Shown here: piece after piece, positions 1 through 64,000 of the stretch
Numbering within the stretch: position 1 is the first letter of the stretch
Layout of the letters: every line of letters starts with the position of its first letter
DNA from: a virus
Reading direction: 5' to 3' (one strand)
Length of the DNA: 64,000 bases
Virus record (IMG/VR): IMGVR_UViG_3300025872_000041
Span: 50,559 to 114,558 of that record
Notes under the pieces: model-generated
Seen by the model: only the letters and a program-made list of their open reading frames with translations
Databases searched by the model: none
What the model was told of the DNA's origin: nothing
Position numbers and translations under genes: made by a program

Positions 1-309
1 TATACTCTTAGTTATAGCTTTAATAACGTTTACTCGTCTAGCTCTACTAAGAAATATAGAATCAAATTGTATACTAATGCTGATGCATTGCTTTCACAAA
101 GTACTACTAACATTGCAAATACATATGGTGGAACTATTAGTGGTACACTTCAAGGTCTTACAGTTGGAACCTACAAGGTAGAAATTTCAATTATTGATGT
201 AGCATCTGGAGTAGATGTAGTTAGCAAAGTTTGTCCTAAACAAACTACTGTTGTTGGTTCAGGCAGTTGTCCTCCAATAAGCAACCTTAATTCCTTTATA
301 ATTAACTAA
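1..309 (+). CDS. C-terminal part of a beta-sandwich structural protein (cut by window start)
   Basis: The reading frame is open from the first base to a TAA at 307-309, so this is the last 102 residues of a longer protein. An internal TTG at 67 could be mistaken for a start. The sequence is rich in Ser, Thr and Asn, and contains an LQGLTVGTYKVEISI segment like the closing strands of a fibronectin III or Ig-like domain. It sits 2 bp upstream of the next gene, which also has a fibronectin-like domain, so the three genes probably build one virion appendage. The exact role is unknown. Confidence 0.6.
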   Translation, partial: YTLSYSFNNVYSSSSTKKYRIKLYTNADALLSQSTTNIANTYGGTISGTLQGLTVGTYKVEISIIDVASGVDVVSKVCPKQTTVVGSGSCPPISNLNSFIIN

Positions 310-311
310 TC

Positions 312-848
312 ATGAGCTGTAATTGTCAACCAAAACCCTGTGGCTGTGAGGATACCAAATTGGTATCCCCAGTTACTACTGAATGTGCTATCTCTGAACT
401 ATGTGATGAGGTAGTAAGTTTTGAATGCGTTAAATATACCGGTAATGATATTTATACTATTGATATCAAGAAGAATGAGCGTCTTGATTTAGTAGTAAAA
501 AAATTAGTATTATATTTAACTAATCCAAACTGCTTTAATCCACTAGCTACTTGTCAATCAATCAAGAATTTTAATATTAGTAATGTTAAACAAACCGAAG
601 CAACTGTCAGTTATACTGTTCCTGGTGCTCCTGCTACTATTACTTCAACTAAATTACAATGGTCTACAGACCCTGCGTTTGTAACGGTTACAGGTTCTCA
701 GTCAATTCTTGTTAGTGCTACGCCTAAGTGGACTATTATTAACTTGTCAGCAAACACAACTTATTATGTAAGATTACTTACTAGTACTTCTGGTAGTGCT
801 GATTGCTGTACATCTATCACCTTATCATTTAAAACATTAACAACCTAA
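312..848 (+). CDS. Fibronectin III-like structural protein
   Basis: This 178-aa protein starts with a Cys-rich segment (MSCNCQPKPCGC) and has a fibronectin III-like domain at about residues 85-178. The domain shows the alternating hydrophobic pattern, a conserved Trp in LQWSTDP, and the LSANTTYYVRL motif typical of FN3 strands E-F. Such domains are common in phage appendages and bind glycans or other proteins. The start ATG lies 2 bp after the preceding stop, and the TAA overlaps the next ATG as TAATG, which suggests translational coupling. The Cys-rich N-terminus is odd and could bind metal or form disulfides. The call to a virion part is inference from context. Confidence 0.65.
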   Translation: MSCNCQPKPCGCEDTKLVSPVTTECAISELCDEVVSFECVKYTGNDIYTIDIKKNERLDLVVKKLVLYLTNPNCFNPLATCQSIKNFNISNVKQTEATVSYTVPGAPATITSTKLQWSTDPAFVTVTGSQSILVSATPKWTIINLSANTTYYVRLLTSTSGSADCCTSITLSFKTLTT

Positions 849-1291
849 TGGCATCTTTATATTTAACTTTTACTCCTCCTAATCCTATACCAGCTCTTGG
901 TTATTTGGTAAAATACAGAGTTAATTCTCCTCAAGGAGCATGGCAAAGTATGGTTTTTCCACAATCTAGTGGACCAATTCAGTTAGCAGGATTAACATCA
1001 ACTGTTTATGATGTTGAAGTATATGCACGTTGTGGTTCTGGCGAAGACGTAACGCTTAGCTTAGTATCATCTGATACAACTATTGTACAAAGTTGTACTA
1101 GTTATACAGTTAATAATCCTACAGGAAGTGCTAAGCTTTTAAACTATGAAGCTTGTGGTACAAGTGGTGAAGAAGTTAATTTAAATATTAATGCTGGAAC
1201 TACTATTTCATTATGTATTGTTACTGGACAGTATACAGCCGCTTCGGGATTAGTTGTTACCGCAGGTAGTGCTTGCGTACCACCACTTTAA
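848..1291 (+). CDS. Fibronectin III-like structural protein
   Basis: This 147-aa protein carries one FN3-like domain at about residues 3-85 (LGYLVKYRV on strand C, LAGLTSTVYDVEVYARC on strands E-F). A second short Cys-containing beta-rich part follows at 88-147. It overlaps the preceding gene by one base in a TAATG junction and is the last gene before a terminator, so it closes the upstream transcription unit. Its likely role is a small appendage or head-fibre-like component next to the connector genes. That role is inferred from domain type and position only. Confidence 0.6.
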   Translation: MASLYLTFTPPNPIPALGYLVKYRVNSPQGAWQSMVFPQSSGPIQLAGLTSTVYDVEVYARCGSGEDVTLSLVSSDTTIVQSCTSYTVNNPTGSAKLLNYEACGTSGEEVNLNINAGTTISLCIVTGQYTAASGLVVTAGSACVPPL

Positions 1292-1339
1292 TTTGGATAA
1301 TTAAAAATCATTTACTATATTAATATTGTATAAGTACTA

Positions 1340-1400
1340 AGAGGGTTTGTTGGTTTACCCCTCTGATTAGACCCCGGTGTAAAAAGCCGGGGTTTATTTT
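1340..1400 (+). terminator. Tandem hairpins, intrinsic terminator
   Basis: The strong hairpin has perfect 7-bp arms ACCCCGG (1371-1377) and CCGGGGT (1387-1393) around a 9-nt loop and runs into TTATTTTATAA. Just upstream, AGAGGG (1340-1345) and CCCTCT (1359-1364) form a second 6-bp hairpin. Together they end the fibronectin-like transcription unit before the promoter at 1409. Confidence 0.8.
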
Positions 1401-1408
1401 ATAATAAC

Positions 1409-1437
1409 TTGATTATAAACTATTTTTACTACATTTG
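1409..1437 (+). promoter_or_regulatory. Bacteroidota-type promoter
   Basis: TTG at 1409-1411, an 18-bp spacer, then TACATTTG at 1430-1437 match the Bacteroidota -33/-7 consensus (TTTG and TAnnTTTG). It lies right after the terminator and 16 nt before the ATG at 1454, as expected for a promoter driving the phosphoesterase and connector genes. Confidence 0.65.
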
Positions 1438-1453
1438 ATAAAACAATTACCGC

Positions 1454-2662
1454 ATGTATTCACAAGAATTAAAAGATAAGGTAGCTAAAAGTAAAGAATG
1501 GAAGCTATCTAATATTGAGTGTGCAAGAAGAATTGGTATTACTTTAGATGAATATTTAAAGATTAAAAAGTCTCTAGGATTTAAATCTAAAAAATTAAAA
1601 TACAATTCAGAACATAATGTAGAAAGAATTAATTCGGAGTCTTATGATTTAGAAAAAGGCACAGGTAAGATAGAGAAATTAGTATCAGTTAATCCTAAAA
1701 CCCCTGAAGAGATTATAGAGATCTTGGGTATAGATACTACAGAGTGGAAGTTATCTCAATATTGGAATAAGGAGAGAAGTGATAAATGGTTAGTATCAGC
1801 TTTAGTAACTAAAGTAGTAAAGACTAAAGAAGATTATCTAAAAGACATCATAGAAAACTTTAAACCGGATTATAAACCAGTAGTAGTAAAGAAGCAAAAG
1901 AGACACCGATATGTAAGCTGTGTACTATCTATGCAAGATATGCATATTGGTAAGGATGGTAATGATGATATCATAGAACAGTACTTTGCTTCACTAGAAC
2001 AACTTACAGAGAGTGTATCTAATAATTACTTTATAGATGATCTAGTGTATGTTGTAGGTGGTGATATATTAAACATGGATACGTTTAATGGTACTACTAC
2101 ATCAGGTACTCCGGTAGAGAACTCTGATAAAGCCTACAAAGTATATGCTGAAGCTTTTGATGCCCTATACCGGGGCATTCGTTTTTTAAAGGAGAGGTGT
2201 GAGACATTACATATAATGTTTATACCCGGTAATCATGATAGACTATCATCTTATCATCTAGTACATGCTCTCTCTAAAGCTGTACAAGAGGATGGTATAG
2301 TATGGCATGCTGATTATGCAGAGAGAAAAGTACTTACGTTTAACAATAACTTCTTTGCATTTGAGCACGGAGATGTAAATACTAAGAACTCATTACTAGT
2401 TTATGCTACTGAATTTTCAGAGCCCTGGGGTAATACTAAATTTAGAACTCTATATACTGGACATTATCATAAGAAGAAAACTGTAGAGTATATTACAGAG
2501 GATGAAATAACTGGTTTCTCTATTAAGATTATTCCTAGTCTATCTAAAACAGACTACTGGCACTACCATAATAAGTTTATTGGTAGTAAGAGAGCTGCCC
2601 TTATTGAGGTTCATGACTATGACAATGGTAAGATTGGAGAGTTTGTTTATAACTGTATTTAA
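1454..2662 (+). CDS. Calcineurin-like metallophosphoesterase
   Basis: This 402-aa protein has an N-terminal HTH-like helical region (about residues 1-60, LSNIECARRIGITLDEYLKI) and a metallophosphoesterase domain from about 150. The metal ligands are in the usual order: D162-x-H164 (DMH), GGD ending at D204, GNHD at 259-262, the His in FEHGD, and GHYH at 336-339. The fold binds two metals and hydrolyses phosphodiesters, including DNA in the SbcD/Mre11 branch. The HTH-like segment before the catalytic domain suggests DNA as substrate. It is the first gene after its own promoter and sits among connector genes, an arrangement I associate with crAss-like genomes. A role in processing DNA ends at packaging or injection is inference. 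Confidence 0.85.
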   Translation: MYSQELKDKVAKSKEWKLSNIECARRIGITLDEYLKIKKSLGFKSKKLKYNSEHNVERINSESYDLEKGTGKIEKLVSVNPKTPEEIIEILGIDTTEWKLSQYWNKERSDKWLVSALVTKVVKTKEDYLKDIIENFKPDYKPVVVKKQKRHRYVSCVLSMQDMHIGKDGNDDIIEQYFASLEQLTESVSNNYFIDDLVYVVGGDILNMDTFNGTTTSGTPVENSDKAYKVYAEAFDALYRGIRFLKERCETLHIMFIPGNHDRLSSYHLVHALSKAVQEDGIVWHADYAERKVLTFNNNFFAFEHGDVNTKNSLLVYATEFSEPWGNTKFRTLYTGHYHKKKTVEYITEDEITGFSIKIIPSLSKTDYWHYHNKFIGSKRAALIEVHDYDNGKIGEFVYNCI

Positions 2663-2701
2663 TCTGGATTAAATTTTGTATCTTATTAATGTAGTCAAGG
2701 T

Positions 2702-3283
2702 ATGAGAGGATATAAAGCACCTGATTTACATGCCTCAAGGCTGAGAATAAAACCTAAGAGAATCTTAACAAAAGATTTTTTAGCAGAGTTCAAGGAGAGG
2801 CATCCTGAGTTTTCTACATTAGATGACAAAACTATCAAGAAGATAGTGATGAAGTTTAATGAAAATATTTGGAAAGAGGTAATTGCGTATAGAGATGGAG
2901 TTGAGTTACCAGAAAGTCTGGGATACCTGTTCATAGGTACCTGTACATTTAACCGTGACACTAATGTAAATTATGGTCTATCAGTTAAATACGGTAAAGA
3001 AATAAAGAACAGGAATCTAGAGTCAGATTCTAAGTTAGCTAAGATTTTCTATACAAACTATCAGACCAAATATAAGTTTGCAAACCGTGAGTTATGGGGT
3101 TTTCAAGCAGTTAGACAATTCAAGAGATCTGTAGCTAAAGAGTATCCTGTGTCTTGGCAAAAATATATTGTTGTAGATTCATATAAGAAAGTGTCAGAGA
3201 TGTTTTCAAAAGCTCTTAGAAAGCAAAGAGTTAAGAAAGAAGATAAGGATATACTTAGCTCATATGATGAATTTGAATTTTAA
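2702..3283 (+). CDS. IHF/HU-like protein, probable connector (ring) protein
   Basis: This 193-aa protein resembles the HU/IHF fold at about residues 20-85. Helices are followed by a DGVELPESLGYLFIGT segment that matches the lining of HU (…v.lpgfGtF…). A basic C-terminal tail (KALRKQRVKKEDK) follows. IHF-like genes are a known feature of crAss-like structural blocks. As I recall, IHF-fold proteins form part of the portal-to-tail ring stack in the crAss001 virion. It is followed closely by two more connector genes, so a structural ring role is more likely than nucleoid binding. It has no separate terminator from the phosphoesterase gene 39 bp upstream. Confidence 0.6.
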   Translation: MRGYKAPDLHASRLRIKPKRILTKDFLAEFKERHPEFSTLDDKTIKKIVMKFNENIWKEVIAYRDGVELPESLGYLFIGTCTFNRDTNVNYGLSVKYGKEIKNRNLESDSKLAKIFYTNYQTKYKFANRELWGFQAVRQFKRSVAKEYPVSWQKYIVVDSYKKVSEMFSKALRKQRVKKEDKDILSSYDEFEF

Positions 3284-3288
3284 TAAAA

Positions 3289-3954
3289 ATGGTAACTATT
3301 GGAACCGTAGTCTCAAGGGTAAAAAATCAAGTTAAGAGTGTAAGACAAGATGCATTTCTTACTAATAGGTATGTTTATAATGTTATAATTAAATATGCCC
3401 AAGTTCTGATGAGGAGACAAGACTCTCAGAATAAACTATCTAAATTTAATTCTATTTGGCAAACTTTACCATGTTTAGAGTTAATTGAAATAGATAAGGT
3501 TGAAGCATGCTGCGCTGGTATAAAATCTGGGCGCACTATAATGCGTACAAAAGATAAACTTCCCACATTCATGGAAGGTTACTGGGGTCCTTTAATTAGA
3601 TCTGTAACGTCTATAGATGGTAGTCAGGAATTAAATCCTACTACACCTGGTGTTTATACCTCTATGACTAAGACTACAGGTTTTAAATATAACAACACTA
3701 AGTACTACTGGTTTTTAAACGGTTATTTATATATGCCGAATATTAGCTGGGAAGCTTTAAAGATAGAAGGTATTTTTATTCAAGATGTATCTCAGTATAC
3801 AGATGAAGATACTTGTATTAAAAGAATGGATCATAAGATTAATGTTCCTGAATTTTTATTAGCTGAAGCAGAAAAAATGGCTATCCAAGATTTTATTGGA
3901 AGATTACAGATTCCTTCAGATTTATCAGATGACAATATTAACTTAAACAGATAA
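3289..3954 (+). CDS. Connector/ring structural protein
   Basis: This 221-aa protein begins 5 bp after the IHF-like gene. It has an N-terminal helical hairpin (VSRVKNQVKSVRQDAFLTNRY), a beta-rich middle and a C-terminal helix (EFLLAEAEKMAIQDFIGRLQ). I recognise this pattern from the crAss-like head-to-tail connector genes, but there is no catalytic motif. A role in the ring stack below the portal is inferred from order and size. The next gene starts 4 bp downstream, so the group is one tightly packed operon. Confidence 0.6.
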   Translation: MVTIGTVVSRVKNQVKSVRQDAFLTNRYVYNVIIKYAQVLMRRQDSQNKLSKFNSIWQTLPCLELIEIDKVEACCAGIKSGRTIMRTKDKLPTFMEGYWGPLIRSVTSIDGSQELNPTTPGVYTSMTKTTGFKYNNTKYYWFLNGYLYMPNISWEALKIEGIFIQDVSQYTDEDTCIKRMDHKINVPEFLLAEAEKMAIQDFIGRLQIPSDLSDDNINLNR

Positions 3955-3958
3955 GGCA

Positions 3959-4813
3959 ATGCTTACAGAATTAAAATATAAAACCTTTGATGAATTACTT
4001 GAAGATGTAAGCGTTGATTTCTCAATGTATTCTTTAGAGGGTATGATTGAGCCTCAACAACTTATTAAAGTTGTTCAGAGAATAAATTATGATTTAGGTT
4101 TAAGAATATTTAAAACTAAAGAAGAGGTTCTAGACATTGAGAATAATCTGGTAAAACTACCAGATGATTTCTATGTAATGAACTATGCTTTACTTTGTGG
4201 TCAATACAAAGTTGAACAGCCGGCCATGAGTGGTACTCACGTTGAGGAAGTTATAATTGACCCGGCAACTGTTACTACTCCATGTGGGGATACTTGTATT
4301 ACTGATTGTGGTGATCATATGCGTCTTGTACAAAAATTACAGTATGAGACACGAATATACGATATAAATACACCAATTACATTAACTGGTAACTCTAAAA
4401 GTATTTCTTGTGATTGTCCTAATACCTCTTATAAATCACCATACGTTGGTAAACTTAAAGATGGTTTTATATACATGAACTTAGAGACTGGAAAACTATA
4501 TGTTAACTATCAAGGAGCTTTAGAAGATGAGGATGGTAACTTATTAATCTTAGATCACCCAATGATTAATGAGTACTATGAGTATGGTTTAAAGCAAAGA
4601 ATACTTGAGAATCTTTATATGAATGGAGAGGACGTAATGCAAAAGTTAAATCTTATTGAACAAAGATTCAGAGGAGCTCGTAACAATGCATTGTCTATTG
4701 TAAATACTCCTAACTTTAAAGAGTTATCTAAATTGCATGATATGAATAGACGTGCTATGTATGGCAAGTACTACGATCAATTTAAAAGTTACAACTATAA
4801 TAGTTCTAGATAA
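3959..4813 (+). CDS. Tail tubular / connector ring protein
   Basis: This 284-aa protein has an N-terminal helical region (about residues 1-60, FDELLEDVSVDF … QQLIKVVQRINYDLGLRI) followed by VKLPDDFYVMNYALLCG. This is the pattern of podophage gp4/gp11-like tubular adaptors, which crAss-like annotators call tail tubular proteins. A central part is Cys-rich (CGDTCITDCGDH, about residues 105-116), and the C-terminus is helical and basic. The TAATG overlap with the giant tail-stem gene downstream supports coupled synthesis of adjoining virion parts. Confidence 0.65.
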   Translation: MLTELKYKTFDELLEDVSVDFSMYSLEGMIEPQQLIKVVQRINYDLGLRIFKTKEEVLDIENNLVKLPDDFYVMNYALLCGQYKVEQPAMSGTHVEEVIIDPATVTTPCGDTCITDCGDHMRLVQKLQYETRIYDINTPITLTGNSKSISCDCPNTSYKSPYVGKLKDGFIYMNLETGKLYVNYQGALEDEDGNLLILDHPMINEYYEYGLKQRILENLYMNGEDVMQKLNLIEQRFRGARNNALSIVNTPNFKELSKLHDMNRRAMYGKYYDQFKSYNYNSSR

Positions 4814-7800
4814 TGGATGGTAAAACCAGTTTAATTCACACCGAGCTATATAACAAAGGCTTACTAAAAGATGTAAGTGATGCTTATATTGGTGAGGGAT
4901 ATTGGACACATGCTAGAAATGCTGTAAACAATTCTCCTTCTGGAGATGTTGGAGTATTAGGTAATGAGCCTAGTAATATAGCTTGTGTAGAAGTACCGTA
5001 TACTATTATAGGTACTATTTATATAAGTAATGGTAAGTGGGCTATTTATTCAACCAATGATTTTTCTTCAGAGATTGGTTTGTTTGATGAGAATGGTTGT
5101 ACATACAATACAATTCATAATGATCCTTTAAACCAGTGTTTTAAGTTTAATAAGGTTTACCCAATTATTGGGGTATCTAAATATACCTCTGATTGTACTT
5201 GGAATCTTTATTGGGATGATGGTAATAATCCATCAAGAACAATGAATATTGGTAAGGAGGAAGCTTGGCCTTATAGTCCTTTAAACTGGGAAGGTGTTCC
5301 GTATCTTATGAATGACTTAGATCCGGGACCATGTAAAGATGAAGTATCTAGTGGTGTATTGGATTGTGATAAACTTAGATTAGCAGCGTATGCTAAAACT
5401 CCTTGTATTCAAGTAAAGAAGGGTGTTGGTCTAGGTACATTACTTAACGGATCATATCAAGCTACAATTGCATATTCTGTAAATGGTATTAAGGTTACAG
5501 ATTACTTAGCTATTTCTAACGTTCAAGCATTATGGACTCATGATAATGTTAATGGTTCTTTAGATATTATCATTAGTGATATAGATACAGACTATGATGA
5601 ATTTGAATTAGTCTTAATAGGTTTTGTTAATCAACAAGCTGTAGCAAGAAAGATTGGTTATTATTCTACTCAAACAACTACTATATCTTTAGATGCTGTT
5701 GATCCAACATTAGCAACAGTTCCTTTAGAACAAATACCTTTACGTACCCCAGCATATGAGAAATCAGCGGGTATGTATAATGTAAATGATTATTTAATTA
5801 GAGTTGGTCCTACTACATATGAAGACTTTAATTATCAACCTCTAGCTAATAATATTACAGCAAAGTGGGTGGGTGTAGAATACCCAGCTGATTATTATTA
5901 TAAAGGCGGAAATAAACCAACATTTTTAAGAGATGAAGTATATAGTTTCTTTATACGATGGATTTATGATACCGGTGATAAATCATCTAGCTATCATATT
6001 CCAGGACGTGCTCCAAAGCCCGGAGAACTTAATAATAATTCTAGCCCTGATCACATTATAGATTTTGGTCAAGAGCAAGAATGGCAAGTAAATAATACAG
6101 CTACAATTCTACCTGCTTCTGGAACAACAGATGATGGTGGTCTTATTAAGTATTCTGGTGAGCTAGCTTATTGGGAATCTACTGAGAAGTATCCTGATAA
6201 TAAACCAGAGATCTGGGGAGATCTTTGTGCTGAAAACATTAGACATCATAAGATGCCTGATGATATTGTAATACCTAATTATAATCCTACTACTAATAGT
6301 ATTATTATTTTAGGTGTTGAGTTTTCTAATATAGAATTTCCTGTAGATCAAAACAATCAATACATTACTAGTATTATAGGTTATGAGATTTTAAGGGGTA
6401 CTAGAGAGGGTAACCGTACTATTATTGCTAAGGGTCTTATTAATAACATGCGGGAGTATGATATACCCGATAAGATTGCAGGTGATAAAGTTACAACTGG
6501 TTTATATGTAAACTATCCTTATAACTTCTTAGACCATGATCCATTCTTAGGTAGAGATAAAGCTACTTTAGATAGACCCGGTAATAGAAGTGTACAAACT
6601 AAGGGTGGAGCATTTAGAGATAAAGATAAATATGATAGCACTGGATTAAGTAATGTAGATGTTACATTATTTGATGGTGTTAAAAGAGATATCTTTTCTT
6701 TTCATTCACCTGAGACAACATTTAGAAATCCTTTCTTATCTGCCACAGAATTAAAAGTTTATGGTGAAGTATATGGTAATGTAATTGGTAGATTTATTCC
6801 GGTTGAGAATCATCCTAAAGATAAATTTATAACAGATACAGCTGTGATACTTTCTTCATTAGCTGGTGTTGCTATTGGTGTGACTGCAGCTAATGCTGCT
6901 AATGGAAATGCTTTGGATCAAGGTAAAGCTGCTATTATGACAGTTGCTTTAGGTAGTATTATAGGAACACCAGTAGCAGGTGCTTCAGGCGCAGTAGTAG
7001 GAGCATTTGCTGGCGCAGCTGCTTATGCAATAGGTCGAGCATTTTTACTATCTTATTATTGGTTAGAATCAACAAGAAACATAGTTGAAATTATAGAATC
7101 TATTGGTAAAAAAAGACAGTTTGCTTATCAGTATGTATCACATGGTTTTTATAATAATCTTATAAAAGCTGCTGTTGGTAGCAGAAGAAGGGGTATTAAA
7201 AACTCTTTATATCTTGATCCTGTTGTTCAGGAATATGATAACATATATAGAATTAATAATCTTTATAGAGCAAACACTGTTGTTTTAACTACTGAAAGAA
7301 CAATTAATGATCCAATAACTAAAGACAATACATTATTTACTATTGGTCATATTGCACGCTCACAAAATGGCAGACCCGATTTAAGTGTTTATGGTGTTGA
7401 TGATAAAGGTAATCCTTTTAATGCTAAAGATATCTGGAAAGAACCAGAGGCATATACTCAAACATCTGTTACCTCTGCTCATTATGCTGCTTTAAAAATT
7501 AAGAATGATAATCTGTATGGTCAACTAGATGGTATTAGACAAATACCTGTAGGGTGTATAAACCTTTGGACTATTAATAAAGCTCTTAAAGCTACCTCTG
7601 GTTTAGTGTTTGGTGGAGATATGTATGTAAACCGCTACACTGAAAAATCTACATTCTTCTATTTTACACAGTGGATGCAGAATTTACCAGATAGCACAGA
7701 GTGGGATTATAGATTATACAACATGCTTCCTTATCCAAGATATTGGATGAATACTGGAAAGTATAATGTTGGTGATTTATTAGATATTGTTTTTGAGCCA

Positions 7801-9552
7801 ACTAGTGATAGCATTCTACCTAATGATTATCATCATTTAGATAGAAGAATGACTTCTGGATTTTTGATGGTTAGGTTTGCTTATATGTATTTGTTTAATT
7901 CTGGCGTTAGAGATTTCTATGTAGAGTCAGAAATTAACTTAGCATATAGAGATTATGATGATAATCCTGGTAAGAGACACTACGATTTTAGAACATATAG
8001 TAACTATGAGCAGTTGTTTAGTGCTCCATACATTAAAGATACAAACTACTATAAGTATGATTACTCTTTAAGTATTAGTAAACATGTATCAAACTTTGTT
8101 TCATGGGGTAATCTTCAACCAAGAATATATGATCCTAATAATGTAAGTTGCTTTACCTCTTATGAGACAAGAGTTATTTATTCTTTACAACAACAGTATG
8201 AATTAAGAAAAGATAACTGGAGACAGTTCTTAGCAAATAACTATTACGACTTTAATTCTAAGGTTGTAACTATGAGAAACTTTGGTAAAACTGGTGCAGT
8301 TATTATGTTCAATGATAGCTCTCCTATTTTATTTCAAGGTGCAGAAACTTTAGATCTTAATGGTGGAACTAAATTAACTATTGGTGATGGTCAGTTATTT
8401 AATGGTCAACCATTACAAAATGTAATAAATGTAGATCCTGAGTTTGAATATGGTAGTTGTCAGAATAGATTATCTGTAATCAATACTCCAGCAGGTTTAT
8501 TCTATGCAAGCCAAAACCAAGGAAAGGTATTTTCTTTTGGTCAAGGAATACAAGACATTTCTAAGTCTGGTATGAAGTGGTGGTTTTCACAATACAGTCC
8601 TTATGCTGTTCTTGAAGATTTTCCTGATCTAGATCCTATAGTATTAGATAATACAATTATTGGGGTTGGATTACAAACTACTTATGATAACATAAATGAG
8701 ATTCTTTATTTCTGTAAGAAAGACTATAAATTAAAACCTGAGTTTAAAGGTAAATTTAAAGCCGGAGCACAGAACAAACTCATATCTACAGAGTATGCAG
8801 GATTAATAATTAATTTAGGTGATCCTACATATTTTGATGATGTATCATGGACTGTTAGTTATGATCCTAAAGCAAAAGCATTTATATCTTTTCATGACTG
8901 GCATCCAGATTTAGTAATGGCTAGTAAGACATACTATATGACAGTTAAGAATAATACTATTTGGAAACATAACTTAGTATGTAACTCTTTCTGTAATTAC
9001 TATGGTGTTGATTATCCATTTGAGATTGAGTATGTACAGAACCAAGGTCAAACCGTTACAACAACTAGATCAGTAGAGTATATTCTAGAATGTTATAAGT
9101 ATTCTCCTAACTGTTTAGATTATCATCACTTATTAGATGAAAATTTTGATCGGGCTATTGTATATAATACAGAACAAATTTCTGGGGACTTAGTATTAAA
9201 CTTATCTCCTAAGAATAATCCTTATTTAATTAATAACTATCCTTTAGTAAATGCTAGTAATATTGATATCTTATTTTCTAAAGAAGAACAGAAATATAGA
9301 TTTAATCAATTCTGGGATATTACTAATGACCGTGGTGAATTTACTGGAACTTTTGTACCCATGTGGACTACTGAACCTAACGGTTATATTAGGAATATTA
9401 ATGCAACTTACGTAAATTATAATAAGGGAGCTACACAAAGAAAGAAGTTTAGGCATTATATTAATAAGGTTGTATTAAAGAAGCTTATTTCCGGGTCATC
9501 TAAATTCTTATTAAAACTCTCCAACAATAAACTACTTGCATCATTTAGATAA
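4813..9552 (+). CDS. Tail stem / muzzle ('stabilization') protein
   Basis: This 1,579-aa protein starts MDGKTSLIHTELYNKGLLKD and soon has EGYWTHARNAVNNSP. Both are hallmarks I know from the crAss-like protein usually annotated as stabilization protein, which corresponds by order and size to the tail muzzle of crAss001. Most of it is beta-rich. At about residues 677-750 is a long Ala/Gly-rich hydrophobic stretch with glycine-zipper spacing (VAGASGAVVGAFAGAAAYAIG), suited to crossing a membrane. It may help form the DNA or cargo channel during ejection (inference). The gene overlaps both neighbours in TAATG junctions. Confidence 0.75.
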   Translation: MDGKTSLIHTELYNKGLLKDVSDAYIGEGYWTHARNAVNNSPSGDVGVLGNEPSNIACVEVPYTIIGTIYISNGKWAIYSTNDFSSEIGLFDENGCTYNTIHNDPLNQCFKFNKVYPIIGVSKYTSDCTWNLYWDDGNNPSRTMNIGKEEAWPYSPLNWEGVPYLMNDLDPGPCKDEVSSGVLDCDKLRLAAYAKTPCIQVKKGVGLGTLLNGSYQATIAYSVNGIKVTDYLAISNVQALWTHDNVNGSLDIIISDIDTDYDEFELVLIGFVNQQAVARKIGYYSTQTTTISLDAVDPTLATVPLEQIPLRTPAYEKSAGMYNVNDYLIRVGPTTYEDFNYQPLANNITAKWVGVEYPADYYYKGGNKPTFLRDEVYSFFIRWIYDTGDKSSSYHIPGRAPKPGELNNNSSPDHIIDFGQEQEWQVNNTATILPASGTTDDGGLIKYSGELAYWESTEKYPDNKPEIWGDLCAENIRHHKMPDDIVIPNYNPTTNSIIILGVEFSNIEFPVDQNNQYITSIIGYEILRGTREGNRTIIAKGLINNMREYDIPDKIAGDKVTTGLYVNYPYNFLDHDPFLGRDKATLDRPGNRSVQTKGGAFRDKDKYDSTGLSNVDVTLFDGVKRDIFSFHSPETTFRNPFLSATELKVYGEVYGNVIGRFIPVENHPKDKFITDTAVILSSLAGVAIGVTAANAANGNALDQGKAAIMTVALGSIIGTPVAGASGAVVGAFAGAAAYAIGRAFLLSYYWLESTRNIVEIIESIGKKRQFAYQYVSHGFYNNLIKAAVGSRRRGIKNSLYLDPVVQEYDNIYRINNLYRANTVVLTTERTINDPITKDNTLFTIGHIARSQNGRPDLSVYGVDDKGNPFNAKDIWKEPEAYTQTSVTSAHYAALKIKNDNLYGQLDGIRQIPVGCINLWTINKALKATSGLVFGGDMYVNRYTEKSTFFYFTQWMQNLPDSTEWDYRLYNMLPYPRYWMNTGKYNVGDLLDIVFEPTSDSILPNDYHHLDRRMTSGFLMVRFAYMYLFNSGVRDFYVESEINLAYRDYDDNPGKRHYDFRTYSNYEQLFSAPYIKDTNYYKYDYSLSISKHVSNFVSWGNLQPRIYDPNNVSCFTSYETRVIYSLQQQYELRKDNWRQFLANNYYDFNSKVVTMRNFGKTGAVIMFNDSSPILFQGAETLDLNGGTKLTIGDGQLFNGQPLQNVINVDPEFEYGSCQNRLSVINTPAGLFYASQNQGKVFSFGQGIQDISKSGMKWWFSQYSPYAVLEDFPDLDPIVLDNTIIGVGLQTTYDNINEILYFCKKDYKLKPEFKGKFKAGAQNKLISTEYAGLIINLGDPTYFDDVSWTVSYDPKAKAFISFHDWHPDLVMASKTYYMTVKNNTIWKHNLVCNSFCNYYGVDYPFEIEYVQNQGQTVTTTRSVEYILECYKYSPNCLDYHHLLDENFDRAIVYNTEQISGDLVLNLSPKNNPYLINNYPLVNASNIDILFSKEEQKYRFNQFWDITNDRGEFTGTFVPMWTTEPNGYIRNINATYVNYNKGATQRKKFRHYINKVVLKKLISGSSKFLLKLSNNKLLASFR

Positions 9553-12500
9553 TGGCAAAGAAAAAACCTATAGTATCTCCTTTAGGTCAGTGGGCTTATC
9601 CCGGTGAAGTTACAATCATACCCTCTTCTAACATAACAATGAAGGGGGTTAATTATCCTGTATTAGGTGTAGATGATTTAGGTAACAGCCAGATGATGAT
9701 GCCAGGTCAAGATTATAATTTTGCTGGACAATATGTAACTGAGTATCCTCAGATGCAGTTTGGTGGTATGTCTAAAAGAAAGATAGACAAAATTCTTAAT
9801 CAGAACAAAGATTTAAACTTTGTTCAAAGAATGTATCAATCTAATACACCAAGTATAATTATACCCGGTCAGAAATATCCTTCTACACATTTTATGGAAA
9901 GCTCTGATGGTCGTGTATATCCTACAGTTGTACAAATGCCTGATGGTAGTTTACAATACTTAGGAGATAATGCATATGATTATGCAAATCAGACCGGTCA
10001 GTATATTGAGTTTCCTAATGATAGGCAAGCTAGAAGATTTGCTAAGAGTTATAAAAAAGGAACCGGGGTATTACAAGAGTTTGGTAAAGGTGGTTTAAGA
10101 CAGTGGTTTGCTGAAGAGTGGACCGATGTTAAGACCGGTAAACCTTGTGGTAGGTCAGGTGATGAGAAAGGTTCTAGACCTTATCCTGCATGCAGACCTA
10201 AGAAGCGGGTAAATGAAACAACCCCCAAGACTACATCAGAGATGTCATCTGCAGAGAAGGCTAAGTTTAAAAGAGAGAAAACATCTGGTAAGCGTATAGA
10301 CTATAATCATAAGCGTAGACAAGATGGTGGTGAAACAGGATGGTTAGATGAATATCAAACTGGTGGTAGTGAACAGAATCCTGAAAGAATGCAGGGTATT
10401 GATATCAAGCGTAAAAAGAAAAATGTAAGCGATAGTCCTAGATATCAGTATGATGATAAAGGTAATTTATTATATACTCCAGAATTAAGTATATGGCCAT
10501 ACGCATCAGATGGTAGTTCAAGAGATGAATTTTTAGTAAATCCTAAATTATCTGTTCAGAATTTAAATCCGACTTTAGAAGAATTTATAAATGTTGCTTC
10601 TCCATATTATCCGATAGATAATAAGTTAGTAACGGATCCAAAAATTAATTTACAATCCTCTAATTATCAAAGATCTCTAGAACAAGAATATGTTTTACCA
10701 CAGATAGTTGGTAAGTCATTTGGTAATTTACCTATAGTTAAAGATGATGGATATTCTCCAAATAGAAGATGGGTCTCTAATTTAAGAGCTAAAGATACTG
10801 GTGCAAAATTTGGTAAAGATTCTTATGCCTATGTTTTAAAAACTAATCCAAATAATTTAGTAGATTATTCTACAAAAAAGGCTATTGAAGCTGCAGTATC
10901 TTCAAATGATGAAGATTTTTATGATTATTTAGCAAAAAATAATTATTCACCTAATATGGTGCAGCAACTTGAAAAAAACCGTCCTGATCAAATCTGGAAT
11001 CGTGCGGAACAAATGCGGGTTGAAATGCGTAATAATCCAGAAATAATGTCTTGGGCTAATCTGCATAATGTGGATTTGGGATATAAAGAAAAAGGAAAAG
11101 GTGATGATTCTTTTGCTTCTAAAATTCCGGAATCTATTTATGCAAATAGATTAGTAAGAGCAGGATTACCTACAAATAGACCTGACTATGAATATAAACC
11201 GATGGAAACTTATATAGTACAAGATCCTTCTAAGTTTGATCTTGCTGGTTATTTTCCAATGGGTTCTATAGTAAAAGATGCTGAGCAAAAAGTACTTAAT
11301 AAAAAAATACCAGGAAAATTAAAAAGAGAATATATCTATAGTAATAGTCCAGAATATTTTGAAAAAGAAGCTTATATAAAAGATGAGATGGCAAGAAGAA
11401 TGGGTATTAATCCAAGTGCTTTTGATTCTGGAGAGTATCTTATTCACTATAATCAATCACCTATAACAGAATATACACCAGGTAAGAAATATGGTGGATG
11501 GTTAGAAGAGTATCAACGTGGTGGAACATTACCTCCTATATATACATCTAATCCAAGAAAAGTACAATTTTATCAGGATAGTTTAAATTTATATAATAAA
11601 TATCAACCATCCTTTGATAAATATAAAAACTGGACTAGACTAAATAATATACAAACTGCTTCTTTACAAGGTAATGATTTATTTAATCAGCATTGGGGTC
11701 CTTTTAAACCTAAAGGTCCTTCTCCTTATAATGAGCATATAGTAATAAAACCTGTAGAAGAAATGATGCATCATTATCTAAGACCTCGTGGGGGTCCAGG
11801 TAATTTTACTCATCTTACTGAAAGACCAGGAAATAATTATTTAGAAACTAAACTATCTGATTATCTTACACCTAATTCAAGAGAAACTCGTCTTTGGCAT
11901 GCAGTTGATAATAATGGTAGGTACTTACCACTGGGTGTTGGTATAACTCCTTCTCAAAAAAGAAGTAATGATGCTAGAAGAAGTAGAACGTGGCCTGTTA
12001 GTGTAACTAAAAAAGATTTTCTAGATTTAGGATTAACTGGTGTTACTCCAGATTTAAATTCTGTTTTTAGATTTAAAAAACCAGTACAACCTTATATTTT
12101 AACAAATCCAGAAATTACTCCTAAAGTAGTAGAACCAGTTTCAGTAGTAGAACCACCTAAGCCTTCTTTATTTGTATCTAATATAGATAGGGACATGTAT
12201 ACTCCCGGTGGAGGAATGGCTAGAGAATATAACATTGGTGTTACATTACAAGATGGCAACCGGAAATCATTCAGAACTGAAAAAGAATTTCAGGATTGGA
12301 AGGCTGCAAATAACTTAGATATTAGTAAAGCTAAAGTAACTGAAGGTAGAGGTTATAGTTATGACTATCCAGAAAATAAGAAGTATGGTGGATGGTTGAA
12401 TAAATATCAAACAGGTGGTTGGGCTGGTTGGACACCTAATGTAGGTAAGCCATATATGAGAACTAGTCCTGCAGGTAATGCCGGCTACACTGATAATACT

Positions 12501-15356
12501 AGAGTAGTTAATCAGAATACAAATGTTAGTGCAGAGAATAGAAAAGCAGCGGAAGCAGCTGAATATGCTAAACGTGTAGGTAGTATTAGTCAGGGTAAAA
12601 CTAAATCTGCTTATGAAAAAGCAAGAGAAGCTAGTTCATTAGTAGCACAAGCAGAACAACGTAAAGGTTCTGCTGATCCTTTAGACTATGTATTAGATAT
12701 GGTTAATCCGGCTACGTATGGATTTGCCGGAGCTGATCTAATAGGTAATACTGCAATGGGTGTAAACAACTTAGCTAAAGGTAATTTTAGTGAAGCTGCT
12801 GGTAATGCTTTTGATGCTGGTATGAATGCTTTGTATTTATTGCCTGCAAAAGGTGTTGCTAAAGCTATTGCAAGTCCTATGGCATTTAGACCTGTAGAAG
12901 GTATGATGTATAGAGGTCTTGGTAAAGAAGGTTTTAGAGATGCTATAGAGTCAGGTGTATTTAGACCTAAACAACTTAATTATTCTCCCGGTAGATCTCT
13001 TGCTGAAAAAGCTAACTCTCCAAAACAATTTAGTAGTACATATTATGCACCAAGTAAAAAATTTGGAGTTGTAGAAAGATATGGTTCAGATTATGTAGCT
13101 GAAGTACCTTATAATGAAGCTGATTTTTTTAGAAGGTATAGTAAAAGAAATGATTGGAGTTATTCTACTCCAAGACAAATTCCTATTACTGAAGGAAGAA
13201 TATTAAAGAAAGATTGGTTACTAGGATATAAACCAATAGATGTTTCTAATGCACAATCTTCTATGAATCTATCTAAAATGGATGGTAGCTATTTAGTTCG
13301 TGAACTTTTAGGAGAAGCAATTAAAGGTAATCAAAATAGAAAAGCAATTGCTGAAGGAAATGCTTGGTTAAAAAATTGGATTGATGATCCAATAACTCAA
13401 ACTAAGATAGATACTGATTTAGGTTGGATTCCACAAAGAAGTAATATTTTAAAAGATAAATTTAGCTTAGGCTATGAACAAGCTAAATCATTTACACCTG
13501 TTTCAAAAGAATATCCTTTTTCAGAACAATTAAACGATTATTTTATTCGTGTTAAACCCCATATACATTCTGGTAATAGTGGTGTAAGTTATTTACACAG
13601 TAGAGATCCCTATTCAAGATCAATATCAGAACAATTTAATGATCCTAGATTAAAAGCTAGTTGGATTAGTAGAAATCCTAGTATATCTAAACCAGTAAGA
13701 AGATCTACTACTGTTCATGAAGGAACTCATGACTGGACCTCTGATTTTTTATTGAGAGAATCAGGACAAATGGGTGACATAAGAAATTTATATTCAGATG
13801 ATATTAGAAATCTCAGTGATCAATGGAAAAGTTTAAGAAATAGCGGTATTAATCCTTCTGAAGTAATGGGTCGTGAAAATGCTACTTTAGGTTATTTAGC
13901 AGATCCAACTGAAGTACATGCTAGAATTATGGAATTAAGGCAACTTATGAAAATGACTCCGGAACAATCTGTAATGGTTACTCCTGAAAAAGCTGCTGAT
14001 ATAATAACAAAAGTACAAAACCCAAAAAATGCAAAATTTGTAGATCCTAGATTTCTTGATGTTATAGATAAAGATCCTAAAAAATTAGCAACTTTATTTA
14101 ATAGACTATGGGCGGTTCCTGCTGTAGCTACAGCATCTCAATTACTAGAACAAAAGAATGGTGGTTGGTTAGATACATATCAAGATGGTGGAGAGAATCT
14201 TCCAGAGTTAAATTCTAAAATAGATATTGCTAACTTCTATAAGAATCCTTTAAGTGAGAAGTATGGTATCTACCAGGATCCTACAGATAATACATACAAG
14301 TATTATTCAAAGTCTGCAGAGGAACCAAACATCCCATTAAAAACATTTGATTTTACTAATCTGGGTAATATTGCAAGAAGAATTGATAAAAAGGAAATAA
14401 CTACTCCACAACCAATTAAGTATAATTCTAAAATGATAGATTATGCAGCTGATCAGGATTACTTAACAGCATTGGCTACTGAAGAATTTCCTATTATTCC
14501 ACCATCTTTTAAAGATGTTTTAAGTAATATTCCTAAATTAGAAACAATAAATACTATTCCTAAACCTAAAGCGTTACCTAATAAACAACCTGCAGTCAAT
14601 AACGCTTTTACATTTGATAGCAATTATTGGAATAGTGCTGATGTACAAGCTGAGGTTTTTAATAGACAATTAAAAGATAATAAATGGTATGGTGAGTTTG
14701 ATAAACGTGGTGATAATGTATTAAATAGAACTGATGTAAAAAGAAATTATGACTCTGAAGTTTTCTTACAGAATTTAGCAACTCCAAATTCTGTAGTTAT
14801 AGATATTGGATCTGCTTTAGGTAACAATAATCCAAAACTTGCAGGGGTATCTGTATATGAATTAGCTTCTAATCCTAAAATAAAAAGTAAGAATATTAAA
14901 GTTATAGCAACAGATATTCCTTCAGAAGTAAAAGGATTTGAAGAATTAAAAAGACGCGGTAATAGTGTGTATCCTATTGATTATGCTCAAGTACCAGAAA
15001 CATTTAATACTCCTGTAAGAGATATTTTAAAAGCTAAAAATCTAGAGAATGTTAAAGATGTATATCTTAGAGCTGCTAATAGTATAGATTTGCTTATGAA
15101 TGTACAGGAAACTAGTGAACATTTTAAACATATAAGTAGTACTTTAAAAGATAAAAACGTAACTTACTTATATAACAATACCATATTATATAAACCAGCT
15201 GGTTCTACTAAATTTAAAAAATTAGGTAATTTAAATAATAGTGCTTTTGATCATAGATCACCAAGTTGGAAAAATAATCCTAATAGAAATCATTATACAC
15301 TCTTACCAACTAATAAAACCGGTGGTGAAACGGGTTGGCTTAATAAATACAAATAA
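9552..15356 (+). CDS. Modular virion cargo protein (polyvalent-like: basic DUF, ART-like, zincin, methyltransferase-like)
   Basis: This 1,934-aa protein is built of modules separated by a repeated linker. Residues 181-256 hold a basic Cys-containing module (LRQWFAEEW … CGRSG … YPACRPKKRV) that I recall from giant viruses and phages as DUF5872. Residues 1117-1217 resemble an ADP-ribosyltransferase (YRG at R1121, FSST at 1160-1163, E1214). Residues 1389-1454 hold a zincin site (HEGTH with a downstream E1454). Residues 1745-1870 look like a Rossmann methyltransferase (IDIGSALG at 1750-1757, IATD ending at D1788). Linkers of the form GGWLxxYQxGG end at residues 272, 658, 956 and 1547, and a partial copy ends the protein. 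Position after the muzzle gene points to an injected cargo protein. The ART and methyltransferase calls are by eye. Confidence 0.65.
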   Translation: MAKKKPIVSPLGQWAYPGEVTIIPSSNITMKGVNYPVLGVDDLGNSQMMMPGQDYNFAGQYVTEYPQMQFGGMSKRKIDKILNQNKDLNFVQRMYQSNTPSIIIPGQKYPSTHFMESSDGRVYPTVVQMPDGSLQYLGDNAYDYANQTGQYIEFPNDRQARRFAKSYKKGTGVLQEFGKGGLRQWFAEEWTDVKTGKPCGRSGDEKGSRPYPACRPKKRVNETTPKTTSEMSSAEKAKFKREKTSGKRIDYNHKRRQDGGETGWLDEYQTGGSEQNPERMQGIDIKRKKKNVSDSPRYQYDDKGNLLYTPELSIWPYASDGSSRDEFLVNPKLSVQNLNPTLEEFINVASPYYPIDNKLVTDPKINLQSSNYQRSLEQEYVLPQIVGKSFGNLPIVKDDGYSPNRRWVSNLRAKDTGAKFGKDSYAYVLKTNPNNLVDYSTKKAIEAAVSSNDEDFYDYLAKNNYSPNMVQQLEKNRPDQIWNRAEQMRVEMRNNPEIMSWANLHNVDLGYKEKGKGDDSFASKIPESIYANRLVRAGLPTNRPDYEYKPMETYIVQDPSKFDLAGYFPMGSIVKDAEQKVLNKKIPGKLKREYIYSNSPEYFEKEAYIKDEMARRMGINPSAFDSGEYLIHYNQSPITEYTPGKKYGGWLEEYQRGGTLPPIYTSNPRKVQFYQDSLNLYNKYQPSFDKYKNWTRLNNIQTASLQGNDLFNQHWGPFKPKGPSPYNEHIVIKPVEEMMHHYLRPRGGPGNFTHLTERPGNNYLETKLSDYLTPNSRETRLWHAVDNNGRYLPLGVGITPSQKRSNDARRSRTWPVSVTKKDFLDLGLTGVTPDLNSVFRFKKPVQPYILTNPEITPKVVEPVSVVEPPKPSLFVSNIDRDMYTPGGGMAREYNIGVTLQDGNRKSFRTEKEFQDWKAANNLDISKAKVTEGRGYSYDYPENKKYGGWLNKYQTGGWAGWTPNVGKPYMRTSPAGNAGYTDNTRVVNQNTNVSAENRKAAEAAEYAKRVGSISQGKTKSAYEKAREASSLVAQAEQRKGSADPLDYVLDMVNPATYGFAGADLIGNTAMGVNNLAKGNFSEAAGNAFDAGMNALYLLPAKGVAKAIASPMAFRPVEGMMYRGLGKEGFRDAIESGVFRPKQLNYSPGRSLAEKANSPKQFSSTYYAPSKKFGVVERYGSDYVAEVPYNEADFFRRYSKRNDWSYSTPRQIPITEGRILKKDWLLGYKPIDVSNAQSSMNLSKMDGSYLVRELLGEAIKGNQNRKAIAEGNAWLKNWIDDPITQTKIDTDLGWIPQRSNILKDKFSLGYEQAKSFTPVSKEYPFSEQLNDYFIRVKPHIHSGNSGVSYLHSRDPYSRSISEQFNDPRLKASWISRNPSISKPVRRSTTVHEGTHDWTSDFLLRESGQMGDIRNLYSDDIRNLSDQWKSLRNSGINPSEVMGRENATLGYLADPTEVHARIMELRQLMKMTPEQSVMVTPEKAADIITKVQNPKNAKFVDPRFLDVIDKDPKKLATLFNRLWAVPAVATASQLLEQKNGGWLDTYQDGGENLPELNSKIDIANFYKNPLSEKYGIYQDPTDNTYKYYSKSAEEPNIPLKTFDFTNLGNIARRIDKKEITTPQPIKYNSKMIDYAADQDYLTALATEEFPIIPPSFKDVLSNIPKLETINTIPKPKALPNKQPAVNNAFTFDSNYWNSADVQAEVFNRQLKDNKWYGEFDKRGDNVLNRTDVKRNYDSEVFLQNLATPNSVVIDIGSALGNNNPKLAGVSVYELASNPKIKSKNIKVIATDIPSEVKGFEELKRRGNSVYPIDYAQVPETFNTPVRDILKAKNLENVKDVYLRAANSIDLLMNVQETSEHFKHISSTLKDKNVTYLYNNTILYKPAGSTKFKKLGNLNNSAFDHRSPSWKNNPNRNHYTLLPTNKTGGETGWLNKYK
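10326..15353 (+). repeat. Five dispersed copies of the GGWLxxYQxGG linker motif
   Basis: Copies lie at 10326-10367 (GGETGWLDEYQTGG), 11490-11525 (YGGWLEEYQRGG), 12384-12419 (YGGWLNKYQTGG), 14157-14192 (NGGWLDTYQDGG) and 15321-15353 (GGETGWLNKYK, protein C-terminus). The invariant core is W-L-x-x-Y. The codons differ between copies, so selection seems to act on the protein sequence rather than on recently copied DNA. Confidence 0.9.
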
Positions 15357-15361
15357 CTAAA

Positions 15362-17878
15362 ATGAAAGATAAATTTTTACAAATGGCTGGTGTTAATTCT
15401 GAGGAAGAATTCTATTCTATGTTTCCTACAGAAGAAGCATTCTTTCAAGCTTATCCTGAAGCCAGAGAAATGAAAAAGGGTGGTAATGTACCCACTAATC
15501 CAGAACTATATTCTCGTGTTAAATCTGAGGCTAAATCTAAATTTGATAGATGGCCTTCAGCTTATGGTTCTGCATGGCTTGTTAAGACTTACAAGAGCCG
15601 TGGTGGTGGATATAGAAAAGCTCAAACCGGTGGTGCTATGGGACAAGAAATGTTTCAGTATCCTAACTATGAATCTCTTGGTAGCTACTTTGATAAAGTA
15701 AATGAGTATAATAAAAATAATATTCAAGAGCCTGTTGGTGATTTCTTAAAAAATACTGCAATGGCTATAGGTCAAGGAATGGATAATGGTGAAGGAAATG
15801 GTGAAGATAAAATGAAAATGGCTAATCTTGCTATGAATTTTATGGGTATGCCAGCTATGGGTATGGGTGGTGTAGGTATGATGATGCGTGATAACTATTA
15901 TGATGAAGGTGGTGAAATGGCAATGGGTCAGATAATGGCTATGAATGATAAGATTGCTAGATTACAAAACTTTATTAATGCTGAGTCAGAAGTTGAACCC
16001 TGGGTAGCTAGTAAATTAACTTTAGCTGATGATTATATTTCTTCTGTTGCTGATTACATGCAATTTAATGAGGGTTCTCAAGAAGAAGGAGAGGAAGAAG
16101 AGGAAGACATTGACATGAACATGGGTGAGATGGAAGAGATGAAGATGGGTGGTATTCCTCAGCGTTATAAGAACCGGGGATTTACTAAAGTAGGTGCTAA
16201 AAGAAAATCTGATAGAGCTGGTAAGAAATGGATGGTATTAGCTAAGAAAGGTGACAAGTATAAAATTGTACATGGTGGTTACACTGGTATGAAAGATTTT
16301 AGTCAACATGGTTCTGAGAAGCGTAAAGATAATTTCTGGAATAGAATGGGTGGTAAGAACTCAGCTAAGGCTACAGATCCATTCTCTCCTTTATACTGGC
16401 ACAAGCGTTTTGGTACTTGGGCTAAAGGTGGTGAAATGATGCCTCCTGAGATTGCACGTGCACGTTTTGCAGCTGCCGGTAACTTAGATAAATTAGATGA
16501 TTATGGTTATGCTATGGGTGGATATATTCCTGAAATGGCTGCTGGTGGTTGGGCACAACAAGCTGCTATTGCCATTGCAATGAAAAAAGCTGGTAAGAAA
16601 CCTAAGTCTGCAAAAGGTGGTGAACCACAAAATGCTGGCTTCCAAGCATTACCTCCTTATGTACAAGCTAAGATCTTATCTAATATGGCAGAAGGAGGAA
16701 CTTATGGTTCTGCTCCTATTAATACATTCATGTCTCCTGGTATTGATAATGATCCTAGGTTTGAACAATATTATAATCAACAGATACAACAATTTAATAA
16801 AGCTGGTGTAAAACAAGTACCATCACGTAATGATATTTATTCTTACTATCAGTCTTCTAATCCTCAATCAGCCGTAGATCAAACAGGACGTATGATTTTT
16901 AATTCTGCACCAGGAACTATTTCTAGCTCAACTACATTTACACAAGCTGTAGATCCTAAAACAGGTAAAGTATTAAATCAAGGTTCTAACTTAGAAAAGG
17001 CTGCATTTGATCAACAAGCTCGTAGATTTCAAGAAGGTGGTCCTGCTTTAACAGAAGAGCAAAAAGCTGCGGCTGCTGAAGCTGCTGCTAAGAAAAAGAA
17101 ACGTAATGATACTATGACTGGTATTGGTTTAGGTATTGGAACTGCTGCTGGTGTTATTGCTTCTGAAATCAGAGCTGCTCGTAAGCAGAGAGGTTATGAA
17201 GAGTTTATGAATTCTAATGATCCAAGACTTGGTACTGGTCAAACTCCATCAAATAAAGAACTTCGTAAAATGGGTAGAAGAATGTATGGTGGTGATATAG
17301 ATATGTATGGTGGTCAAATGGATATGGATGCTATGTATAATATGATGAAGGGTGGTTCTACATTTAGTGGAAATGCATGGTATGGTAAAGGTGGACAACC
17401 TTGTTATGAATGTGGTGGTAATGTATATCAAGAAGGTGGACAACAAGATGAGGTTATGCAAGCTATTCAGATGTATGCTGAGATGACTCAAACGGATCCT
17501 GAGCAACTTATGGCAGAACTACAATCTTTACCTCCTTTGGAGCAACAAGAGGTTATTCAAAAGATTATGCAAGCTATTCAAGAAGCACAAACTGGTCAAA
17601 TGAAGAACGGTGGTATCTATATTAATCCAGCTAACAAAGGTAAGTTTACTGAGTCAGCTAATAGAGCCGGTATGGGTGTGCAAGAGTTTGCTAGAAAGGT
17701 ACTTGCAAATAAAGAGGACTATAGTGCAACACAAGTAAAAAGAGCTAACTTTGCTAGAAACGCTGCTAATTGGAAGAAACAATTTGGCGGCATGACTCAA
17801 GGTGCAGAATTAGAATTACATCCTGATGAGATTCAAGCATTGATTGATCAGGGTTATGGTATTGAGTATTTAGATTAA
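15362..17878 (+). CDS. GG-linker-rich virion cargo protein with two giant-virus-like basic domains
   Basis: This 838-aa protein has more than a dozen Gly-Gly punctuation points (KKGGN, KMGGIPQ, WAKGGE, AAGGW, YGGDIDMYGGQ, KNGGIYI). A Met-rich stretch and an acidic run (about 235-262) precede a basic domain at about 268-358 (GKKWMVLAKKGDKYKI … DFSQHGS … SPLYWHKRFGTWA). I recall this type as DUF5754-like, shared by giant viruses and crAss-like phages. At about 750-810 is a second small domain (NPANKGKFTESANRAGMGVQ … RANFARNAANWKKQ). Both basic domains could bind DNA (inference). It starts 5 bp after the preceding cargo gene and shares its linker style. CXXC motifs near ECGGNV may bind metal. 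Confidence 0.6.
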   Translation: MKDKFLQMAGVNSEEEFYSMFPTEEAFFQAYPEAREMKKGGNVPTNPELYSRVKSEAKSKFDRWPSAYGSAWLVKTYKSRGGGYRKAQTGGAMGQEMFQYPNYESLGSYFDKVNEYNKNNIQEPVGDFLKNTAMAIGQGMDNGEGNGEDKMKMANLAMNFMGMPAMGMGGVGMMMRDNYYDEGGEMAMGQIMAMNDKIARLQNFINAESEVEPWVASKLTLADDYISSVADYMQFNEGSQEEGEEEEEDIDMNMGEMEEMKMGGIPQRYKNRGFTKVGAKRKSDRAGKKWMVLAKKGDKYKIVHGGYTGMKDFSQHGSEKRKDNFWNRMGGKNSAKATDPFSPLYWHKRFGTWAKGGEMMPPEIARARFAAAGNLDKLDDYGYAMGGYIPEMAAGGWAQQAAIAIAMKKAGKKPKSAKGGEPQNAGFQALPPYVQAKILSNMAEGGTYGSAPINTFMSPGIDNDPRFEQYYNQQIQQFNKAGVKQVPSRNDIYSYYQSSNPQSAVDQTGRMIFNSAPGTISSSTTFTQAVDPKTGKVLNQGSNLEKAAFDQQARRFQEGGPALTEEQKAAAAEAAAKKKKRNDTMTGIGLGIGTAAGVIASEIRAARKQRGYEEFMNSNDPRLGTGQTPSNKELRKMGRRMYGGDIDMYGGQMDMDAMYNMMKGGSTFSGNAWYGKGGQPCYECGGNVYQEGGQQDEVMQAIQMYAEMTQTDPEQLMAELQSLPPLEQQEVIQKIMQAIQEAQTGQMKNGGIYINPANKGKFTESANRAGMGVQEFARKVLANKEDYSATQVKRANFARNAANWKKQFGGMTQGAELELHPDEIQALIDQGYGIEYLD

Positions 17879-17882
17879 TACA

Positions 17883-20800
17883 ATGAAAAAGAAAGTAAGG
17901 GTTAAGAGCTTACCTAAAGCTCAAACTGGTATGCAACCACCTATGGTTTTAACACCAGAGCAGAAAACCATATGGTTAAAAAATCAAGGTATGTTTGGTA
18001 CTCCAACTACTTTTGAAAATCCATTTGAATTAAGCAATCCTAGTTTTATTTATAATACTAAAAAACCTGCTACATCTGGTGAGTTTGTAAAATCTCCGGG
18101 TATGGGTCCTATTGGTGCAGATGATTATTATGCAAACTTAGCCCAACAGAATATTGCTGCTCCAGCAGGTACCAGATTTGATAAAGACTTTGGTTATGCT
18201 CCGGGTACTGCAATGCCTTCTGATTTTGTTAAAAAACCTAAAGAAAAAGGTAATCCTTATGTTGGTCCTATGCTATTAGCAGGAACGGATATATTCCGTG
18301 GTTTAGCAAATCAAATAGATAATAGATTTGCAAAGCGTGATTTAAGAGATCAATTTTTATCAGATAATTTAACATACGCAAGAGAGGAGAGTAACTCTGG
18401 TAATAGAGGTGACTATAACTTTAATGAATTTGGTTTTGGTCCTAGTTTTAGGCCAGATGATTATATAAAAGGTGATTACAATAAAATTGCCCAAATGGGT
18501 GGAGAAATGAAAAGAAAAGTAAAAATTACAAGTTTACCACAAGCTGGATATGGTGGTAGTCAGAATCAAAATGCAGTTAACCAGTTATATGGTAACTCAG
18601 CTTATATGGTTAATAAGTTTTCTGGAGCAGAACAAAAAGAACCAGAAGCTGATTATAATCAGACACTAGGTCCTGATCCTAGATCTATCTCTGTACTAGA
18701 AGCAGAGAAAGGAGAGACATTAATACGTAAAGGTACTAATACTGCAATTCCTGAATTCTTTAAGATTGGTGGTAAGCGTCACTCTCAAGGTGGTACACCT
18801 TTATCTGGAGAAAAAGCTACTCCAGATAGTTTTATTTATTCGGATACTAAATCTATGAAGATTAAAGATCCTGCTATCTTAGAATCTTTTGGTTTTGCTG
18901 CTAAGAAAGGTGGTTATACCCCAGCTAAAATTTCTAAGAAGTTTGATCTTAATAATAAAGAATTGCGTGAAGGTTTATATTCTGATAGTGATCCATTACG
19001 TAAAAAGACATCTGTTATGATGGCTGATAATTATATTTCTAACTTAGGTAAGTTAGCTCTTGTACAAGAATCACAGAAAGGATTTCCTCAAGGTGTTCCA
19101 CAGATTGCTATGCCGTACATGAATAAAGTAGGATTAGATCCTGCACAGTTCTTACCACCATCTCCTGAACAAGGTATGATGATGGCTATGTATGGTGGTA
19201 TTCCTAAAGCTCAAATTGGACAGAGTGTTGATCCAACCGGTATGTCTAATGTTCCTGTAAATAACTTACCTCAGTATGAAATTGATTTGTTAAAATTTAA
19301 ACAAAGAGCTCTTGATCAAAATCAACAATTACCATCTACTCAAGAATATATGAAGGCACGTGAACAATATAATCGTGCTAAGATGGAAAACTCTAGTATC
19401 TTTAATCCATTTAATTGGGATGATTATATTAACTATGGTCTTACCGGTCAGTTTGAAAATATGGGTGATTCTTATTCTAAATATAATGGTGAAGGTCCTA
19501 TGACTACTACTATTAGATATGGTACTGATCCTGTATTTATGGCAAGTGCAGCAGCTCCAGTTGGAAAGGTATTAGGTGCTGTTGGTAAAAGATTAGGAAC
19601 AATAGGAGCAGGATCACCAGCTATTGATTTTTTAAAAACTGCATCAGTTCCAGATATATTAGAAGCTAGTGGTATAGCATTAAAAGATATACCTAGTAAT
19701 TTAACTTCTATTGCTGATGTAACAATACCAATTATTCAAAAATTAGCAGCTCCTGGTGCTTTAGCATTTCTTATTTCATCAGCTAATAATAATGAACAAT
19801 TAACTAATGAACAACAAGTAGCTTTATTAAAAAGACTAGATACCGCAGCAGTAAATGAATTAATGGAATCTCCTGTTGCTTCTAAAATTTCTAGCGATAC
19901 TTTAATAGAAGCAAGTAAAGAAAATCCTAATATTGATGTTGCTAAAATACCAGAAGTAACTATTAAAGCTAAAACTAAAGGTGATACAACTAAATCTAGT
20001 ACAGGATATACTGCACCAGACGGATCTAAGGTTGTATTTGAATATGGTGGTGAATCATTATATCAAGCTGGTGGAGAAAAAGGAACATTTTTAGCAAAAC
20101 ATACTGATGCTTCAGGAAAAGAATATAGTTCTTATTTGAAAGGTGATAAAGTTGTATTAGTAGATAGTAATAATGAAGTAGTTAGTACTAGACCCGCTAC
20201 AGAAAAAGATAAACCAGCTATTCAAACTTACGATACAGAAGAAGAAAAACTTTTAAAGAGTATTGCTCCAAATGTTATTCTACCCAAAGATTATGTAGAA
20301 GGAAATCAACCAGGTAAAGTTGCAAAAATTCCTGGAACCTTTGGAAGATTTGATAAAGCTAGTGCAGATAAAAACTGGTCATGGTATAATAAACCTATAG
20401 ATTGGACAAATCAATCACAGGTTGGTGCAGCTCAATTAGCATATAATAGAGAGATGACCAACCGATTTATAAAAGCTGGTTATACTCCTGAAGAAGCTGC
20501 AAGGTATGTTAAAACAATTGGTTTTGATGAAACTAAAAAATCAGGTGTTCCAAATGCTTATGATGAAAAAGCTGGTAAATATGTTGAAACAAGAGTTGTA
20601 TTTGATGTTCCACAAAAACCAAAAAAACCAGATACTCCCAGAGATCCTCTTGATCCAGGTGAATTAATTCCTCCACCAATTCCAAGAAGACCTATTGGTT
20701 TTTATCCTCAAGATGTATTAAATACTGCAGCTGCTGTTGGTGATTTAGCAAGTATTAATAGATACTATCCTAGAATGGCACAATTTACTGCTGAACCTAT

Positions 20801-21443
20801 GGAGCCTACATTTTATGATCCTAATAGAGAGTTAGCTGCTAATGCTGAGATGGCTAATATTGCTGCAGCTAATTTAGCGCAGTTTACTGGACCACAAGCT
20901 TTCAATACAAGATTCTCTGAGGTACAAGGTAAAGGTTTAGCCAATGCTGCTAATATCTTAGGTAGATATAATAACTTAAACGTTGGTGTAGCTAATCAGT
21001 TTGAACAAGCTAACAAGCAATTAATCAATGAAGCTAACTTTAGAAATCAGTTAGCCGCTAATGACTTCTACGATAAGACAGTTACTACTAATCAGCAATA
21101 TGATAATGCTAGAAGAGCTGGTAGAAGAGAGGCTGTAGATTATGTAAATGCTGCATTAGAAAATAGATTTATTACAGATCAAATGAATAGTCTATATCCT
21201 AATTTCTTTGTTGATCCAGCAGCTCTTAAAACTTATTATACTCCAGGTAGAAAAATTACAGCTTCACAAAAGGCTAAAGATTTAAAACAGTATTTTCTTG
21301 ATATGGGTATTGATACTACTAATCCTACAGTTCAAGCTGCTATGGTTAGAGGTATTATGGGTGATGTAGATGTAGATGAGCGTGGTAATATCTTAGCAGC
21401 ACAATCTGCAATGTCTAACAGAAGAAAAACTAAGGGCTCTTAA
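17883..21443 (+). CDS. Conserved crAss-like virion cargo protein
   Basis: This 1,186-aa protein is recognisable by the conserved crAss-like block at about residues 258-430: ISVLEAEKGETLIR, GGKRHSQGGTPL, PDSFIYSDT, and LALVQESQKGFPQGVP. A short motif KVKxxSLPxA occurs twice, at the N-terminus (residues 4-13) and at 212-221, each followed by a Gly-rich QTG or YGG linker. The C-terminal third is helical and Ala/Asn-rich (AANILGRYNNLNVGVANQFEQ), like ejection proteins. A proline-rich hinge (about 925-945) separates the parts. It is followed by a short gap with a promoter-like box. No enzyme motif is visible. Confidence 0.65.
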   Translation: MKKKVRVKSLPKAQTGMQPPMVLTPEQKTIWLKNQGMFGTPTTFENPFELSNPSFIYNTKKPATSGEFVKSPGMGPIGADDYYANLAQQNIAAPAGTRFDKDFGYAPGTAMPSDFVKKPKEKGNPYVGPMLLAGTDIFRGLANQIDNRFAKRDLRDQFLSDNLTYAREESNSGNRGDYNFNEFGFGPSFRPDDYIKGDYNKIAQMGGEMKRKVKITSLPQAGYGGSQNQNAVNQLYGNSAYMVNKFSGAEQKEPEADYNQTLGPDPRSISVLEAEKGETLIRKGTNTAIPEFFKIGGKRHSQGGTPLSGEKATPDSFIYSDTKSMKIKDPAILESFGFAAKKGGYTPAKISKKFDLNNKELREGLYSDSDPLRKKTSVMMADNYISNLGKLALVQESQKGFPQGVPQIAMPYMNKVGLDPAQFLPPSPEQGMMMAMYGGIPKAQIGQSVDPTGMSNVPVNNLPQYEIDLLKFKQRALDQNQQLPSTQEYMKAREQYNRAKMENSSIFNPFNWDDYINYGLTGQFENMGDSYSKYNGEGPMTTTIRYGTDPVFMASAAAPVGKVLGAVGKRLGTIGAGSPAIDFLKTASVPDILEASGIALKDIPSNLTSIADVTIPIIQKLAAPGALAFLISSANNNEQLTNEQQVALLKRLDTAAVNELMESPVASKISSDTLIEASKENPNIDVAKIPEVTIKAKTKGDTTKSSTGYTAPDGSKVVFEYGGESLYQAGGEKGTFLAKHTDASGKEYSSYLKGDKVVLVDSNNEVVSTRPATEKDKPAIQTYDTEEEKLLKSIAPNVILPKDYVEGNQPGKVAKIPGTFGRFDKASADKNWSWYNKPIDWTNQSQVGAAQLAYNREMTNRFIKAGYTPEEAARYVKTIGFDETKKSGVPNAYDEKAGKYVETRVVFDVPQKPKKPDTPRDPLDPGELIPPPIPRRPIGFYPQDVLNTAAAVGDLASINRYYPRMAQFTAEPMEPTFYDPNRELAANAEMANIAAANLAQFTGPQAFNTRFSEVQGKGLANAANILGRYNNLNVGVANQFEQANKQLINEANFRNQLAANDFYDKTVTTNQQYDNARRAGRREAVDYVNAALENRFITDQMNSLYPNFFVDPAALKTYYTPGRKITASQKAKDLKQYFLDMGIDTTNPTVQAAMVRGIMGDVDVDERGNILAAQSAMSNRRKTKGS

Positions 21444-21469
21444 ATCTTAGAGGTTTAATAGTTTAACTT

Positions 21470-21477
21470 TATATTTG
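21470..21477 (+). promoter_or_regulatory. Promoter-like -7 box TATATTTG
   Basis: It matches TAnnTTTG in the 54-bp gap before the ATG at 21498. No clear TTTG is seen at the -33 position, so it may be weak or accidental. Confidence 0.35.
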
Positions 21478-21497
21478 TTATATTTATAATATAGATA

Positions 21498-24059
21498 ATG
21501 GCTAGTTACATTCAAGGTCTTACCGATTATATACCAAAGGCTGAACCTTACAAACCTAATTTTGATTTTCTTAATACGGTTTTAGCAACAAGACAGGCTA
21601 GGTATGATAGCGCACTTAATCAATTAAGTGGCGCTTATGGTAGTATTGTATATGCTGATCTTACAAGAGATGATAATAGAGAAGCAAGAGATAATTTCTT
21701 GAAGAACTCTGAAAAAGCTATTCAGCAAATTACATCTTTAGATCTCTCTGATCCTGCTAATGTACAATTAGCTCAGCAAGTATTCCAACCTTTTGTAGAT
21801 GATAAAAAGATGCAGTATGACATCATGTTTACTAAAGGTATTAAACAAGGCCAACAACAAGCTGAAATATTTAAAAACTCTCTTGATCCAGAAATTAGTT
21901 CTAAATATTGGGATGCTGGGATTAGAGGTTTGCAGTATAGACAATTAGAATTTAAAAGTGCATCTCAAGATAAAGCCTATAAAATGGCCATGCCTAAGTA
22001 TGTTCCTTATGTAAATATCATGAATAAAGCCAGAGAACTGGTTGGTGATGATTTTAAAAACATTAAGATAGAACAAACTATAGGTGGATATGATGTTACT
22101 ACTACCGGTGGTGAAGCTGCTAAACCAGTTATTGCTCAATATCTTAGTATGGCATTAGCTGATGATCCTTCTGTAAAAGCATATGCAAATGAGTTAGCAT
22201 ATGTAAATTCTATGAGTGCCATTACACAGTTAGCTGAACAAAAATTCAATGGTGATATAGATCAAGCTGCTGCAGAATATTATGTTACAAATGCTGATAC
22301 ATTTCTTAAGAATGATAGAAATAGATTAGAGGATCTTGAAGATGGTTATTCACAATATCAAGCTAAAGTAGATATATATGAGTCTAGATTAAATCGTGGT
22401 GGTAGATTGACTCCAAAAGAACAACAAGAGTATCAAGCAACTGTTGCAAAAAGAGATGGTTTTGAAAAAGCTAAAACTAATCTTTCTGATAGAATATCTC
22501 AAATTGTTACTGCTATTAATGATGAGGATATAGATTTGTTATCTAGAGCTATTAGATCTTCTGATGCTAGTTCTTATATTTCTAATGAAATTGGTAAAGC
22601 AACTGAAGTAGAAGCCTATAGAAATTACCAGATAGAAAAAGAAGCTAATGCTTATTCAAAGATTAATTATGAAAAAGCTTTAGATTTTTCTTATTGGACT
22701 AAGAAAGAAAAGATTCAACAAGACTTTCAGCGTGAGATGAAGATGCTAGAGACTGGTGGCTTTGATGATTTTACTACTGGTGCTGTTAAAACTGAAGCTA
22801 GTACAGAAGATGCGTTTGTTTCAGATAGAGCTGAGTTTAATAATAGCTGGAAAGGATTTGGTAACAGTGTATATGAATTAACTAATTCTATTTCTAGTAT
22901 TAATGATGCTAAGTTAAATAGTGCAGTAGGTAATGTTTTAAAAAGCGCTGGTGTTAACATGGCTACTTTAAAACAGGGTAATGTATCATTAACCTCTCTT
23001 AATAAAATCTTTAATGGTATTCAAGATATGATTAAAGCTGATCCTTCTTTAGCCAAGAATTTAGCACCCGCTTTAATTACAGCTAATGATAAGCGTCAAT
23101 TGGCTTATAGTAATATTAGTGCATTAAATACTAATAACAGAGTTATTGCTGCTAATATGAAAGCTTCTGGAAATTACATTCCAACATTTGTTGATTATGT
23201 ATTTGCTAAAGATGGTTCTTTAAGAGATGCTAAATCAGCTTACGCAACAGCTCTTGCTACTAATCCTAATATTGATGCTGATGACTTTATGGATGACTAT
23301 GAAGATTTTATAGAAGATTATCAAGAAAAATATATTGATCTCTCTAAAAATCAAGCTGGTTATAAAGTTGTAGGTACGGCTGGTCCTGGTAGTTATATTA
23401 GTAATAATATTCAAGGTATTGCTGACTTTACTAAACCGTCTTCTAAATTAACTTTAGGATTAAGATCTGCATTAAGTGATGTTTTAAACTCTGATTCTAG
23501 AATTGCAATTGGTACACCTGCTGATGTAGCTTCTGCTAGTGATCGTGTATTTAATAATATTGAAGACAATCAAGTACTTAGAGGTTATCTAAATACATTA
23601 GTATCTGATGCTAGAGCTAATAAGCAGAGTGTTAGTTATTCTTATCAGTCACGTGCTTTAGGTAATCAAGGTTATCAATCTTTAACAGTTAGACCTGGTG
23701 CATCAGATCCTACATTAAAAGCTCTTAAAGAGGCTGGTAGTATTAGTGATGCTGACTATAATAGAATTATTAGTACTGGTGTAACTGCAATTATTTCCGC
23801 AGCTCAAGCAACTAACCTTATTTCTTCTAGATTACAGAAGGATGAGAGACAAGTGATTTTAGATAATGTTGGTACATATAGATATATTAATCCTAACGGA
23901 AATATAGATATGACCTTTACAAAGAATCCAAATGGCAGTATTACTGCTACAGGTACTATGTATGATAGTAGAAAAGGAATGACTGATATATTTACTCAGA
24001 ATAATCTGAATAACATTAGCTTCAGCAATCTCCTTAATAGTTTTGATGCAATTAGATAA
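21498..24059 (+). CDS. Helical virion cargo / ejection protein
   Basis: This 853-aa protein starts MASYIQGLTDYIPKAEPYKPNFDFL. I know this N-terminus from a conserved crAss-like gene just before the RNA polymerase genes. The protein is almost wholly helical, with long charged heptad-like stretches (about residues 255-340 and 380-430) and no Cys-based or catalytic motif. It should be packaged with the RNA polymerase and may scaffold it or line the ejection channel (inference). It is separated from the upstream gene by 54 bp and from the polymerase gene by 19 bp. Its last codons overlap the polymerase promoter. Confidence 0.6.
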   Translation: MASYIQGLTDYIPKAEPYKPNFDFLNTVLATRQARYDSALNQLSGAYGSIVYADLTRDDNREARDNFLKNSEKAIQQITSLDLSDPANVQLAQQVFQPFVDDKKMQYDIMFTKGIKQGQQQAEIFKNSLDPEISSKYWDAGIRGLQYRQLEFKSASQDKAYKMAMPKYVPYVNIMNKARELVGDDFKNIKIEQTIGGYDVTTTGGEAAKPVIAQYLSMALADDPSVKAYANELAYVNSMSAITQLAEQKFNGDIDQAAAEYYVTNADTFLKNDRNRLEDLEDGYSQYQAKVDIYESRLNRGGRLTPKEQQEYQATVAKRDGFEKAKTNLSDRISQIVTAINDEDIDLLSRAIRSSDASSYISNEIGKATEVEAYRNYQIEKEANAYSKINYEKALDFSYWTKKEKIQQDFQREMKMLETGGFDDFTTGAVKTEASTEDAFVSDRAEFNNSWKGFGNSVYELTNSISSINDAKLNSAVGNVLKSAGVNMATLKQGNVSLTSLNKIFNGIQDMIKADPSLAKNLAPALITANDKRQLAYSNISALNTNNRVIAANMKASGNYIPTFVDYVFAKDGSLRDAKSAYATALATNPNIDADDFMDDYEDFIEDYQEKYIDLSKNQAGYKVVGTAGPGSYISNNIQGIADFTKPSSKLTLGLRSALSDVLNSDSRIAIGTPADVASASDRVFNNIEDNQVLRGYLNTLVSDARANKQSVSYSYQSRALGNQGYQSLTVRPGASDPTLKALKEAGSISDADYNRIISTGVTAIISAAQATNLISSRLQKDERQVILDNVGTYRYINPNGNIDMTFTKNPNGSITATGTMYDSRKGMTDIFTQNNLNNISFSNLLNSFDAIR

Positions 24060-24072
24060 TAAATTAAATTTG
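24042..24072 (+). promoter_or_regulatory. Bacteroidota-type promoter for the RNA polymerase gene
   Basis: TTTG at 24042-24045, a 19-bp spacer and TAAATTTG at 24065-24072 fit the Bacteroidota consensus well. The -33 box lies inside the end of the preceding gene. The expected start of transcription falls about at the ATG (24079), which would give an almost leaderless mRNA. Confidence 0.6.
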
Positions 24073-24078
24073 TTCTAA

Positions 24079-27000
24079 ATGGAAGAATTTGACAATGCAA
24101 TTCCACCACTAGGTGTTGAACCCGGTTTGCCTTCTAACTTTGAAGGATCAGATGCTTTTCAAGCAAGTATTGCGCCAACTAATGAGCCGTTAATATCTGT
24201 AACTGATACCTATGCTGTTCCTGGAGTTCCAGTACCTTCAGCATTTGGTAGCGTTGCTGTAGATTATGATCCTAGTAATCCTTTTGATGTTGCTAAACAA
24301 GCATTGACAAAACCTATTACTGAATCTGATGTTGCATTTGAGACTTCAAAAGAAAAATATTTTCAGCCTGGGTATCAGCAAACAAACTTTGATAGATACT
24401 ATAATGATAGTGATAACTTCTATAAGCTAGGATTTAATCCATTAGCTAATAACGAAGCATTATATAATCAGAATAGAAGTTGGTATCAAGATTTATTTAG
24501 AGCAGCTGGTGGTATTCCTTCATTAGGATTATCTGTTGTTCAATCAGGATATAGAAGTCTTGCCGATATGGCAACTGGTGATTTCTCTATGACTGATGAA
24601 ACTGGTGCTAGAGAGTTCTCCCAGATTATGGCAGAACGCGGCAGCACTAGAGGTGGTGTATCTGGTTTTGCTTCTAATTTAGTTTTACAATCAGGATTTG
24701 TTGCAGGTATTGCAGCAGATTACTTAGCTACTGAAGCATTACTTGCTGGTGCTGTAGGTTTATCTGAAGGTATGGCTCTTCCTGCAGCTCTTGCTGCTAG
24801 TGCTTCTAAAACAGCTGGTACTATTAGATCCATTTCTGCATTGTTTGATGCTAATACTGCTAGACAAGCTTACAATACAATTAAAGCTATGGATGTGGCT
24901 GCTATTGGTAGAGGTGCATTAAATGTAGCTGAAGCAACTGCTAAGAATATTGTTCCTAATACATTTAAGAATGTTAAGAGTTTCATTACTGCAGAAAGCC
25001 CTGTATTAGGATTAGCTAATTCAGTAAGAGGTGTTGCTGACTTTGTAAGAGATATGAAGCAGATTAGCTATGCTACTGCTGAAGCTTCTATGGAAGGCGG
25101 AGGAGTTAAAAATGATTTTATTGATAAACATATTAATCAATACATTACTGAGAATGGAGTATATCCAGATCAAGATGTATTAAATAAGATTTATGAGAAG
25201 GCATCAGATGCTGGTTTTACAACTGGTATGATAAATGCACCCCTTATTCTTCTTACAAACAATATCACTTTTGATAACTTGTACAAAGGTCGTAAAAGCA
25301 CATTAGGTAAAACAGCTTCAGGTATTGTAGAGGAAAGTAAATTAACTGGAAAAACTTTAAGATTCTCAGAAAGAACCGGACAGTTTGAGACTATGGGTAT
25401 AAGACAATCTTTTGCTGAAAGCATAAGAGGTCTTAAAACTCCAAAAACGTACATGCAGTTTGCTGGTGGTTATTTCTCTAAAAACTTATCTGAAGGTCTT
25501 CAGGAAATTTCTCAAGAGATTATTTCTGGAGCATCTACAGATTACTATGAAAGATTATATGATACTCCAGAAGCTGGAGGTGTAGTAGCTTACTTAGCAG
25601 ATGCTTATGATAATCTTAAAGATCAAGCATCAGCACAAGGTATTGAAGTATTTGCTTCAGGATTTTTAATGGGAGGTCTTACCGGTATTTCTACTGCTGT
25701 AGCTAACAGAGCTTATGGTAGTAGTAAAAATATTATTGGTAAGATAGCACAAGCTAAGAACCCAGAAGAGTATAGAAAAGCTGTAGAAGAAGAGAGCGCT
25801 AGATTTAATAAGATTGCTGATGAATTAAATGATGCCATTAATAATGGTAATAAAGTTCTTGCTCTTGATATAGATAATTTATTATTACAAATCAGAGGAG
25901 GTACTGATATGGTTAATGCTAGAAAATCATTTGATGAAAAAGCATTCCATGATATTAAAGACATAACTCGTTTTAATAGTATCTATACAGCTCTTCAAAC
26001 TGACAAATATGATTTCTTAATTAAGAAATTACAGGACATGCAGCAAATGACCGGTGCAGAATTAAAAGAGGCATTTAGTTTAGCTGATGATGTTACAGAT
26101 GATGAGGCCAAAAAAGTATTAGATATTACTATTGATAGAGCTGGTCAAATTAAAGATCAGTATGAGCAGTTCTCTGCATTTAAGAATCCTTTTAATCCTA
26201 ATACTTATAGATCTGCTAATACTCCAGAATCCATTATTGGATTTATTAATGAGTTACAAAGTTATAAAGGATTTGAAGAGGCCCGCAAAACTGCAGTATT
26301 TAGTTTACATGGTTTAGAACAAGCTAAGACACGTATGGCTGATTTAACTAAACAGATGTCATCTATTGGTGGTGTTGCTGATTTAGGTTACTCTGATGTT
26401 ACAGCTACCTTAAGTATTGCAGGTATTGATAATGAAATAAACTTATTAACTGCAGAGATTGAATCTAGTAAAGATATAACTGATCCGGGTCTTATTGAGA
26501 TTAATGATAATAAAAAGAAGAAGTTAAAAGCTTTAGAATCTTTAAAAACTAATCTTGCCCGTGTTGAAAATATTAATGATCCTGTAGAAGTAAGAAAGAC
26601 TTCTTATTTAAAGAAAGCTTTTAATGACTACATGAAGGTTCTTTTAGATGAGAAAGGTACTGAACTCAGTCCTGCAGATCTAAATGAAGCATATAGAATC
26701 TTTACTGATTATTATGCACTCAATTATGATAAGACAAACTTTAATAAAGTCTTGGCTGACTTATATGATCCTAATAACTTTATTAAGCTTGCTGAAAGAG
26801 AGCGTACTTTAGTTGTTGCAAGAGATAAAAGAAGAGCTGAGTTCTTTAAGAAAGCATTTAAAAAATATGCTGAGACATCTAAGATTGGTATATTTTTAAA
26901 AGCTTTAGCTACTGGTGGATTTGTTATTGATCTTAAGTATCTTAAAGCTTTAGATACTAATACATTTGATGAGCTTAAAGAACTTATTTTAAATGATCCG

Positions 27001-30000
27001 GATATTAAGTTTAGAGATCTAAATAGTAATAAGTTATTTGGTAAAGAAGATCCAAGATTTCAAAATATTAAATCTTTTGTATCTGACTTTGAAGTAAAAA
27101 CAAAAGCTGAAGTAAAACAAACACCATCTGATACTAGTAAACCCAAAGAGGCATCTCAATTTTCTACAGATACTACAGAAGAGGAAGAAGAACTTGGTTC
27201 AGAAGATATCACAGATGTAAGTGAATTTACACAAACTATTGTACGTAGAGCATATGATGATTACTTAAAGGCTTTAAAAGAAGCAGACATACCTGTATCA
27301 TTTGAAGAGTTTGCAACAAGTAAAAAAGCTGTTAGTATTATTAATGCTCTAACAGAGTTAGAAGCAGCTTATGATGCTATTACGGAAACTAAACCTGAGT
27401 TTACTGAATGGTTAAGAGTAAATGCAAGAACCCCTGTAGTATTTGATGTACTAGATAAAAATGGTGTAACTTTCTCAGATATCTTTATTCAACAAAGAGA
27501 TGAGAATCAATATATTACTACAGCATTAGAAGAAGGTGAAAGTATTGTATCTTCTGGATATAATGGGGTTTTTATAACTAAACTTGTAGGATCTATTGAA
27601 GGCGGAGAAGGTGTAGATATTTATTTTGTAAAGTTAAACGATGGCACTATGGCCATTGATGCTACTAATAAGCCTGATGAACTAATTGATTTTGAAATAG
27701 ATATTTATACAAGTTTAGAGAAAGCTCAAAAAGCTCAAAAAGCAATTGGTGATTATTTAGCTAATAATAAAAAACAATTTGTATTTGACAATACTCCATT
27801 AGTTAATGGTCAGATTATATCTGATAATAAAAATAATGAATATGTAGTTTTATCTTATCCTTCAGAAATTGCTGCTGGCTCTAATCTTAAACTTAAAAAC
27901 TTAAAGACCGGAGCTATTCTAACTACTAAATCTTTTACAGGATTTAAATTAGAGAGAGTACCTGTTGAAAAGAAAGAATATGCTTCAAGATTTGATTCTA
28001 CTAGTGTATTAGATAGAGCTTGGGGTAAAAGAATGGAGAATGAATCTCAGAAAGATGCAACAGCACGTCTAAGTAATTTATTAAGAGATACTCCTATTGA
28101 AGAATTACTTAGTGGTCTTAGTATTAGATTTACTAATCTTAATAAATCTCCTGAGAGATATGATTATCTTAGGTTACCAGATCAGAAAGAAAATCAATCG
28201 TTTGGTTTATTTACTGATTCTTATGCAATTGCATTAGTATTTAATGGTGAAGAGATTGGTTATTTACCTAATCCTACATCTTTCCAATTCTTAGATGTAA
28301 ATGGTAATCCTATCTCTTATGATAGAATAAATGCTGATAGAGTTAAGCAAGCTTTCTATTTAAAGAATGGTAGATACAATCAAGCAGTTGCTGATATAAA
28401 AGCTAGTTATAAGAATAAAATTGCTTTATTAAATTATTTAAAATCTAAACTTGGCAAAAATACATCTGTAGAAATTCCTTATTCAGATCTTAAGAAGGTT
28501 GCAAATATCAATATTGGTTTAGGATCTTATGAGTTCTTATCTCGTGATGAAGAAAGACCTAAGTTTTCTGGATTAACTTATAATACTATTAATGGTGGTA
28601 TCTATGTAATTGATAGAAAAAATAAATATAAGAATGGTTCTATTGTAACAGTAGAAGGTTCTCCTATTACAGATATTGATCCTGATTTATTAGAGTCAAC
28701 CATTAAAGAAGTTGATGCTGCTAGGTATAAAAACGGTTATGATACTTTACTTAACTATGGTAGATATGTAGCTGTTGTCAAACTACCTAATGGTAAAGTT
28801 AGATTTGTTGAGTTAACTACACCAGAACTTTCTTCTGAAGAGTTAAATACTTTAGCTGCTAGCATTAAAGAAAGAATTGAGTTAACTAAGAAAGAGAATA
28901 TAGATGACGAGGGTAAACCATTAGCTCAGGAATATAATGATGTATGGAATGAAGATAATATTGGTAGTAAACTATTTATTTCTTTACCATTAAAAGATAG
29001 AGGTAAGTTTCTAGATATTTATGTTAGTCCTAACGGATCTTTAGTTTTAGACTTTGTAAATAAAAATTCTAGAGCTGATAAAATAACTCGTAAGAAAATT
29101 ATTAATGACCCTCAGTTTAATACATTCTCTGAATTACTTACTTTACTAAATACTGCTATTAAAGAACATGATGCTGATGTAAAGTTACCAGCTAATAAAA
29201 TGGATATTGTCCTTACTGGTAGATCATTTAAAGCAACTTTACCAATGAACATTGATACATTACAGGTTCTAGATATGGAAGCTAGTGTAGGTGTTAATGT
29301 GGTTAAAGATGTATCTGTATATGTAGATATGCTTGAGCCAGCTTCTGATGTTCAAGCACAACCGTTATTACCAAAAACTCCAGATGATGTATTAGATATA
29401 GATACTTCTAATATTGATTTTAGTTCTGCTCCTCCTGATGCAAATATAAATCCAGAGTTATTAAGAGGTGTTGCACCTGTTCAAGTAAGTTCTGGAGATG
29501 CTCTAAGTAAAGTATTAGCTGCTCAAAAATCCATTCCTCAGCAGATTAAGCAGTTACAAGCTGAAGCTGATACTAAAACTGATGAAGTAAAAAAAGTATT
29601 ATTAGCTCAAAGAGTTGCTGAGAAAGGTGAATTAACTACTGCTGATAAAAAAGAGATTAGGACAAAAGCTGAAAACTCTCCAGAAGTATTAGCTATTAAA
29701 GCTCAAATTAAAATCTTAACTGATTCTCTAGCATTAAAAGCAGTAAATACTGGTTACACTGAATCTGATGTAACTAATTTAACTGAGTTCTTAACCTGGG
29801 TACAAAATAATCTTCCGGACTTTGTGACTGTAGAAGATTTAAATACTCTTAAGAATAACTTATATAAAGATGGTAAGACTGTGGGTGCATTTGTATCTTC
29901 ATTGTCTAACATAGCTGGTAATGTAGAAGTAAATGGTACTATATATACATCCGCTAGTTCTCCATTTAAATATCATGAAGCTTTTCACGCAGTATTCCGT

Positions 30001-33000
30001 TTATTATTAAATGATGCTCAGATATCTAGATACTTAACAATTGCTAAAAAAGAGTTAAGAGATCAGTTGCGTAAAGAAGGTAAGTCATTCTCTTTAGCTA
30101 AAGAAGAGATGCGCTTATTAAATCCTCTTTATGCAGCAATGAGTGAGTCTCAGTTAGAAGAGAGAATGTATGAAGAGTACCTTGCTGATAAGTTTGATGC
30201 TTGGAAGCTTAATAAAAAAACAGAGACTAGTCATGTAAACAAAAGTTTATTTGCTAAAATTGTTGAGTTAATCAAGAAAATATTTAGCAGATTTACTAAG
30301 AACGAATTAAACTCTTTGTTTGATAATATTGATGCCGGTAAGTATAGAAATAGTAAAGTAGTCACTAATAGATTTACAAACTCTCCATTTGATATAAGCG
30401 AGCCAGTACTTAAAGCTATTAAGATTGGTACAGATATAATTGAAGATTCTACATTTTCTGCTGAAGGTGAAGTTAATTACATTAGAGTAGATAAGTACTT
30501 ACCTGAACAAGAAGGTACTAGGTTAGCTGCAACTGTAGCTGCTCTCTATAATAACAAACTTAAAGATGCAGATAAGCAAACTAATACTGATGAGTTATTA
30601 GATTCTGTATTGGATAGTTATGAAGAACTTTATGATCCAGAGTTAGATCAGTATGTTGATTTAGATACTGCAACTTTTAACAAATTAAAAGAATATAAAG
30701 CTATATTTAGCAAAACTGAAAATAGAGAAATTCTTAAGGAGGCAGTACGTGAACATTTAGCTATTTTAAGTATTAAAGAAACTAATGAGCAAGATGCTTC
30801 AGATGATACTATAGATGAGTTAGGAGAAAGAGGTAAGCAGAATTATACCGAGGGTGCTGCTAGTGTAGGTGGTTTTGGTAGTTTATCTAAGTTTTTAAGA
30901 TCTTGGATATCTACTATTACATATCAAGCAGCTGATGAATTTGGTAATGTACAGTTCTTAGATGGTACACCTTATATCCAATCAGTGGATGGTTCTACAG
31001 TATATAATGGTATTCTTAAAGCAATTGCTGGAACTGAAGATATTGAGGAGGTTCTTTTAAAACTTAATTTATATAAAGAAAGAAACTTTGAGTCTGGTAA
31101 AGTTATTGAAGAATTCTTTATTCAGACTGGAGTAACATTTGATGAAGAAGGTAATCTTGATCTCTCTAATATTAAAAATAGTTATTTGTTCCAATCTTTT
31201 ACAAAAGGTTTTGGTCAGTATGCTATTGACTATTTATTTATTAATAAGGATCTTAAAAAAGAGATTGCAAATATTATCTCTGCAAATAGAAAAGATTCTG
31301 GTAAAGTACAGTTTGATCAATGGTCACAAGCATACAGTAATGCTTATGAAAGTAAATTAACTCCAGAATTAAAAGCTAAAGCCAAAGTTGTTTTAACTAA
31401 GATTATGGGAGCAATGGCACCAACTAAGAAATATACTGATGATGAATTAATCCAGCTAACTAATAAGTTATCTGTAGAATTAATGGAAGTATTGGGTATT
31501 TCTTTAAGTGGTATGTATTTATCTTATTCTATTGCAAGTATTATAAATAATCTTACTCCTCAGCAAATTAAACTATTTAAAATATACTCTAATGTAACAC
31601 CTATTACTAGAGGTGATATTGATGCTTTATATGGTTTAGTAGATAGCGAAGAAAATCCTTTTATAAATATTCAATATGAAACAACTGTAGATGCTGAAAC
31701 AGGAGAGGTTACTCAAGAAACAGAAGTACTAGAAGGTGGTGCTACTACACGTTTATATAATATGGCAAAAGCTAATGCTATATTTGATGAGTCTGTATAT
31801 GCTACTAGCTGGAAAAATGCAGAAGGTCAATTAGTATATGTACACCAATTACCATCATATCACTTAGTTAAGATAAATGAGATTAAGAAAGTCGGTGGTA
31901 TTGAAGACTTATTAAAAGATCCATTCTTAGCAAATAACTATTTATTAAATGATCCAAATTTCTTAGCATCTCTTGATTTACTTACAGTTAAAAGAATAGA
32001 TGGGCAAAAAGTAAGTAGTCTTAATGAGACAGAAGATGGTGATGTAATTGAAAACAAACAACTTGAGGTTAACAGACGTGAGGGAACTACATATGGTAGT
32101 TTTACTCCTGAAGAATTTATTGTTAGTTTACTTGATTTATATTCTGCCGGAGATGTACAAGAAAGAAATAAAGTTAAGTTTGGTATATCTACTCATCTTA
32201 TTCGTGTTCTAGAAGCATCTAGTACCGGTAACGTAATTAATTTACCTGTAATTAAAGCCGCTGCTAAAGTATCTGGTAAAAATACTTTAACCAAACAAGC
32301 ACAAGATGCATTACTTGGTTTTGTAGAACAAGAATATAATCGTATTCAAAGAGTAGCTAATGGTGAATTTACAGATGAGATTTATGATTTTAATACTGGT
32401 AAGATGCGCGGTCTTACATTATTTAAGACTGGTAAACTAATAAGTGAGGATTTAAAGAATGAATTAGAAGCACAAGCTCAAGAGAATTTACCTATAAGTG
32501 AACAACAAAAAGCACAGATTAAAAAAGAGATGACTCAGTCTATGCTTAATGATGTAAATTTCTTAATCACTTTGTTAGATGAAGATAATATTTTACAAGT
32601 AGAAGATGGTAAAGTAACTAAATCTGCATTAGCATCTTTTGTAACTAAAGGTTTTACTAATAAAGATAAAAAGAAATCTACTGATAAAACTAAAAACAGT
32701 ATATTTAATTTAGCAAAAGATGATTACAGATATAATCTTTTACAGATCTATGTAAATGATTTTATTAATACTACTGCTATTAACCAATTAATGCATGGTG
32801 ATCATGCTATATCATTTAAGGATGCTGTAGATGAAATTAAACGTGCTAAAGGATCTAATGCTACTGGTTCTAATATTGAAGCAGTTATAACTGATGAAAA
32901 ACTAGGTATCAAGCATGCATTTAAAACTGCTCATGTAGTTACTATTTCAGATCCTTTATTTCAAGCTAAATATGCAGGTGGTAAAGGAGAAAAAGCAAAT

Positions 33001-36000
33001 GCTCAGATGTGGATGAGTGTAAAAGCTTTACGTTATACATTATTTGGTTTAGGTAAACTATCTCCTATTCAAGCTGAGTTATTAAACAAAATTGAAAATG
33101 GTGAAACAGTAACTGGTGATTTCTTCTTTGGTGATGAAAAACATAAAGGTGCTGTCTCATTTGATGCTGCTACTAATTCTATTAAGTTAGTATATTTTGA
33201 TGGTCAAACATATATTAAGACATCTGGTTTTGTACTAACTAAAGAGTTTACTTCTTATGGTAAAAACTTTGATCAAGCTTTACCTGGTAAAGAACCATTA
33301 CACAATTTACGTAAGACTCTTGAAGCTTATGAAGCAAATAAAGAAACTGTAAGTTTAGCAATTCCAGTATCTGCATCTAAAGGTAAAAAGATAAATGTAG
33401 CTAGTGATGTAAATAGTATTACAGATGCTAATTTTATTGAGACTAGCACTAAATATTGGAGATTACAATTAGAGAATCCTTCTAATAAAATAATAATTAC
33501 AGATACAACTCAAATTAAAACAATTCTTACAGCAGAACAAGATGATGAGACGCTAGTTAATTTTATGGGTACTGATATTTCGGTTGGAGATCTTAAAAAG
33601 ATTTATCAAAATGCATCTATTAACCGAGTTAAGATTAATTATATTGGTAAAAGAAATGCAATCTTTACTTTAGATTCAGGATTAGAAGAAGTTAAAAAAT
33701 CTATTGCAGCTGGAACAGTAACTCCTAAACTTGCAGCATTCCAAAAATATGCTATTGAGACATTAAAATCTTCAGCAGGTGATGCTCAAATGATTGAGTT
33801 CTTTGAACTAGATGAGCAAGGAGAGCCCAAGTATGATCTTAACTCACCTATTACTATTGATAAGTTTGTTGAGTTGTTCTTATCATATTTCTCTAAAGGT
33901 GTCTTATCTGAAAAAGTTCCAGGACATGCTGTAGCATTGGTATCTGATTATGGTGTAAAGCAACTTAAAAAAGTACTAGAGTTGGATGAGAATGGTCAAC
34001 CAAAGAGATGGGAGATTGTAAGAGTTGAGGAATTTAAACTTAATCCTTCTAAGTATGGTACACCTAAAACTCAAGCTGATCTAGAAAATAGAACATTTAA
34101 TGATTTACAAGTAGGTGATTATTATGTAGATGACTTAAGACATAACGTACCTGAGTATGATGAAAATGGTAATATTACTGGATACTTTACTGAGTTTATT
34201 ATGCCAGCTCACTTTAAAGAGTTATTAAGTTTTATTAAGCCCGGTGATAAAATACCAGATGCTGTAGCTAAGATGTTCGGTGTACGTATTCCTTCACAGG
34301 ATAAACACTCTGCAGTAGCTCTCAAACTTGTAGATTTTATGCCAGTATATTATGGATCATCTGCAGTATTTCCACAAGAACTTATTGAGATATCTGGAGC
34401 TGACTTTGATATTGATAAACTCTATATAGCCATTCAAGAATGGTTAGTAGAGAATGGTAAATTTGTAGCCTATGGTAGTGGAACTACTAAGACAGAAAAA
34501 TTTAATCAGTTTGTAAAATATCAATTTAGTAAGAATAAAGAATTTAGAAAGATATATAATGATTATTATAAGGCTTTTGAAAAAGAAGCTAAAGAATTTA
34601 AAGAGTATGCTGCTGATTATTTAGATGAGTTAGATATTATTGATGAGAATGCTACTACTTTAGATTTTAATAAAAAAGAAATTATTCAAGCAGCTTTACA
34701 ATATTTAAATCTTCCATCCACTGCAGATGAGTATAATACTAAAGTAGAAAAGTTAGGATATGAACCTTATCAAGGAGCCCTTAATAATGTAATTGTAAAT
34801 GGACGTATTGCTTTATTAAATAATTCTGCTATGGTTACTGCAAAAGAAGGAGAGATTCCTAAAGCATTTCAGGTAGCTACTGTACAACCCCTTATTGATA
34901 TAGTTAAAAGCTTCACTGAGCAGTTTCCTGAACTTAAAGATCAATTAGAAGAAGGTAAATATAATATTGATACTCTACTTGGTAAGTACTATGCGTTTAG
35001 AAATAATAAAGAAGGTGCTAGAAACATTGGACCAGCGGTTAACTCTTTACTTGTTTATTCATTATTAAATGCTAATAATATTGATATTAGAAAAGCAAGT
35101 ACTTATACAGATGAAACAGGTGAGAAGATAGATCTTACTAATTTAAGATTTAAGCTTAATGGTAAAGAGTTTGATACATATAGTGAGACTAAAGCTTATG
35201 ATCCAAAAACTGGAAAATATGATGGTAAGAGAATAGCTGATATTCTATCTGCTTTAGTATCAGCTATGACAGATAACGCTAAAGAACGTCTTGCTGCTAA
35301 ATTAAATCTTAATATAGATTCATTAGGTGTTGTAGCTAATATGGTAGCCCAGGGTGTATCATTAGAGGATAGCTTACTATTCATCAATCAACCGGCAATA
35401 CGTAAGTTCTATAAAACTTTAAGAACAAATAAATCTTCATATGCTACAGATGCTGAAAGAAAAACAGGAAAAAATACTATTATTAAAAATCTAATAGAAG
35501 GTTATGATGTAAAAGAAATTCCTACTAATATTACAACAGAAGATCTTATTGCTGGCATTAAAAGAAATACTCCTGAAATTCAAGTATATGTACTTAATAG
35601 TTTTAAAACTTTAAATCTGCAAGCAGATACTTTTATGAATATATCTGCAGTATTAAAAGTAAATAAGGGATTACCTAAAGATCTTACAGAGTTTGATGAA
35701 ATCTATGATAAGGCTGTAGATTTAGGTTTAGAGATGACAGATAAAGAGTTTGAGACTAGCTCAATACCATTTGATATTCGTCCTTTATTACGTAATCAGA
35801 ATACAACTTTTGGATTTAACTTTACTGTATATAGAGAGATTAGATCTCTAACCGGTAGTGTTATGTTAAATCGTACACCTGTAGTTAATAGGATGCGTGA
35901 TATAGTATTAGCAAATACAGAGGTTAACTTTAGAGACCGTCAAAACTTTAAAAAGTCATTAGACCAAAACTTAATTTCTTTCTTTGCTATTAAAGCTTAT

Positions 36001-37737
36001 CTTAATATTTTAAATAAAGGCGGTTACAAAAGAGCTTTAGCTTCTTTAAATAACGGTATGATCTATGATCAAGTTGCAAGTACATTACCAGAAAGCATGG
36101 ACAACGTAACTGACGTAGTTAAGAAGTTAAGAGAGTTAAGTCCTAAGAACTATTTTGTAAATAAATTCTTATTTGCAATTACTGCGGCTAACAAATCTAA
36201 TAAAGATGGTATTAATAAAGTAGACTTTAATAACTGGACTAAGTTAAGTAAGTTACAGGTTAATAAAATTCAGTATAGCTTTATGGAGTTATATACTGAT
36301 GAATTAACCAGACCTTATGCAATTGACTTATTTCATTACTTACTTGTTAAAGATGGTGGTCAGTTTAAGTCTGGATCTTTTATTAGGATTATGCCAAACT
36401 TTATGTTTGAGATGATTCTTAATTCTTCTAAAGCTGCAGTTAATGCATTAAAAGGAAGTGCTGATGATGCTTTTGTTAGAAAGACATTTGGTGCAAATAT
36501 TAATGAATTGTACAATGAGTTTGTTAGAGGATTTTTACAAAGTTCTAATACAACGTTCTTTACAAAAACAATTAAAACTAATATTGCTAAGAATAATGAA
36601 CTTAAAGAATTAAAGAAAGAATTAAAACTTTCAAATGATGTACAATCACCAATTACAGTAAATGATAAGGGTATTGAAATTAATGTATTTAAAAATACAT
36701 CATTTGAGAAAGAGTTAATTCCTTTAGGTGATGTGTCTAACTATAAAGGTGATGAGATGATAGTTGACCAGAATGGTAATTATCAGATTGTACAACCTAT
36801 GATTGCATTACCTGGAGAATCTAGGTTATCTGAAGAAGGTAAACAGATTTATAGATATAATTTAAAATTTTTAAGAGCTGCAGGTTTAGTACAAGAAAGT
36901 AAAGATGGTAAAACACAAATAGGTTTTCCATTAGTATTTAAAAGAGTTGAGTATGTTAATTTTGATAAACAGACTACTTTCTATAGATTAAAAACTATAA
37001 AGAGAGATAGAGCTAAACAAGAAGAAAACTTAGCTGATCTTATTCAACCGGGTGATATGTATGCATTTGGTGTATCTGCACAGTATGAAAAGTTTGATCC
37101 AATTGGTTCTAGAAAACAATTTGCTGCGGGCTTTGTAATTCCTGGAACATTACCTACAAGTAAGAATATCTTTAAAGATAGAAGAAATAAAAATGTAGGT
37201 AATAATCCTGGTGCATTACCTGATACTAGTAATATTGATGCACTTGTTGAAGCTCAAATAGCTAACATAGAAAAACAGTTAGGTAATGTAGATATCAGTA
37301 AAGCTCCAGCTAATGTATCAAGTACTCTAGCTTCTAATGGTATTACTGTTAAAACTGAAGGTAAGAAGATTAAATATGAGAAAGATGGTAAACCATTTGA
37401 AACCACTGCTAAATCACCTGAAGAATTAGCTAATACTTTAACTCCTAAACCTCAAGAACAAACTGAAGAATTTGGAGATATTGATGCTATGATAGCAAGT
37501 GCTCCGGCAGCAGCGTTTAATGTATCTATAGGAGCAATTCTTAAAGCTAAAGCAGAGTACCCAGTACTTAATGAGTTCTATATGAATGAGCTTACAGATG
37601 AACAAAAAGAAAAAATAAAACAAGATTTAAATATTACCTCATTTGTTAATTTTGTAGAACAGTACAAAGATTACGTAAATACTAGTGGTGGTAATCAAAA
37701 TAGTTTTGTAGAACAAATAAAAAAATGTTATTTATAA
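24079..37737 (+). CDS. Giant virion RNA polymerase polyprotein-like protein with zincin domain
   Basis: This 4,552-aa protein contains the metal-binding loop of two-barrel RNA polymerases. SGADFDIDK places D3442, D3444 and D3446, preceded by RIPSQDKHS at about 3410, which matches the beta-prime double-psi barrel motif of YonO and crAss-like phage enzymes. A zincin motif HEAFH is at 1966-1970. The rest is mostly helical and charged, with acidic linkers near 1010-1050. In other crAss-like phages these parts occur in two or more large proteins of about 2,000 residues, so here they appear fused. Known relatives (phi14:2 gp66) are injected to transcribe early genes. The zincin may process the fused chain (inference). 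Confidence 0.85.
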   Translation: MEEFDNAIPPLGVEPGLPSNFEGSDAFQASIAPTNEPLISVTDTYAVPGVPVPSAFGSVAVDYDPSNPFDVAKQALTKPITESDVAFETSKEKYFQPGYQQTNFDRYYNDSDNFYKLGFNPLANNEALYNQNRSWYQDLFRAAGGIPSLGLSVVQSGYRSLADMATGDFSMTDETGAREFSQIMAERGSTRGGVSGFASNLVLQSGFVAGIAADYLATEALLAGAVGLSEGMALPAALAASASKTAGTIRSISALFDANTARQAYNTIKAMDVAAIGRGALNVAEATAKNIVPNTFKNVKSFITAESPVLGLANSVRGVADFVRDMKQISYATAEASMEGGGVKNDFIDKHINQYITENGVYPDQDVLNKIYEKASDAGFTTGMINAPLILLTNNITFDNLYKGRKSTLGKTASGIVEESKLTGKTLRFSERTGQFETMGIRQSFAESIRGLKTPKTYMQFAGGYFSKNLSEGLQEISQEIISGASTDYYERLYDTPEAGGVVAYLADAYDNLKDQASAQGIEVFASGFLMGGLTGISTAVANRAYGSSKNIIGKIAQAKNPEEYRKAVEEESARFNKIADELNDAINNGNKVLALDIDNLLLQIRGGTDMVNARKSFDEKAFHDIKDITRFNSIYTALQTDKYDFLIKKLQDMQQMTGAELKEAFSLADDVTDDEAKKVLDITIDRAGQIKDQYEQFSAFKNPFNPNTYRSANTPESIIGFINELQSYKGFEEARKTAVFSLHGLEQAKTRMADLTKQMSSIGGVADLGYSDVTATLSIAGIDNEINLLTAEIESSKDITDPGLIEINDNKKKKLKALESLKTNLARVENINDPVEVRKTSYLKKAFNDYMKVLLDEKGTELSPADLNEAYRIFTDYYALNYDKTNFNKVLADLYDPNNFIKLAERERTLVVARDKRRAEFFKKAFKKYAETSKIGIFLKALATGGFVIDLKYLKALDTNTFDELKELILNDPDIKFRDLNSNKLFGKEDPRFQNIKSFVSDFEVKTKAEVKQTPSDTSKPKEASQFSTDTTEEEEELGSEDITDVSEFTQTIVRRAYDDYLKALKEADIPVSFEEFATSKKAVSIINALTELEAAYDAITETKPEFTEWLRVNARTPVVFDVLDKNGVTFSDIFIQQRDENQYITTALEEGESIVSSGYNGVFITKLVGSIEGGEGVDIYFVKLNDGTMAIDATNKPDELIDFEIDIYTSLEKAQKAQKAIGDYLANNKKQFVFDNTPLVNGQIISDNKNNEYVVLSYPSEIAAGSNLKLKNLKTGAILTTKSFTGFKLERVPVEKKEYASRFDSTSVLDRAWGKRMENESQKDATARLSNLLRDTPIEELLSGLSIRFTNLNKSPERYDYLRLPDQKENQSFGLFTDSYAIALVFNGEEIGYLPNPTSFQFLDVNGNPISYDRINADRVKQAFYLKNGRYNQAVADIKASYKNKIALLNYLKSKLGKNTSVEIPYSDLKKVANINIGLGSYEFLSRDEERPKFSGLTYNTINGGIYVIDRKNKYKNGSIVTVEGSPITDIDPDLLESTIKEVDAARYKNGYDTLLNYGRYVAVVKLPNGKVRFVELTTPELSSEELNTLAASIKERIELTKKENIDDEGKPLAQEYNDVWNEDNIGSKLFISLPLKDRGKFLDIYVSPNGSLVLDFVNKNSRADKITRKKIINDPQFNTFSELLTLLNTAIKEHDADVKLPANKMDIVLTGRSFKATLPMNIDTLQVLDMEASVGVNVVKDVSVYVDMLEPASDVQAQPLLPKTPDDVLDIDTSNIDFSSAPPDANINPELLRGVAPVQVSSGDALSKVLAAQKSIPQQIKQLQAEADTKTDEVKKVLLAQRVAEKGELTTADKKEIRTKAENSPEVLAIKAQIKILTDSLALKAVNTGYTESDVTNLTEFLTWVQNNLPDFVTVEDLNTLKNNLYKDGKTVGAFVSSLSNIAGNVEVNGTIYTSASSPFKYHEAFHAVFRLLLNDAQISRYLTIAKKELRDQLRKEGKSFSLAKEEMRLLNPLYAAMSESQLEERMYEEYLADKFDAWKLNKKTETSHVNKSLFAKIVELIKKIFSRFTKNELNSLFDNIDAGKYRNSKVVTNRFTNSPFDISEPVLKAIKIGTDIIEDSTFSAEGEVNYIRVDKYLPEQEGTRLAATVAALYNNKLKDADKQTNTDELLDSVLDSYEELYDPELDQYVDLDTATFNKLKEYKAIFSKTENREILKEAVREHLAILSIKETNEQDASDDTIDELGERGKQNYTEGAASVGGFGSLSKFLRSWISTITYQAADEFGNVQFLDGTPYIQSVDGSTVYNGILKAIAGTEDIEEVLLKLNLYKERNFESGKVIEEFFIQTGVTFDEEGNLDLSNIKNSYLFQSFTKGFGQYAIDYLFINKDLKKEIANIISANRKDSGKVQFDQWSQAYSNAYESKLTPELKAKAKVVLTKIMGAMAPTKKYTDDELIQLTNKLSVELMEVLGISLSGMYLSYSIASIINNLTPQQIKLFKIYSNVTPITRGDIDALYGLVDSEENPFINIQYETTVDAETGEVTQETEVLEGGATTRLYNMAKANAIFDESVYATSWKNAEGQLVYVHQLPSYHLVKINEIKKVGGIEDLLKDPFLANNYLLNDPNFLASLDLLTVKRIDGQKVSSLNETEDGDVIENKQLEVNRREGTTYGSFTPEEFIVSLLDLYSAGDVQERNKVKFGISTHLIRVLEASSTGNVINLPVIKAAAKVSGKNTLTKQAQDALLGFVEQEYNRIQRVANGEFTDEIYDFNTGKMRGLTLFKTGKLISEDLKNELEAQAQENLPISEQQKAQIKKEMTQSMLNDVNFLITLLDEDNILQVEDGKVTKSALASFVTKGFTNKDKKKSTDKTKNSIFNLAKDDYRYNLLQIYVNDFINTTAINQLMHGDHAISFKDAVDEIKRAKGSNATGSNIEAVITDEKLGIKHAFKTAHVVTISDPLFQAKYAGGKGEKANAQMWMSVKALRYTLFGLGKLSPIQAELLNKIENGETVTGDFFFGDEKHKGAVSFDAATNSIKLVYFDGQTYIKTSGFVLTKEFTSYGKNFDQALPGKEPLHNLRKTLEAYEANKETVSLAIPVSASKGKKINVASDVNSITDANFIETSTKYWRLQLENPSNKIIITDTTQIKTILTAEQDDETLVNFMGTDISVGDLKKIYQNASINRVKINYIGKRNAIFTLDSGLEEVKKSIAAGTVTPKLAAFQKYAIETLKSSAGDAQMIEFFELDEQGEPKYDLNSPITIDKFVELFLSYFSKGVLSEKVPGHAVALVSDYGVKQLKKVLELDENGQPKRWEIVRVEEFKLNPSKYGTPKTQADLENRTFNDLQVGDYYVDDLRHNVPEYDENGNITGYFTEFIMPAHFKELLSFIKPGDKIPDAVAKMFGVRIPSQDKHSAVALKLVDFMPVYYGSSAVFPQELIEISGADFDIDKLYIAIQEWLVENGKFVAYGSGTTKTEKFNQFVKYQFSKNKEFRKIYNDYYKAFEKEAKEFKEYAADYLDELDIIDENATTLDFNKKEIIQAALQYLNLPSTADEYNTKVEKLGYEPYQGALNNVIVNGRIALLNNSAMVTAKEGEIPKAFQVATVQPLIDIVKSFTEQFPELKDQLEEGKYNIDTLLGKYYAFRNNKEGARNIGPAVNSLLVYSLLNANNIDIRKASTYTDETGEKIDLTNLRFKLNGKEFDTYSETKAYDPKTGKYDGKRIADILSALVSAMTDNAKERLAAKLNLNIDSLGVVANMVAQGVSLEDSLLFINQPAIRKFYKTLRTNKSSYATDAERKTGKNTIIKNLIEGYDVKEIPTNITTEDLIAGIKRNTPEIQVYVLNSFKTLNLQADTFMNISAVLKVNKGLPKDLTEFDEIYDKAVDLGLEMTDKEFETSSIPFDIRPLLRNQNTTFGFNFTVYREIRSLTGSVMLNRTPVVNRMRDIVLANTEVNFRDRQNFKKSLDQNLISFFAIKAYLNILNKGGYKRALASLNNGMIYDQVASTLPESMDNVTDVVKKLRELSPKNYFVNKFLFAITAANKSNKDGINKVDFNNWTKLSKLQVNKIQYSFMELYTDELTRPYAIDLFHYLLVKDGGQFKSGSFIRIMPNFMFEMILNSSKAAVNALKGSADDAFVRKTFGANINELYNEFVRGFLQSSNTTFFTKTIKTNIAKNNELKELKKELKLSNDVQSPITVNDKGIEINVFKNTSFEKELIPLGDVSNYKGDEMIVDQNGNYQIVQPMIALPGESRLSEEGKQIYRYNLKFLRAAGLVQESKDGKTQIGFPLVFKRVEYVNFDKQTTFYRLKTIKRDRAKQEENLADLIQPGDMYAFGVSAQYEKFDPIGSRKQFAAGFVIPGTLPTSKNIFKDRRNKNVGNNPGALPDTSNIDALVEAQIANIEKQLGNVDISKAPANVSSTLASNGITVKTEGKKIKYEKDGKPFETTAKSPEELANTLTPKPQEQTEEFGDIDAMIASAPAAAFNVSIGAILKAKAEYPVLNEFYMNELTDEQKEKIKQDLNITSFVNFVEQYKDYVNTSGGNQNSFVEQIKKCYL

Positions 37738-37740
37738 GAG

Positions 37741-40700
37741 ATGGCTTGTCATAATAGAAACTTACCAGAATATAAAGCCCTGATGGGTGTATACAATAAC
37801 AATCTTATTGTAGATAGTATTATTGATAACTATCAACTCAAAGAAAATACAGACAACTTTCCAAGTATTGCAGAGGCAGAAGATATTGTAAAAGCTAATC
37901 AAGTAAAGTTTAGTCTCAAAAAAAAACAATATGCTGATGCAGTGATAGGAAATCTAAGACAGAGAAGAATGATTTCCTCTGTTACTATAGATGGTAAACT
38001 TAGATACTTTGTTACTGGTACTATAGAAGGTATGCGGGAAATAGATCCTGCTGTTCTTAGAAATAATAAACAAAGAATTATTAACTACCTAAACTATAAC
38101 AGAGTACCGGCTGAAACATATGATTTTAGAACTACAGAGAATAGTATAGAGTTCATCATTAAAGAAAACATGTTTACTCCAGTTGATGTAATTGGAGAAT
38201 CTGAGAATACTAATAATGCTATTGATGTACTAGAATACTTATCTGCTGTTTTACCAGATGTAAGTTATGAGATTGTAACTGTAGAAGAAGCTAAAAAGAT
38301 CTATGATAAGTTACCAGTTAAACCGAATTTAAACTTTGATAAGATTAAGAGTTTTTATTATCAGAACACAGCATACATAATTAAAAGTAGAGTTACTACC
38401 GAGACAGCCATTGAAGAGATGCTGCACCCTGTAGTAGATGCTTTATTTGTAGGTAGACCTGATATTTTTGGTAAATTACTTATTGAAGCTAGACAAGCAT
38501 TTCCTGTTTTAACACAGCAGATTAAAGATAGTTATACCGGACAAAAGGGATTCTTTGAGAAGTACAGAGATGTGGAGTTAGTAACTCAAGCATTAACTAG
38601 ACACTTTAAAAAAGAATATGAGAATCAACCAGGTAACTCTTTTAAAAGTGCCATTAGAGAATTTATAGAATGGTTTGCAGAATTAGTTAATGATATCTAT
38701 AAAGCAATTACAGGAAATGAATTAAATATTAGTGCACAAGATTTAAAAGAAAACGTTACACTTACTGATATTGCTAAGTTATTAAATACTAAAGAGTTAA
38801 GATTTAGCACAGGACCTATTGCAAGTAATGTTCAGGCTACAGTTAAATTAAGTATTGATAAGAATGATCCTGAGTATATCAGAAAAGAGGCCAGTAAAAA
38901 AGCTGCTAAGAATAGAGCAGTAAATAATTTACAGAGAGATATAGTAGATGTTCTATATAATACTCCAATGTTCTTAGATGAAGAAACACATACATATACC
39001 AATCTAGAAACCGGAGAAGAATATAAGTCTATGACCTCCGCTATTAAAGGTGGTCTTAATGATCCAGATAATCTATATGAAATGAATAGATTATTTGGTA
39101 AAGACTTTGACAAGATTCTTCAAGATATTATAGATGGTAAAACATTTGATGAGGCGCTAGAAAGTGTAACTGTATTAGATCCGGCTTTAGCTGAGGATGC
39201 ATATGATTCACTTAGTGCATATGTAGCTACTCTTACATTAGATGGTTCTGTAATTTTACCACAAGTTATTCTTGCTGATGATCAATCTAAAATTGCCGGC
39301 TCATTAGATATCCTTATTATTAAACCAGATGGGTCATTGTATATTGTAGATTTAAAAGTATCCAAGACAAGTATAAAAGATCCCGGTTATTATGAGATTG
39401 CATATCCTACAAATGAAGGTTCTTTACTACAGGGACAAAGATTAACTACTAAGCAACAGCAAAGTATCCAAGTAATGGGTTATGCTAAGCTAGCTAATAT
39501 CAATGGTTTCCCAGTATCTGGTGTATCTACGTATCATTATAACTTAGATATAGAAGGTAAGGGTAAAGACCAAAAGGTAAAGAGCTTTAGAGTAGAAGGA
39601 GTAGTGCAGCATAATGAGACAGAAAACTTAACTTATGTAGATAGAATTATTCCTACAGATCCTTTTAAGAATACTCTTAATGACTTAAAGATAAAGAACG
39701 GTTACAACGTAACTAATGATCCTAATTTTATAAGTCCTGAAGATGAGAAATCAGAAGTGGGCCTAACTGATGAGCAATATACAAATGTTGCTTTATTTAT
39801 GAAGGATGTGGTTTCACAGTTAGTAAAACGTAATGATGCCTTACAAAGTATTATTGATTCATCTAAACAGATTAAACCTAAAAAACAAACTGTAGATAAA
39901 ATTAATAGTCTAATTGCTATACTTAGTACAGAGATTAATAGCGGTAAAGCAGATATAGCATTAGGAAGATTCTTAAATAGTTCTAAAGAAGAGTTGGAAA
40001 ACTTTATTAAGTATGCCTCTAATCCTAAGTCAGTATCTAAAGAAGATTATATTTCTGTAGTACTTATGTTTAGTAAGTTTATGGAAACCTATAGAGGTAT
40101 CCGTAATCTTAGTTTAAGTAATGTTGTTAATCCCGGTCAAAGAGAGATTGCAATTGCAGTAACAGATTTATTAAACATTGCTGATAGTACAATTGATCAA
40201 GCTATAGAAAATTTTACTATTAATTTTATTAGAACCAATTCTACTAGAAACTTTACAGAAGAAGATTTAAAAAACATCATCAAAGAAACTACAGATATTT
40301 CTATGGCTGATGCACAGCTTGGTGATTTAGCAACTAGTACAGATACTATCTTAGCTCTTATTGATAAAGTATATAAGAGAGAAAAACAAAAGATTGAAGA
40401 TGATGTACAAGAGTTTAGTGAAAGAGCAATTACTTTAGGTAATAGATTAGCTTCATTATCTGGCGGAGCACCTAACTATGATTTTATGTTGGTGTATGAT
40501 AAAGATGGAAAATTTACCGGTAGATATGTACAAAAGATTGGTTATCAATACTATAAGAAGTTCTATGAGTTAAGAAATAAACTTGTAGACAATAATGGTA
40601 ACTGGTTAGAATATATAAACATACCTAATTTAGATGACGCTAAAGTTGAAGATATTAAGTTTAACCAAGAACTTTTCTTAAATAGACAAGCTTATAGTGA

Positions 40701-43029
40701 GTTTACTAGAGCTGAAAAAATAGTTAATAATAAACCAGAAGATGGTGACTATCATAAATACACCGATGACTTTAAAAAGATCCGGGATAAGTATGAAGAG
40801 TATAGAAACTATAGCTGGAGAAAAAAACGTGGTGTATCAGATGCAGAATATGCAGCTTATAAGAATAAATACTATAACTATTCTGAGTATGTAACTGCAC
40901 AAAAAGAGAAAGATGGTAGTTATTTTGGTGCTACTACAGTTAGAAAAGGATGGTTTGTAAAGCCAGAGTTTAAAGAAGTGCGTGACATTGCTAGTACAGG
41001 TGAAAATATGCTTGATGAAAAGTATATCAAGATTATGAATCCTACTACAGAACTAGAGAGAGCACAGAAAGATTTCTATGATTTTTGGTTACAAGAATTT
41101 GAAAACGGAGCTCTTAAGATGTTACCTCCTTCAGTTAAGAGAGACATGACTGGTAAGTTACCAAGACAAAAACAAAACTTCTTAAATAAATTAAAAGAGA
41201 ATCCTGCAAGCGCTACTACACTTTTAACTAAATCTATATCTACCTGGTTTAAAAGCTTTACAGATGCGGGTTATCAGAAGGTAGTTCTTACAGATGAGGA
41301 GGGTAATGTTATTGAAACACCTCCTATTTTCTTTACAGGTAAGCTTAAAAGTCAGTTCACTATAGATAAGATTAAATCTGAGATAGAAGCATTACAAACT
41401 GAGTTTAGAGATGGTAAAGTATCTACAACTAAGTACAGAGAGAAGTTAAAAGAGTTAGAGCAGCAACTTAAAAGAAATGAAGCAATGCTTAGTAAAGATG
41501 AACTTAACACTGATCTGGTAGATAGTTTAATTAAGTTTAGAGCAATGGCTTCTAACTACCAACACTTAAGTAATGCTGAAGATACAATCTTTGCATTAAA
41601 GAGAGTTGTTGAGAATAGAGAATATGTACAATCTCAAAATGTATTGGTGCGTACATCTACAGGTACAAAGGCTAAAACTGTATCAGGATCAGAGAGTAGA
41701 ACAGCTACTAGATTAAAGAAATGGTTAAAGATGGTTTATTATCAAGAGCAAGAGTTTGATAAAACTACTGCAGATAATATAATAAACAAGATACTTAATG
41801 CAACATCATTATCATATGTAGGATTTAACATCTTTGGTAATATAAATAACTATGCTATGGGTAGAATAAACAACGGTATAGAAACCGGTGGTGGTTTATT
41901 CTATGATAAGAAAGCTATGCTTAGAGCTGTAGGTGTTTACAATAGTGAATATTTACCTGGAACATTTAAAGGTTTAGCTACAAGTAAAGGTTACTATGGT
42001 GAAAAAGATCCTCAATCTAAATATGAAGCATTACTTTATCTATATAGAATGGTAGATAGTGTGGCTCAAAGAGAGGTACAACAGAAAGGTGGTTTAATGG
42101 AATGGGGCTATGTTTTACAAGATGCTGCGGAAACAAACGTACAGAGTAAAGTAGGTATGGCTATTCTTATGTCTAAGCAAATTATAAATGATAAAGGTGA
42201 ATCTCTTTCTATATATGATGCTTATGACTTTGATCCTAATACTGGTAAGTTATCTTTAAAGCCTGGATTTGAGTTATCAGATAATGAACGTTATGATATT
42301 AGAAATAATATTCGTGAAGTAAACAAACAGATTCATGGTAACTATTCTTCTGAAGATAGAGCTGCTTTACAAGATTATAGTATTGGTAAACTTGTATTTC
42401 AGTTTCACAAGTGGGTATATCCAGCATTTAAAGCAAGATTTAAAAGAGAGTACTATGATGAAAACTTAGGTTGGATTGAAGGAAGATACCGGACATTTGC
42501 TAATTTTATGGCACATATTAAATCTGCCAGAGGTGATATCTTTACTAGGATAAGAGATGCAAAAGAAAGTTTAAGAGAAGATCAAGTTAAAAACTTAAAT
42601 CGTATAGCAACTGAGCTCACATTTATCTTATCTTCATTTGCAATTGCTCATATCATATCTTCATTAATTGCAGGTATGGACTTTGATGATGATGATAAAG
42701 AGCTTAAGAGATTATTAAATGCTATGGCTTATCAAGCAGATAGACAGACTTCAGAATTAACAAGTTTTATTAGTCCAACTAATGCCTATATGTTAATGAA
42801 GAGCCCTATTGCATCATCTAAATTATTAGGTGAATTAGGAGAAGCTGTAGGAGATACATTTGCTTTTCCTTATAACTATGCCTTTGATGAAGAAAGTTTG
42901 TATTACAAACAAGGTGCTAGAAAAGGTGAGTTAAAACTTAATAAACAATGGTCAGATGCATTACCTGTTCTTTATACTATTAACAGGTGGCAGTCATATG
43001 ATAATGTTACAGACTTCTATGTAAAATAA
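37741..43029 (+). CDS. Large virion cargo protein with PD-(D/E)XK nuclease-like domain
   Basis: This 1,762-aa protein follows the polymerase gene by 3 bp. At about residues 215-300 is a zincin-like region that has lost its first His (EEMLHPVVDALF, then ELVTQALTRHF). At about 400-620 is a PD-(D/E)XK nuclease-like core: GSLDILII with D523, then YIVDLKVSK with D537 and K539, then a QQQSIQVMGYAKL helix. This is the Cas4/RecB layout. The long C-terminal part is helical, with a hydrophobic segment at about 1624-1645 (LTFILSSFAIAHIISSLIAG). It is probably injected with the polymerase. Nuclease activity on host or phage DNA is inference. A terminator follows the stop directly. Confidence 0.7.
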   Translation: MACHNRNLPEYKALMGVYNNNLIVDSIIDNYQLKENTDNFPSIAEAEDIVKANQVKFSLKKKQYADAVIGNLRQRRMISSVTIDGKLRYFVTGTIEGMREIDPAVLRNNKQRIINYLNYNRVPAETYDFRTTENSIEFIIKENMFTPVDVIGESENTNNAIDVLEYLSAVLPDVSYEIVTVEEAKKIYDKLPVKPNLNFDKIKSFYYQNTAYIIKSRVTTETAIEEMLHPVVDALFVGRPDIFGKLLIEARQAFPVLTQQIKDSYTGQKGFFEKYRDVELVTQALTRHFKKEYENQPGNSFKSAIREFIEWFAELVNDIYKAITGNELNISAQDLKENVTLTDIAKLLNTKELRFSTGPIASNVQATVKLSIDKNDPEYIRKEASKKAAKNRAVNNLQRDIVDVLYNTPMFLDEETHTYTNLETGEEYKSMTSAIKGGLNDPDNLYEMNRLFGKDFDKILQDIIDGKTFDEALESVTVLDPALAEDAYDSLSAYVATLTLDGSVILPQVILADDQSKIAGSLDILIIKPDGSLYIVDLKVSKTSIKDPGYYEIAYPTNEGSLLQGQRLTTKQQQSIQVMGYAKLANINGFPVSGVSTYHYNLDIEGKGKDQKVKSFRVEGVVQHNETENLTYVDRIIPTDPFKNTLNDLKIKNGYNVTNDPNFISPEDEKSEVGLTDEQYTNVALFMKDVVSQLVKRNDALQSIIDSSKQIKPKKQTVDKINSLIAILSTEINSGKADIALGRFLNSSKEELENFIKYASNPKSVSKEDYISVVLMFSKFMETYRGIRNLSLSNVVNPGQREIAIAVTDLLNIADSTIDQAIENFTINFIRTNSTRNFTEEDLKNIIKETTDISMADAQLGDLATSTDTILALIDKVYKREKQKIEDDVQEFSERAITLGNRLASLSGGAPNYDFMLVYDKDGKFTGRYVQKIGYQYYKKFYELRNKLVDNNGNWLEYINIPNLDDAKVEDIKFNQELFLNRQAYSEFTRAEKIVNNKPEDGDYHKYTDDFKKIRDKYEEYRNYSWRKKRGVSDAEYAAYKNKYYNYSEYVTAQKEKDGSYFGATTVRKGWFVKPEFKEVRDIASTGENMLDEKYIKIMNPTTELERAQKDFYDFWLQEFENGALKMLPPSVKRDMTGKLPRQKQNFLNKLKENPASATTLLTKSISTWFKSFTDAGYQKVVLTDEEGNVIETPPIFFTGKLKSQFTIDKIKSEIEALQTEFRDGKVSTTKYREKLKELEQQLKRNEAMLSKDELNTDLVDSLIKFRAMASNYQHLSNAEDTIFALKRVVENREYVQSQNVLVRTSTGTKAKTVSGSESRTATRLKKWLKMVYYQEQEFDKTTADNIINKILNATSLSYVGFNIFGNINNYAMGRINNGIETGGGLFYDKKAMLRAVGVYNSEYLPGTFKGLATSKGYYGEKDPQSKYEALLYLYRMVDSVAQREVQQKGGLMEWGYVLQDAAETNVQSKVGMAILMSKQIINDKGESLSIYDAYDFDPNTGKLSLKPGFELSDNERYDIRNNIREVNKQIHGNYSSEDRAALQDYSIGKLVFQFHKWVYPAFKARFKREYYDENLGWIEGRYRTFANFMAHIKSARGDIFTRIRDAKESLREDQVKNLNRIATELTFILSSFAIAHIISSLIAGMDFDDDDKELKRLLNAMAYQADRQTSELTSFISPTNAYMLMKSPIASSKLLGELGEAVGDTFAFPYNYAFDEESLYYKQGARKGELKLNKQWSDALPVLYTINRWQSYDNVTDFYVK

Positions 43030-43030
43030 T

Positions 43031-43046
43031 GGGGGATTTCTCCCCC
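43031..43046. terminator. GGGGGA/TCCCCC hairpin, likely bidirectional terminator
   Basis: Arms GGGGGA (43031-43036) and TCCCCC (43041-43046) enclose a 4-nt loop. It lies 2 bp after the stop of the 1,762-aa gene and just beyond the stop of the small minus-strand gene, with AT-rich flanks on both sides. Confidence 0.7.
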
Positions 43047-43052
43047 TACATT

Positions 43053-43208
43053 TTACTTGTGAGTAAATAGTATTGATACCGTAACAAAAATTATCCCAAA
43101 AGATAATCTTGTTGCTTCAATCATTTTACCATTATCCTCATAGTTGAGGACATCTACATTTACTCCTAAGAGTACATCTTGTTTTGGAAGGAAGTTTATA
43201 CCTATCAT
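43053..43208 (-). CDS. Small membrane protein on the minus strand
   Basis: A 51-codon frame reads MIGINFLPKQDVLLGV at its start and ends with a hydrophobic helix (LSFGIIFVTVSILF). It fills most of the 286-bp gap between the cargo and lysis genes. It has a TAGATTTG -7 box 12 nt upstream of its ATG and a terminator hairpin right after its TAA. Those three facts support a real gene, although it is short and on the strand opposite to its neighbours. The tail-anchored topology could suit a lysis regulator or antiholin next to the holin gene. That is a guess from position. Confidence 0.5.
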   Translation of the reverse strand: MIGINFLPKQDVLLGVNVDVLNYEDNGKMIEATRLSFGIIFVTVSILFTHK

Positions 43209-43220
43209 ATGTATGTTATT

Positions 43221-43228
43221 CAAATCTA
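43221..43228 (-). promoter_or_regulatory. Minus-strand -7 box TAGATTTG
   Basis: It matches TAnnTTTG on the minus strand, 12 nt before the ATG of the small membrane-protein gene. No TTTG is seen 18-20 bp further upstream. Confidence 0.4.
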
Positions 43229-43258
43229 ATTAATTTTCACTATATTATATATGTAGTA

Positions 43259-43314
43259 CCCTAAAAACCATCTAGGGCTGCATCCCGAATCAACTGCGGT
43301 AAAAAATAATACCG
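43259..43314 (+). promoter_or_regulatory. Two leader hairpins before the holin start codon
   Basis: CCCTA (43259-43263) pairs with TAGGG (43273-43277). CGGTA (43297-43301) pairs with TACCG (43310-43314), ending 1 nt before the ATG at 43316. The second hairpin would cover the initiation site and could control holin translation. Confidence 0.4.
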
Positions 43315-43315
43315 T

Positions 43316-43564
43316 ATGAAACTATTAAACTTTATTGGAGGTCTTTTCAAGGATGAAAAAGGCTCCGTTTCTATGAAGCGCTTGTGTGGCTTAGTCTGCA
43401 CTATTACTCTTTGCGCTACTTTGTATGCTAACTCTTTTACTGAGGCTCACTTTGCACCATCTGTACCATTGGTAGATGCTGTTGCTTTGTTGGCTTTTGG
43501 TTGTTTAGGTTTGACTTCTGTTGAGAAAATCATGAAGAAGCCAGAAGCTAATACTGAAGAGTAA
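43316..43564 (+). CDS. Holin-like two-helix membrane protein
   Basis: This 82-aa protein has two hydrophobic segments, about residues 21-40 (MKRLCGLVCTITLCATLYA) and 52-70 (LVDAVALLAFGCLGLTSVE), joined by a short loop, with a charged tail KKPEANTEE. Size, topology and position directly before a probable endolysin fit a holin, which would make the inner-membrane lesions that start lysis. A hairpin abuts its start codon. Alternatively it could be another small phage membrane protein. The function rests on context. Confidence 0.6.
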   Translation: MKLLNFIGGLFKDEKGSVSMKRLCGLVCTITLCATLYANSFTEAHFAPSVPLVDAVALLAFGCLGLTSVEKIMKKPEANTEE

Positions 43565-43574
43565 TTTACTGTTT

Positions 43575-43595
43575 ACTATAAACTATAAACTATAA
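43575..43595 (+). repeat. Three tandem ACTATAA units
   Basis: A 7-bp unit repeats exactly three times in the leader of the endolysin gene, 6 nt before its ATG. It may affect initiation or be slippage-prone. No known element is recognised. Confidence 0.6.
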
Positions 43596-43601
43596 ACAAT
43601 T

Positions 43602-44189
43602 ATGAGCTATACTAGAGAACAAATTGAAGCTGCTGTAAAAGCAAAAGGTTATAAGTACTTCGAGAATGGAGACTTTAACGTAAACATTATTGGTGTCCGT
43701 AATTCCTCTACTGGTAACAAAGTAACCAATGTATTTGATGATCATTTAACTCTTTCTTATAAAGAGAATGGTGAGTGGAAATTTAAAATTTGGCCTGCTA
43801 CCACTGATCCTGGAACCAAGGGTGTTAAAGAATTTCACAACGCTGCTGGAGTTGCACGTTTAGTGCCTGGTCAATATTCAGGTTCACACCATGTAGGTTT
43901 GCACCAAGGTAAATATGAGGCCCTTAAGCAGAAGGCAAATGTAAAAGTTTACCGTGATGCTAACAAAGACATGACTTATGATGAATCTAAGATACAAGAA
44001 GGGATCTTCGGTATTAACATTCACAAAGCTGGTGCAGATTCTACTTACGTGGAAAACTGGTCTGAGGGTTGCCAAGTGTTCAAGAAGTCTGCGGACTTTG
44101 ATGCATTTATGGCTATCTGTAAGAAAGCTGCTACACTGGGTGGTAACTCTTTTACCTATACTCTTATCGAGTCTAAAGATATTAAATAA
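43602..44189 (+). CDS. Probable endolysin (L,D-transpeptidase/YkuD-like signature)
   Basis: This 195-aa protein matches a family common in Bacteroidota phages. Recognisable parts are VFDDHLTLSY, ATTDPGT, LVPGQYSGSHHVGLHQGKYEAL, VYRDANKDMTYD and FGINIHKAG followed by WSEGCQVF. The His … S-x-G-C spacing is the catalytic signature of the YkuD fold, which acts on peptide cross-links of peptidoglycan. No signal peptide is visible, so it should depend on the holin for release. It lies between the holin-like gene and a secreted peptidase. A different peptidoglycan-hydrolase fold cannot be excluded. Confidence 0.6.
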   Translation: MSYTREQIEAAVKAKGYKYFENGDFNVNIIGVRNSSTGNKVTNVFDDHLTLSYKENGEWKFKIWPATTDPGTKGVKEFHNAAGVARLVPGQYSGSHHVGLHQGKYEALKQKANVKVYRDANKDMTYDESKIQEGIFGINIHKAGADSTYVENWSEGCQVFKKSADFDAFMAICKKAATLGGNSFTYTLIESKDIK

Positions 44190-44192
44190 TCT

Positions 44193-44642
44193 ATGAAGGG
44201 GTTAATTATTAACCTCTTTTTATTCTTAGCCGTCCCTTGTTTTGCTCAAATCAAAATTGACAAAGCTGGGGACGGTTGGGATTTAAAAGTTGATTCAGCA
44301 ATTCAACTAATAAAGAAGGTAGACATAGATAAGTATAAGATGCTTGATACAAATTGTACTCAGGTATCTTTTATGATAAGTCCCTATTCTTCTTGCCAAC
44401 TAGAGAATGGTAAAGGTCATATCTACATAGCTGTAGATGATATTAAACTAAACTCTATAAATAATATTGCTGTAGTTCTAGTACATGAAAGCCTACATCT
44501 TTATATAGCAAAAAAAGGTATAGAGATGATTCCTGAAAAGGAGGAGACATTTTGTTACATGTATGAATTGAGCTTTATAAAAAACTTAGAAAATCCAGAG
44601 CCTTGGCTCACAGAACACGCTATTAACAACATAAAAAAATGA
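44193..44642 (+). CDS. Exported zincin metallopeptidase-like protein
   Basis: This 149-aa protein has a clean signal peptide (MKGLIINLFLFLAVPCFA, cleavage before Q19) and a zincin motif HESLH at 98-102. A Glu-rich helix follows (EKEETFCYMYEL, about 115-126) that can supply the third zinc ligand. Two Cys residues (in NCTQ and SSCQ) could pair in the periplasm. It follows the endolysin by 3 bp and overlaps the next exported gene by 4 bp (ATGA). It could be a periplasmic peptidase helping lysis or processing the exported proteins downstream. Which of these is not visible. Confidence 0.65.
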   Translation: MKGLIINLFLFLAVPCFAQIKIDKAGDGWDLKVDSAIQLIKKVDIDKYKMLDTNCTQVSFMISPYSSCQLENGKGHIYIAVDDIKLNSINNIAVVLVHESLHLYIAKKGIEMIPEKEETFCYMYELSFIKNLENPEPWLTEHAINNIKK

Positions 44643-46531
44643 AAAAATTTATCTCTTCACTTGTAACTACTTTGTTTGCAACCGTAATGTTTGCGCAAAG
44701 TTCTAGCACATCTCCAGGTACAGGCCACTGGGTTGTGATTGATTCTGGCTACCAAGTTGCTACTACTACTGTAGGACAGACAGTAGCACCTTTACATTTT
44801 TACAATACCTCTACTTCTGAGAAGATCACCGGTATGCAGTTCCGTGTATTCTACGATAACACTGCATTTACTGCTGTAGTTCCTTCTTTAAAGATCTCTA
44901 GTACAGATCAGTATCTTCAGTACGTAGATAGTAATGCACAAGGATTCTTGACTGTAACTTTAGCTTACACTGGATCTAATGCTACTTTTAACTACTCTAA
45001 TGGAGCTACATTTGATTTAACCTTCACACACGCAGGAAGTGCAGTATGGAACAACTTAGATTCTATTAAGACTTTGAAAGTTGCGGGTGTTAAATCATTT
45101 GCAAACAAAGCTGCTACTAACTGGGGTAACGATACTACATTAGTAGTTTACTCTTACGGTGGTCGCTTCAACCAAAAAGTATTACGCTTTGCTGCTAAGT
45201 TTAAGAACGTAACAGGTTCTGATGCTAAGAACTTGTGGGTGTCTTTAGAAAAGAAATCTCCTAGCGGATCTTGGACTCAAGTAGAAGCTAAAGCAACTAA
45301 CTCTACTGGTGTTGTAGTATTCCGTAAATTCTTAGATACTACTTACTGGGATGTACGTATGGTAGTCAAAGGAGATACAATGACTCCTGGTAACGTATTC
45401 TCTACTGCAGATGCACAGAAGATTAACCAATCTATCTTAGCACAATACACTCCTTCAGGATTTGATTACTACACAATGGATGTAAACAACACTGATGGAT
45501 CTATTACTATTGCTGATGTATACTCTGTATACGGACGTTTAGCAGGTAGATTCTCTGCTTGGCCTAATGCTAAGAAAGATGTAATGTTCTTTACTGTTGC
45601 TGAATACAATGCTATCAATGGAGCTGCTTCTAACTTGACTGGTACCTACGCTACTGTAAACAACTTCAACTACTCTATTGATGGTAAAGATTCTATCACT
45701 TACTACGTAGCTGTTAAAGGAGATGCCAACTCTACCGGCTTTAAGATGGCTCGTTTGACTCCTATCAAGATTACAAACCCTGCTAATGCTAAGCGTTATA
45801 TTATTGATGAGACTGTAGCTTATGACTTCCCTGCAGAAACTATTGAAATCAATATGCCTAAAGTAACTGTAGATGAAGGTAACTTAGTTAACGTTCCTGT
45901 TAAAGTTCTTACAGATGGTAAGCAGTTAGGAGCTCTTCAGTTAGACTTGCGTTATGACACTGCTTACTTAGAGTTTAAGAAAGTAGAAAACACCGAAAAG
46001 ATGATGAAGTGGACTTCTTACTTAAACCCTTCTAATGGTACAGTATCTTGGGGAGCAGCTGACTTAACTAACGAGAACTTCTTAAATGATGGAGAGCAAG
46101 TATTCACTCTTCAGTTTATTGCTAAGAAACCACAAGACTCTTGGGCTACTGCAGCTTTATGGACTGGTGCTAAATACGTAGGAGATGTAAAGTCTAAAGA
46201 CATGAACATTACCCCGGCTATGGGTATTGTAGAGGTACGTAGAATTAACAAAGGAGTTGTCTCTTTAAATGACCTTAACTCTGTAATTGTATTCCCTAAT
46301 CCTACAGATGGTGCAGTACAGATCCAATTCCAGATTAAACAAGATGCTGACGTAGATGTAGCTATCTCTGATGAGGTAGGAAGACGTATACAGACCATTC
46401 TAAACGAGAAGATGCCTGCAGGTAAATACAAGTATACTGCTAACTTAGATCGTCTTTCTGATGGTGTATATGTACTTACTGTAGTTACAGAGCACGAAGT
46501 ATTACATTCTAAAATTATTGTAAACAAATGA
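44639..46531 (+). CDS. Exported cohesin/dockerin-like protein with T9SS type A sorting domain
   Basis: This 630-aa protein has a signal peptide (MKKFISSLVTTLFATVMFAQ), a cohesin-like domain (about 25-150), a CnaB-like sandwich (about 180-250), a dockerin-like loop (DVNNTDGSITIAD, 281-293), a second cohesin-like domain (about 398-535) and a C-terminal domain from about 548. That last domain has FPNP (552-555), DEVGRRI, and LSDGVYVL, the pattern of the type A T9SS sorting domain (Por_Secre_tail). The host T9SS would carry such a protein over the outer membrane and anchor or release it. The ATGA overlaps on both sides place it firmly in the phage operon. Finding this host-type secretion signal in a phage is unusual. 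Confidence 0.8.
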   Translation: MKKFISSLVTTLFATVMFAQSSSTSPGTGHWVVIDSGYQVATTTVGQTVAPLHFYNTSTSEKITGMQFRVFYDNTAFTAVVPSLKISSTDQYLQYVDSNAQGFLTVTLAYTGSNATFNYSNGATFDLTFTHAGSAVWNNLDSIKTLKVAGVKSFANKAATNWGNDTTLVVYSYGGRFNQKVLRFAAKFKNVTGSDAKNLWVSLEKKSPSGSWTQVEAKATNSTGVVVFRKFLDTTYWDVRMVVKGDTMTPGNVFSTADAQKINQSILAQYTPSGFDYYTMDVNNTDGSITIADVYSVYGRLAGRFSAWPNAKKDVMFFTVAEYNAINGAASNLTGTYATVNNFNYSIDGKDSITYYVAVKGDANSTGFKMARLTPIKITNPANAKRYIIDETVAYDFPAETIEINMPKVTVDEGNLVNVPVKVLTDGKQLGALQLDLRYDTAYLEFKKVENTEKMMKWTSYLNPSNGTVSWGAADLTNENFLNDGEQVFTLQFIAKKPQDSWATAALWTGAKYVGDVKSKDMNITPAMGIVEVRRINKGVVSLNDLNSVIVFPNPTDGAVQIQFQIKQDADVDVAISDEVGRRIQTILNEKMPAGKYKYTANLDRLSDGVYVLTVVTEHEVLHSKIIVNK

Positions 46532-46878
46532 ACATTAAAAAAGCACTTGGTCTTAACCAAGCAGAACCCGTAGTAGTAGATCCTAAGAACAGGTTCTATT
46601 ATATGCTACAACAAATGCAAGCAAACCGTTGGAAGATTACAGCTATTGTATTAGGTTTGTTCTTCTTTATTATCCTTGGTATTAACTCTGCAGTATTCTT
46701 TGGAATAGAAATCCAAGAGAACTGGAAAGAGATGTTACTAATTCTTTTTGGTGCATTTGTAGGTAACTTAAATAAAGTAGTAGACTACTGGTTTAACTCA
46801 GAAGACCGTGACAAGATGCTAATACAAAAGGTGGATGAAGAAGACGGAGAATCATTATCTAACCCAAATAACTCTTAA
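46528..46878 (+). CDS. Two-helix membrane protein (holin-like or anchor)
   Basis: This 116-aa protein has membrane segments at about residues 35-58 (WKITAIVLGLFFFIILGINSAV) and 67-84 (MLLILFGAFVGNLNKVV), with charged ends. The C-terminal tail is acidic and probably disordered. It begins in the ATGA overlap with the T9SS-targeted protein gene. The topology resembles a second holin or a membrane anchor for the neighbouring disordered protein. No family is recognised with certainty. Confidence 0.55.
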   Translation: MNIKKALGLNQAEPVVVDPKNRFYYMLQQMQANRWKITAIVLGLFFFIILGINSAVFFGIEIQENWKEMLLILFGAFVGNLNKVVDYWFNSEDRDKMLIQKVDEEDGESLSNPNNS

Positions 46879-46882
46879 TATT

Positions 46883-47215
46883 ATGTCTGAAGAACAACAA
46901 GAAGAAAGCGTAATGTCTGCTACTAAGAAAGCAGTCATTGGCGCAGTCACCACTGCAGTAACTGCAGGAGGTGCATGGTTTATGACCCACTTAGGTGGCG
47001 GAGAAGAGCCTAAAGAAGAAGCTAAAACAGAACAAGCTGCATCCGGTGCACCTGTTGTGATTAACTTACAGAACAACAACACTAACCAACAGAAGCAATC
47101 TAATGGTGGAGGTACTAACACAGTTATTAAAGAACGTGTTATTGAGAAACAAGCTCCTGCACCAGCCGCTGCTCCTGCTGCTAAGCCTGAACCTAAAGAA
47201 GAAGATCCATGGTAA
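46883..47215 (+). CDS. Single-pass membrane protein with disordered periplasmic-type tail
   Basis: This 110-aa protein has one membrane segment at about residues 16-36 (AVIGAVTTAVTAGGAWFMTH), then a disordered Glu/Lys/Gln/Ala/Pro-rich tail (NNNTNQQKQ, APAPAAAPAAKPEPK). I chose the ATG at 46883, 4 bp after the preceding stop, rather than an upstream start at 46835 that would overlap the previous gene by 44 bp. An Ala/Pro-rich extended tail could span the periplasm, as in inner-membrane spanins or TonB-like proteins. That is inference. Confidence 0.6.
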   Translation: MSEEQQEESVMSATKKAVIGAVTTAVTAGGAWFMTHLGGGEEPKEEAKTEQAASGAPVVINLQNNNTNQQKQSNGGGTNTVIKERVIEKQAPAPAAAPAAKPEPKEEDPW

Positions 47216-47907
47216 AAAAGTGGTTCAATAAGTTTATGACTTTAGTAGTCATGACTCTTGCTGGTTGTGGTTCAATGAAAACAACAACTGATGGAGAAGC
47301 TGTAGAGAGCAAAGATATCTCTACAGTTTCTTCTTATACTGATTCTATTAAGAAAACAGTGCAAGTAGTTAGTGTAGATATGACAAAAGTTCTTTCTTTG
47401 TATCCTGCTTTACAGGAAAAGAATGTAGGACTTGGTTTTGCTGAGTCAGTACTAGATTATTTGGATGAAACAAACAGATTTATATTTACAGAAGAAAAGT
47501 CAGAGATCAAAGAAAGAATGGTTACTCAATTCAAAGCCTCTAAAAAAGGTGTATTTGATGAGCCAATTGATGGAAAAGGTAAGATTAAACCTGCTCACTA
47601 CTTTGTTTATGTTACTGTGGCTGATTTTGCTGTTGATGAAGACGAGCAAGTTGATGGTCTTAAGTCAAAAGTTGTGGTTACTACCTTCATTCGTTTACAG
47701 GTCCGCTTTGTGGATGCTAAAACAGGTCAGATCTATATTGGTTCTGGTGAAGGTGAATCAACAAAGACTGGTGAATCATTCTTGAAGTCTCTGGATGATA
47801 TGAAATTCTCTCAAAGTACTGTAGGTAAAGCTACCCGTAAGTCTCTTGAAACTGCTTGCACTAATGTGATCCAAAATCTCATTAAGTCAGGTGTATTTAA
47901 AAACTAA
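47209..47907 (+). CDS. CsgG-like outer-membrane lipoprotein
   Basis: This 232-aa protein has a lipoprotein signal with lipobox LAGC (residues 17-20, lipidated C20). The mature part follows the CsgG plan: an NRFIFTEEKSEI segment, YFVYVTVADFAVDED, an alternating TTFIRLQVRFVDAKTGQIYIG strand pair, then a helical end with KATRKSLETACTNVIQNLI. CsgG-family proteins form secretion channels or act as periplasmic lipoprotein partners. The start ATG lies inside the last codons of the previous gene (7-nt overlap). The next gene, also exported, starts inside its end. A phage-encoded pore or plug for exported proteins is possible. The family call is by eye. Confidence 0.6.
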   Translation: MVKKWFNKFMTLVVMTLAGCGSMKTTTDGEAVESKDISTVSSYTDSIKKTVQVVSVDMTKVLSLYPALQEKNVGLGFAESVLDYLDETNRFIFTEEKSEIKERMVTQFKASKKGVFDEPIDGKGKIKPAHYFVYVTVADFAVDEDEQVDGLKSKVVVTTFIRLQVRFVDAKTGQIYIGSGEGESTKTGESFLKSLDDMKFSQSTVGKATRKSLETACTNVIQNLIKSGVFKN

Positions 47908-49354
47908 AATACTAATTCTATTTATGATAATAGCTCTGTCCGTAAATGGGCAGAGCTTTATGTATTCCTACACAGATCCTTGTACACAGGAGTTAAAATT
48001 TATTAATGCCGATATGTCTAGTCCTATAGTAATTGCTTACTATGGACAGGTTAAAACATTCTCTTATACAGAATTACAAGATGGAACATTTGACAATTGG
48101 ATAAATAGTGTATATTTGAAGTATAAAAATACATCACCCTGTCAAGGAGTTGGAGTAACTACTACTACAACTACCACAACAAATACGACTCTAAACATTG
48201 TAAGCAATGTAATGAACTTAGGGGCTATTTCAAATGTTGGTAGTGTAAATATAGATGTAGGATCTAGCACCTCTTCAGGAACTAACGTAGGGACAACCAA
48301 TAAAACAAATAATAATGACAGTAGAACTAATTCTCGGAATCGTACTAGTAGTAGCTCTAGTAATTCTAATTCTTCTAGCAGCTCGTCAGGAGAGACTGGA
48401 AACGGAAGCAATGGAGGAAATCCACCAGAAAATCAAGGTGGGAATTCCGACAACACCAACCCCGGAAGTGGTAGTGGCAGCGGAGAAGGTAATGGAGGAA
48501 GCAGTGGCTCCGGCTCCAGTGGAAACTCCAGTGGTAGTGGAAGCAGTAGTGGAAACTCCCAAGGTGGAGGAAGTGGTGGTAGCGGAGGTAAAACCGAAGA
48601 AAAAACGCAAGTACAAGAAGAAAAACCCTCCGACCAACAAGTAGAAGAAACTAAGACTGAGCAACAAAAGACTCAGTCTAGTGGTACTGCAAAAGCAGCC
48701 AATAAAGCTAAAGCCGAAGTTGCTAAGCCCGCAATATTAGTAACTGGTGATTTAGTTGGTATTCAGACTAAGTCTGATGGAGCACAAGATGCAAGAGGTA
48801 CTGCCTCCTTTACAAGAGTAAAAGGAGATGGTACTTCTTCTCTTGGCTTTTCAGCCGATTACATGGTAAATGCTAAAATCGGTAATATCTCCTGTGTCCG
48901 TTCATGGATAGGAGCAAATAAAAAAGGCAACAAACACATTAGTGTTGTATCAGACGGTCTAAGTCTAATGCCTAAATCAATATCAAACACACTCTTGTTT
49001 GTAAGAGTGAACTCAGTTAAAAACTTTACAGCACTCTATGGAGCTGCAGGAACCTATGGTAAACTATTTGGAGAAGAGATGATTTCTACAATTGCTATAG
49101 GTGGATTTATGTACAAGGGTAAACTTACTAAGAGTATAGATGCTACAATTATTGCAGCTGGAATCTATTCTCCTTACTCTAAGTATTATACAGAATCTTT
49201 ATTTGAAGCTAAGCCTATTGTAATTCCTTTCTTTAACTTTACCTACAGGATGACCAAGACATTTGGTTTAGGTATTACAGGAGGAGGAACTTATGTAGCA
49301 GGACAAGATATCCTAAACTTTCAAGTATTAATGGGAGCAAAGTTATTGTTATGA
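47891..49354 (+). CDS. Exported Ser/Gly-rich protein with C-terminal barrel-like domain
   Basis: This 487-aa protein starts at GTG 47891, which gives a full signal peptide (KTKILILFMIIALSVNG, cleavage before Q). The next ATG would remove most of it. After a small N-terminal domain comes a T-rich stretch and a long Asn/Ser/Gly low-complexity region (about 95-265). Then a beta-rich C-terminal part (about 285-487) has alternating strands and ends in a hydrophobic strand, VLMGAKLLL. That is outer-membrane-barrel or surface-protein style. The Ser/Gly region contains a second gene in another frame. It overlaps the CsgG-like gene upstream and the PA14 gene downstream (ATGA). Confidence 0.6.
   Translation: MYLKTKILILFMIIALSVNGQSFMYSYTDPCTQELKFINADMSSPIVIAYYGQVKTFSYTELQDGTFDNWINSVYLKYKNTSPCQGVGVTTTTTTTTNTTLNIVSNVMNLGAISNVGSVNIDVGSSTSSGTNVGTTNKTNNNDSRTNSRNRTSSSSSNSNSSSSSSGETGNGSNGGNPPENQGGNSDNTNPGSGSGSGEGNGGSSGSGSSGNSSGSGSSSGNSQGGGSGGSGGKTEEKTQVQEEKPSDQQVEETKTEQQKTQSSGTAKAANKAKAEVAKPAILVTGDLVGIQTKSDGAQDARGTASFTRVKGDGTSSLGFSADYMVNAKIGNISCVRSWIGANKKGNKHISVVSDGLSLMPKSISNTLLFVRVNSVKNFTALYGAAGTYGKLFGEEMISTIAIGGFMYKGKLTKSIDATIIAAGIYSPYSKYYTESLFEAKPIVIPFFNFTYRMTKTFGLGITGGGTYVAGQDILNFQVLMGAKLLL
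48315..48644 (+). CDS. Overprinted membrane protein inside the Ser/Gly-rich gene
   Basis: This 109-aa frame lies wholly inside the 487-aa gene, shifted by +1. It reads like a real protein: a strong N-terminal membrane helix (ELILGIVLVVALVILILLAA), a charged turn, an acidic Val/Glu/Pro-rich rod (about 45-90), and a basic end (KPKKKRKYKKKN). The host-frame product of the same bases is nearly pure Ser/Gly/Asn. So the overprinted frame may carry the constraint. The topology resembles an inner-membrane spanin or a TonB-like linker. The ATG at 48315 is its first Met. Simple repeats keep other frames open here too, so expression needs proof. Confidence 0.55.
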   Translation: MTVELILGIVLVVALVILILLAARQERLETEAMEEIHQKIKVGIPTTPTPEVVVAAEKVMEEAVAPAPVETPVVVEAVVETPKVEEVVVAEVKPKKKRKYKKKNPPTNK

Positions 49355-50502
49355 GGTGGATCATTGTTTTATTCTTCTTTGCAAACTCTTTGCTTGGACA
49401 GTTTACCTACTCAGGTTATGTCTATAGTGCTAATGGAGGTGCTGCTATAAACGTTCCTGTAAAGCTTTATAAGAGGACTACAACTACATCAGGTAATAAC
49501 TCTACTTCTGTTAAAGTATATAGAACTCACTACGGTACAGGAAATACATCTCAGTATGCAACCTATCCCTCTACAAGATCAGAGATGGATAGATGTTTTA
49601 ATACAGGTTGGGCTGCAACTACCTTATGGTCCACTGTTACAATGTCTGGTAACTCTTCCTTAAACTTTGGAGCATACACAACATTAACATCAGCTGGTGC
49701 TTCTGTTCCTAGTAGTGGAGATTATTATGCTACTGAAGTTACTTTTACTTTTACTCCTGCAGAAACTGGTAGTTATTCTTTTGGTATGACTTCTGATGAT
49801 GGATCAGATTTGTGGTTAGTAAACACAGGAAGTATTATTGAATACTATGGAGGTAAAGGAGTAGGTACTTACAAATACGGTAGTGTGAGTTTAACCGCAG
49901 GTACTTCTTATACGTTTATTGCACGCATGCAAGAATACTCTGGAGGAGATGGATTATATCTTATCTGGAGAAGACCTTCGCAATCTGCACATTCTTATCA
50001 ATCTTCTGAAGTAGGGACAATAACTACTACAACCTCTTCTTGGACTTTAGATGCTACAGCGTATACTAACTCTTCAGGATACTATGCTTTCTCTAGAACC
50101 ACTACTGCAAGTACGCAATGGTATATACAAGTAGATGTACCTACAAGAATTCAGGCTTACACTAGCACAGATATTCAAACAGTATCTAATATTATCTTAG
50201 GTAAGTCTACAGTCAATGGATTATCTTATCACAGATTTGATGTTAATGATGACGGAAGATTAAACATTGCAGACAAGTATTATGTAGCTGCTAGGAAGTC
50301 AGGAAGATTTACTAGATGGAGGTTAGCCTCTGATGTAAGAATATTTACAGCTACTGAGTACAATACAATCTCTTCTTCTACTGGTAATGTGCGTACTACA
50401 TATCCAGGAATAACTACCTTCTCAACTTCTACTTTAACTAGTGGAGGAACTTTAAATCTATATTTAATAGCTCCGGGATACTCTGGAGCAGTAACCTACT
50501 AA
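49351..50502 (+). CDS. Exported PA14/dockerin-like protein
   Basis: This 383-aa protein has a signal peptide (MRWIIVLFFFANSLLG, cleavage before Q). A PA14-like carbohydrate-binding domain lies at about 52-228 (FTPAETGSYSFGMTSDDGSD, IEYYGG, IARMQEYSGGDGLYLIW). A dockerin-like loop (FDVNDDGRLNIAD, 296-308) and a C-terminal sandwich with FTATEYNTI follow. The segments flanking the PA14 domain (YVYSANGG … VPVKLYKR and SSWTLDATAYTNSSGYYAF) match the continuous CnaB-like domain of the 630-aa protein. So PA14 seems to be inserted into that domain. It has no T9SS tail of its own. It overlaps the barrel-like gene by ATGA. Confidence 0.7.
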   Translation: MRWIIVLFFFANSLLGQFTYSGYVYSANGGAAINVPVKLYKRTTTTSGNNSTSVKVYRTHYGTGNTSQYATYPSTRSEMDRCFNTGWAATTLWSTVTMSGNSSLNFGAYTTLTSAGASVPSSGDYYATEVTFTFTPAETGSYSFGMTSDDGSDLWLVNTGSIIEYYGGKGVGTYKYGSVSLTAGTSYTFIARMQEYSGGDGLYLIWRRPSQSAHSYQSSEVGTITTTTSSWTLDATAYTNSSGYYAFSRTTTASTQWYIQVDVPTRIQAYTSTDIQTVSNIILGKSTVNGLSYHRFDVNDDGRLNIADKYYVAARKSGRFTRWRLASDVRIFTATEYNTISSSTGNVRTTYPGITTFSTSTLTSGGTLNLYLIAPGYSGAVTY

Positions 50503-50503
50503 C

Positions 50504-50965
50504 ATGAAAAAACTATTTATACTTTCCGCTTTAGTCATTATGATGACTTCTCTGAGTGCTCAATGCTACAAAGTTGACACTGTTTCTAACACTGCTACTG
50601 TAAAGTATTTACTAGACAGGCCTGTAGAGTTTGGTGCTAAGGCAACACTAGAAGAGTTAATCTCTGATAAATATAGTCTATGTGATTCCGGAAGTATTGT
50701 ATCTGGAGAGATTGTATCAATTGCAATGCCGGAACAATTACTAAATATTGTAGGATTGCAGTTTTTAAAGAGACAATATATTATTACAACTAAAGTTGTT
50801 ATTGATGGCAAAACCTATATGGGTACTGCTACTAAAACAATGTTTGTGAATGCCATGTTTGTTGAGGTATCTGGTATACCACATAACAAAAAGGTTTTTT
50901 ACAAGACTATGCAGCAATCCTTAAAAAATGCTGTATATTATATATATGGCAGCAACAAAAACTAA
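50504..50965 (+). CDS. Exported protein of unknown function
   Basis: This 153-aa protein has a signal peptide (MKKLFILSALVIMMTSLSA, cleavage before Q) and an alpha/beta mature part with two Cys residues (CYKV near the N-terminus and SLCDSG) that may form a disulfide. It contains IVSGEIVSIAMPEQLLN and YIITTKVVIDGKTYMGTAT strand segments and a C-terminal helix. I do not recognise the family. It starts 1 bp after the PA14/dockerin gene, and its 3' end is overlapped by a small basic-protein gene. Confidence 0.65.
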   Translation: MKKLFILSALVIMMTSLSAQCYKVDTVSNTATVKYLLDRPVEFGAKATLEELISDKYSLCDSGSIVSGEIVSIAMPEQLLNIVGLQFLKRQYIITTKVVIDGKTYMGTATKTMFVNAMFVEVSGIPHNKKVFYKTMQQSLKNAVYYIYGSNKN

Positions 50966-51092
50966 AAAAGGCGGAACTAGTTTAGCTAAAAGCCTTGCAC
51001 CTAAAAATGTAAATAAGAAAAAAGGTAAGGCTCATAAATCCGTTGGACCAAAAGCTACACCTGAATCAAAATATCGTGGTCAAGGTAGATAA
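50946..51092 (+). CDS. Small basic Lys-rich protein
   Basis: A 48-codon frame starts at ATG 50946 inside the end of the preceding gene (20-nt overlap) and ends at TAA 51090-51092. The product is strongly basic (MAATKTKKGGTSLAKSLA, then KNVNKKKGKAHKSVG) and Gly/Lys-rich, with an ESKYRGQGR tail. Such proteins may bind nucleic acid or be minor virion components. It has no signal peptide, unlike the genes before it. A TAnnTTTG box for the next gene begins 8 bp downstream. Confidence 0.55.
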   Translation: MAATKTKKGGTSLAKSLAPKNVNKKKGKAHKSVGPKATPESKYRGQGR

Positions 51093-51099
51093 TAATTAC

Positions 51100-51107
51100 T
51101 ATCTTTG
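51100..51107 (+). promoter_or_regulatory. Promoter-like -7 box TATCTTTG
   Basis: It matches TAnnTTTG 5 nt before the ATG at 51113, so transcription would start at or near the start codon. No TTTG is seen at -33. It separates the exported cassette from the nucleotide-metabolism genes. Confidence 0.4.
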
Positions 51108-51112
51108 TCAGT

Positions 51113-51646
51113 ATGGTATTAGCAGATTCTGAAATTTTATTGGAGCACGAGAGAGGTATGATCATTATCTCTCCTTTTAAACAAGAGTATTTAAATCCAA
51201 ACTCTGTAGATTTAACTTTAAACCCTAAATGTAAAATATATACGGGTAATACTTTAGACTGCAGACAACCTAATCCTGTAGAGGAATTTGAGATTCCTGA
51301 AGAGGGTTATGTGTTACAGCCAGGTGAATTATATCTTTACTCATGTAATGAAACTATTGGAGTAAAAGAAGATATCTGTGCTACAGTTATGGGTAAGTCT
51401 AGTCTAGGTAGACTAGGTTTAGATATTCACATCTGTGCCGGATTTATTGATTCAGGATTTATGGGATCTCTAGTATTAGAGATGCGTGTGGTAAAACCAT
51501 TACGTATTTATCCAAACATGAAGATCTGTCAAATCAAGTTTGAACGTGTAGCTGGTAAAATTCTCCAGACTTATGACAAAAAACCAGGAAGCAAATACCA
51601 CGGACAATCAGGAGTGCAAGAGTCTCTCATGCATAAAAACTTCTGA
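51113..51646 (+). CDS. dcd: dCTP deaminase / dUTPase-family enzyme
   Basis: This 177-aa protein follows the Dcd plan: MVLADSEIL at the start, LNPNSVDLTL, then GKSSLGRLGLDIHICAGFID with GFMGSLVLEM carrying the catalytic Glu, NMKICQIKF, and a C-terminal KYHGQSGVQESL flap. Dcd makes dUMP or dUTP from dCTP and feeds thymidylate synthesis. The related dUTPases remove dUTP. The GKSSLGRLG motif with the conserved Glu favours deaminase or bifunctional activity. It opens a short nucleotide-metabolism operon with its own promoter-like box. Its 3' end overlaps the zinc-ribbon gene by 74 nt. Confidence 0.8.
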   Translation: MVLADSEILLEHERGMIIISPFKQEYLNPNSVDLTLNPKCKIYTGNTLDCRQPNPVEEFEIPEEGYVLQPGELYLYSCNETIGVKEDICATVMGKSSLGRLGLDIHICAGFIDSGFMGSLVLEMRVVKPLRIYPNMKICQIKFERVAGKILQTYDKKPGSKYHGQSGVQESLMHKNF

Positions 51647-51758
51647 TTATTGTGTATTTTGTAATAGTAGGGTAGAGTATATTTTTGTACATGGTCACTA
51701 TCAGTGCCCGGTATGTAAACAAAATGCTATACCTTGCTGCAACGGAGAACAAGCATGA
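51573..51758 (+). CDS. Small zinc-ribbon protein
   Basis: This 61-aa protein has two CxxC knuckles, YCVFC (about 27-31) and QCPVC (about 44-48), plus a trailing CC, typical of a zinc ribbon. The 74-nt overlap with the dcd-like gene is long, so the true start may be further downstream, for example at an internal codon before CVFC. The zinc knuckles lie beyond the overlap and support a real gene. It ends in an ATGA overlap with phoH. A small regulator or adaptor of the PhoH protein is possible. Confidence 0.6.
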   Translation: MTKNQEANTTDNQECKSLSCIKTSDYCVFCNSRVEYIFVHGHYQCPVCKQNAIPCCNGEQA

Positions 51759-52441
51759 CATCAAATTCACATGAAGATGAGGTCTTCAAAGCAAAAAGAA
51801 GGCCCAAGAATCCTATTAAGTTTCAAATAACTTTAAATGAGGAGCAGAAAAGAGCTAAGTCTCTGATTCTAGACAATCCAATAACTGTATTAAAAGGTAT
51901 GGCAGGCTCAGGTAAAACACTTGTAGCCTGTCAAGTTGCTCTTGATATGTTATTTAACAAAGAGGTTGACAAGATTATTATTACTAGACCTACTGTATCT
52001 AAAGAAGATATAGGATTCTTACCCGGAGACATTAAAGAAAAAATGGACCCCTGGTTAGCGCCTATTTATCATAATCTATATGGTCTCTATAACAAAGAGA
52101 AGATAGATAAAGAAATAGAGTTTGGTAATATTGAGATTGTACCCTTTGCATTTGTAAGAGGTAGGACGTTTGTAAATAGTTTCATCATTGTAGATGAGGC
52201 CCAGAACGTTACACACTCTCAGATGGAGGCTATTCTAGGTAGATTAGGTAAAGAAAGTAAGATGGTAATCTGTGGTGATATTGCTCAGATAGATCTTAAA
52301 GATAAGAAAACATCTGGTTTTAGTTTCTTAGCACGTATAGAAGAACATGTTCAGGGATTTAAGGTCTTTGCTTTATTACAGAATCACAGACACAGTATAG
52401 TTTCTCCTATACTAGAAGTATATAAGACCTTTAGTGATTAA
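51755..52441 (+). CDS. phoH: PhoH-like ATPase
   Basis: This 228-aa protein is a PhoH-family P-loop ATPase: Walker A GMAGSGKT (48-55), IITRPTVSKEDIGFLPGDIKEKMDPW, Walker B FIIVDEAQN (about 143-151), GDIAQIDL and a final LQNHRHSIVSPIL. These are the standard PhoH landmarks in order. PhoH proteins are ATPases linked to RNA metabolism and are common in phages. I chose ATG 51755, which makes a 4-bp ATGA overlap with the zinc-ribbon gene, over a TTG 21 bp upstream. Confidence 0.9.
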   Translation: MTSNSHEDEVFKAKRRPKNPIKFQITLNEEQKRAKSLILDNPITVLKGMAGSGKTLVACQVALDMLFNKEVDKIIITRPTVSKEDIGFLPGDIKEKMDPWLAPIYHNLYGLYNKEKIDKEIEFGNIEIVPFAFVRGRTFVNSFIIVDEAQNVTHSQMEAILGRLGKESKMVICGDIAQIDLKDKKTSGFSFLARIEEHVQGFKVFALLQNHRHSIVSPILEVYKTFSD

Positions 52442-52442
52442 T

Positions 52443-52919
52443 ATGTATATAGATTTTTTAAAAGAGTATGAGCTTATACAAGGCTTGCTCAACAGGTTAC
52501 CTAGGGTAGATCCCCATGATACAGTGGTACTTAATGTGTCCCCAGATTATTCTTCTAAGGTAGCAATGGAAATCGCACACCATCTTTCTGAAGGAGGTAC
52601 TATGTTGGATATGATTGGAGTAGATGTTCCTTATCCTGGTGAGGAGAGAGATTACTATGAATTAAAGTTTAAGAAAGAGAGCACTGCATTACCTGTGTTA
52701 TATAATAAGATTATTTTAGTAGAAGCAGCAGTACTTTCTGGTAATAACTATACTTGGATAAAAGAGAGATTATTAGATAGGGGTTATGAGAATGATGATA
52801 TTATCACCATAGCTCTTACTGAGATGAATACTAGTATATTTAAATGTGATTACGTACAGGCTTATACAGATACTATTCCTGAATTCTATTGGGAAAGATA
52901 TAATAAACACTGGGATTAA
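52443..52919 (+). CDS. Unknown protein, possibly phosphoribosyltransferase-like
   Basis: This 158-aa protein starts at ATG 52443, 1 bp after phoH. A GTG at 52434 would add three residues. It has an alpha/beta pattern with KIILVEAAVLSGNNYTWIKERL (about 100-121), which resembles the PRPP loop region of type I phosphoribosyltransferases (hydrophobic strand, acidic residue, small-residue loop, helix). The classic DDxxTGGT loop is not conserved, so the match is weak. Position after dcd and phoH fits nucleotide metabolism. It is the last plus-strand gene before the convergence point. Confidence 0.5.
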   Translation: MYIDFLKEYELIQGLLNRLPRVDPHDTVVLNVSPDYSSKVAMEIAHHLSEGGTMLDMIGVDVPYPGEERDYYELKFKKESTALPVLYNKIILVEAAVLSGNNYTWIKERLLDRGYENDDIITIALTEMNTSIFKCDYVQAYTDTIPEFYWERYNKHWD

Positions 52920-52997
52920 AAACTAGGCAGGACTTACATGATCTCAGCTTTCCATCCTGATCAACGCCTACTACCAGTGGGTTAGTGGTTACCTAGT
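52916..52997 (-). terminator. Convergence-point structured region and possible terminator
   Basis: On the minus strand ACTAGG (52997-52992) can pair with CCTAGT (52927-52922), followed by TTTTT. The 64-nt interior holds a further TGATC/GATCA stem. It directly follows the stop of the minus-strand co-chaperonin gene and also ends the plus-strand operon. It may be a terminator or a small structured RNA. Confidence 0.4.
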
Positions 52998-52998
52998 A

Positions 52999-53286
52999 TT
53001 ACCAAATAATGGCAATGTCTTGTTCCCCAACCATAATCTTTATACCTTGATCATGCATGTCTACAATTTCTGCAGATTGTAAGGTATAGCTAGGGATATA
53101 TACTTTGTTTCCTACATTAACTTCAGTTACATCAGTGCCGATAGCATATATTTCTAATGCTGTCCATTTTTTCATAAGTTCAGCATCCATTTCTGCTTTA
53201 GCAGCTTCAGTTAATTCAATTCCAAAGGTTTCTTTGTGTGGTTTATTTAGTAAAATTCTTTTACCTCTTAGTTTAAATGTGCTCAT
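52999..53286 (-). CDS. GroES-like co-chaperonin
   Basis: This 95-aa protein from ATG 53286 reads MSTFKLRGKRILLNKPHKE at the start, like the first GroES strand. It continues with LEIYAIGTDVTEVNVGNKVYIPSY and ends MVGEQDIAIIW, like GroES (vaiG … vkvGdkV … E.dIlaiv). A mobile-loop equivalent may lie at about 18-30. Phage co-chaperonins such as T4 gp31 adapt host GroEL for folding the capsid protein. An in-frame upstream Met would add nine residues. The gene has its own strong promoter and a leader with a large inverted repeat. It is the last gene of the minus block. Confidence 0.65.
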   Translation of the reverse strand: MSTFKLRGKRILLNKPHKETFGIELTEAAKAEMDAELMKKWTALEIYAIGTDVTEVNVGNKVYIPSYTLQSAEIVDMHDQGIKIMVGEQDIAIIW

Positions 53287-53307
53287 TGTTTTGGTTTTTA
53301 GTTTTCT

Positions 53308-53362
53308 AATCACTCTGTGTACTAGGAAACAGGCATAACCTAGTACACATTATTGAGTGATT
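53308..53362 (-). promoter_or_regulatory. Two-part inverted repeat in the co-chaperonin leader
   Basis: The inner arms TGTGTACTAGG (53316-53326) and CCTAGTACACA (53339-53349) are perfect over 11 bp with a 12-nt loop. The outer arms AATCACT (53308-53314) and AGTGATT (53356-53362) add 7 bp. It lies between the promoter and the start codon, so it would form a large leader RNA hairpin or act as an operator. Confidence 0.7.
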
Positions 53363-53385
53363 ACTATGAAAATCAGAAGACAATA

Positions 53386-53415
53386 CAAATATAATCAGTT
53401 TTTCACTTCTTCAAA
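53386..53415 (-). promoter_or_regulatory. Bacteroidota-type promoter for the co-chaperonin gene
   Basis: On the minus strand TTTG (53415-53412), an 18-bp spacer and TATATTTG (53393-53386) match the consensus. It overlaps the end of the DnaA-like gene and should give a leader of about 95 nt that contains the inverted repeat. Confidence 0.7.
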
Positions 53416-53889
53416 CAATTTCTTTGTTTTATTATAAATTTCCACTTCTTTCTTGTAGTAATCCGGATATGTATGCCAGTCTTCTACATTTCTAATAGCG
53501 TGTATAATAGTTGCGTGATGCTGATTACCAATTGTTTTTCCAATAAATTGGAGTGTTTTACCTTCTAATCTAAGTATATGAATAATCACATACCTAGGTA
53601 TAATGTAATCTCTTTTACGGGACTTACTTAATATCTCTTTAGCAGATACACCTGTTACAGAATGTAGTATATTACAAAGCAAGGGTACAACATTATCTGT
53701 TAATTCCTTTTTAGGTGAGAGAGTAATACGTAGATGTAATAGTTTTATCCCGTACTCTTTCTTTACCTTTTGTAACTCATTACTATATTCTTCCTTAATC
53801 TTAGTAAGTTGTTCTTCTTTTCTTCTAAGTGCTAATTTTAAATTATGCACCTGGATCTTTAATGTTTCTTTTTCATTCAGGATTGACAT
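53395..53889 (-). CDS. Coiled-coil protein with DnaA domain IV-like DNA-binding domain
   Basis: This 164-aa protein has an N-terminal coiled coil (about 1-55, KEEQLTKIKEEYSNELQKVKKEY) and a C-terminal helical domain. In the latter, GKTIGNQHHATIIHAIRNVED (about 116-136) mirrors the DnaA signature helix (…DHtTvlhA…). The preceding ARYV-like helix also fits domain IV. There is no AAA+ domain. It may bind DnaA-box-like sites at a phage origin or repress transcription. Its start overlaps the next upstream gene by 17 nt, so it belongs to the replication operon. Confidence 0.7.
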   Translation of the reverse strand: MSILNEKETLKIQVHNLKLALRRKEEQLTKIKEEYSNELQKVKKEYGIKLLHLRITLSPKKELTDNVVPLLCNILHSVTGVSAKEILSKSRKRDYIIPRYVIIHILRLEGKTLQFIGKTIGNQHHATIIHAIRNVEDWHTYPDYYKKEVEIYNKTKKLFEEVKN

Positions 53890-54127
53890 AAATCTTTTTT
53901 AATTTTTTCTCAATCTCTACTTCTATATCAGCTGTACCAGGTGGCTTTAGTTGTGGCCAAACCACAGTACAAGTAACAGATTGTTGTAGATGATCTATTC
54001 TAAGTGTGCATGAGAAAGGATAGGGTGTTAAATCTATCTCATCTTCCCATGCATCCTTAGTTATGTAAGTACCATTGTGAATAAAGACCTCAGTCTTGTG
54101 AATCGGTTGTTTTTCTATATTAATCAT
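53873..54127 (-). CDS. Conserved small protein of unknown function
   Basis: This 84-aa protein starts at ATG 54127, in a 4-bp ATGA overlap with the PolB stop. An earlier start at 54169 would overlap PolB by 46 nt. It is beta-rich (FIHNGTYITKDAWEDEIDL, CTLRIDHLQQSVTCTVVW) with a basic, charged C-terminal helix. No family is recognised. It sits between the polymerase and the DnaA-like gene, which suggests a replication role. Confidence 0.55.
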   Translation of the reverse strand: MINIEKQPIHKTEVFIHNGTYITKDAWEDEIDLTPYPFSCTLRIDHLQQSVTCTVVWPQLKPPGTADIEVEIEKKLKKIYVNPE

Positions 54128-56106
54128 AAGTTTAGTTCTAGTTGTTGGTAAGCTATCTTTTCTGGACATACATTCATAATTTCACGTATTGCATTGTTAA
54201 TATAATAATCATAGTTGATATCATAACCATCCCAATCTTTTTTATCTAACTTATTCAATGTAGTCTGCAACCATCTACCTGATTCTACTTGTATGATTCT
54301 ACCATCTCTGTGTTGTTTTAGTATCTTACAACCCTTATTAGAGATATAGTATCTCACTATTTTTTGTAACGGTTCTGTTATGAGCACACCTTTAATCATG
54401 CAGTTACTTGTAAATCTCCAATCACCTTTTGCTTTTATACCACCACAGAAGTCAACTATGCTTTTAGATTCCAGAATAGTCTTATCTACCGGGGTATTAA
54501 ATACAAAGTAATTATAGAGCGCCTTCCTGATGATTAAGAAAGATTTATTCTTATGTAATGCTAAGTGGTGAAACTCAAATCTACCTTTACACTTTACCGG
54601 AGAATAACCATTATCAGTATAAATATAATAGGGCTCATCTTCTTTAAGACTAATTAGAGTTTCTTGATCTGCTTCCCTGTGGGTATTTATACCAATGTAA
54701 TTATTTACATCCCCAATAATCATCTTCTGATACTGGTCATGTTCTAGTGCTAGCTGAGTGATTGTTTCCCATTCAGAACATATCTCAAGATATTTTGCTT
54801 TATGTTCTTCAGGTATCATCATCTCTAGACCATCTGTATTTTGCATGATAGGAATAGCACCGGGTATACCTTCTGCTATCATCTCATAAAGCATACATAG
54901 ACTTAGCTGACCATTAATAGTAATACGCATAGTAAACTCAGGATCATACAGAAAGCTATTCTTATCATTGCTAAGGCCATAAGTACTATTCAAGATGATC
55001 TTGTATACGTAGTTCTTTGGATCTTTCTTAGGGATCTTCTTACGCTCTGTAAAGAACCACTCATACTGCTCACAGAATTCTTCTTTAGGAAGATGAGCCG
55101 GGGCCCATTTATTCTTAATAGCTAGGTTAGGATAATAACTTACAACATCTGATGACATTATTATCATACCATTCTTGGCTTCAAAGATTCCGGAACGTGC
55201 ACCATGTAAACCGCCTAGACCAAAGTCAGTCTGCATACCTTTATAAGTTACACTATGAGCAAACCCGCCTTTAGTTTCTTTAGGGTCTAACTCAATAGTT
55301 CTAAACTTATCTAGCAGCGCCTGCAACTCTGGTGTTTTAAACTTCACATAGTCTAGAATGATATCATTTACTTTGATAAGAGTTCTGTTAGTTCTAAGAC
55401 CGTTGAGCTCATAACTACTAATCCCGGTAGCTTTAGATAAGAAATACTTAAATAGTTCTTTAGATATCCTTGGCTCACTAGCACTGTACAGGTTAATACC
55501 ATATTCTTTTGTAAGTACACCACGTAAAGCAATCTGAGATTTACTATACTCCATTATCTTCTTGGTGAACTTTACATCATTTCTACAGTAGCTTAGTACC
55601 ATCTCTTGTTTTTCAATAGTATCTATGCTATCACTATGATGTATGGGCATCTCCTCTACATTGTGCCAATCTAATGTGTACTCTAACCATTTAAGGCTAG
55701 AGCTTTTAGCCGGATTGTCCCAGTGATTAAGTTTAAACAAATCTATCTGGTTAATCTTTAATTGTTTGTGACTATACAAAGCAAACTCGCCATTATTCTT
55801 TCTATAGATAATATCTTGCGCTACTTTATATAGTTTATCTGTAATTTGTGCAGAATCTAGTGCAATAAGTTCTTGAGCATGATCAATGATGTACTGTATT
55901 ACTTGTGCATCAAAGTCAAGACCATTAAAACTAATATGCCATTCTTCACTTTTAATATTCTCATTAATAAAATCTACTAACTTTTTAATCTGATTCTCTT
56001 TAAAAGATATTACAAACTCTGTTACAGACTCTTCTTTATAGTGCTCGAATACAGCACAGAAGAAATCTGACATAGTTTCTATATCCATTACCCAATGTCT
56101 TTTCAT
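54124..56106 (-). CDS. Family B DNA polymerase with 3'-5' exonuclease
   Basis: This 660-aa protein has exonuclease motifs DIET (8-11), FNGLDFD and YCRNDVKFT, then polymerase motif A (SSDVVSYYP, D320), motif B (KIILNSTYG, K369-N373) and motif C (NTDG, N423-D425). Motif C normally reads DTD, so the first Asp is replaced by Asn. The second Asp is kept. It is short for a family B enzyme and is the main replicative polymerase of this phage. A terminator lies just upstream, so PolB starts a new unit or is expressed by read-through. Confidence 0.9.
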   Translation of the reverse strand: MKRHWVMDIETMSDFFCAVFEHYKEESVTEFVISFKENQIKKLVDFINENIKSEEWHISFNGLDFDAQVIQYIIDHAQELIALDSAQITDKLYKVAQDIIYRKNNGEFALYSHKQLKINQIDLFKLNHWDNPAKSSSLKWLEYTLDWHNVEEMPIHHSDSIDTIEKQEMVLSYCRNDVKFTKKIMEYSKSQIALRGVLTKEYGINLYSASEPRISKELFKYFLSKATGISSYELNGLRTNRTLIKVNDIILDYVKFKTPELQALLDKFRTIELDPKETKGGFAHSVTYKGMQTDFGLGGLHGARSGIFEAKNGMIIMSSDVVSYYPNLAIKNKWAPAHLPKEEFCEQYEWFFTERKKIPKKDPKNYVYKIILNSTYGLSNDKNSFLYDPEFTMRITINGQLSLCMLYEMIAEGIPGAIPIMQNTDGLEMMIPEEHKAKYLEICSEWETITQLALEHDQYQKMIIGDVNNYIGINTHREADQETLISLKEDEPYYIYTDNGYSPVKCKGRFEFHHLALHKNKSFLIIRKALYNYFVFNTPVDKTILESKSIVDFCGGIKAKGDWRFTSNCMIKGVLITEPLQKIVRYYISNKGCKILKQHRDGRIIQVESGRWLQTTLNKLDKKDWDGYDINYDYYINNAIREIMNVCPEKIAYQQLELNL

Positions 56107-56114
56107 AGTTTTAG

Positions 56115-56144
56115 AAAAAAAAGGGGGACTATTACATCCCCCTT
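56115..56144 (-). terminator. GGGGGA/TCCCCC intrinsic terminator before PolB
   Basis: On the minus strand the arms AAGGGGGA (56144-56137) and TCCCCCTT (56128-56121), with an 8-nt loop, are followed by a run of T down to 56115. It ends the unit of genes from 56177 upward and lies 9 bp before the PolB start. Confidence 0.85.
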
Positions 56145-56176
56145 AATTGTTGGTTTATATGGCAATCCTCAAGACC

Positions 56177-56575
56177 CTATACTTGAGTTGGACCCGTGAT
56201 TCCTACTGATTCTTTTTCCAAGATACTAAAGTTAAAAGTATCATGATTCATTGCAAATTTAGCAATGATATCTAAGATCTCTTCTTTCTTATGTATATAA
56301 TACTCTTGGAAAGACTCAACCAGTCTTCTCTCTTCCGCGTAACTTTTCTCTGGATTCTTTCTGTTCTTAGTAAATACTACATCACCTTTATCATCCATTC
56401 TAGGAATCATATGGTAAGCATCTTTAATAATTTTTGAGATGATAACCAACATGCTTGCTTCTGGATCATAAATCATTTCTACATAAGGACAAGTTTCTAC
56501 TAAAGGTATAACCTTAAAACTCTCCTGACCGTTCCATACGGAACTAATACATAACATACTATCTTTCATATACAC
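56177..56575 (-). CDS. Conserved protein of unknown function
   Basis: This 132-aa protein is mixed alpha/beta, with a hydrophobic core strand (ASMLVIISKIIKDAYHMI) and a long charged helix (YAEERRLVESFQEYYIHKKEE). I recognise no motif. It ends with TAG, the only TAG stop I found among the main non-overprinted genes, and a TGA follows two codons later. It starts 3 bp after the preceding gene and is the last gene before the terminator upstream of PolB. Confidence 0.6.
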   Translation of the reverse strand: MYMKDSMLCISSVWNGQESFKVIPLVETCPYVEMIYDPEASMLVIISKIIKDAYHMIPRMDDKGDVVFTKNRKNPEKSYAEERRLVESFQEYYIHKKEEILDIIAKFAMNHDTFNFSILEKESVGITGPTQV

Positions 56576-56578
56576 AAA

Positions 56579-57139
56579 TCAAATAATTAAATCTTTCATT
56601 TCCAAATTCTCTACAGGTATTTTAAGTGTTTCTTTTTCAGCGTTATAAGGAGCACATAATTCTCCAACGCCTTTTAGGATATTTACATTGACTCCTAACA
56701 GCTCTGCATAGATATCAAAATAGTCTTCAGGGTATAGATAGCTCATTACGTACTCATAAGTACTAGAGTCTTTACCATAGAATCTTTCAATCTCATCTTT
56801 AGCAGCATCAGACAGTTGAGAATATTTACCCTTTACAAATTTATCCCAGTCATAAGCCCGGTCATCAAATGTAAAAATATAAATACCCTTGTTATCTGTA
56901 GTCTGTCTAAACTCACAGAATTTATCATTACCAAACAACTTAACCCTCTCAAAGATTTGATAGTCTTCATTATCTTGTATATCATAAACGCAAATAAGTT
57001 TTCTATCAGTAGGAGATACAATCTCTTCCCATGCAATGTAAGTCTGTATAGGTTTGATATGACTGCCTCTTCTAATGTTTAGTGCCGGGTATAAGAATAT
57101 CCGGGATTTCTGTGTGTACTTGTCATGTAATTTTTTCAT
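56579..57139 (-). CDS. Conserved protein of unknown function
   Basis: This 186-aa protein has a beta-rich first half (AWEEIVSPTDRKLICVYDIQ, IYIFTFDDRAYDW) and a helical second half. No catalytic motif is clear. Its start overlaps the nuclease gene upstream by 4 bp (ATGA). Its constant place next to the RecB-like nuclease suggests a replication or recombination role. Confidence 0.6.
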   Translation of the reverse strand: MKKLHDKYTQKSRIFLYPALNIRRGSHIKPIQTYIAWEEIVSPTDRKLICVYDIQDNEDYQIFERVKLFGNDKFCEFRQTTDNKGIYIFTFDDRAYDWDKFVKGKYSQLSDAAKDEIERFYGKDSSTYEYVMSYLYPEDYFDIYAELLGVNVNILKGVGELCAPYNAEKETLKIPVENLEMKDLII

Positions 57140-58110
57140 AGTATTATTTTGTTTACAATATACTCATAAGGTAGAGAATAATCTCTATTTTCATAGTGAT
57201 AATGTGCTTCATTTAGCGCTTTTCTAAATCTTTCATTCCAGTCATCAAGTGTTAACTGAGAAACAGGAAAGCAATAAATCTGCTCATACTTGTCTACCAC
57301 CACAAAAGAATACTCGTAAGTGTAATCAAGTTTTAAGAAGTGACATTTAGCTAGTAGTACATACATTGCTGCCTGCATCCAATAGTTGTAGTACTCTACA
57401 CTCTCTTTGAATTCAGGGATTGTCTTACTAGTAGTCTTAACGTCTGCTATCTTAATTACTTTGTTTACATCATCTACAATTACACTGTCAAGAATACCCT
57501 TGATACCAAACTTGTAATCAACTAAATCACAAGATGCCGGTAACTCTCTATGAAATTTAACATCATCAAACTCTGTAATGTCTAGACCTAGATGATATCT
57601 AACTTCCGGATTAGCTTTAAACTTAGTTACTACCCGTAAGCATTTATCATATGTGCTCTGATCAATTACAGATTTACCAATACTATTTATAAGATCAGTG
57701 AGATAGTCAGTAGTAATTGGTGTAATTACCTTGGCTAGTCTTTGCTCATCCGTTTTTAGTGTCTGGTAAAGGTTCTTTTCTATTAAAATGTTTAAGATTT
57801 CATCTTGAAAGTTAGACAAATCACTACATTCAGGGTGCTCTCTAAATATTTTATCTACAATATCCTTAAGATTATCTGAAGGAAGTTTACTTTTAGCTAC
57901 ATAGAATTGATTATCATACTCATCCGGTTGTAGTAGAAGGCAGTGAATTAACCTGCCCTCTACCAAATGTGCACCAACCGATTCCTCTTTTTGTTGGAGG
58001 ATGTAATGAGTGAAGAACAATCTAGGACTAAACCTTAGTTTGCTTAGTCCTGAGTAACTAATGTAATACTTAGTTTTATAAAACTGTTCTATTAACTCTT
58101 GATCTGTCAT
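57136..58110 (-). CDS. PD-(D/E)XK nuclease (RecB/Cas4/exonuclease VIII-like)
   Basis: This 324-aa protein shows the RecB-type layout: SYSGLSKLRFSPRLFFTHYI at the start, then GRLIHCLLL with the metal-binding His, GILDSVIV with the motif Asp, IADVKTT with the D-x-K pair, and a YYNYWMQAAMYVLLA helix with the Q-x3-Y motif. It lacks the four Cys residues of the Cas4 Fe-S cluster. It is likely a phage recombination or end-processing exonuclease. The overlaps with both neighbours fix it in the replication operon. Confidence 0.8.
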   Translation of the reverse strand: MTDQELIEQFYKTKYYISYSGLSKLRFSPRLFFTHYILQQKEESVGAHLVEGRLIHCLLLQPDEYDNQFYVAKSKLPSDNLKDIVDKIFREHPECSDLSNFQDEILNILIEKNLYQTLKTDEQRLAKVITPITTDYLTDLINSIGKSVIDQSTYDKCLRVVTKFKANPEVRYHLGLDITEFDDVKFHRELPASCDLVDYKFGIKGILDSVIVDDVNKVIKIADVKTTSKTIPEFKESVEYYNYWMQAAMYVLLAKCHFLKLDYTYEYSFVVVDKYEQIYCFPVSQLTLDDWNERFRKALNEAHYHYENRDYSLPYEYIVNKIIL

Positions 58111-59168
58111 TCTACTATTTTTTCTTTATATGTTTCATTCATTTGAATTGCACTTATAGTGAAGATATTATTTTCACCATATGTTTTTACATGCTTTAGA
58201 ATATCCTCTTTAAACTCAGACAGGTATTCTCTTTTAAGTTTACCACCATCTGCTAATCTACGAACAATATCTATAATATCACCACTGTAATAGTTAGGAT
58301 CAATATCCCAGTGTGTAGTCATGTACTGTCTAAATGCTTTATAGTTTACATGGTTTGTACCGGGCATATTACGTAGATTAAATCTAGATATCAACTTCAA
58401 GATATATACCATAGACTGATCATAGTCACAGTTACATAATAACTCCAAGCCAATTTCCTGATTTTGATTTGAACTAAACATACTTAGTAACCTTGCATAA
58501 GATTCAGAGTTAAGTGGTTGAGAACCATTACACTGTTTCATTACATCTTTATCAGAGATGATAACTTTAGTATTAGCTAGCAAGTCGTTGATTAGTTGCT
58601 CATAAGCATCTTCTTTAAAGCGATAAGTATAAAAATGATTAGTTTCTAGACCATCACTATTGCCAGATATAACACTATTATAGACATGATTGAGTCCTCT
58701 AAGTAATGACCAGTCTACAACAACATAACTACCTGTATCTGGATCATCTAGTTCAGGAGCACTAATATTATAAGTTTCAAACATTTGTTTTACACTATTA
58801 ATAGGTATTCCCATCTCATTTCTTTTGTCTATCATTTCCTCTATAACCTGTTTCTTGTTAAAGACTACTTTGGTTGCTTTAGTTTGATTTCTTACTATAT
58901 CAAAACCAATCTCTTTACCAGTTTCCCGTATTTTATACCGAGGGATGGTTACCCCCGGCATTATAAATACTTTGTCACCAGCTACAAGACTTTGTGATGA
59001 TGTATTTAATCCATCAAAGATTGTTGGATCTACAATATTAACGCTTTCTAACTTAAGAGACTCTAACAAGTCTTTATAGTTACTACTACTAAAACCATAA
59101 GGAGAATAAGTATCACCTACTTTCTTTTGAAACTTATTACCATCTATTCTTAAATACAAATTTTTCAT
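58107..59168 (-). CDS. Conserved protein of unknown function next to MoxR
   Basis: This 353-aa protein has a beta-rich start (MKNLYLRIDGNKFQKKVGD), helical middle and end, and no recognisable catalytic motif. Its gene overlaps both the nuclease gene and the MoxR gene by 4 bp. The tight coupling to the AAA+/VWA pair suggests it is a substrate or adaptor of that chaperone system (inference). Confidence 0.6.
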   Translation of the reverse strand: MKNLYLRIDGNKFQKKVGDTYSPYGFSSSNYKDLLESLKLESVNIVDPTIFDGLNTSSQSLVAGDKVFIMPGVTIPRYKIRETGKEIGFDIVRNQTKATKVVFNKKQVIEEMIDKRNEMGIPINSVKQMFETYNISAPELDDPDTGSYVVVDWSLLRGLNHVYNSVISGNSDGLETNHFYTYRFKEDAYEQLINDLLANTKVIISDKDVMKQCNGSQPLNSESYARLLSMFSSNQNQEIGLELLCNCDYDQSMVYILKLISRFNLRNMPGTNHVNYKAFRQYMTTHWDIDPNYYSGDIIDIVRRLADGGKLKREYLSEFKEDILKHVKTYGENNIFTISAIQMNETYKEKIVE

Positions 59169-60346
59169 CGGATTGTGTACTCCATAACTTTATCGTTCAA
59201 CATAAGCTTTTGAAATTTTTGCTTGTTACCATTAATAAGATTTCTTACAATCATATACTTAAGGTCAATAGCAAATATCTCATCCACCACTAATTTCTCA
59301 AAACGTTTGATTACTTCACTCTTCATAGGATTTGTTTTGAAGTGTGCCAAGGCAAAGTTTACAATCCTAGTACTCATAATACTAGCAATGTCTGCCCGGT
59401 AATCGTCACCTCTACCAACTGTAGACTTCAAAGTACCTATGATATAGTCCTCATTGTCATGTAAGATAATGTCTTTAGGAGACATCAACTGGTCCAGTTT
59501 GTTATTGATAAACAAAGTAAACAAGCTAGTCATGTCTGCACCAACAGAACCTTCACCAATCATTTGGATCATAGGTAGGTTATCTTCAAACTTCTCAAAG
59601 CTAGAGATAGCATTAAAGAATGTAGTAATTGCACGTGGGTTAGTAGACTCAGTAACAACTTCAGGATGCTTCAAGATGAAGTTAATACATCTGCCATCCA
59701 TAGCTGTTTCTTCTGCCCACTGTGCCCAACAGTCTACATCAAACTTTAAGTCACAAGAAATAAAGCGAGTAGTTTGTGCTACGTCCATACTATTTACGTG
59801 ATAGTCACCACCATCAGGGTTAGTAGTTAGGATGATAGTCCAGTCTTTAGGTAACTTCCATGAGATATACTCCTGAGTGTTAATCAAATCCATACATGCT
59901 TGGATCATTCTAGGATCTGCACGAGTGTAATCATCTAATAATAAGATACCAGACTCACCTTTACCAGAAATCCATTCAGGTGCACAATAAGCAGTGCGCC
60001 TTGCACCGGTTAGTTTAAACCCGGCCTTAACTGCTAGCTCAGCTTCCATCTCAGTTACCCACTTAGTCTTAAGACCATCAGGAGTATCTTTACCAATCTG
60101 AAATTCCTTAACTGGAAATCCTACTAGATCTGATAACTCTTCTATCATTGCAAGGTTAATTTTTACAAACTGCATACCCTCTTCTTTTGCAAGGTTAGAG
60201 ACAATTGTAGTTTTACCAAGACCTGCATTACCTACTACATTCAAAGCTGTTGGTACTTTACCTTGACCTTGAATGAATCTGTTGTTGTTAATTACGTGCT
60301 TAATGAAATCTTTTAATTCAGCGCTGTTTAATTTTACTTGTGCCAT
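59165..60346 (-). CDS. MoxR-family AAA+ ATPase
   Basis: This 393-aa protein has Walker A GNAGLGKT (39-46), Walker B ILLLDDYTRADP (134-145), sensor 1 IILTTNPDGG, and the arginine finger region TTRFISCDL. These match the MoxR/CbbQ branch, in which the ATPase works with a VWA-domain partner to activate or remodel targets. That partner is encoded 13 bp upstream. In a crAss-like phage the target is unknown. Replication or virion-related remodelling is possible. Confidence 0.85.
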   Translation of the reverse strand: MAQVKLNSAELKDFIKHVINNNRFIQGQGKVPTALNVVGNAGLGKTTIVSNLAKEEGMQFVKINLAMIEELSDLVGFPVKEFQIGKDTPDGLKTKWVTEMEAELAVKAGFKLTGARRTAYCAPEWISGKGESGILLLDDYTRADPRMIQACMDLINTQEYISWKLPKDWTIILTTNPDGGDYHVNSMDVAQTTRFISCDLKFDVDCWAQWAEETAMDGRCINFILKHPEVVTESTNPRAITTFFNAISSFEKFEDNLPMIQMIGEGSVGADMTSLFTLFINNKLDQLMSPKDIILHDNEDYIIGTLKSTVGRGDDYRADIASIMSTRIVNFALAHFKTNPMKSEVIKRFEKLVVDEIFAIDLKYMIVRNLINGNKQKFQKLMLNDKVMEYTIR

Positions 60347-60359
60347 GTTTTTAGGGTTT

Positions 60360-61499
60360 TTAATTTAATTGGATTTGGGGACCGGGTAGTTGCTCATTGA
60401 TTTGGGCTTTTGAAGAAATAACCCAAAGCATTCTACCTCTTGGTGTAACTGTTGTATAACATTCACCATCTGTTAAATAAATAAGACATGTGTATCTTTT
60501 AGTATTCTTGTTATAATATTCTAGTACGGGATCAAACTCAGTACCTCCACGACCTTTGACTTCTACATCCTTCTTAGGGTTATAACTCTCAACACTAGTA
60601 ATCTCTGTATCACACTGTAATACTGTAATCTCTGTTCCGGTTTTATGCATGTGTTTAATTTCATTGAAGAACTCTACAAGTTCATCATTGCTCACACTAC
60701 CAGATGTATCTATTGCAACCAAGATATGTTTCTTGGGTTTAAATTTTAGTCCGGGAGCATCCGGATATCTTTTGTTAATTTTCTTTCTAGAAAGTTTAGT
60801 CTCAACTATATAAGAGTTACCAGCAAATCTTCTAAGATAAGCCTTCCAGTTAAATTTACTTGGAGTAATCTCAGTAATTCTTTTATAAATCTCACTAATC
60901 TCTCCAGGTAAATGACCTCTAGATTTGAGACATTCTTCTGCGGCTTCTCTAAGTTGATACTCAGCTTGAGATTTAAGTAGTTTCTTTTCAGAATCACTTA
61001 AGTTATCAAACTCTTCCCATGTGGGATGCATATCACCAGCACCGCCTGTCATGTTTTGTACATCTTCATCATCTTTATTCTGTTGTAGCATGTCATAGTA
61101 GTATCTAGTACCTGCCCTAAATTGAAGATTTAAATTAGGAAATGAGCTTGGTAAGATTGCACCGTCAGGAAGACAACTTGGAGTAATGTATTGATTAAGC
61201 TCACAGTCAGCAGCTATATTAAATAACTGTTTGTCTGCAAACTCATCTCGTAAATTAAGGTGATCAAACACAATATGTAATAACTCATGCCACAATAAGC
61301 CTTTCTTGTGATCATGAGGTAAGCTTGCCCAGAATTCTGTGTTAATTACAAGCTTGTAGTTAATATTGTGTTTGCTGACACCAGCGGTAGGAATTTTGTC
61401 ATTCCATTCTTTGTTGAGACCTATCAAGAACATACCATAGAAGGGTTGTTCAAGCATAAGTTCTTTCCCGGCTAATGCCAGTTCTTCGTCTTTTTTCAT
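60360..61499 (-). CDS. VWA protein with zincin metallopeptidase-like domain
   Basis: This 379-aa protein combines an N-terminal zincin-like domain (LLWHELLHIVFDH, HELLH at 71-75) with a C-terminal VWA domain whose metal-ion adhesion site shows as DTSGS … GTEFDP … TDGEC. This matches bacterial metallopeptidase-VWA proteins that partner MoxR ATPases. It precedes its ATPase gene in transcription order, separated by 13 bp. The C-terminus QIQLN is short. Confidence 0.85.
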   Translation of the reverse strand: MKKDEELALAGKELMLEQPFYGMFLIGLNKEWNDKIPTAGVSKHNINYKLVINTEFWASLPHDHKKGLLWHELLHIVFDHLNLRDEFADKQLFNIAADCELNQYITPSCLPDGAILPSSFPNLNLQFRAGTRYYYDMLQQNKDDEDVQNMTGGAGDMHPTWEEFDNLSDSEKKLLKSQAEYQLREAAEECLKSRGHLPGEISEIYKRITEITPSKFNWKAYLRRFAGNSYIVETKLSRKKINKRYPDAPGLKFKPKKHILVAIDTSGSVSNDELVEFFNEIKHMHKTGTEITVLQCDTEITSVESYNPKKDVEVKGRGGTEFDPVLEYYNKNTKRYTCLIYLTDGECYTTVTPRGRMLWVISSKAQINEQLPGPQIQLN

Positions 61500-61511
61500 A
61501 GTAAATTGGTT

Positions 61512-61799
61512 TTAAAGTTTTGTAATCTTATCCAGTTCTTCTAAAAACTGAAATGCTAATTCCTCTTCTTGATCTACAAATGATCCATCTACATTCCTCT
61601 TAGAGAAATACCTGTTAACTATAGATATCACATGAGAGTTCTTAGCTTTTGCCTCGTTTACAGATTTTTTAAGTTCTGGATTTACAAGTTCTCTAATAAA
61701 CTGATACTGCACATTAAGTGCTTTAGCTAATATATAAGCCTTTCTAATTTCTTTTAAATCTGATTCTTTCACACAATCTCTGCTACAGGGTCTGTCCAA
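61512..61799 (-). CDS. Small helical protein of unknown function
   Basis: This 95-aa protein is mostly helical (LKEIRKAYILAKALNVQYQF, EEELAFQFLEELDKITKL). The ATG start overlaps the upstream gene by 31 nt. A GTG at 61772 would give the 4-bp GTGA overlap common in this operon and an 86-aa product, and may be the true start. No family is recognised. Confidence 0.55.
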   Translation of the reverse strand: MDRPCSRDCVKESDLKEIRKAYILAKALNVQYQFIRELVNPELKKSVNEAKAKNSHVISIVNRYFSKRNVDGSFVDQEEELAFQFLEELDKITKL

Positions 61800-61996
61800 C
61801 CATTTGCATCATTTACACCATTAACATAGGCTTCTGCTTCTTTCTTAGTATCAAATTCTTTAATACCATAATCATAGTCTACCTGCATTGATTCATGTTT
61901 ATTACTAAACAATGCATCCCAACCATGAATGTCTACATAAAGAGCCGCAGCTTGACTAAAAGCATACATTACCTTAATCTTCTTTTTTACTTCCAT
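61769..61996 (-). CDS. Small protein of unknown function
   Basis: This 75-aa protein starts with a basic segment (MEVKKKIKVMYAF) and contains KEFDTKKEAEAYVNGVNDANGW. That segment looks like a small alpha/beta domain of the kind seen in many phage proteins. It overlaps the resolvase gene by 10 nt. No function can be assigned. Confidence 0.55.
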   Translation of the reverse strand: MEVKKKIKVMYAFSQAAALYVDIHGWDALFSNKHESMQVDYDYGIKEFDTKKEAEAYVNGVNDANGWTDPVAEIV

Positions 61997-62364
61997 TTCT
62001 TTAGGATTTTAATTTCAACTCTTGGGTTTTTATTATCATACTCATAAGTAGCAAATACTGGCACTAGTTCATCAGCGTTATCATCATCTATCCAATCATA
62101 GTTTACCATTGCATCTTGTACAGCCTGTGCTATGTTAATCAAGTCAAACTTATGTCTGCTCTTTCTATAGAACTTAAACTCTATATACAATGGTTTACCA
62201 AGATCTTTAGATTCTTTTCTAAACTGTTTGGCTTGTGCTTTCCAGTGCTCATCAGTAGCAAGTTTCCACTTTCTTGTGGCAGCGCTTGCAATACTGTATT
62301 TGCCTGTCCATACTCTACCATTCTTACTAGAAGGTGTGTTACCCGGTATGATAAATGTTGTCAT
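61987..62364 (-). CDS. rusA: RusA-like Holliday junction resolvase
   Basis: This 125-aa protein matches RusA: IPGNTPSSKNGR at the start, KFYRKSRHKFDLINIAQAVQDAM with the catalytic Asp residues, WIDDDNADEL and a final NPRVEIKI. RusA cleaves four-way junctions made during recombination and replication and is common in phages. It overlaps the primase gene by 26 nt and lies in the replication operon. Confidence 0.85.
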   Translation of the reverse strand: MTTFIIPGNTPSSKNGRVWTGKYSIASAATRKWKLATDEHWKAQAKQFRKESKDLGKPLYIEFKFYRKSRHKFDLINIAQAVQDAMVNYDWIDDDNADELVPVFATYEYDNKNPRVEIKILKKWK

Positions 62365-63328
62365 AGTAATTATCTAAATATTCTTTTATCTTTTGATATC
62401 CATGATCCTTTACAGAATCAGAGATGTCTTTAGAGAAAGGCAAATATAAATATTTTAAATAAGGAAATTGATTACAATACTTTATTGTAGCTCTATTACC
62501 GGCATCATCATTATCAAATAGTATATAGCAACTTTTATAGTTACCACTAATGACATTTAGATATTCTTTCTTAATCATTGTATTCTCAGAATCTGGTGCC
62601 AGAAAATCTATATGGGGATACATCTTCTTTAAACACATACCATCTTTAAGAGAGGATACAATTACTAATAAATCATTACCCAATAGTTGCTCACTACCTT
62701 GTACATAATCTTTTACTTTTAAGAATTTCTTCTTCTGAACTTTAGGCTGATAGATTTTAACTAGTGTACCATCTTTCTTGAAGTAACCATATATATTAGA
62801 GCCTTCAATATTTAAGACTTTATATATACCATCCTCTTCTTTAAACATACTATAAGTACTTAGAGGTTTTATGTTATAGTGCTCTAGCATTTTAGAACCT
62901 ATACCATATTTACTCCAGTAATCTTTATCTAGTGTATTCCATTGCCTAACTTCATATCTATCAATCTTGTATTTATTGTACTGTTTAAACACTTGTAAAT
63001 CATAGCCACCGTTGTTATGTAATACAAATTCATTGTAATCTCTTACAATCTTATGCATGGCATTTAACCGGCTATCTATAGCAAGCATCTTCTGTACTAA
63101 ATCAATACAATCACCACCATTATCCGTTGAGAAATCTTTGTAGTAATATTTTTCTTTATCTTGTTTAAAGTAAATACACATACTAGGAGTTCTTTCACTA
63201 GGATTAAAGACGGACTTTATCTTAATATCTTGACCAGTTAACTTCTGATCTAATCTACAATAATGCTCAAATACCCATGTAATAGGTACTGACTTTATAT
63301 CCGGAATTAGGATCTTCGTACTAATCAT
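62339..63328 (-). CDS. DnaG-like primase with Toprim domain
   Basis: This 329-aa protein has an N-terminal region shaped like a CHC2 zinc domain (FNPSERTPSM … YKDFSTDNGGDCIDLV) but without the zinc-binding Cys set. A Toprim domain has VVSSLKDGM (about 224-230) and FDNDDAG (D272, D274). The Glu of the usual TEGxxD motif aligns with S225, so the first catalytic residue is absent. The D-x-D pair is kept. I recall the same SSLKD variant in crAss-like primases, so this may be the normal form of the family. It is followed by RusA and preceded by a terminator. Confidence 0.75.
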   Translation of the reverse strand: MISTKILIPDIKSVPITWVFEHYCRLDQKLTGQDIKIKSVFNPSERTPSMCIYFKQDKEKYYYKDFSTDNGGDCIDLVQKMLAIDSRLNAMHKIVRDYNEFVLHNNGGYDLQVFKQYNKYKIDRYEVRQWNTLDKDYWSKYGIGSKMLEHYNIKPLSTYSMFKEEDGIYKVLNIEGSNIYGYFKKDGTLVKIYQPKVQKKKFLKVKDYVQGSEQLLGNDLLVIVSSLKDGMCLKKMYPHIDFLAPDSENTMIKKEYLNVISGNYKSCYILFDNDDAGNRATIKYCNQFPYLKYLYLPFSKDISDSVKDHGYQKIKEYLDNYYDNIYHTG

Positions 63329-63340
63329 AACTGCAATAAT

Positions 63341-63370
63341 AAAAAAGGGGGACCATATAATCCCCCTTTT
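63341..63370 (-). terminator. GGGGGA/TCCCCC intrinsic terminator
   Basis: On the minus strand the arms AAAAGGGGGA (63370-63361) and TCCCCCTTTT (63352-63343), a 10-bp stem with an 8-nt loop, run into T residues. It ends the unit of the 63390 gene before the primase gene. Confidence 0.85.
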
Positions 63371-63389
63371 ATATAATAAACTTTAAAAC

Positions 63390-64000
63390 TTAAAACTCAA
63401 ATCCTGTAGATGTACCAGAATCAGAGGTAAAAGGATTAGTATCACCAAATGATGCTACTGTTTCTACCTTAGCTTTCTTGATATGTAACTCAGGATTGTA
63501 AGAGATTAATTTACTTGGGCTTGCAGCTGCAGACTCTACAGCATAGGCCTCTTTGCTAGACTTTGGTAAGAATAAATCATAGTTGATATAACCATTCTTC
63601 TCATACTCTTTACCATTGATGCACATGTTAAATAAGGTATCATCAGAAATGATTGTACCGGCTGCTTTAACAAAATCTTCAATAGTTGCAAACTTACCAT
63701 CTGCTTCTTCAAACCACTCAAGTTTATTTCCGGCAATACATAACTGCTGTACTGCACGTAAAATACTCAAATCTCTACTGATCTTGATACCAGTTTTGGT
63801 TTCACCATCAGAGAAAGGATAAAAGCCAAACTTAACTTTACCAATCTGGCCTTTGTAACGGGGACCAGTAGGTTTGTCTTTGTCTACTAAGAATCCTTCA
63901 AATTCTGATCCCATGTCAGGACCTTCTACATTAAGAATCAGGTGGTATGCACCTGCTTTGTAACTTACACTCTCTAATGCAATAGAGTTAATTTTCACGG
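63390..64000 (-). CDS. Conserved replication-region protein, N-terminus beyond the window
   Basis: The frame is open to the window end, and the GTG at 63998 is probably an internal Val. Relatives I recall have about 30-40 more residues before the KINSIALESV segment. The visible 202 residues contain LILNVEGPDMGSEFEGFLVDKD, RYKGQIGKVKFG and a C-terminal disordered Ser/Thr tail ending STGFEF. The family is common in phages next to primase and helicase genes. A DNA-binding role is possible but not shown. It is transcribed before the terminator at 63341. Confidence 0.6.
   Translation of the reverse strand, partial: VKINSIALESVSYKAGAYHLILNVEGPDMGSEFEGFLVDKDKPTGPRYKGQIGKVKFGFYPFSDGETKTGIKISRDLSILRAVQQLCIAGNKLEWFEEADGKFATIEDFVKAAGTIISDDTLFNMCINGKEYEKNGYINYDLFLPKSSKEAYAVESAAASPSKLISYNPELHIKKAKVETVASFGDTNPFTSDSGTSTGFEF

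Follow-up and report, generated by a model that had tools for sequence, protein, structure and literature searches.

The window analysed here, the final 64 kb (64,000 nucleotides) of a 114,558-base virus record, encodes in a single open frame a 4,552-residue protein in which a catalytic virion RNA polymerase (vRNAP) of the crAss phage gp50/gp66 type is fused behind a protein of the gp47 type and which is probably packaged in the virion. We propose, with a probability of roughly 0.7, that the gp47, gp50 and gp49 proteins of such phages form one continuous chain, in which every joint would be sealed through gene fusion or through two terminal cysteines that face each other, the latter most likely as a disulfide. 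The fusion, the polymerase fold, the order of the proteins, the cysteine pattern and the coupling of that pattern to split and fused joints are shown here.

Large virion polymerases have to get through a narrow tail and arrive in the correct order and proportions, a problem not yet solved (PMC12633501, PMC10172136). Should terminal cysteines connect the links, the multi-protein crAss polymerase would in effect be one molecule, which would account for the presence of both fused and split forms among related phages. Such a linkage would also suggest that extra proteins can be attached to the ejected chain in a modular fashion.

The fused polymerase gene and its parts

The open reading frame (ORF) runs on the + strand (24079..37737) from an ATG at 24079 to a stop codon ending at 37737 and contains no internal stops. 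That it encodes one protein, as the preliminary description had claimed, is borne out by this unbroken frame and by full-length, single-frame versions of 4,566-4,910 aa in five further IMG/VR contigs (L001, L002, L003, L004 and L011). Comparison of the window with L002 and L001 gives dN/dS values of 0.17 and 0.24, respectively, for the whole protein and of 0.17 and 0.16 over the fusion junction, and the ORF is under purifying selection. A concealed stop or frameshift, the error that was named as fatal to the claim, finds no support when the frames of the relatives and dN/dS are examined, and a sequencing or assembly artefact is ruled out by the full-length relatives together with the low dN/dS. 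We also rejected the idea that the catalytic half begins at its own ATG at the junction, since the stretch between residues 2030 and 2443 is free of Met codons and a separate internal start is therefore unlikely. The ORF is a single, genuine gene.

Searches of Pfam, PHROGs and PDB sequences with the whole 4,552-aa protein returned nothing usable, and the parts were assigned by HMM-HMM comparison. The gp47-type part spans residues 1 to ~2095 (24079..30363, +): residues ~570-667 match crAss001 gp47 with E 1.3e-7, and residues 1904-2095 match the C-terminal zincin region of the same protein with E 3.6e-12. crAss001 gp47 is an RNAP-associated protein and gp47, gp49 and gp50 are all virion proteins (PMC10172136). 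The zincin motif HEAFH (residues 1966-1970), which aligns with the HEAFH of crAss001 gp47, and a downstream Glu pair (residues 2032-2033; together 29974..30177, +) are invariant in 40 relatives. Both the HExxH and a downstream ligand are thus present in a region homologous to the gp47 zincin region, and on motif and homology we assign a putative metallopeptidase; a Foldseek search with a low-confidence model of the zincin and junction (pLDDT 69) gave no significant match. The fusion junction itself, residues ~2087-2110 (30337..30408, +), contains no cysteine and includes the point, residue 2095, at which the gp47 alignment stops; low pLDDT at positions 252-258 and 265-274 of the junction model predicts a flexible region.

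The C-terminal half (residues ~2100-4552) matches phi14:2 g066 (E 1.9e-14) and crAss001 gp50 (E 2.5e-14), also by HMM-HMM comparison, so that gp47-type and catalytic RNAP matches lie in one chain and the virion RNA polymerase fusion first suggested from the bare sequence holds. An AlphaFold model of the catalytic core, residues 2742-3891 (32302..35751, +), has a pLDDT of 86 and superimposes on the phi14:2 RNAP (6VR4) with a Z score of 21.9 and an rmsd of 3.1 over 827 residues, model residues 1-1149 aligning to 6VR4 residues 697-1804; its next structural matches are the RNA-interference polymerases QDE-1 and RDR2. The model places the phi14:2 gp66 fold around the active site of the giant protein. 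The DFDID catalytic loop was found where the preliminary description had put it, at residues 3442-3446 (34402..34416, +), and aligns with those of phi14:2, crAss001 and p-crAssphage; the surrounding SGADFDID (3439-3446) fits the crAss-like RNAP context [ST]G[AS]DFD[IV]D. For phi14:2, both the presence of the vRNAP in virions and its role in early transcription are known, as is packaging for crAss001 (PMC7886860, PMC10172136).

The following gene (37741..43029, +) encodes a 1,762-aa protein of the gp49 type, the next link of the proposed chain, with HMM matches to crAss001 gp49 (E 3.9e-19), to phi14:2 g065 and, within p-crAssphage gp44, to the C-terminal part. The order of the block in the window, gp47-gp50-gp49 type, is that of phi14:2 g067-g066-g065. 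Upstream lies a gene for an 853-aa protein without cysteine (21498..24059, +), which was called cargo-like from its place in the block; no sequence match to known proteins was found for it, and it is not part of the Cys-joined chain. At 15362-17878, just upstream of the cargo-like genes, an 838-aa protein is encoded that matches DUF5872 and DUF5754, and a 512-aa protein encoded just before the window (G000:C1:49329-50867) has 25 cysteines (4.9%), unlike the Cys-poor virion cargo proteins.

Fused and split forms among crassviruses

The giant protein had been ranked among the largest of phage proteins. Large it is, but it is not exceptional, as GenBank holds crAss vRNAPs of 4,946 and 5,801 aa and a review gives lengths that reach ~6,000 aa (PMC10136315); giant RNAPs have been described as characteristic of these phages. 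The lengths of the giant proteins are 4,070 aa for p-crAssphage gp44, 4,946 for cr118_1, 4,460 for cr10_1 and, with TAG read as Gln, 5,801 for cr130_1, and single chains of 5,472-5,824 aa were found among the relatives that we surveyed. The protein of the window is thus a new member of an already known kind of crAss vRNAP.

The accompanying claim, that related phages split these functions over separate proteins, stands for the Steigviridae (crAss001, phi14:2 and cr128_1), in which the RNAP block consists of three proteins, but the fused form is not rare. In the environmental clade that surrounds the window the gp47 type is usually fused to the RNAP, and by the RNAP-core tree this fusion occurs also in the Suoliviridae; we therefore reject the view of the fused form as an outlier; the Intestiviridae and Crevaviridae fuse the other pair, RNAP and gp49 type. 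Both kinds of fusion join exactly the neighbours of the gp47, gp50, gp49 order, and in that order. In the RNAP-core tree the window groups within an environmental clade, separately from those named families that were included, and the deep forks are weakly supported, so that we make no statement as to whether the ancestral state was fused or split.

Comparison with individual phages follows the same lines. The window shares with phi14:2 gp66 (PDB 6VR4) and crAss001 gp50 the DFDxD motif, the core fold, the virion gene block and the gene order, and differs in that its RNAP is fused behind the gp47-type protein and that the cores are only ~20% identical. With p-crAssphage (KP06_gp44 and KP06_gp45, Intestiviridae) it has in common a giant fused RNAP, a zincin-bearing neighbour and cysteines at the facing ends, though the 4,070-aa p-crAssphage protein joins the catalytic part to the gp49 type where that of the window joins the gp47 type to the catalytic part. 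The Suoliviridae giants (cr118_1, cr10_1 and cr130_1) have the same fusion as the window, with the zincin before the RNAP and a C-terminal Cys that faces an N-terminal Cys, but contain more internal cysteines.

Several smaller observations concern these genes. Seven relatives (L012-L018) are ~50% identical to the window in their N-terminal parts and only ~24% in the RNAP core, and their genomes look mosaic. In cr116_1 (L106, 15678-16519) the RNAP frame breaks after DFD and resumes at VDKEYLM some 840 bases on; the gap holds an endonuclease-like ORF, which suggests an intron within the catalytic loop. Giant RNAP fusions, those of cr118_1 and cr130_1 among them, carry the GenBank annotations exonuclease V and DprA-like protein (L103:5980-20820 and L107:2884-20289).

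Terminal cysteines at the joints

The giant protein contains a single cysteine, Cys4550, at position -3 from its C-terminus (37726..37728, +), and the 1,762-aa gp49-type protein also contains a single cysteine, Cys3 (37747..37749, +), which faces it; at the rate of the other genes of this genome 43 and 17 cysteines would be expected, respectively. Facing cysteines are also found in the named phages: g067 C-1 with g066 C3 and g066 C-2 with g065 C3 in phi14:2, gp47 C-3 with gp50 C5 and gp50 C-9 with gp49 C5 in crAss001, gp45 C-2 with gp44 C3 in p-crAssphage, and a pair at every readable joint of cr118_1, cr127_1, jaberico, cr128_1 and cr11_1. In all, the pattern was seen in four Crassvirales families and in two non-redundant sets of metagenomic relatives (53 and 78). 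To the extent that the openly readable literature covers it, neither the terminal-cysteine pattern nor delivery as a head-to-tail thread has been described before, and an earlier report is possible; the word "cysteine" does not occur in the main text of the crAss001 structure paper (PMC10172136).

In the first survey, of 53 non-redundant pairs of a giant and its next protein, the window included, 49 giants have exactly one Cys and 49 pairs have facing cysteines within the last 6 and first 6 residues, where gene starts in this and the second survey are first-ATG calls, the relatives are not independent and the counts are not probabilities. Of the four exceptions, L033 has an over-called start and L096 has its Cys at -14; L025 contains an additional module flanked by Cys, after which comes a protein that starts with GTG and reads MTCQ, and L045 has an insertion that includes a Cys-flanked module of 148 aa. 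Between the giant and this last module, in the RNAP block, lies a protein that matches YkuD (L,D-transpeptidase; L045:14295-16124).

When the joints of the RNAP block were assigned by homology and a strict rule was applied, a cysteine pair was present at 62 of 69 adjacent block joints versus 1 of 95 other adjacent gene pairs, and that one is the chain module of L025. The seven misses comprise cysteines at -8 to -11 (L105, L111 and L008) or -14 (L096), an over-called start (L108) and a frameshift (L046); only the 966/501 joint of L064 is without Cys. Free ends were also examined, and a Cys is present in the first 15 residues of none of 14 complete giants and in the last 15 residues of 1 of 53 following proteins. 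Ends that face a chain partner carry a terminal Cys and free ends do not. In crAss001 and cr128_1 the gp47 gene lies on the strand opposite gp50 and the facing terminal Cys of both are kept, and in L187 unrelated genes separate the RNAP from a gp49-type gene ~6 kb away that still starts MSCK. Since the pairs persist where genes are displaced or on opposite strands, an effect at the level of the DNA junction, such as stop/start overlap or coupling, is ruled out. The cysteine pairs define the order gp47, gp50, gp49.

A second survey of 125 further loci, fetched with gut-type queries after the rule had been formed and reduced to 78, allowed the fused joints to be compared with the split ones. Where the polymerase has an N-terminal Cys its adjacent upstream neighbour ends in Cys (21 of 22), and where it has none the neighbour also lacks a terminal Cys (30 of 31). 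Polymerases whose tail is unfused carry a C-terminal Cys in 57 of 59 cases and those bearing a long fused tail in 1 of 13, the length limits having been set post hoc, and the partner of that lone exception starts with Cys. Six fully fused three-part chains of 4,933-5,824 aa, in which BLAST to gp47- and gp49-type proteins confirmed both partner parts, have no terminal Cys, and three of them (4,933, 5,005 and 5,472 aa) contain no Cys throughout. Among the deviating joints are a Cys at -24 (L175) and two unexplained loci (L219 and L223), perhaps broken or recoded ORFs.

Split points also differ between close relatives. The polymerase proteins of L012 and L013 are 91% identical; L013 has an additional 583-aa link with Cys at both ends, whereas L012 lacks this link except for the final 26 residues, which are joined to the polymerase; there the two inner joint cysteines are missing and the outer one is retained. 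New split points with new Cys pairs were found in L012-L018, L025, L058, L211, L217, L225 and L227. The Cys-flanked extra proteins (L013:23801-25552, 583 aa; L025:13942-15096, 384 aa; L058:11851-14430, 859 aa) have no convincing match to a named family.

Internal cysteines, which tell against the proposed linkage, number 3-15 in several lineages. Five chains (L105, L108, L118, L194 and L195) have several, up to 15, and are possibly tied to an anoxic habitat; most environmental chains have joint Cys only.

A proposed chain linked head to tail

The sequences favour a polymerase block that is kept as one chain, because Cys pairs are found at split joints and none at fused joints. It is also likely that the RNAP proteins are disulfide-linked head to tail, that fusion and cysteine pair are interchangeable and that extra cargo can be added as Cys-flanked links. 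In the window the chain would consist of two links, of which the giant is the first and the larger; its single C-terminal Cys would pair with the single N-terminal Cys of the gp49-type protein, the second link. The near or complete absence of other cysteines from the chain in most lineages would prevent wrong pairings. We infer a covalent bond formed in the virion, by which the chain would be packaged with its proteins in a fixed 1:1:1 order and drawn across portal and tail as a single unfolded thread, its links coming apart in the reducing cytoplasm of the host. A point against the disulfide is that the cytoplasm in which phage proteins are synthesised is reducing, so that it could arise only in the course of assembly or later. 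No clear thioredoxin-like gene emerged from a quick scan of the phage record for CxxC, which gives no support to enzyme-assisted formation. Disulfides are documented in the tail and portal vertex of crAss001, and partial unfolding on ejection has been proposed for its cargo (PMC10172136).

The cysteine pattern alone does not tell the type of bond, and as Cys pairs are common metal ligands the facing residues might instead hold the subunits together non-covalently, for example through a joint metal ion, in the enzyme that folds after ejection. We regard this as unlikely, as one Cys from each of two chains supplies two ligands only, no cluster of His or additional Cys was seen at either end, and nearly Cys-free chains are better fitted to the avoidance of disulfide scrambling than to metal binding. 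Quite unlikely, in our judgement, is a polyprotein that its own zincin cuts near residue 2100, yielding a gp47-type protein and an RNAP like the separate ones of crAss001. The invariant HExxH and Glu do lie just before the predicted flexible junction, yet the HExxH is missing from the fully fused L183 (5,472 aa), from the fused L191, L193 and L199 and from phi14:2 g067, so that cutting by the zincin is not a general requirement; moreover, split forms re-link the gp47/RNAP joint by Cys pairs. Cutting before ejection, which the preliminary description had offered as the alternative to threading, thus appears unlikely.

That the terminal cysteines are leftovers of ancestry, or chance residues in Cys-poor proteins with no function at the joint, we consider very improbable. 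The relatives are not independent and termini within a close clade are similar, and Cys poverty by itself is found also in the vRNAP of N4; against this, pairs arise at new, non-homologous split points, vanish at fused joints, including those of the Cys-free fully fused chains, and are absent from other gene pairs.

Continuous linkage by fusion or disulfide, the reading that we prefer, can be set beside two other giant virion polymerases. The vRNAP of N4 (Schitoviridae) belongs to a different family, the single-subunit T7 type. At 3,500 aa it too is a giant single ejected chain with an HExxH motif (PMC12633501) and it contains no Cys; unlike the window, joints to partners of the Cys-pair kind are not seen. 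The 5,002-aa vRNAP of Thermus phage P23-45 is likewise a two-barrel RNAP that has become part of a giant virion protein by fusion, and differs in that the RNAP of this extremely long-tailed phage is fused to the tail tape measure protein (PMC10770324).

Follow-up and report, generated by a model that had tools for sequence, protein, structure and literature searches.

A phage operon pairing a T9SS-tagged cohesin scaffold with a dockerin adhesin of exchangeable sugar-binding domain, probably serving surface display

One operon is common to crAss-like phages and to unrelated contractile-tailed phages of Bacteroidota; in the DNA studied here it occupies positions 44193-50965 and probably specifies a system for surface display that relies on the type IX secretion system (T9SS) of the host. 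The domains of its proteins, its gene order, its conservation, the swapping of one sugar-binding domain and its spread over phage groups are all visible on sequence comparison. The window, by which is meant the whole stretch of 64,000 bases that was analysed, corresponds to positions 50,559-114,558 of the 114,558-base virus record IMGVR_UViG_3300025872_000041. It encodes crAss muzzle and CrAss_Ring_2 proteins (PF25731 with 114 bits and PF25702 with 66.5 bits), and since both lie far above their cut-off of 27 bits the phage can be called crAss-like, which bears out the phage origin assigned to it in a first-pass annotation. Relatives of the muzzle protein include those of Cellulophaga phages phi4:1 and phi17:2 and of F. 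psychrophilum phages, not all of which belong formally to the Crassvirales. No phage integrase was found in the record, and no RNA families or tRNAs in the window. The structural region also holds a single open reading frame of 4552 aa (24079-37737) and an 838-aa protein (15362-17878) with DUF5872 and DUF5754 matches above cut-off.

The cassette and its scaffold gene

The first-pass annotation had drawn attention to one gene, an open reading frame of 630 aa on the plus strand at 44639-46531, and the frame is found at exactly that place. The gene is real, but it does not stand by itself: it belongs to an operon with a dockerin-plus-lectin neighbour, and the operon is common to unrelated phage groups. 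Between 44193 and 50965 neighbouring genes either share 4-44 bases or lie almost end to end, and the products of six of the eight carry a signal peptide or lipobox. The cassette and the gene before it are arranged as follows.

43602-44189, plus strand: endolysin-like gene (phrog_3000, E=4e-39; phrog_33083, endolysin, E=1e-12), directly upstream of the cassette, which in this lineage thus lies at the lysis module
44193-44642, plus strand: secreted protein with a signal peptide and a HESLH...E zinc-peptidase-like motif; 4-base overlap with the scaffold start
44639-46531, plus strand: T9SS-tagged scaffold, 630 aa (signal peptide, cohesin 1, transthyretin-like plus dockerin-like module, cohesin 2, type A sorting domain)
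46528-46878, plus strand: small membrane protein with one strong hydrophobic segment; 4-base overlap with the scaffold gene
46835-47215, plus strand: small protein with an Ala-rich N-terminal segment, an N/Q-rich stretch and a Pro/Ala-rich tail with a final W; accompanies the scaffold in all lineages
47209-47907, plus strand: CsgG-fold outer-membrane lipoprotein with lipobox LAGC, among the best conserved neighbours
47891-49354, plus strand: secreted, probable outer-membrane protein with a Cys-containing N-terminal domain, a low-complexity linker and a beta-rich C-terminal domain
49351-50502, plus strand: dockerin adhesin with a signal peptide, a split N-terminal beta domain with inserted PA14 (about 49720-49992) and a dockerin-like C-terminal module
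50504-50965, plus strand: small protein with a signal peptide, the conserved last gene of the cassette

Within the scaffold gene the following parts can be told apart.

44639-44695, plus strand: signal peptide, residues 1-19, predicted cleavage between A and Q, read from the sequence, the A-Q being kept among relatives
44702-45154, plus strand: cohesin module 1, residues 22-172 (one of two Pfam Cohesin stretches; Foldseek cohesin matches)
45164-45838, plus strand: transthyretin-like plus dockerin-like module, residues 176-400 (homologue of the module at the C-terminus of 49351-50502; weak transthyretin-like PDB matches)
45839-46243, plus strand: cohesin module 2, residues 401-535 (best Pfam Cohesin stretch 403-523; PDB cohesin matches)
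46289-46531, plus strand: T9SS type A sorting domain, residues 551-630 (TIGR04183 and PF18962 above curated cut-offs), separated from cohesin 2 by a linker

The type A sorting domain claimed in the first-pass annotation sits at the extreme C-terminus, where TIGR04183 covers residues 551-629 (cut-off 23 bits; 36.4 when the protein was scanned, 39.2 when the record was) and Pfam Por_Secre_tail PF18962 covers residues 551-628 (41.7 bits, cut-off 27). A FlgD-type Ig domain in its place was rejected, scoring 18.4 bits against a cut-off of 27. At the other end, the leader MKKFISSLVTTLFATVMFA, followed after the predicted cut by QSSS, has a Lys-rich start and a hydrophobic core and reads by eye as a Sec signal peptide; the A-Q is retained in nearly all relatives and the remaining leader drifts, so that the signal peptide proposed earlier is upheld, and a simple hydropathy scan did not flag it at the scan threshold. 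Between the two ends, Pfam Cohesin PF00963 matches in two stretches (50.6 bits, cut-off 24.1). The AlphaFold model of the scaffold is of low confidence (pLDDT 51 overall), and its best PDB matches by Foldseek are without exception cohesins (probability 1.00, lowest E 1e-8, target-normalised TM 0.72-0.80 for most single-cohesin targets). A profile search of the PDB gave weak matches to cellulosomal cohesins and to solved T9SS sorting domains (8glj, 8glk). In the dockerin-like module the acidic loop D281-N283-D293 (D-x-N...D) is invariant among relatives, and the first repeat is degenerate. One crAss-like contig (locus L062, 1057-2803) has its scaffold gene broken by a frame change that leaves 345 aa, either a sequencing error or a broken copy.

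Among the neighbours, the lipoprotein at 47209-47907 gave an AlphaFold model with pLDDT 70, whose 16 best PDB matches are all to CsgG (E 2e-7 to 4e-6), the curli secretion lipoprotein. Fold comparison alone gave these matches: a sequence search of the PDB with the family returned nothing, a direct profile comparison fell short of significance against E. coli CsgG, and the best Pfam CsgG match (E 0.018) lies below the cut-off. As the Pfam match is below cut-off and the profile comparison not significant, we call the protein CsgG-fold and leave pore formation aside. In fold, and in the window also by its lipobox, it resembles the CsgG curli channel, PelC, GNA1162, FlgT and LpoB-like lipoproteins; it differs from CsgG itself in that no curlin-like gene was seen, and it is at most a putative pore-former, the membrane-spanning hairpins not being resolved. 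The description of the next protein, 47891-49354, as probably outer-membrane is likewise cautious, because a strand-periodicity test for a beta-barrel was not significant (77 of 500 shuffles scored as high). An open reading frame of 109 aa in another frame (48315-48644), inside the low-complexity part of that gene, is likely not a gene. The protein at 44193-44642 belongs to phrog_1365, a family of unknown function, and accompanies the cassette in crAss-like and other lineages. The protein at 46835-47215, with its hydrophobic Ala-rich stretch and Pro/Ala-rich tail, has a somewhat TonB-like layout and might serve to connect the inner membrane with the components in the outer one.

Conservation and spread of the operon

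That the gene could be a chimeric assembly join to host DNA had been raised in the first-pass annotation as an objection to its own reading. Relatives of the scaffold occur in 96 other IMG/VR viral contigs, the best 80 of them at 62-96% identity and with the same gene order around, and these contigs together with purifying selection rule out an assembly chimera or contamination with host DNA. Calculated from 99 distinct unsplit scaffolds, dN/dS is 0.10 for cohesin 1, 0.15 for the dockerin region, 0.15 for cohesin 2 and 0.25 for the sorting domain; the leader (0.46) and the linker (0.41) are looser than the modules. A scan of bacterial genomes for the cassette found no chromosomal copy, and its sole match was a 16.5-kb contig in phage gene order. 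This contig (RFPL01000028.1, locus L086) carries the whole cassette and is binned in a Sphingomonadaceae MAG; being phage-like, it was rejected as a bacterial source and gives no host indication, and the binning is probably an error, because Sphingomonadaceae are, to our knowledge, not known for T9SS. T9SS domains, cohesins and CsgG-like proteins all belong to families known from cells, as would be expected of host genes captured through transduction or chimeric joining and lacking a function of their own. Such an origin is nonetheless extremely improbable: all modules are under purifying selection (dN/dS 0.10-0.25, leader and linker excepted), conservation extends to well over 150 contigs across phage groups, and the genome scan found no chromosomal copy.

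The sorting domain itself follows the operon closely. Exactly one TIGR04183 match above cut-off was found in each of 54 large phage records, the window's own and 53 others, always in the scaffold gene, and none in six cultured crAss-like or muzzle-bearing phages (phi4:1, phi17:2, phi38:1, FPSV-S29, crAss001, csAssE-Sib). The contrast between 54 of 54 operon carriers and none of six cultured phages rules out a chance match. The same six phages have no CsgG-like gene, and since cultured crAss-like phages do without the cassette we regard it as accessory. The sorting domain is also the most divergent folded part of the scaffold, with a mean majority residue of 67% among closer relatives as against 85-91% in the folded domains; the residues still conserved in the wider set are PNP, PxGxYxY, LxxLxxGxY and the terminal Lys. 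A domain that drifts but holds its signature, at a dN/dS of 0.25, behaves as a recognised export tag. A plain sequence search with it across phage records recovered Immuto alone, at an E of 1 or worse, because the domain diverges too far for such a search.

Almost all of the 186 cassette loci, many of which are truncated and some of which come from the same contig, preserve the gene order. Of these loci, 178 have the sorting domain, 179 the CsgG-like gene, 184 the dockerin module, 177 a member of the 46835 family and 172 one of the 47891 family. The loci extend to the cultured Flavobacterium phages vB_FspM_immuto (Immutovirus, MW353175-MW353177), which infect Flavobacterium sp. LMO8 and are T4-like myoviruses with gp20, gp23 and sheath genes. 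Immutovirus shares with the window a C-type lectin with dockerin, a Coh1-dockerin and a Coh2-T9SS protein, a CsgG-like protein and a probable outer-membrane protein; it differs in being a T4-like myovirus, in its split scaffold and in a scaffold identity to the window of about 30%. The split falls at one domain boundary, giving SP-Coh1-dockerin and SP-Coh2-T9SS proteins, both secreted, and it recurs across Immuto-type loci, which argues that the two halves work together non-covalently. With a cultured relative that infects Flavobacterium, the host of the window phage is likely a T9SS-bearing member of the Bacteroidota; the tie drawn in the first-pass annotation holds to that extent, the T9SS of the phage's own host being a prediction.

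A tail sheath was detected in 21 of the 48 cassette records tested, including contigs of 205-309 kb. Muzzle-bearing records had no detectable sheath and sheath-bearing records no detectable muzzle. The crAss-like sequences cluster together in the scaffold tree, next to a group from myoviruses (about 75-80% identity), with low support at the fork, an arrangement that fits one transfer of the cassette between crAss-like and myovirus phages. The sheath-bearing contigs of 205-309 kb (L132, L154, L155, L126) possibly represent jumbo phages, although in L126 the assembly may have been over-joined from a phage of about 145 kb.

The dockerin adhesin and its exchanged domain

The cohesin and dockerin modules claimed in the first-pass annotation fare differently. 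The cohesins are well supported by profile and fold; the dockerin is weak by Pfam, the neighbouring adhesin 49351-50502 reaching 17 bits against a cut-off of 22.9, with a best E of 0.00026 among 38 adhesin members and most members below the Pfam cut-off. Yet a profile of the C-terminal module of the adhesin matches the same module inside the scaffold at E = 9e-29. Of the two calcium loops, the second alone is clear in these dockerin-like modules, and since most modules also score below cut-off, the cohesin-dockerin joint between scaffold and adhesin is to be taken as a prediction. Profiles built in this analysis found no other cohesin or dockerin-like module in the record, outside the scaffold and gene 49351.

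A surface scaffold whose cohesins could hold dockerin partners recalls the cellulosome scaffoldins of Clostridium, and the PDB matches are to cellulosomal cohesins. The phage scaffold differs in having two cohesins and no enzymes, in its Gram-negative anchoring by T9SS, in being phage-encoded and in its lectin partner. A cellulosome was rejected, as the only dockerin-like partner found in the record is a lectin-type protein and no enzyme domain was seen.

The flanks of the adhesin stay constant among relatives and its middle domain changes. Among 38 distinct members the middle domain matches Lectin_C (24), Laminin_G_3 (8), GEVED (6) and PA14 (3), and some members carry an unnamed type that has no Pfam match. 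Placed on the scaffold tree, the four domain classes need 18 changes where 3 would suffice, and scaffold pairs that are 98.8%, 98.1% and 97.3% identical carry different classes. The sugar-binding domain is thus repeatedly exchanged in one adhesin slot between related phages. Frequent swapping of this kind suggests a variable target, for which the glycans of the host surface are the obvious candidate; algal or particle polysaccharides could also be bound. On one Immuto-type contig (loci L115 and L182) the scaffold is preceded by a tandem pair of dockerin adhesin genes, as if duplicated.

A predicted display system and its relation to known phages

From these domains and their arrangement we infer that the scaffold is exported by T9SS, and we propose a route for the adhesin and a purpose for the display. 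The natural prediction is that the scaffold leaves through the host T9SS: it would cross the inner membrane by its Sec signal peptide, after which the host system would recognise the type A domain, carry the protein across the outer membrane and anchor it outside the infected cell. One of the two cohesins would then hold the dockerin-like module of 49351-50502, which would present the sugar-binding domain, and the scaffold's own dockerin-like module could connect scaffolds to one another. The adhesin has no T9SS sorting domain of its own; the CsgG-fold lipoprotein, the probable outer-membrane protein and the small membrane protein may help it across the outer membrane or hold the assembly. If the sugar-binding domain has to fit glycans that vary, most likely those on the surface of the host itself, its swapping is to be expected.

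Late in infection, masking of receptors in this way might prevent superinfection and keep progeny off debris. T5 offers a precedent in Llp, a single lipoprotein that binds one outer-membrane protein and so shuts off the phage's own receptor once a cell is infected; our proposal shares the blocked receptor and differs in the modular, glycan-binding display. In flavobacteria, gliding adhesins displayed by T9SS are thought to act as phage receptors (PMC13288928). The same anatomy could serve adhesion in place of masking, and function alone would differ: displayed lectins would tie infected cells to their neighbours, to algal polysaccharides or to particles, so that the progeny would meet more hosts close by. 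The sugar-binding domains are typical of adhesins and their swapping equally fits changing targets outside the cell, but a lytic phage would gain only if the infected cell survived long enough, and we hold this function to be rather unlikely.

The position of the cassette bears on its timing. It follows the endolysin gene here, and endolysin-like genes lie nearby in 73 of the 186 loci, which fits late expression; the argument is not general, because the Immutovirus cassette sits among replication genes, about 130 kb from the annotated lysozyme in the linear record. The same position invites the reading that the cassette is an outer-membrane lysis module, acting in a spanin-like manner with holin and endolysin, the T9SS tag merely placing one part. 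The cassette does lie directly downstream of holin-like and endolysin genes in the window, and a secreted zinc-peptidase-like gene adjoins it. Lectin domains and their swapping, however, have no place in such a mechanism, and with the distance from the lysozyme in Immutovirus we judge it quite improbable. Proximity to the lysis genes in the crAss-like lineage could also mean that the exported proteins coat released virions, which would pick up lectins at the cell surface and stick to mucus, particles or hosts. Phage virions are known to carry Ig-like and lectin domains, but the signal peptides on six cassette-neighbouring genes point to export before assembly, and the search of the record placed no cohesin or dockerin-like module in a virion gene, so that decoration of virions seems unlikely. 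Display on the infected cell remains our preferred reading.

The first-pass annotation had called T9SS substrates encoded by phages hardly described; they have been noted at least twice before (PMC7468147, PMC6949934). Cryophage, a 76-kb phage of Bacteroidetes from cryoconite, has three T9SS-tagged proteins, for which the authors suggested hijacking of the host's system and exclusion of superinfection (PMC7468147). As in the window, type A domains occur on phage genes, one of the three with PA14, and the cargo is highly variable between variants; it differs in that each variable cargo has its own T9SS domain and in that a single phage is concerned, and the publication mentions neither a cohesin scaffold nor a dockerin partner, a CsgG-like gene or a conserved operon (PMC7468147). 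Phages of Bacteroidetes in gut phage cluster 2 encode proteins with T9SS sorting domains, one fused to a BACON domain of sugar-binding type, and here too the case differs, being a passing mention near head genes with no operon, cohesin or swapping adhesin reported (PMC6949934). A literature search returned no description of a phage cohesin-dockerin-lectin system, an earlier description elsewhere being possible; what appears to be new is the operon with its cohesin-dockerin logic and its lectin swapping, and the T9SS cargo of phages was already known.

In its fullest form the display reading describes a mobile machine made up of a T9SS scaffold, a cohesin-dockerin joint, a CsgG-type channel for the adhesin and a slot where recombination replaces one lectin domain by another; the infected cell would be covered with a lectin fitted to its own glycans and thereby closed to other phages. 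We put this complete version forward tentatively, as a possibility. If true, it would be the first phage-encoded system to combine the host T9SS, a cohesin-dockerin joint and exchangeable lectins, and it would point to T9SS as a phage target beyond the known display of receptors. Two passing remarks in the literature become a defined operon in crAss-like and T4-like phages, and the CsgG-like gene together with a T9SS-tagged cohesin provides a marker for finding the system in metagenomes. Two Immutovirus products, annotated without function and only as 'lectin C-type' and 'cohesin domain-containing', would gain one. Flavobacterium sp. LMO8 and Immutovirus form a cultured host-phage pair that carries the system, in which export, binding and superinfection are testable.
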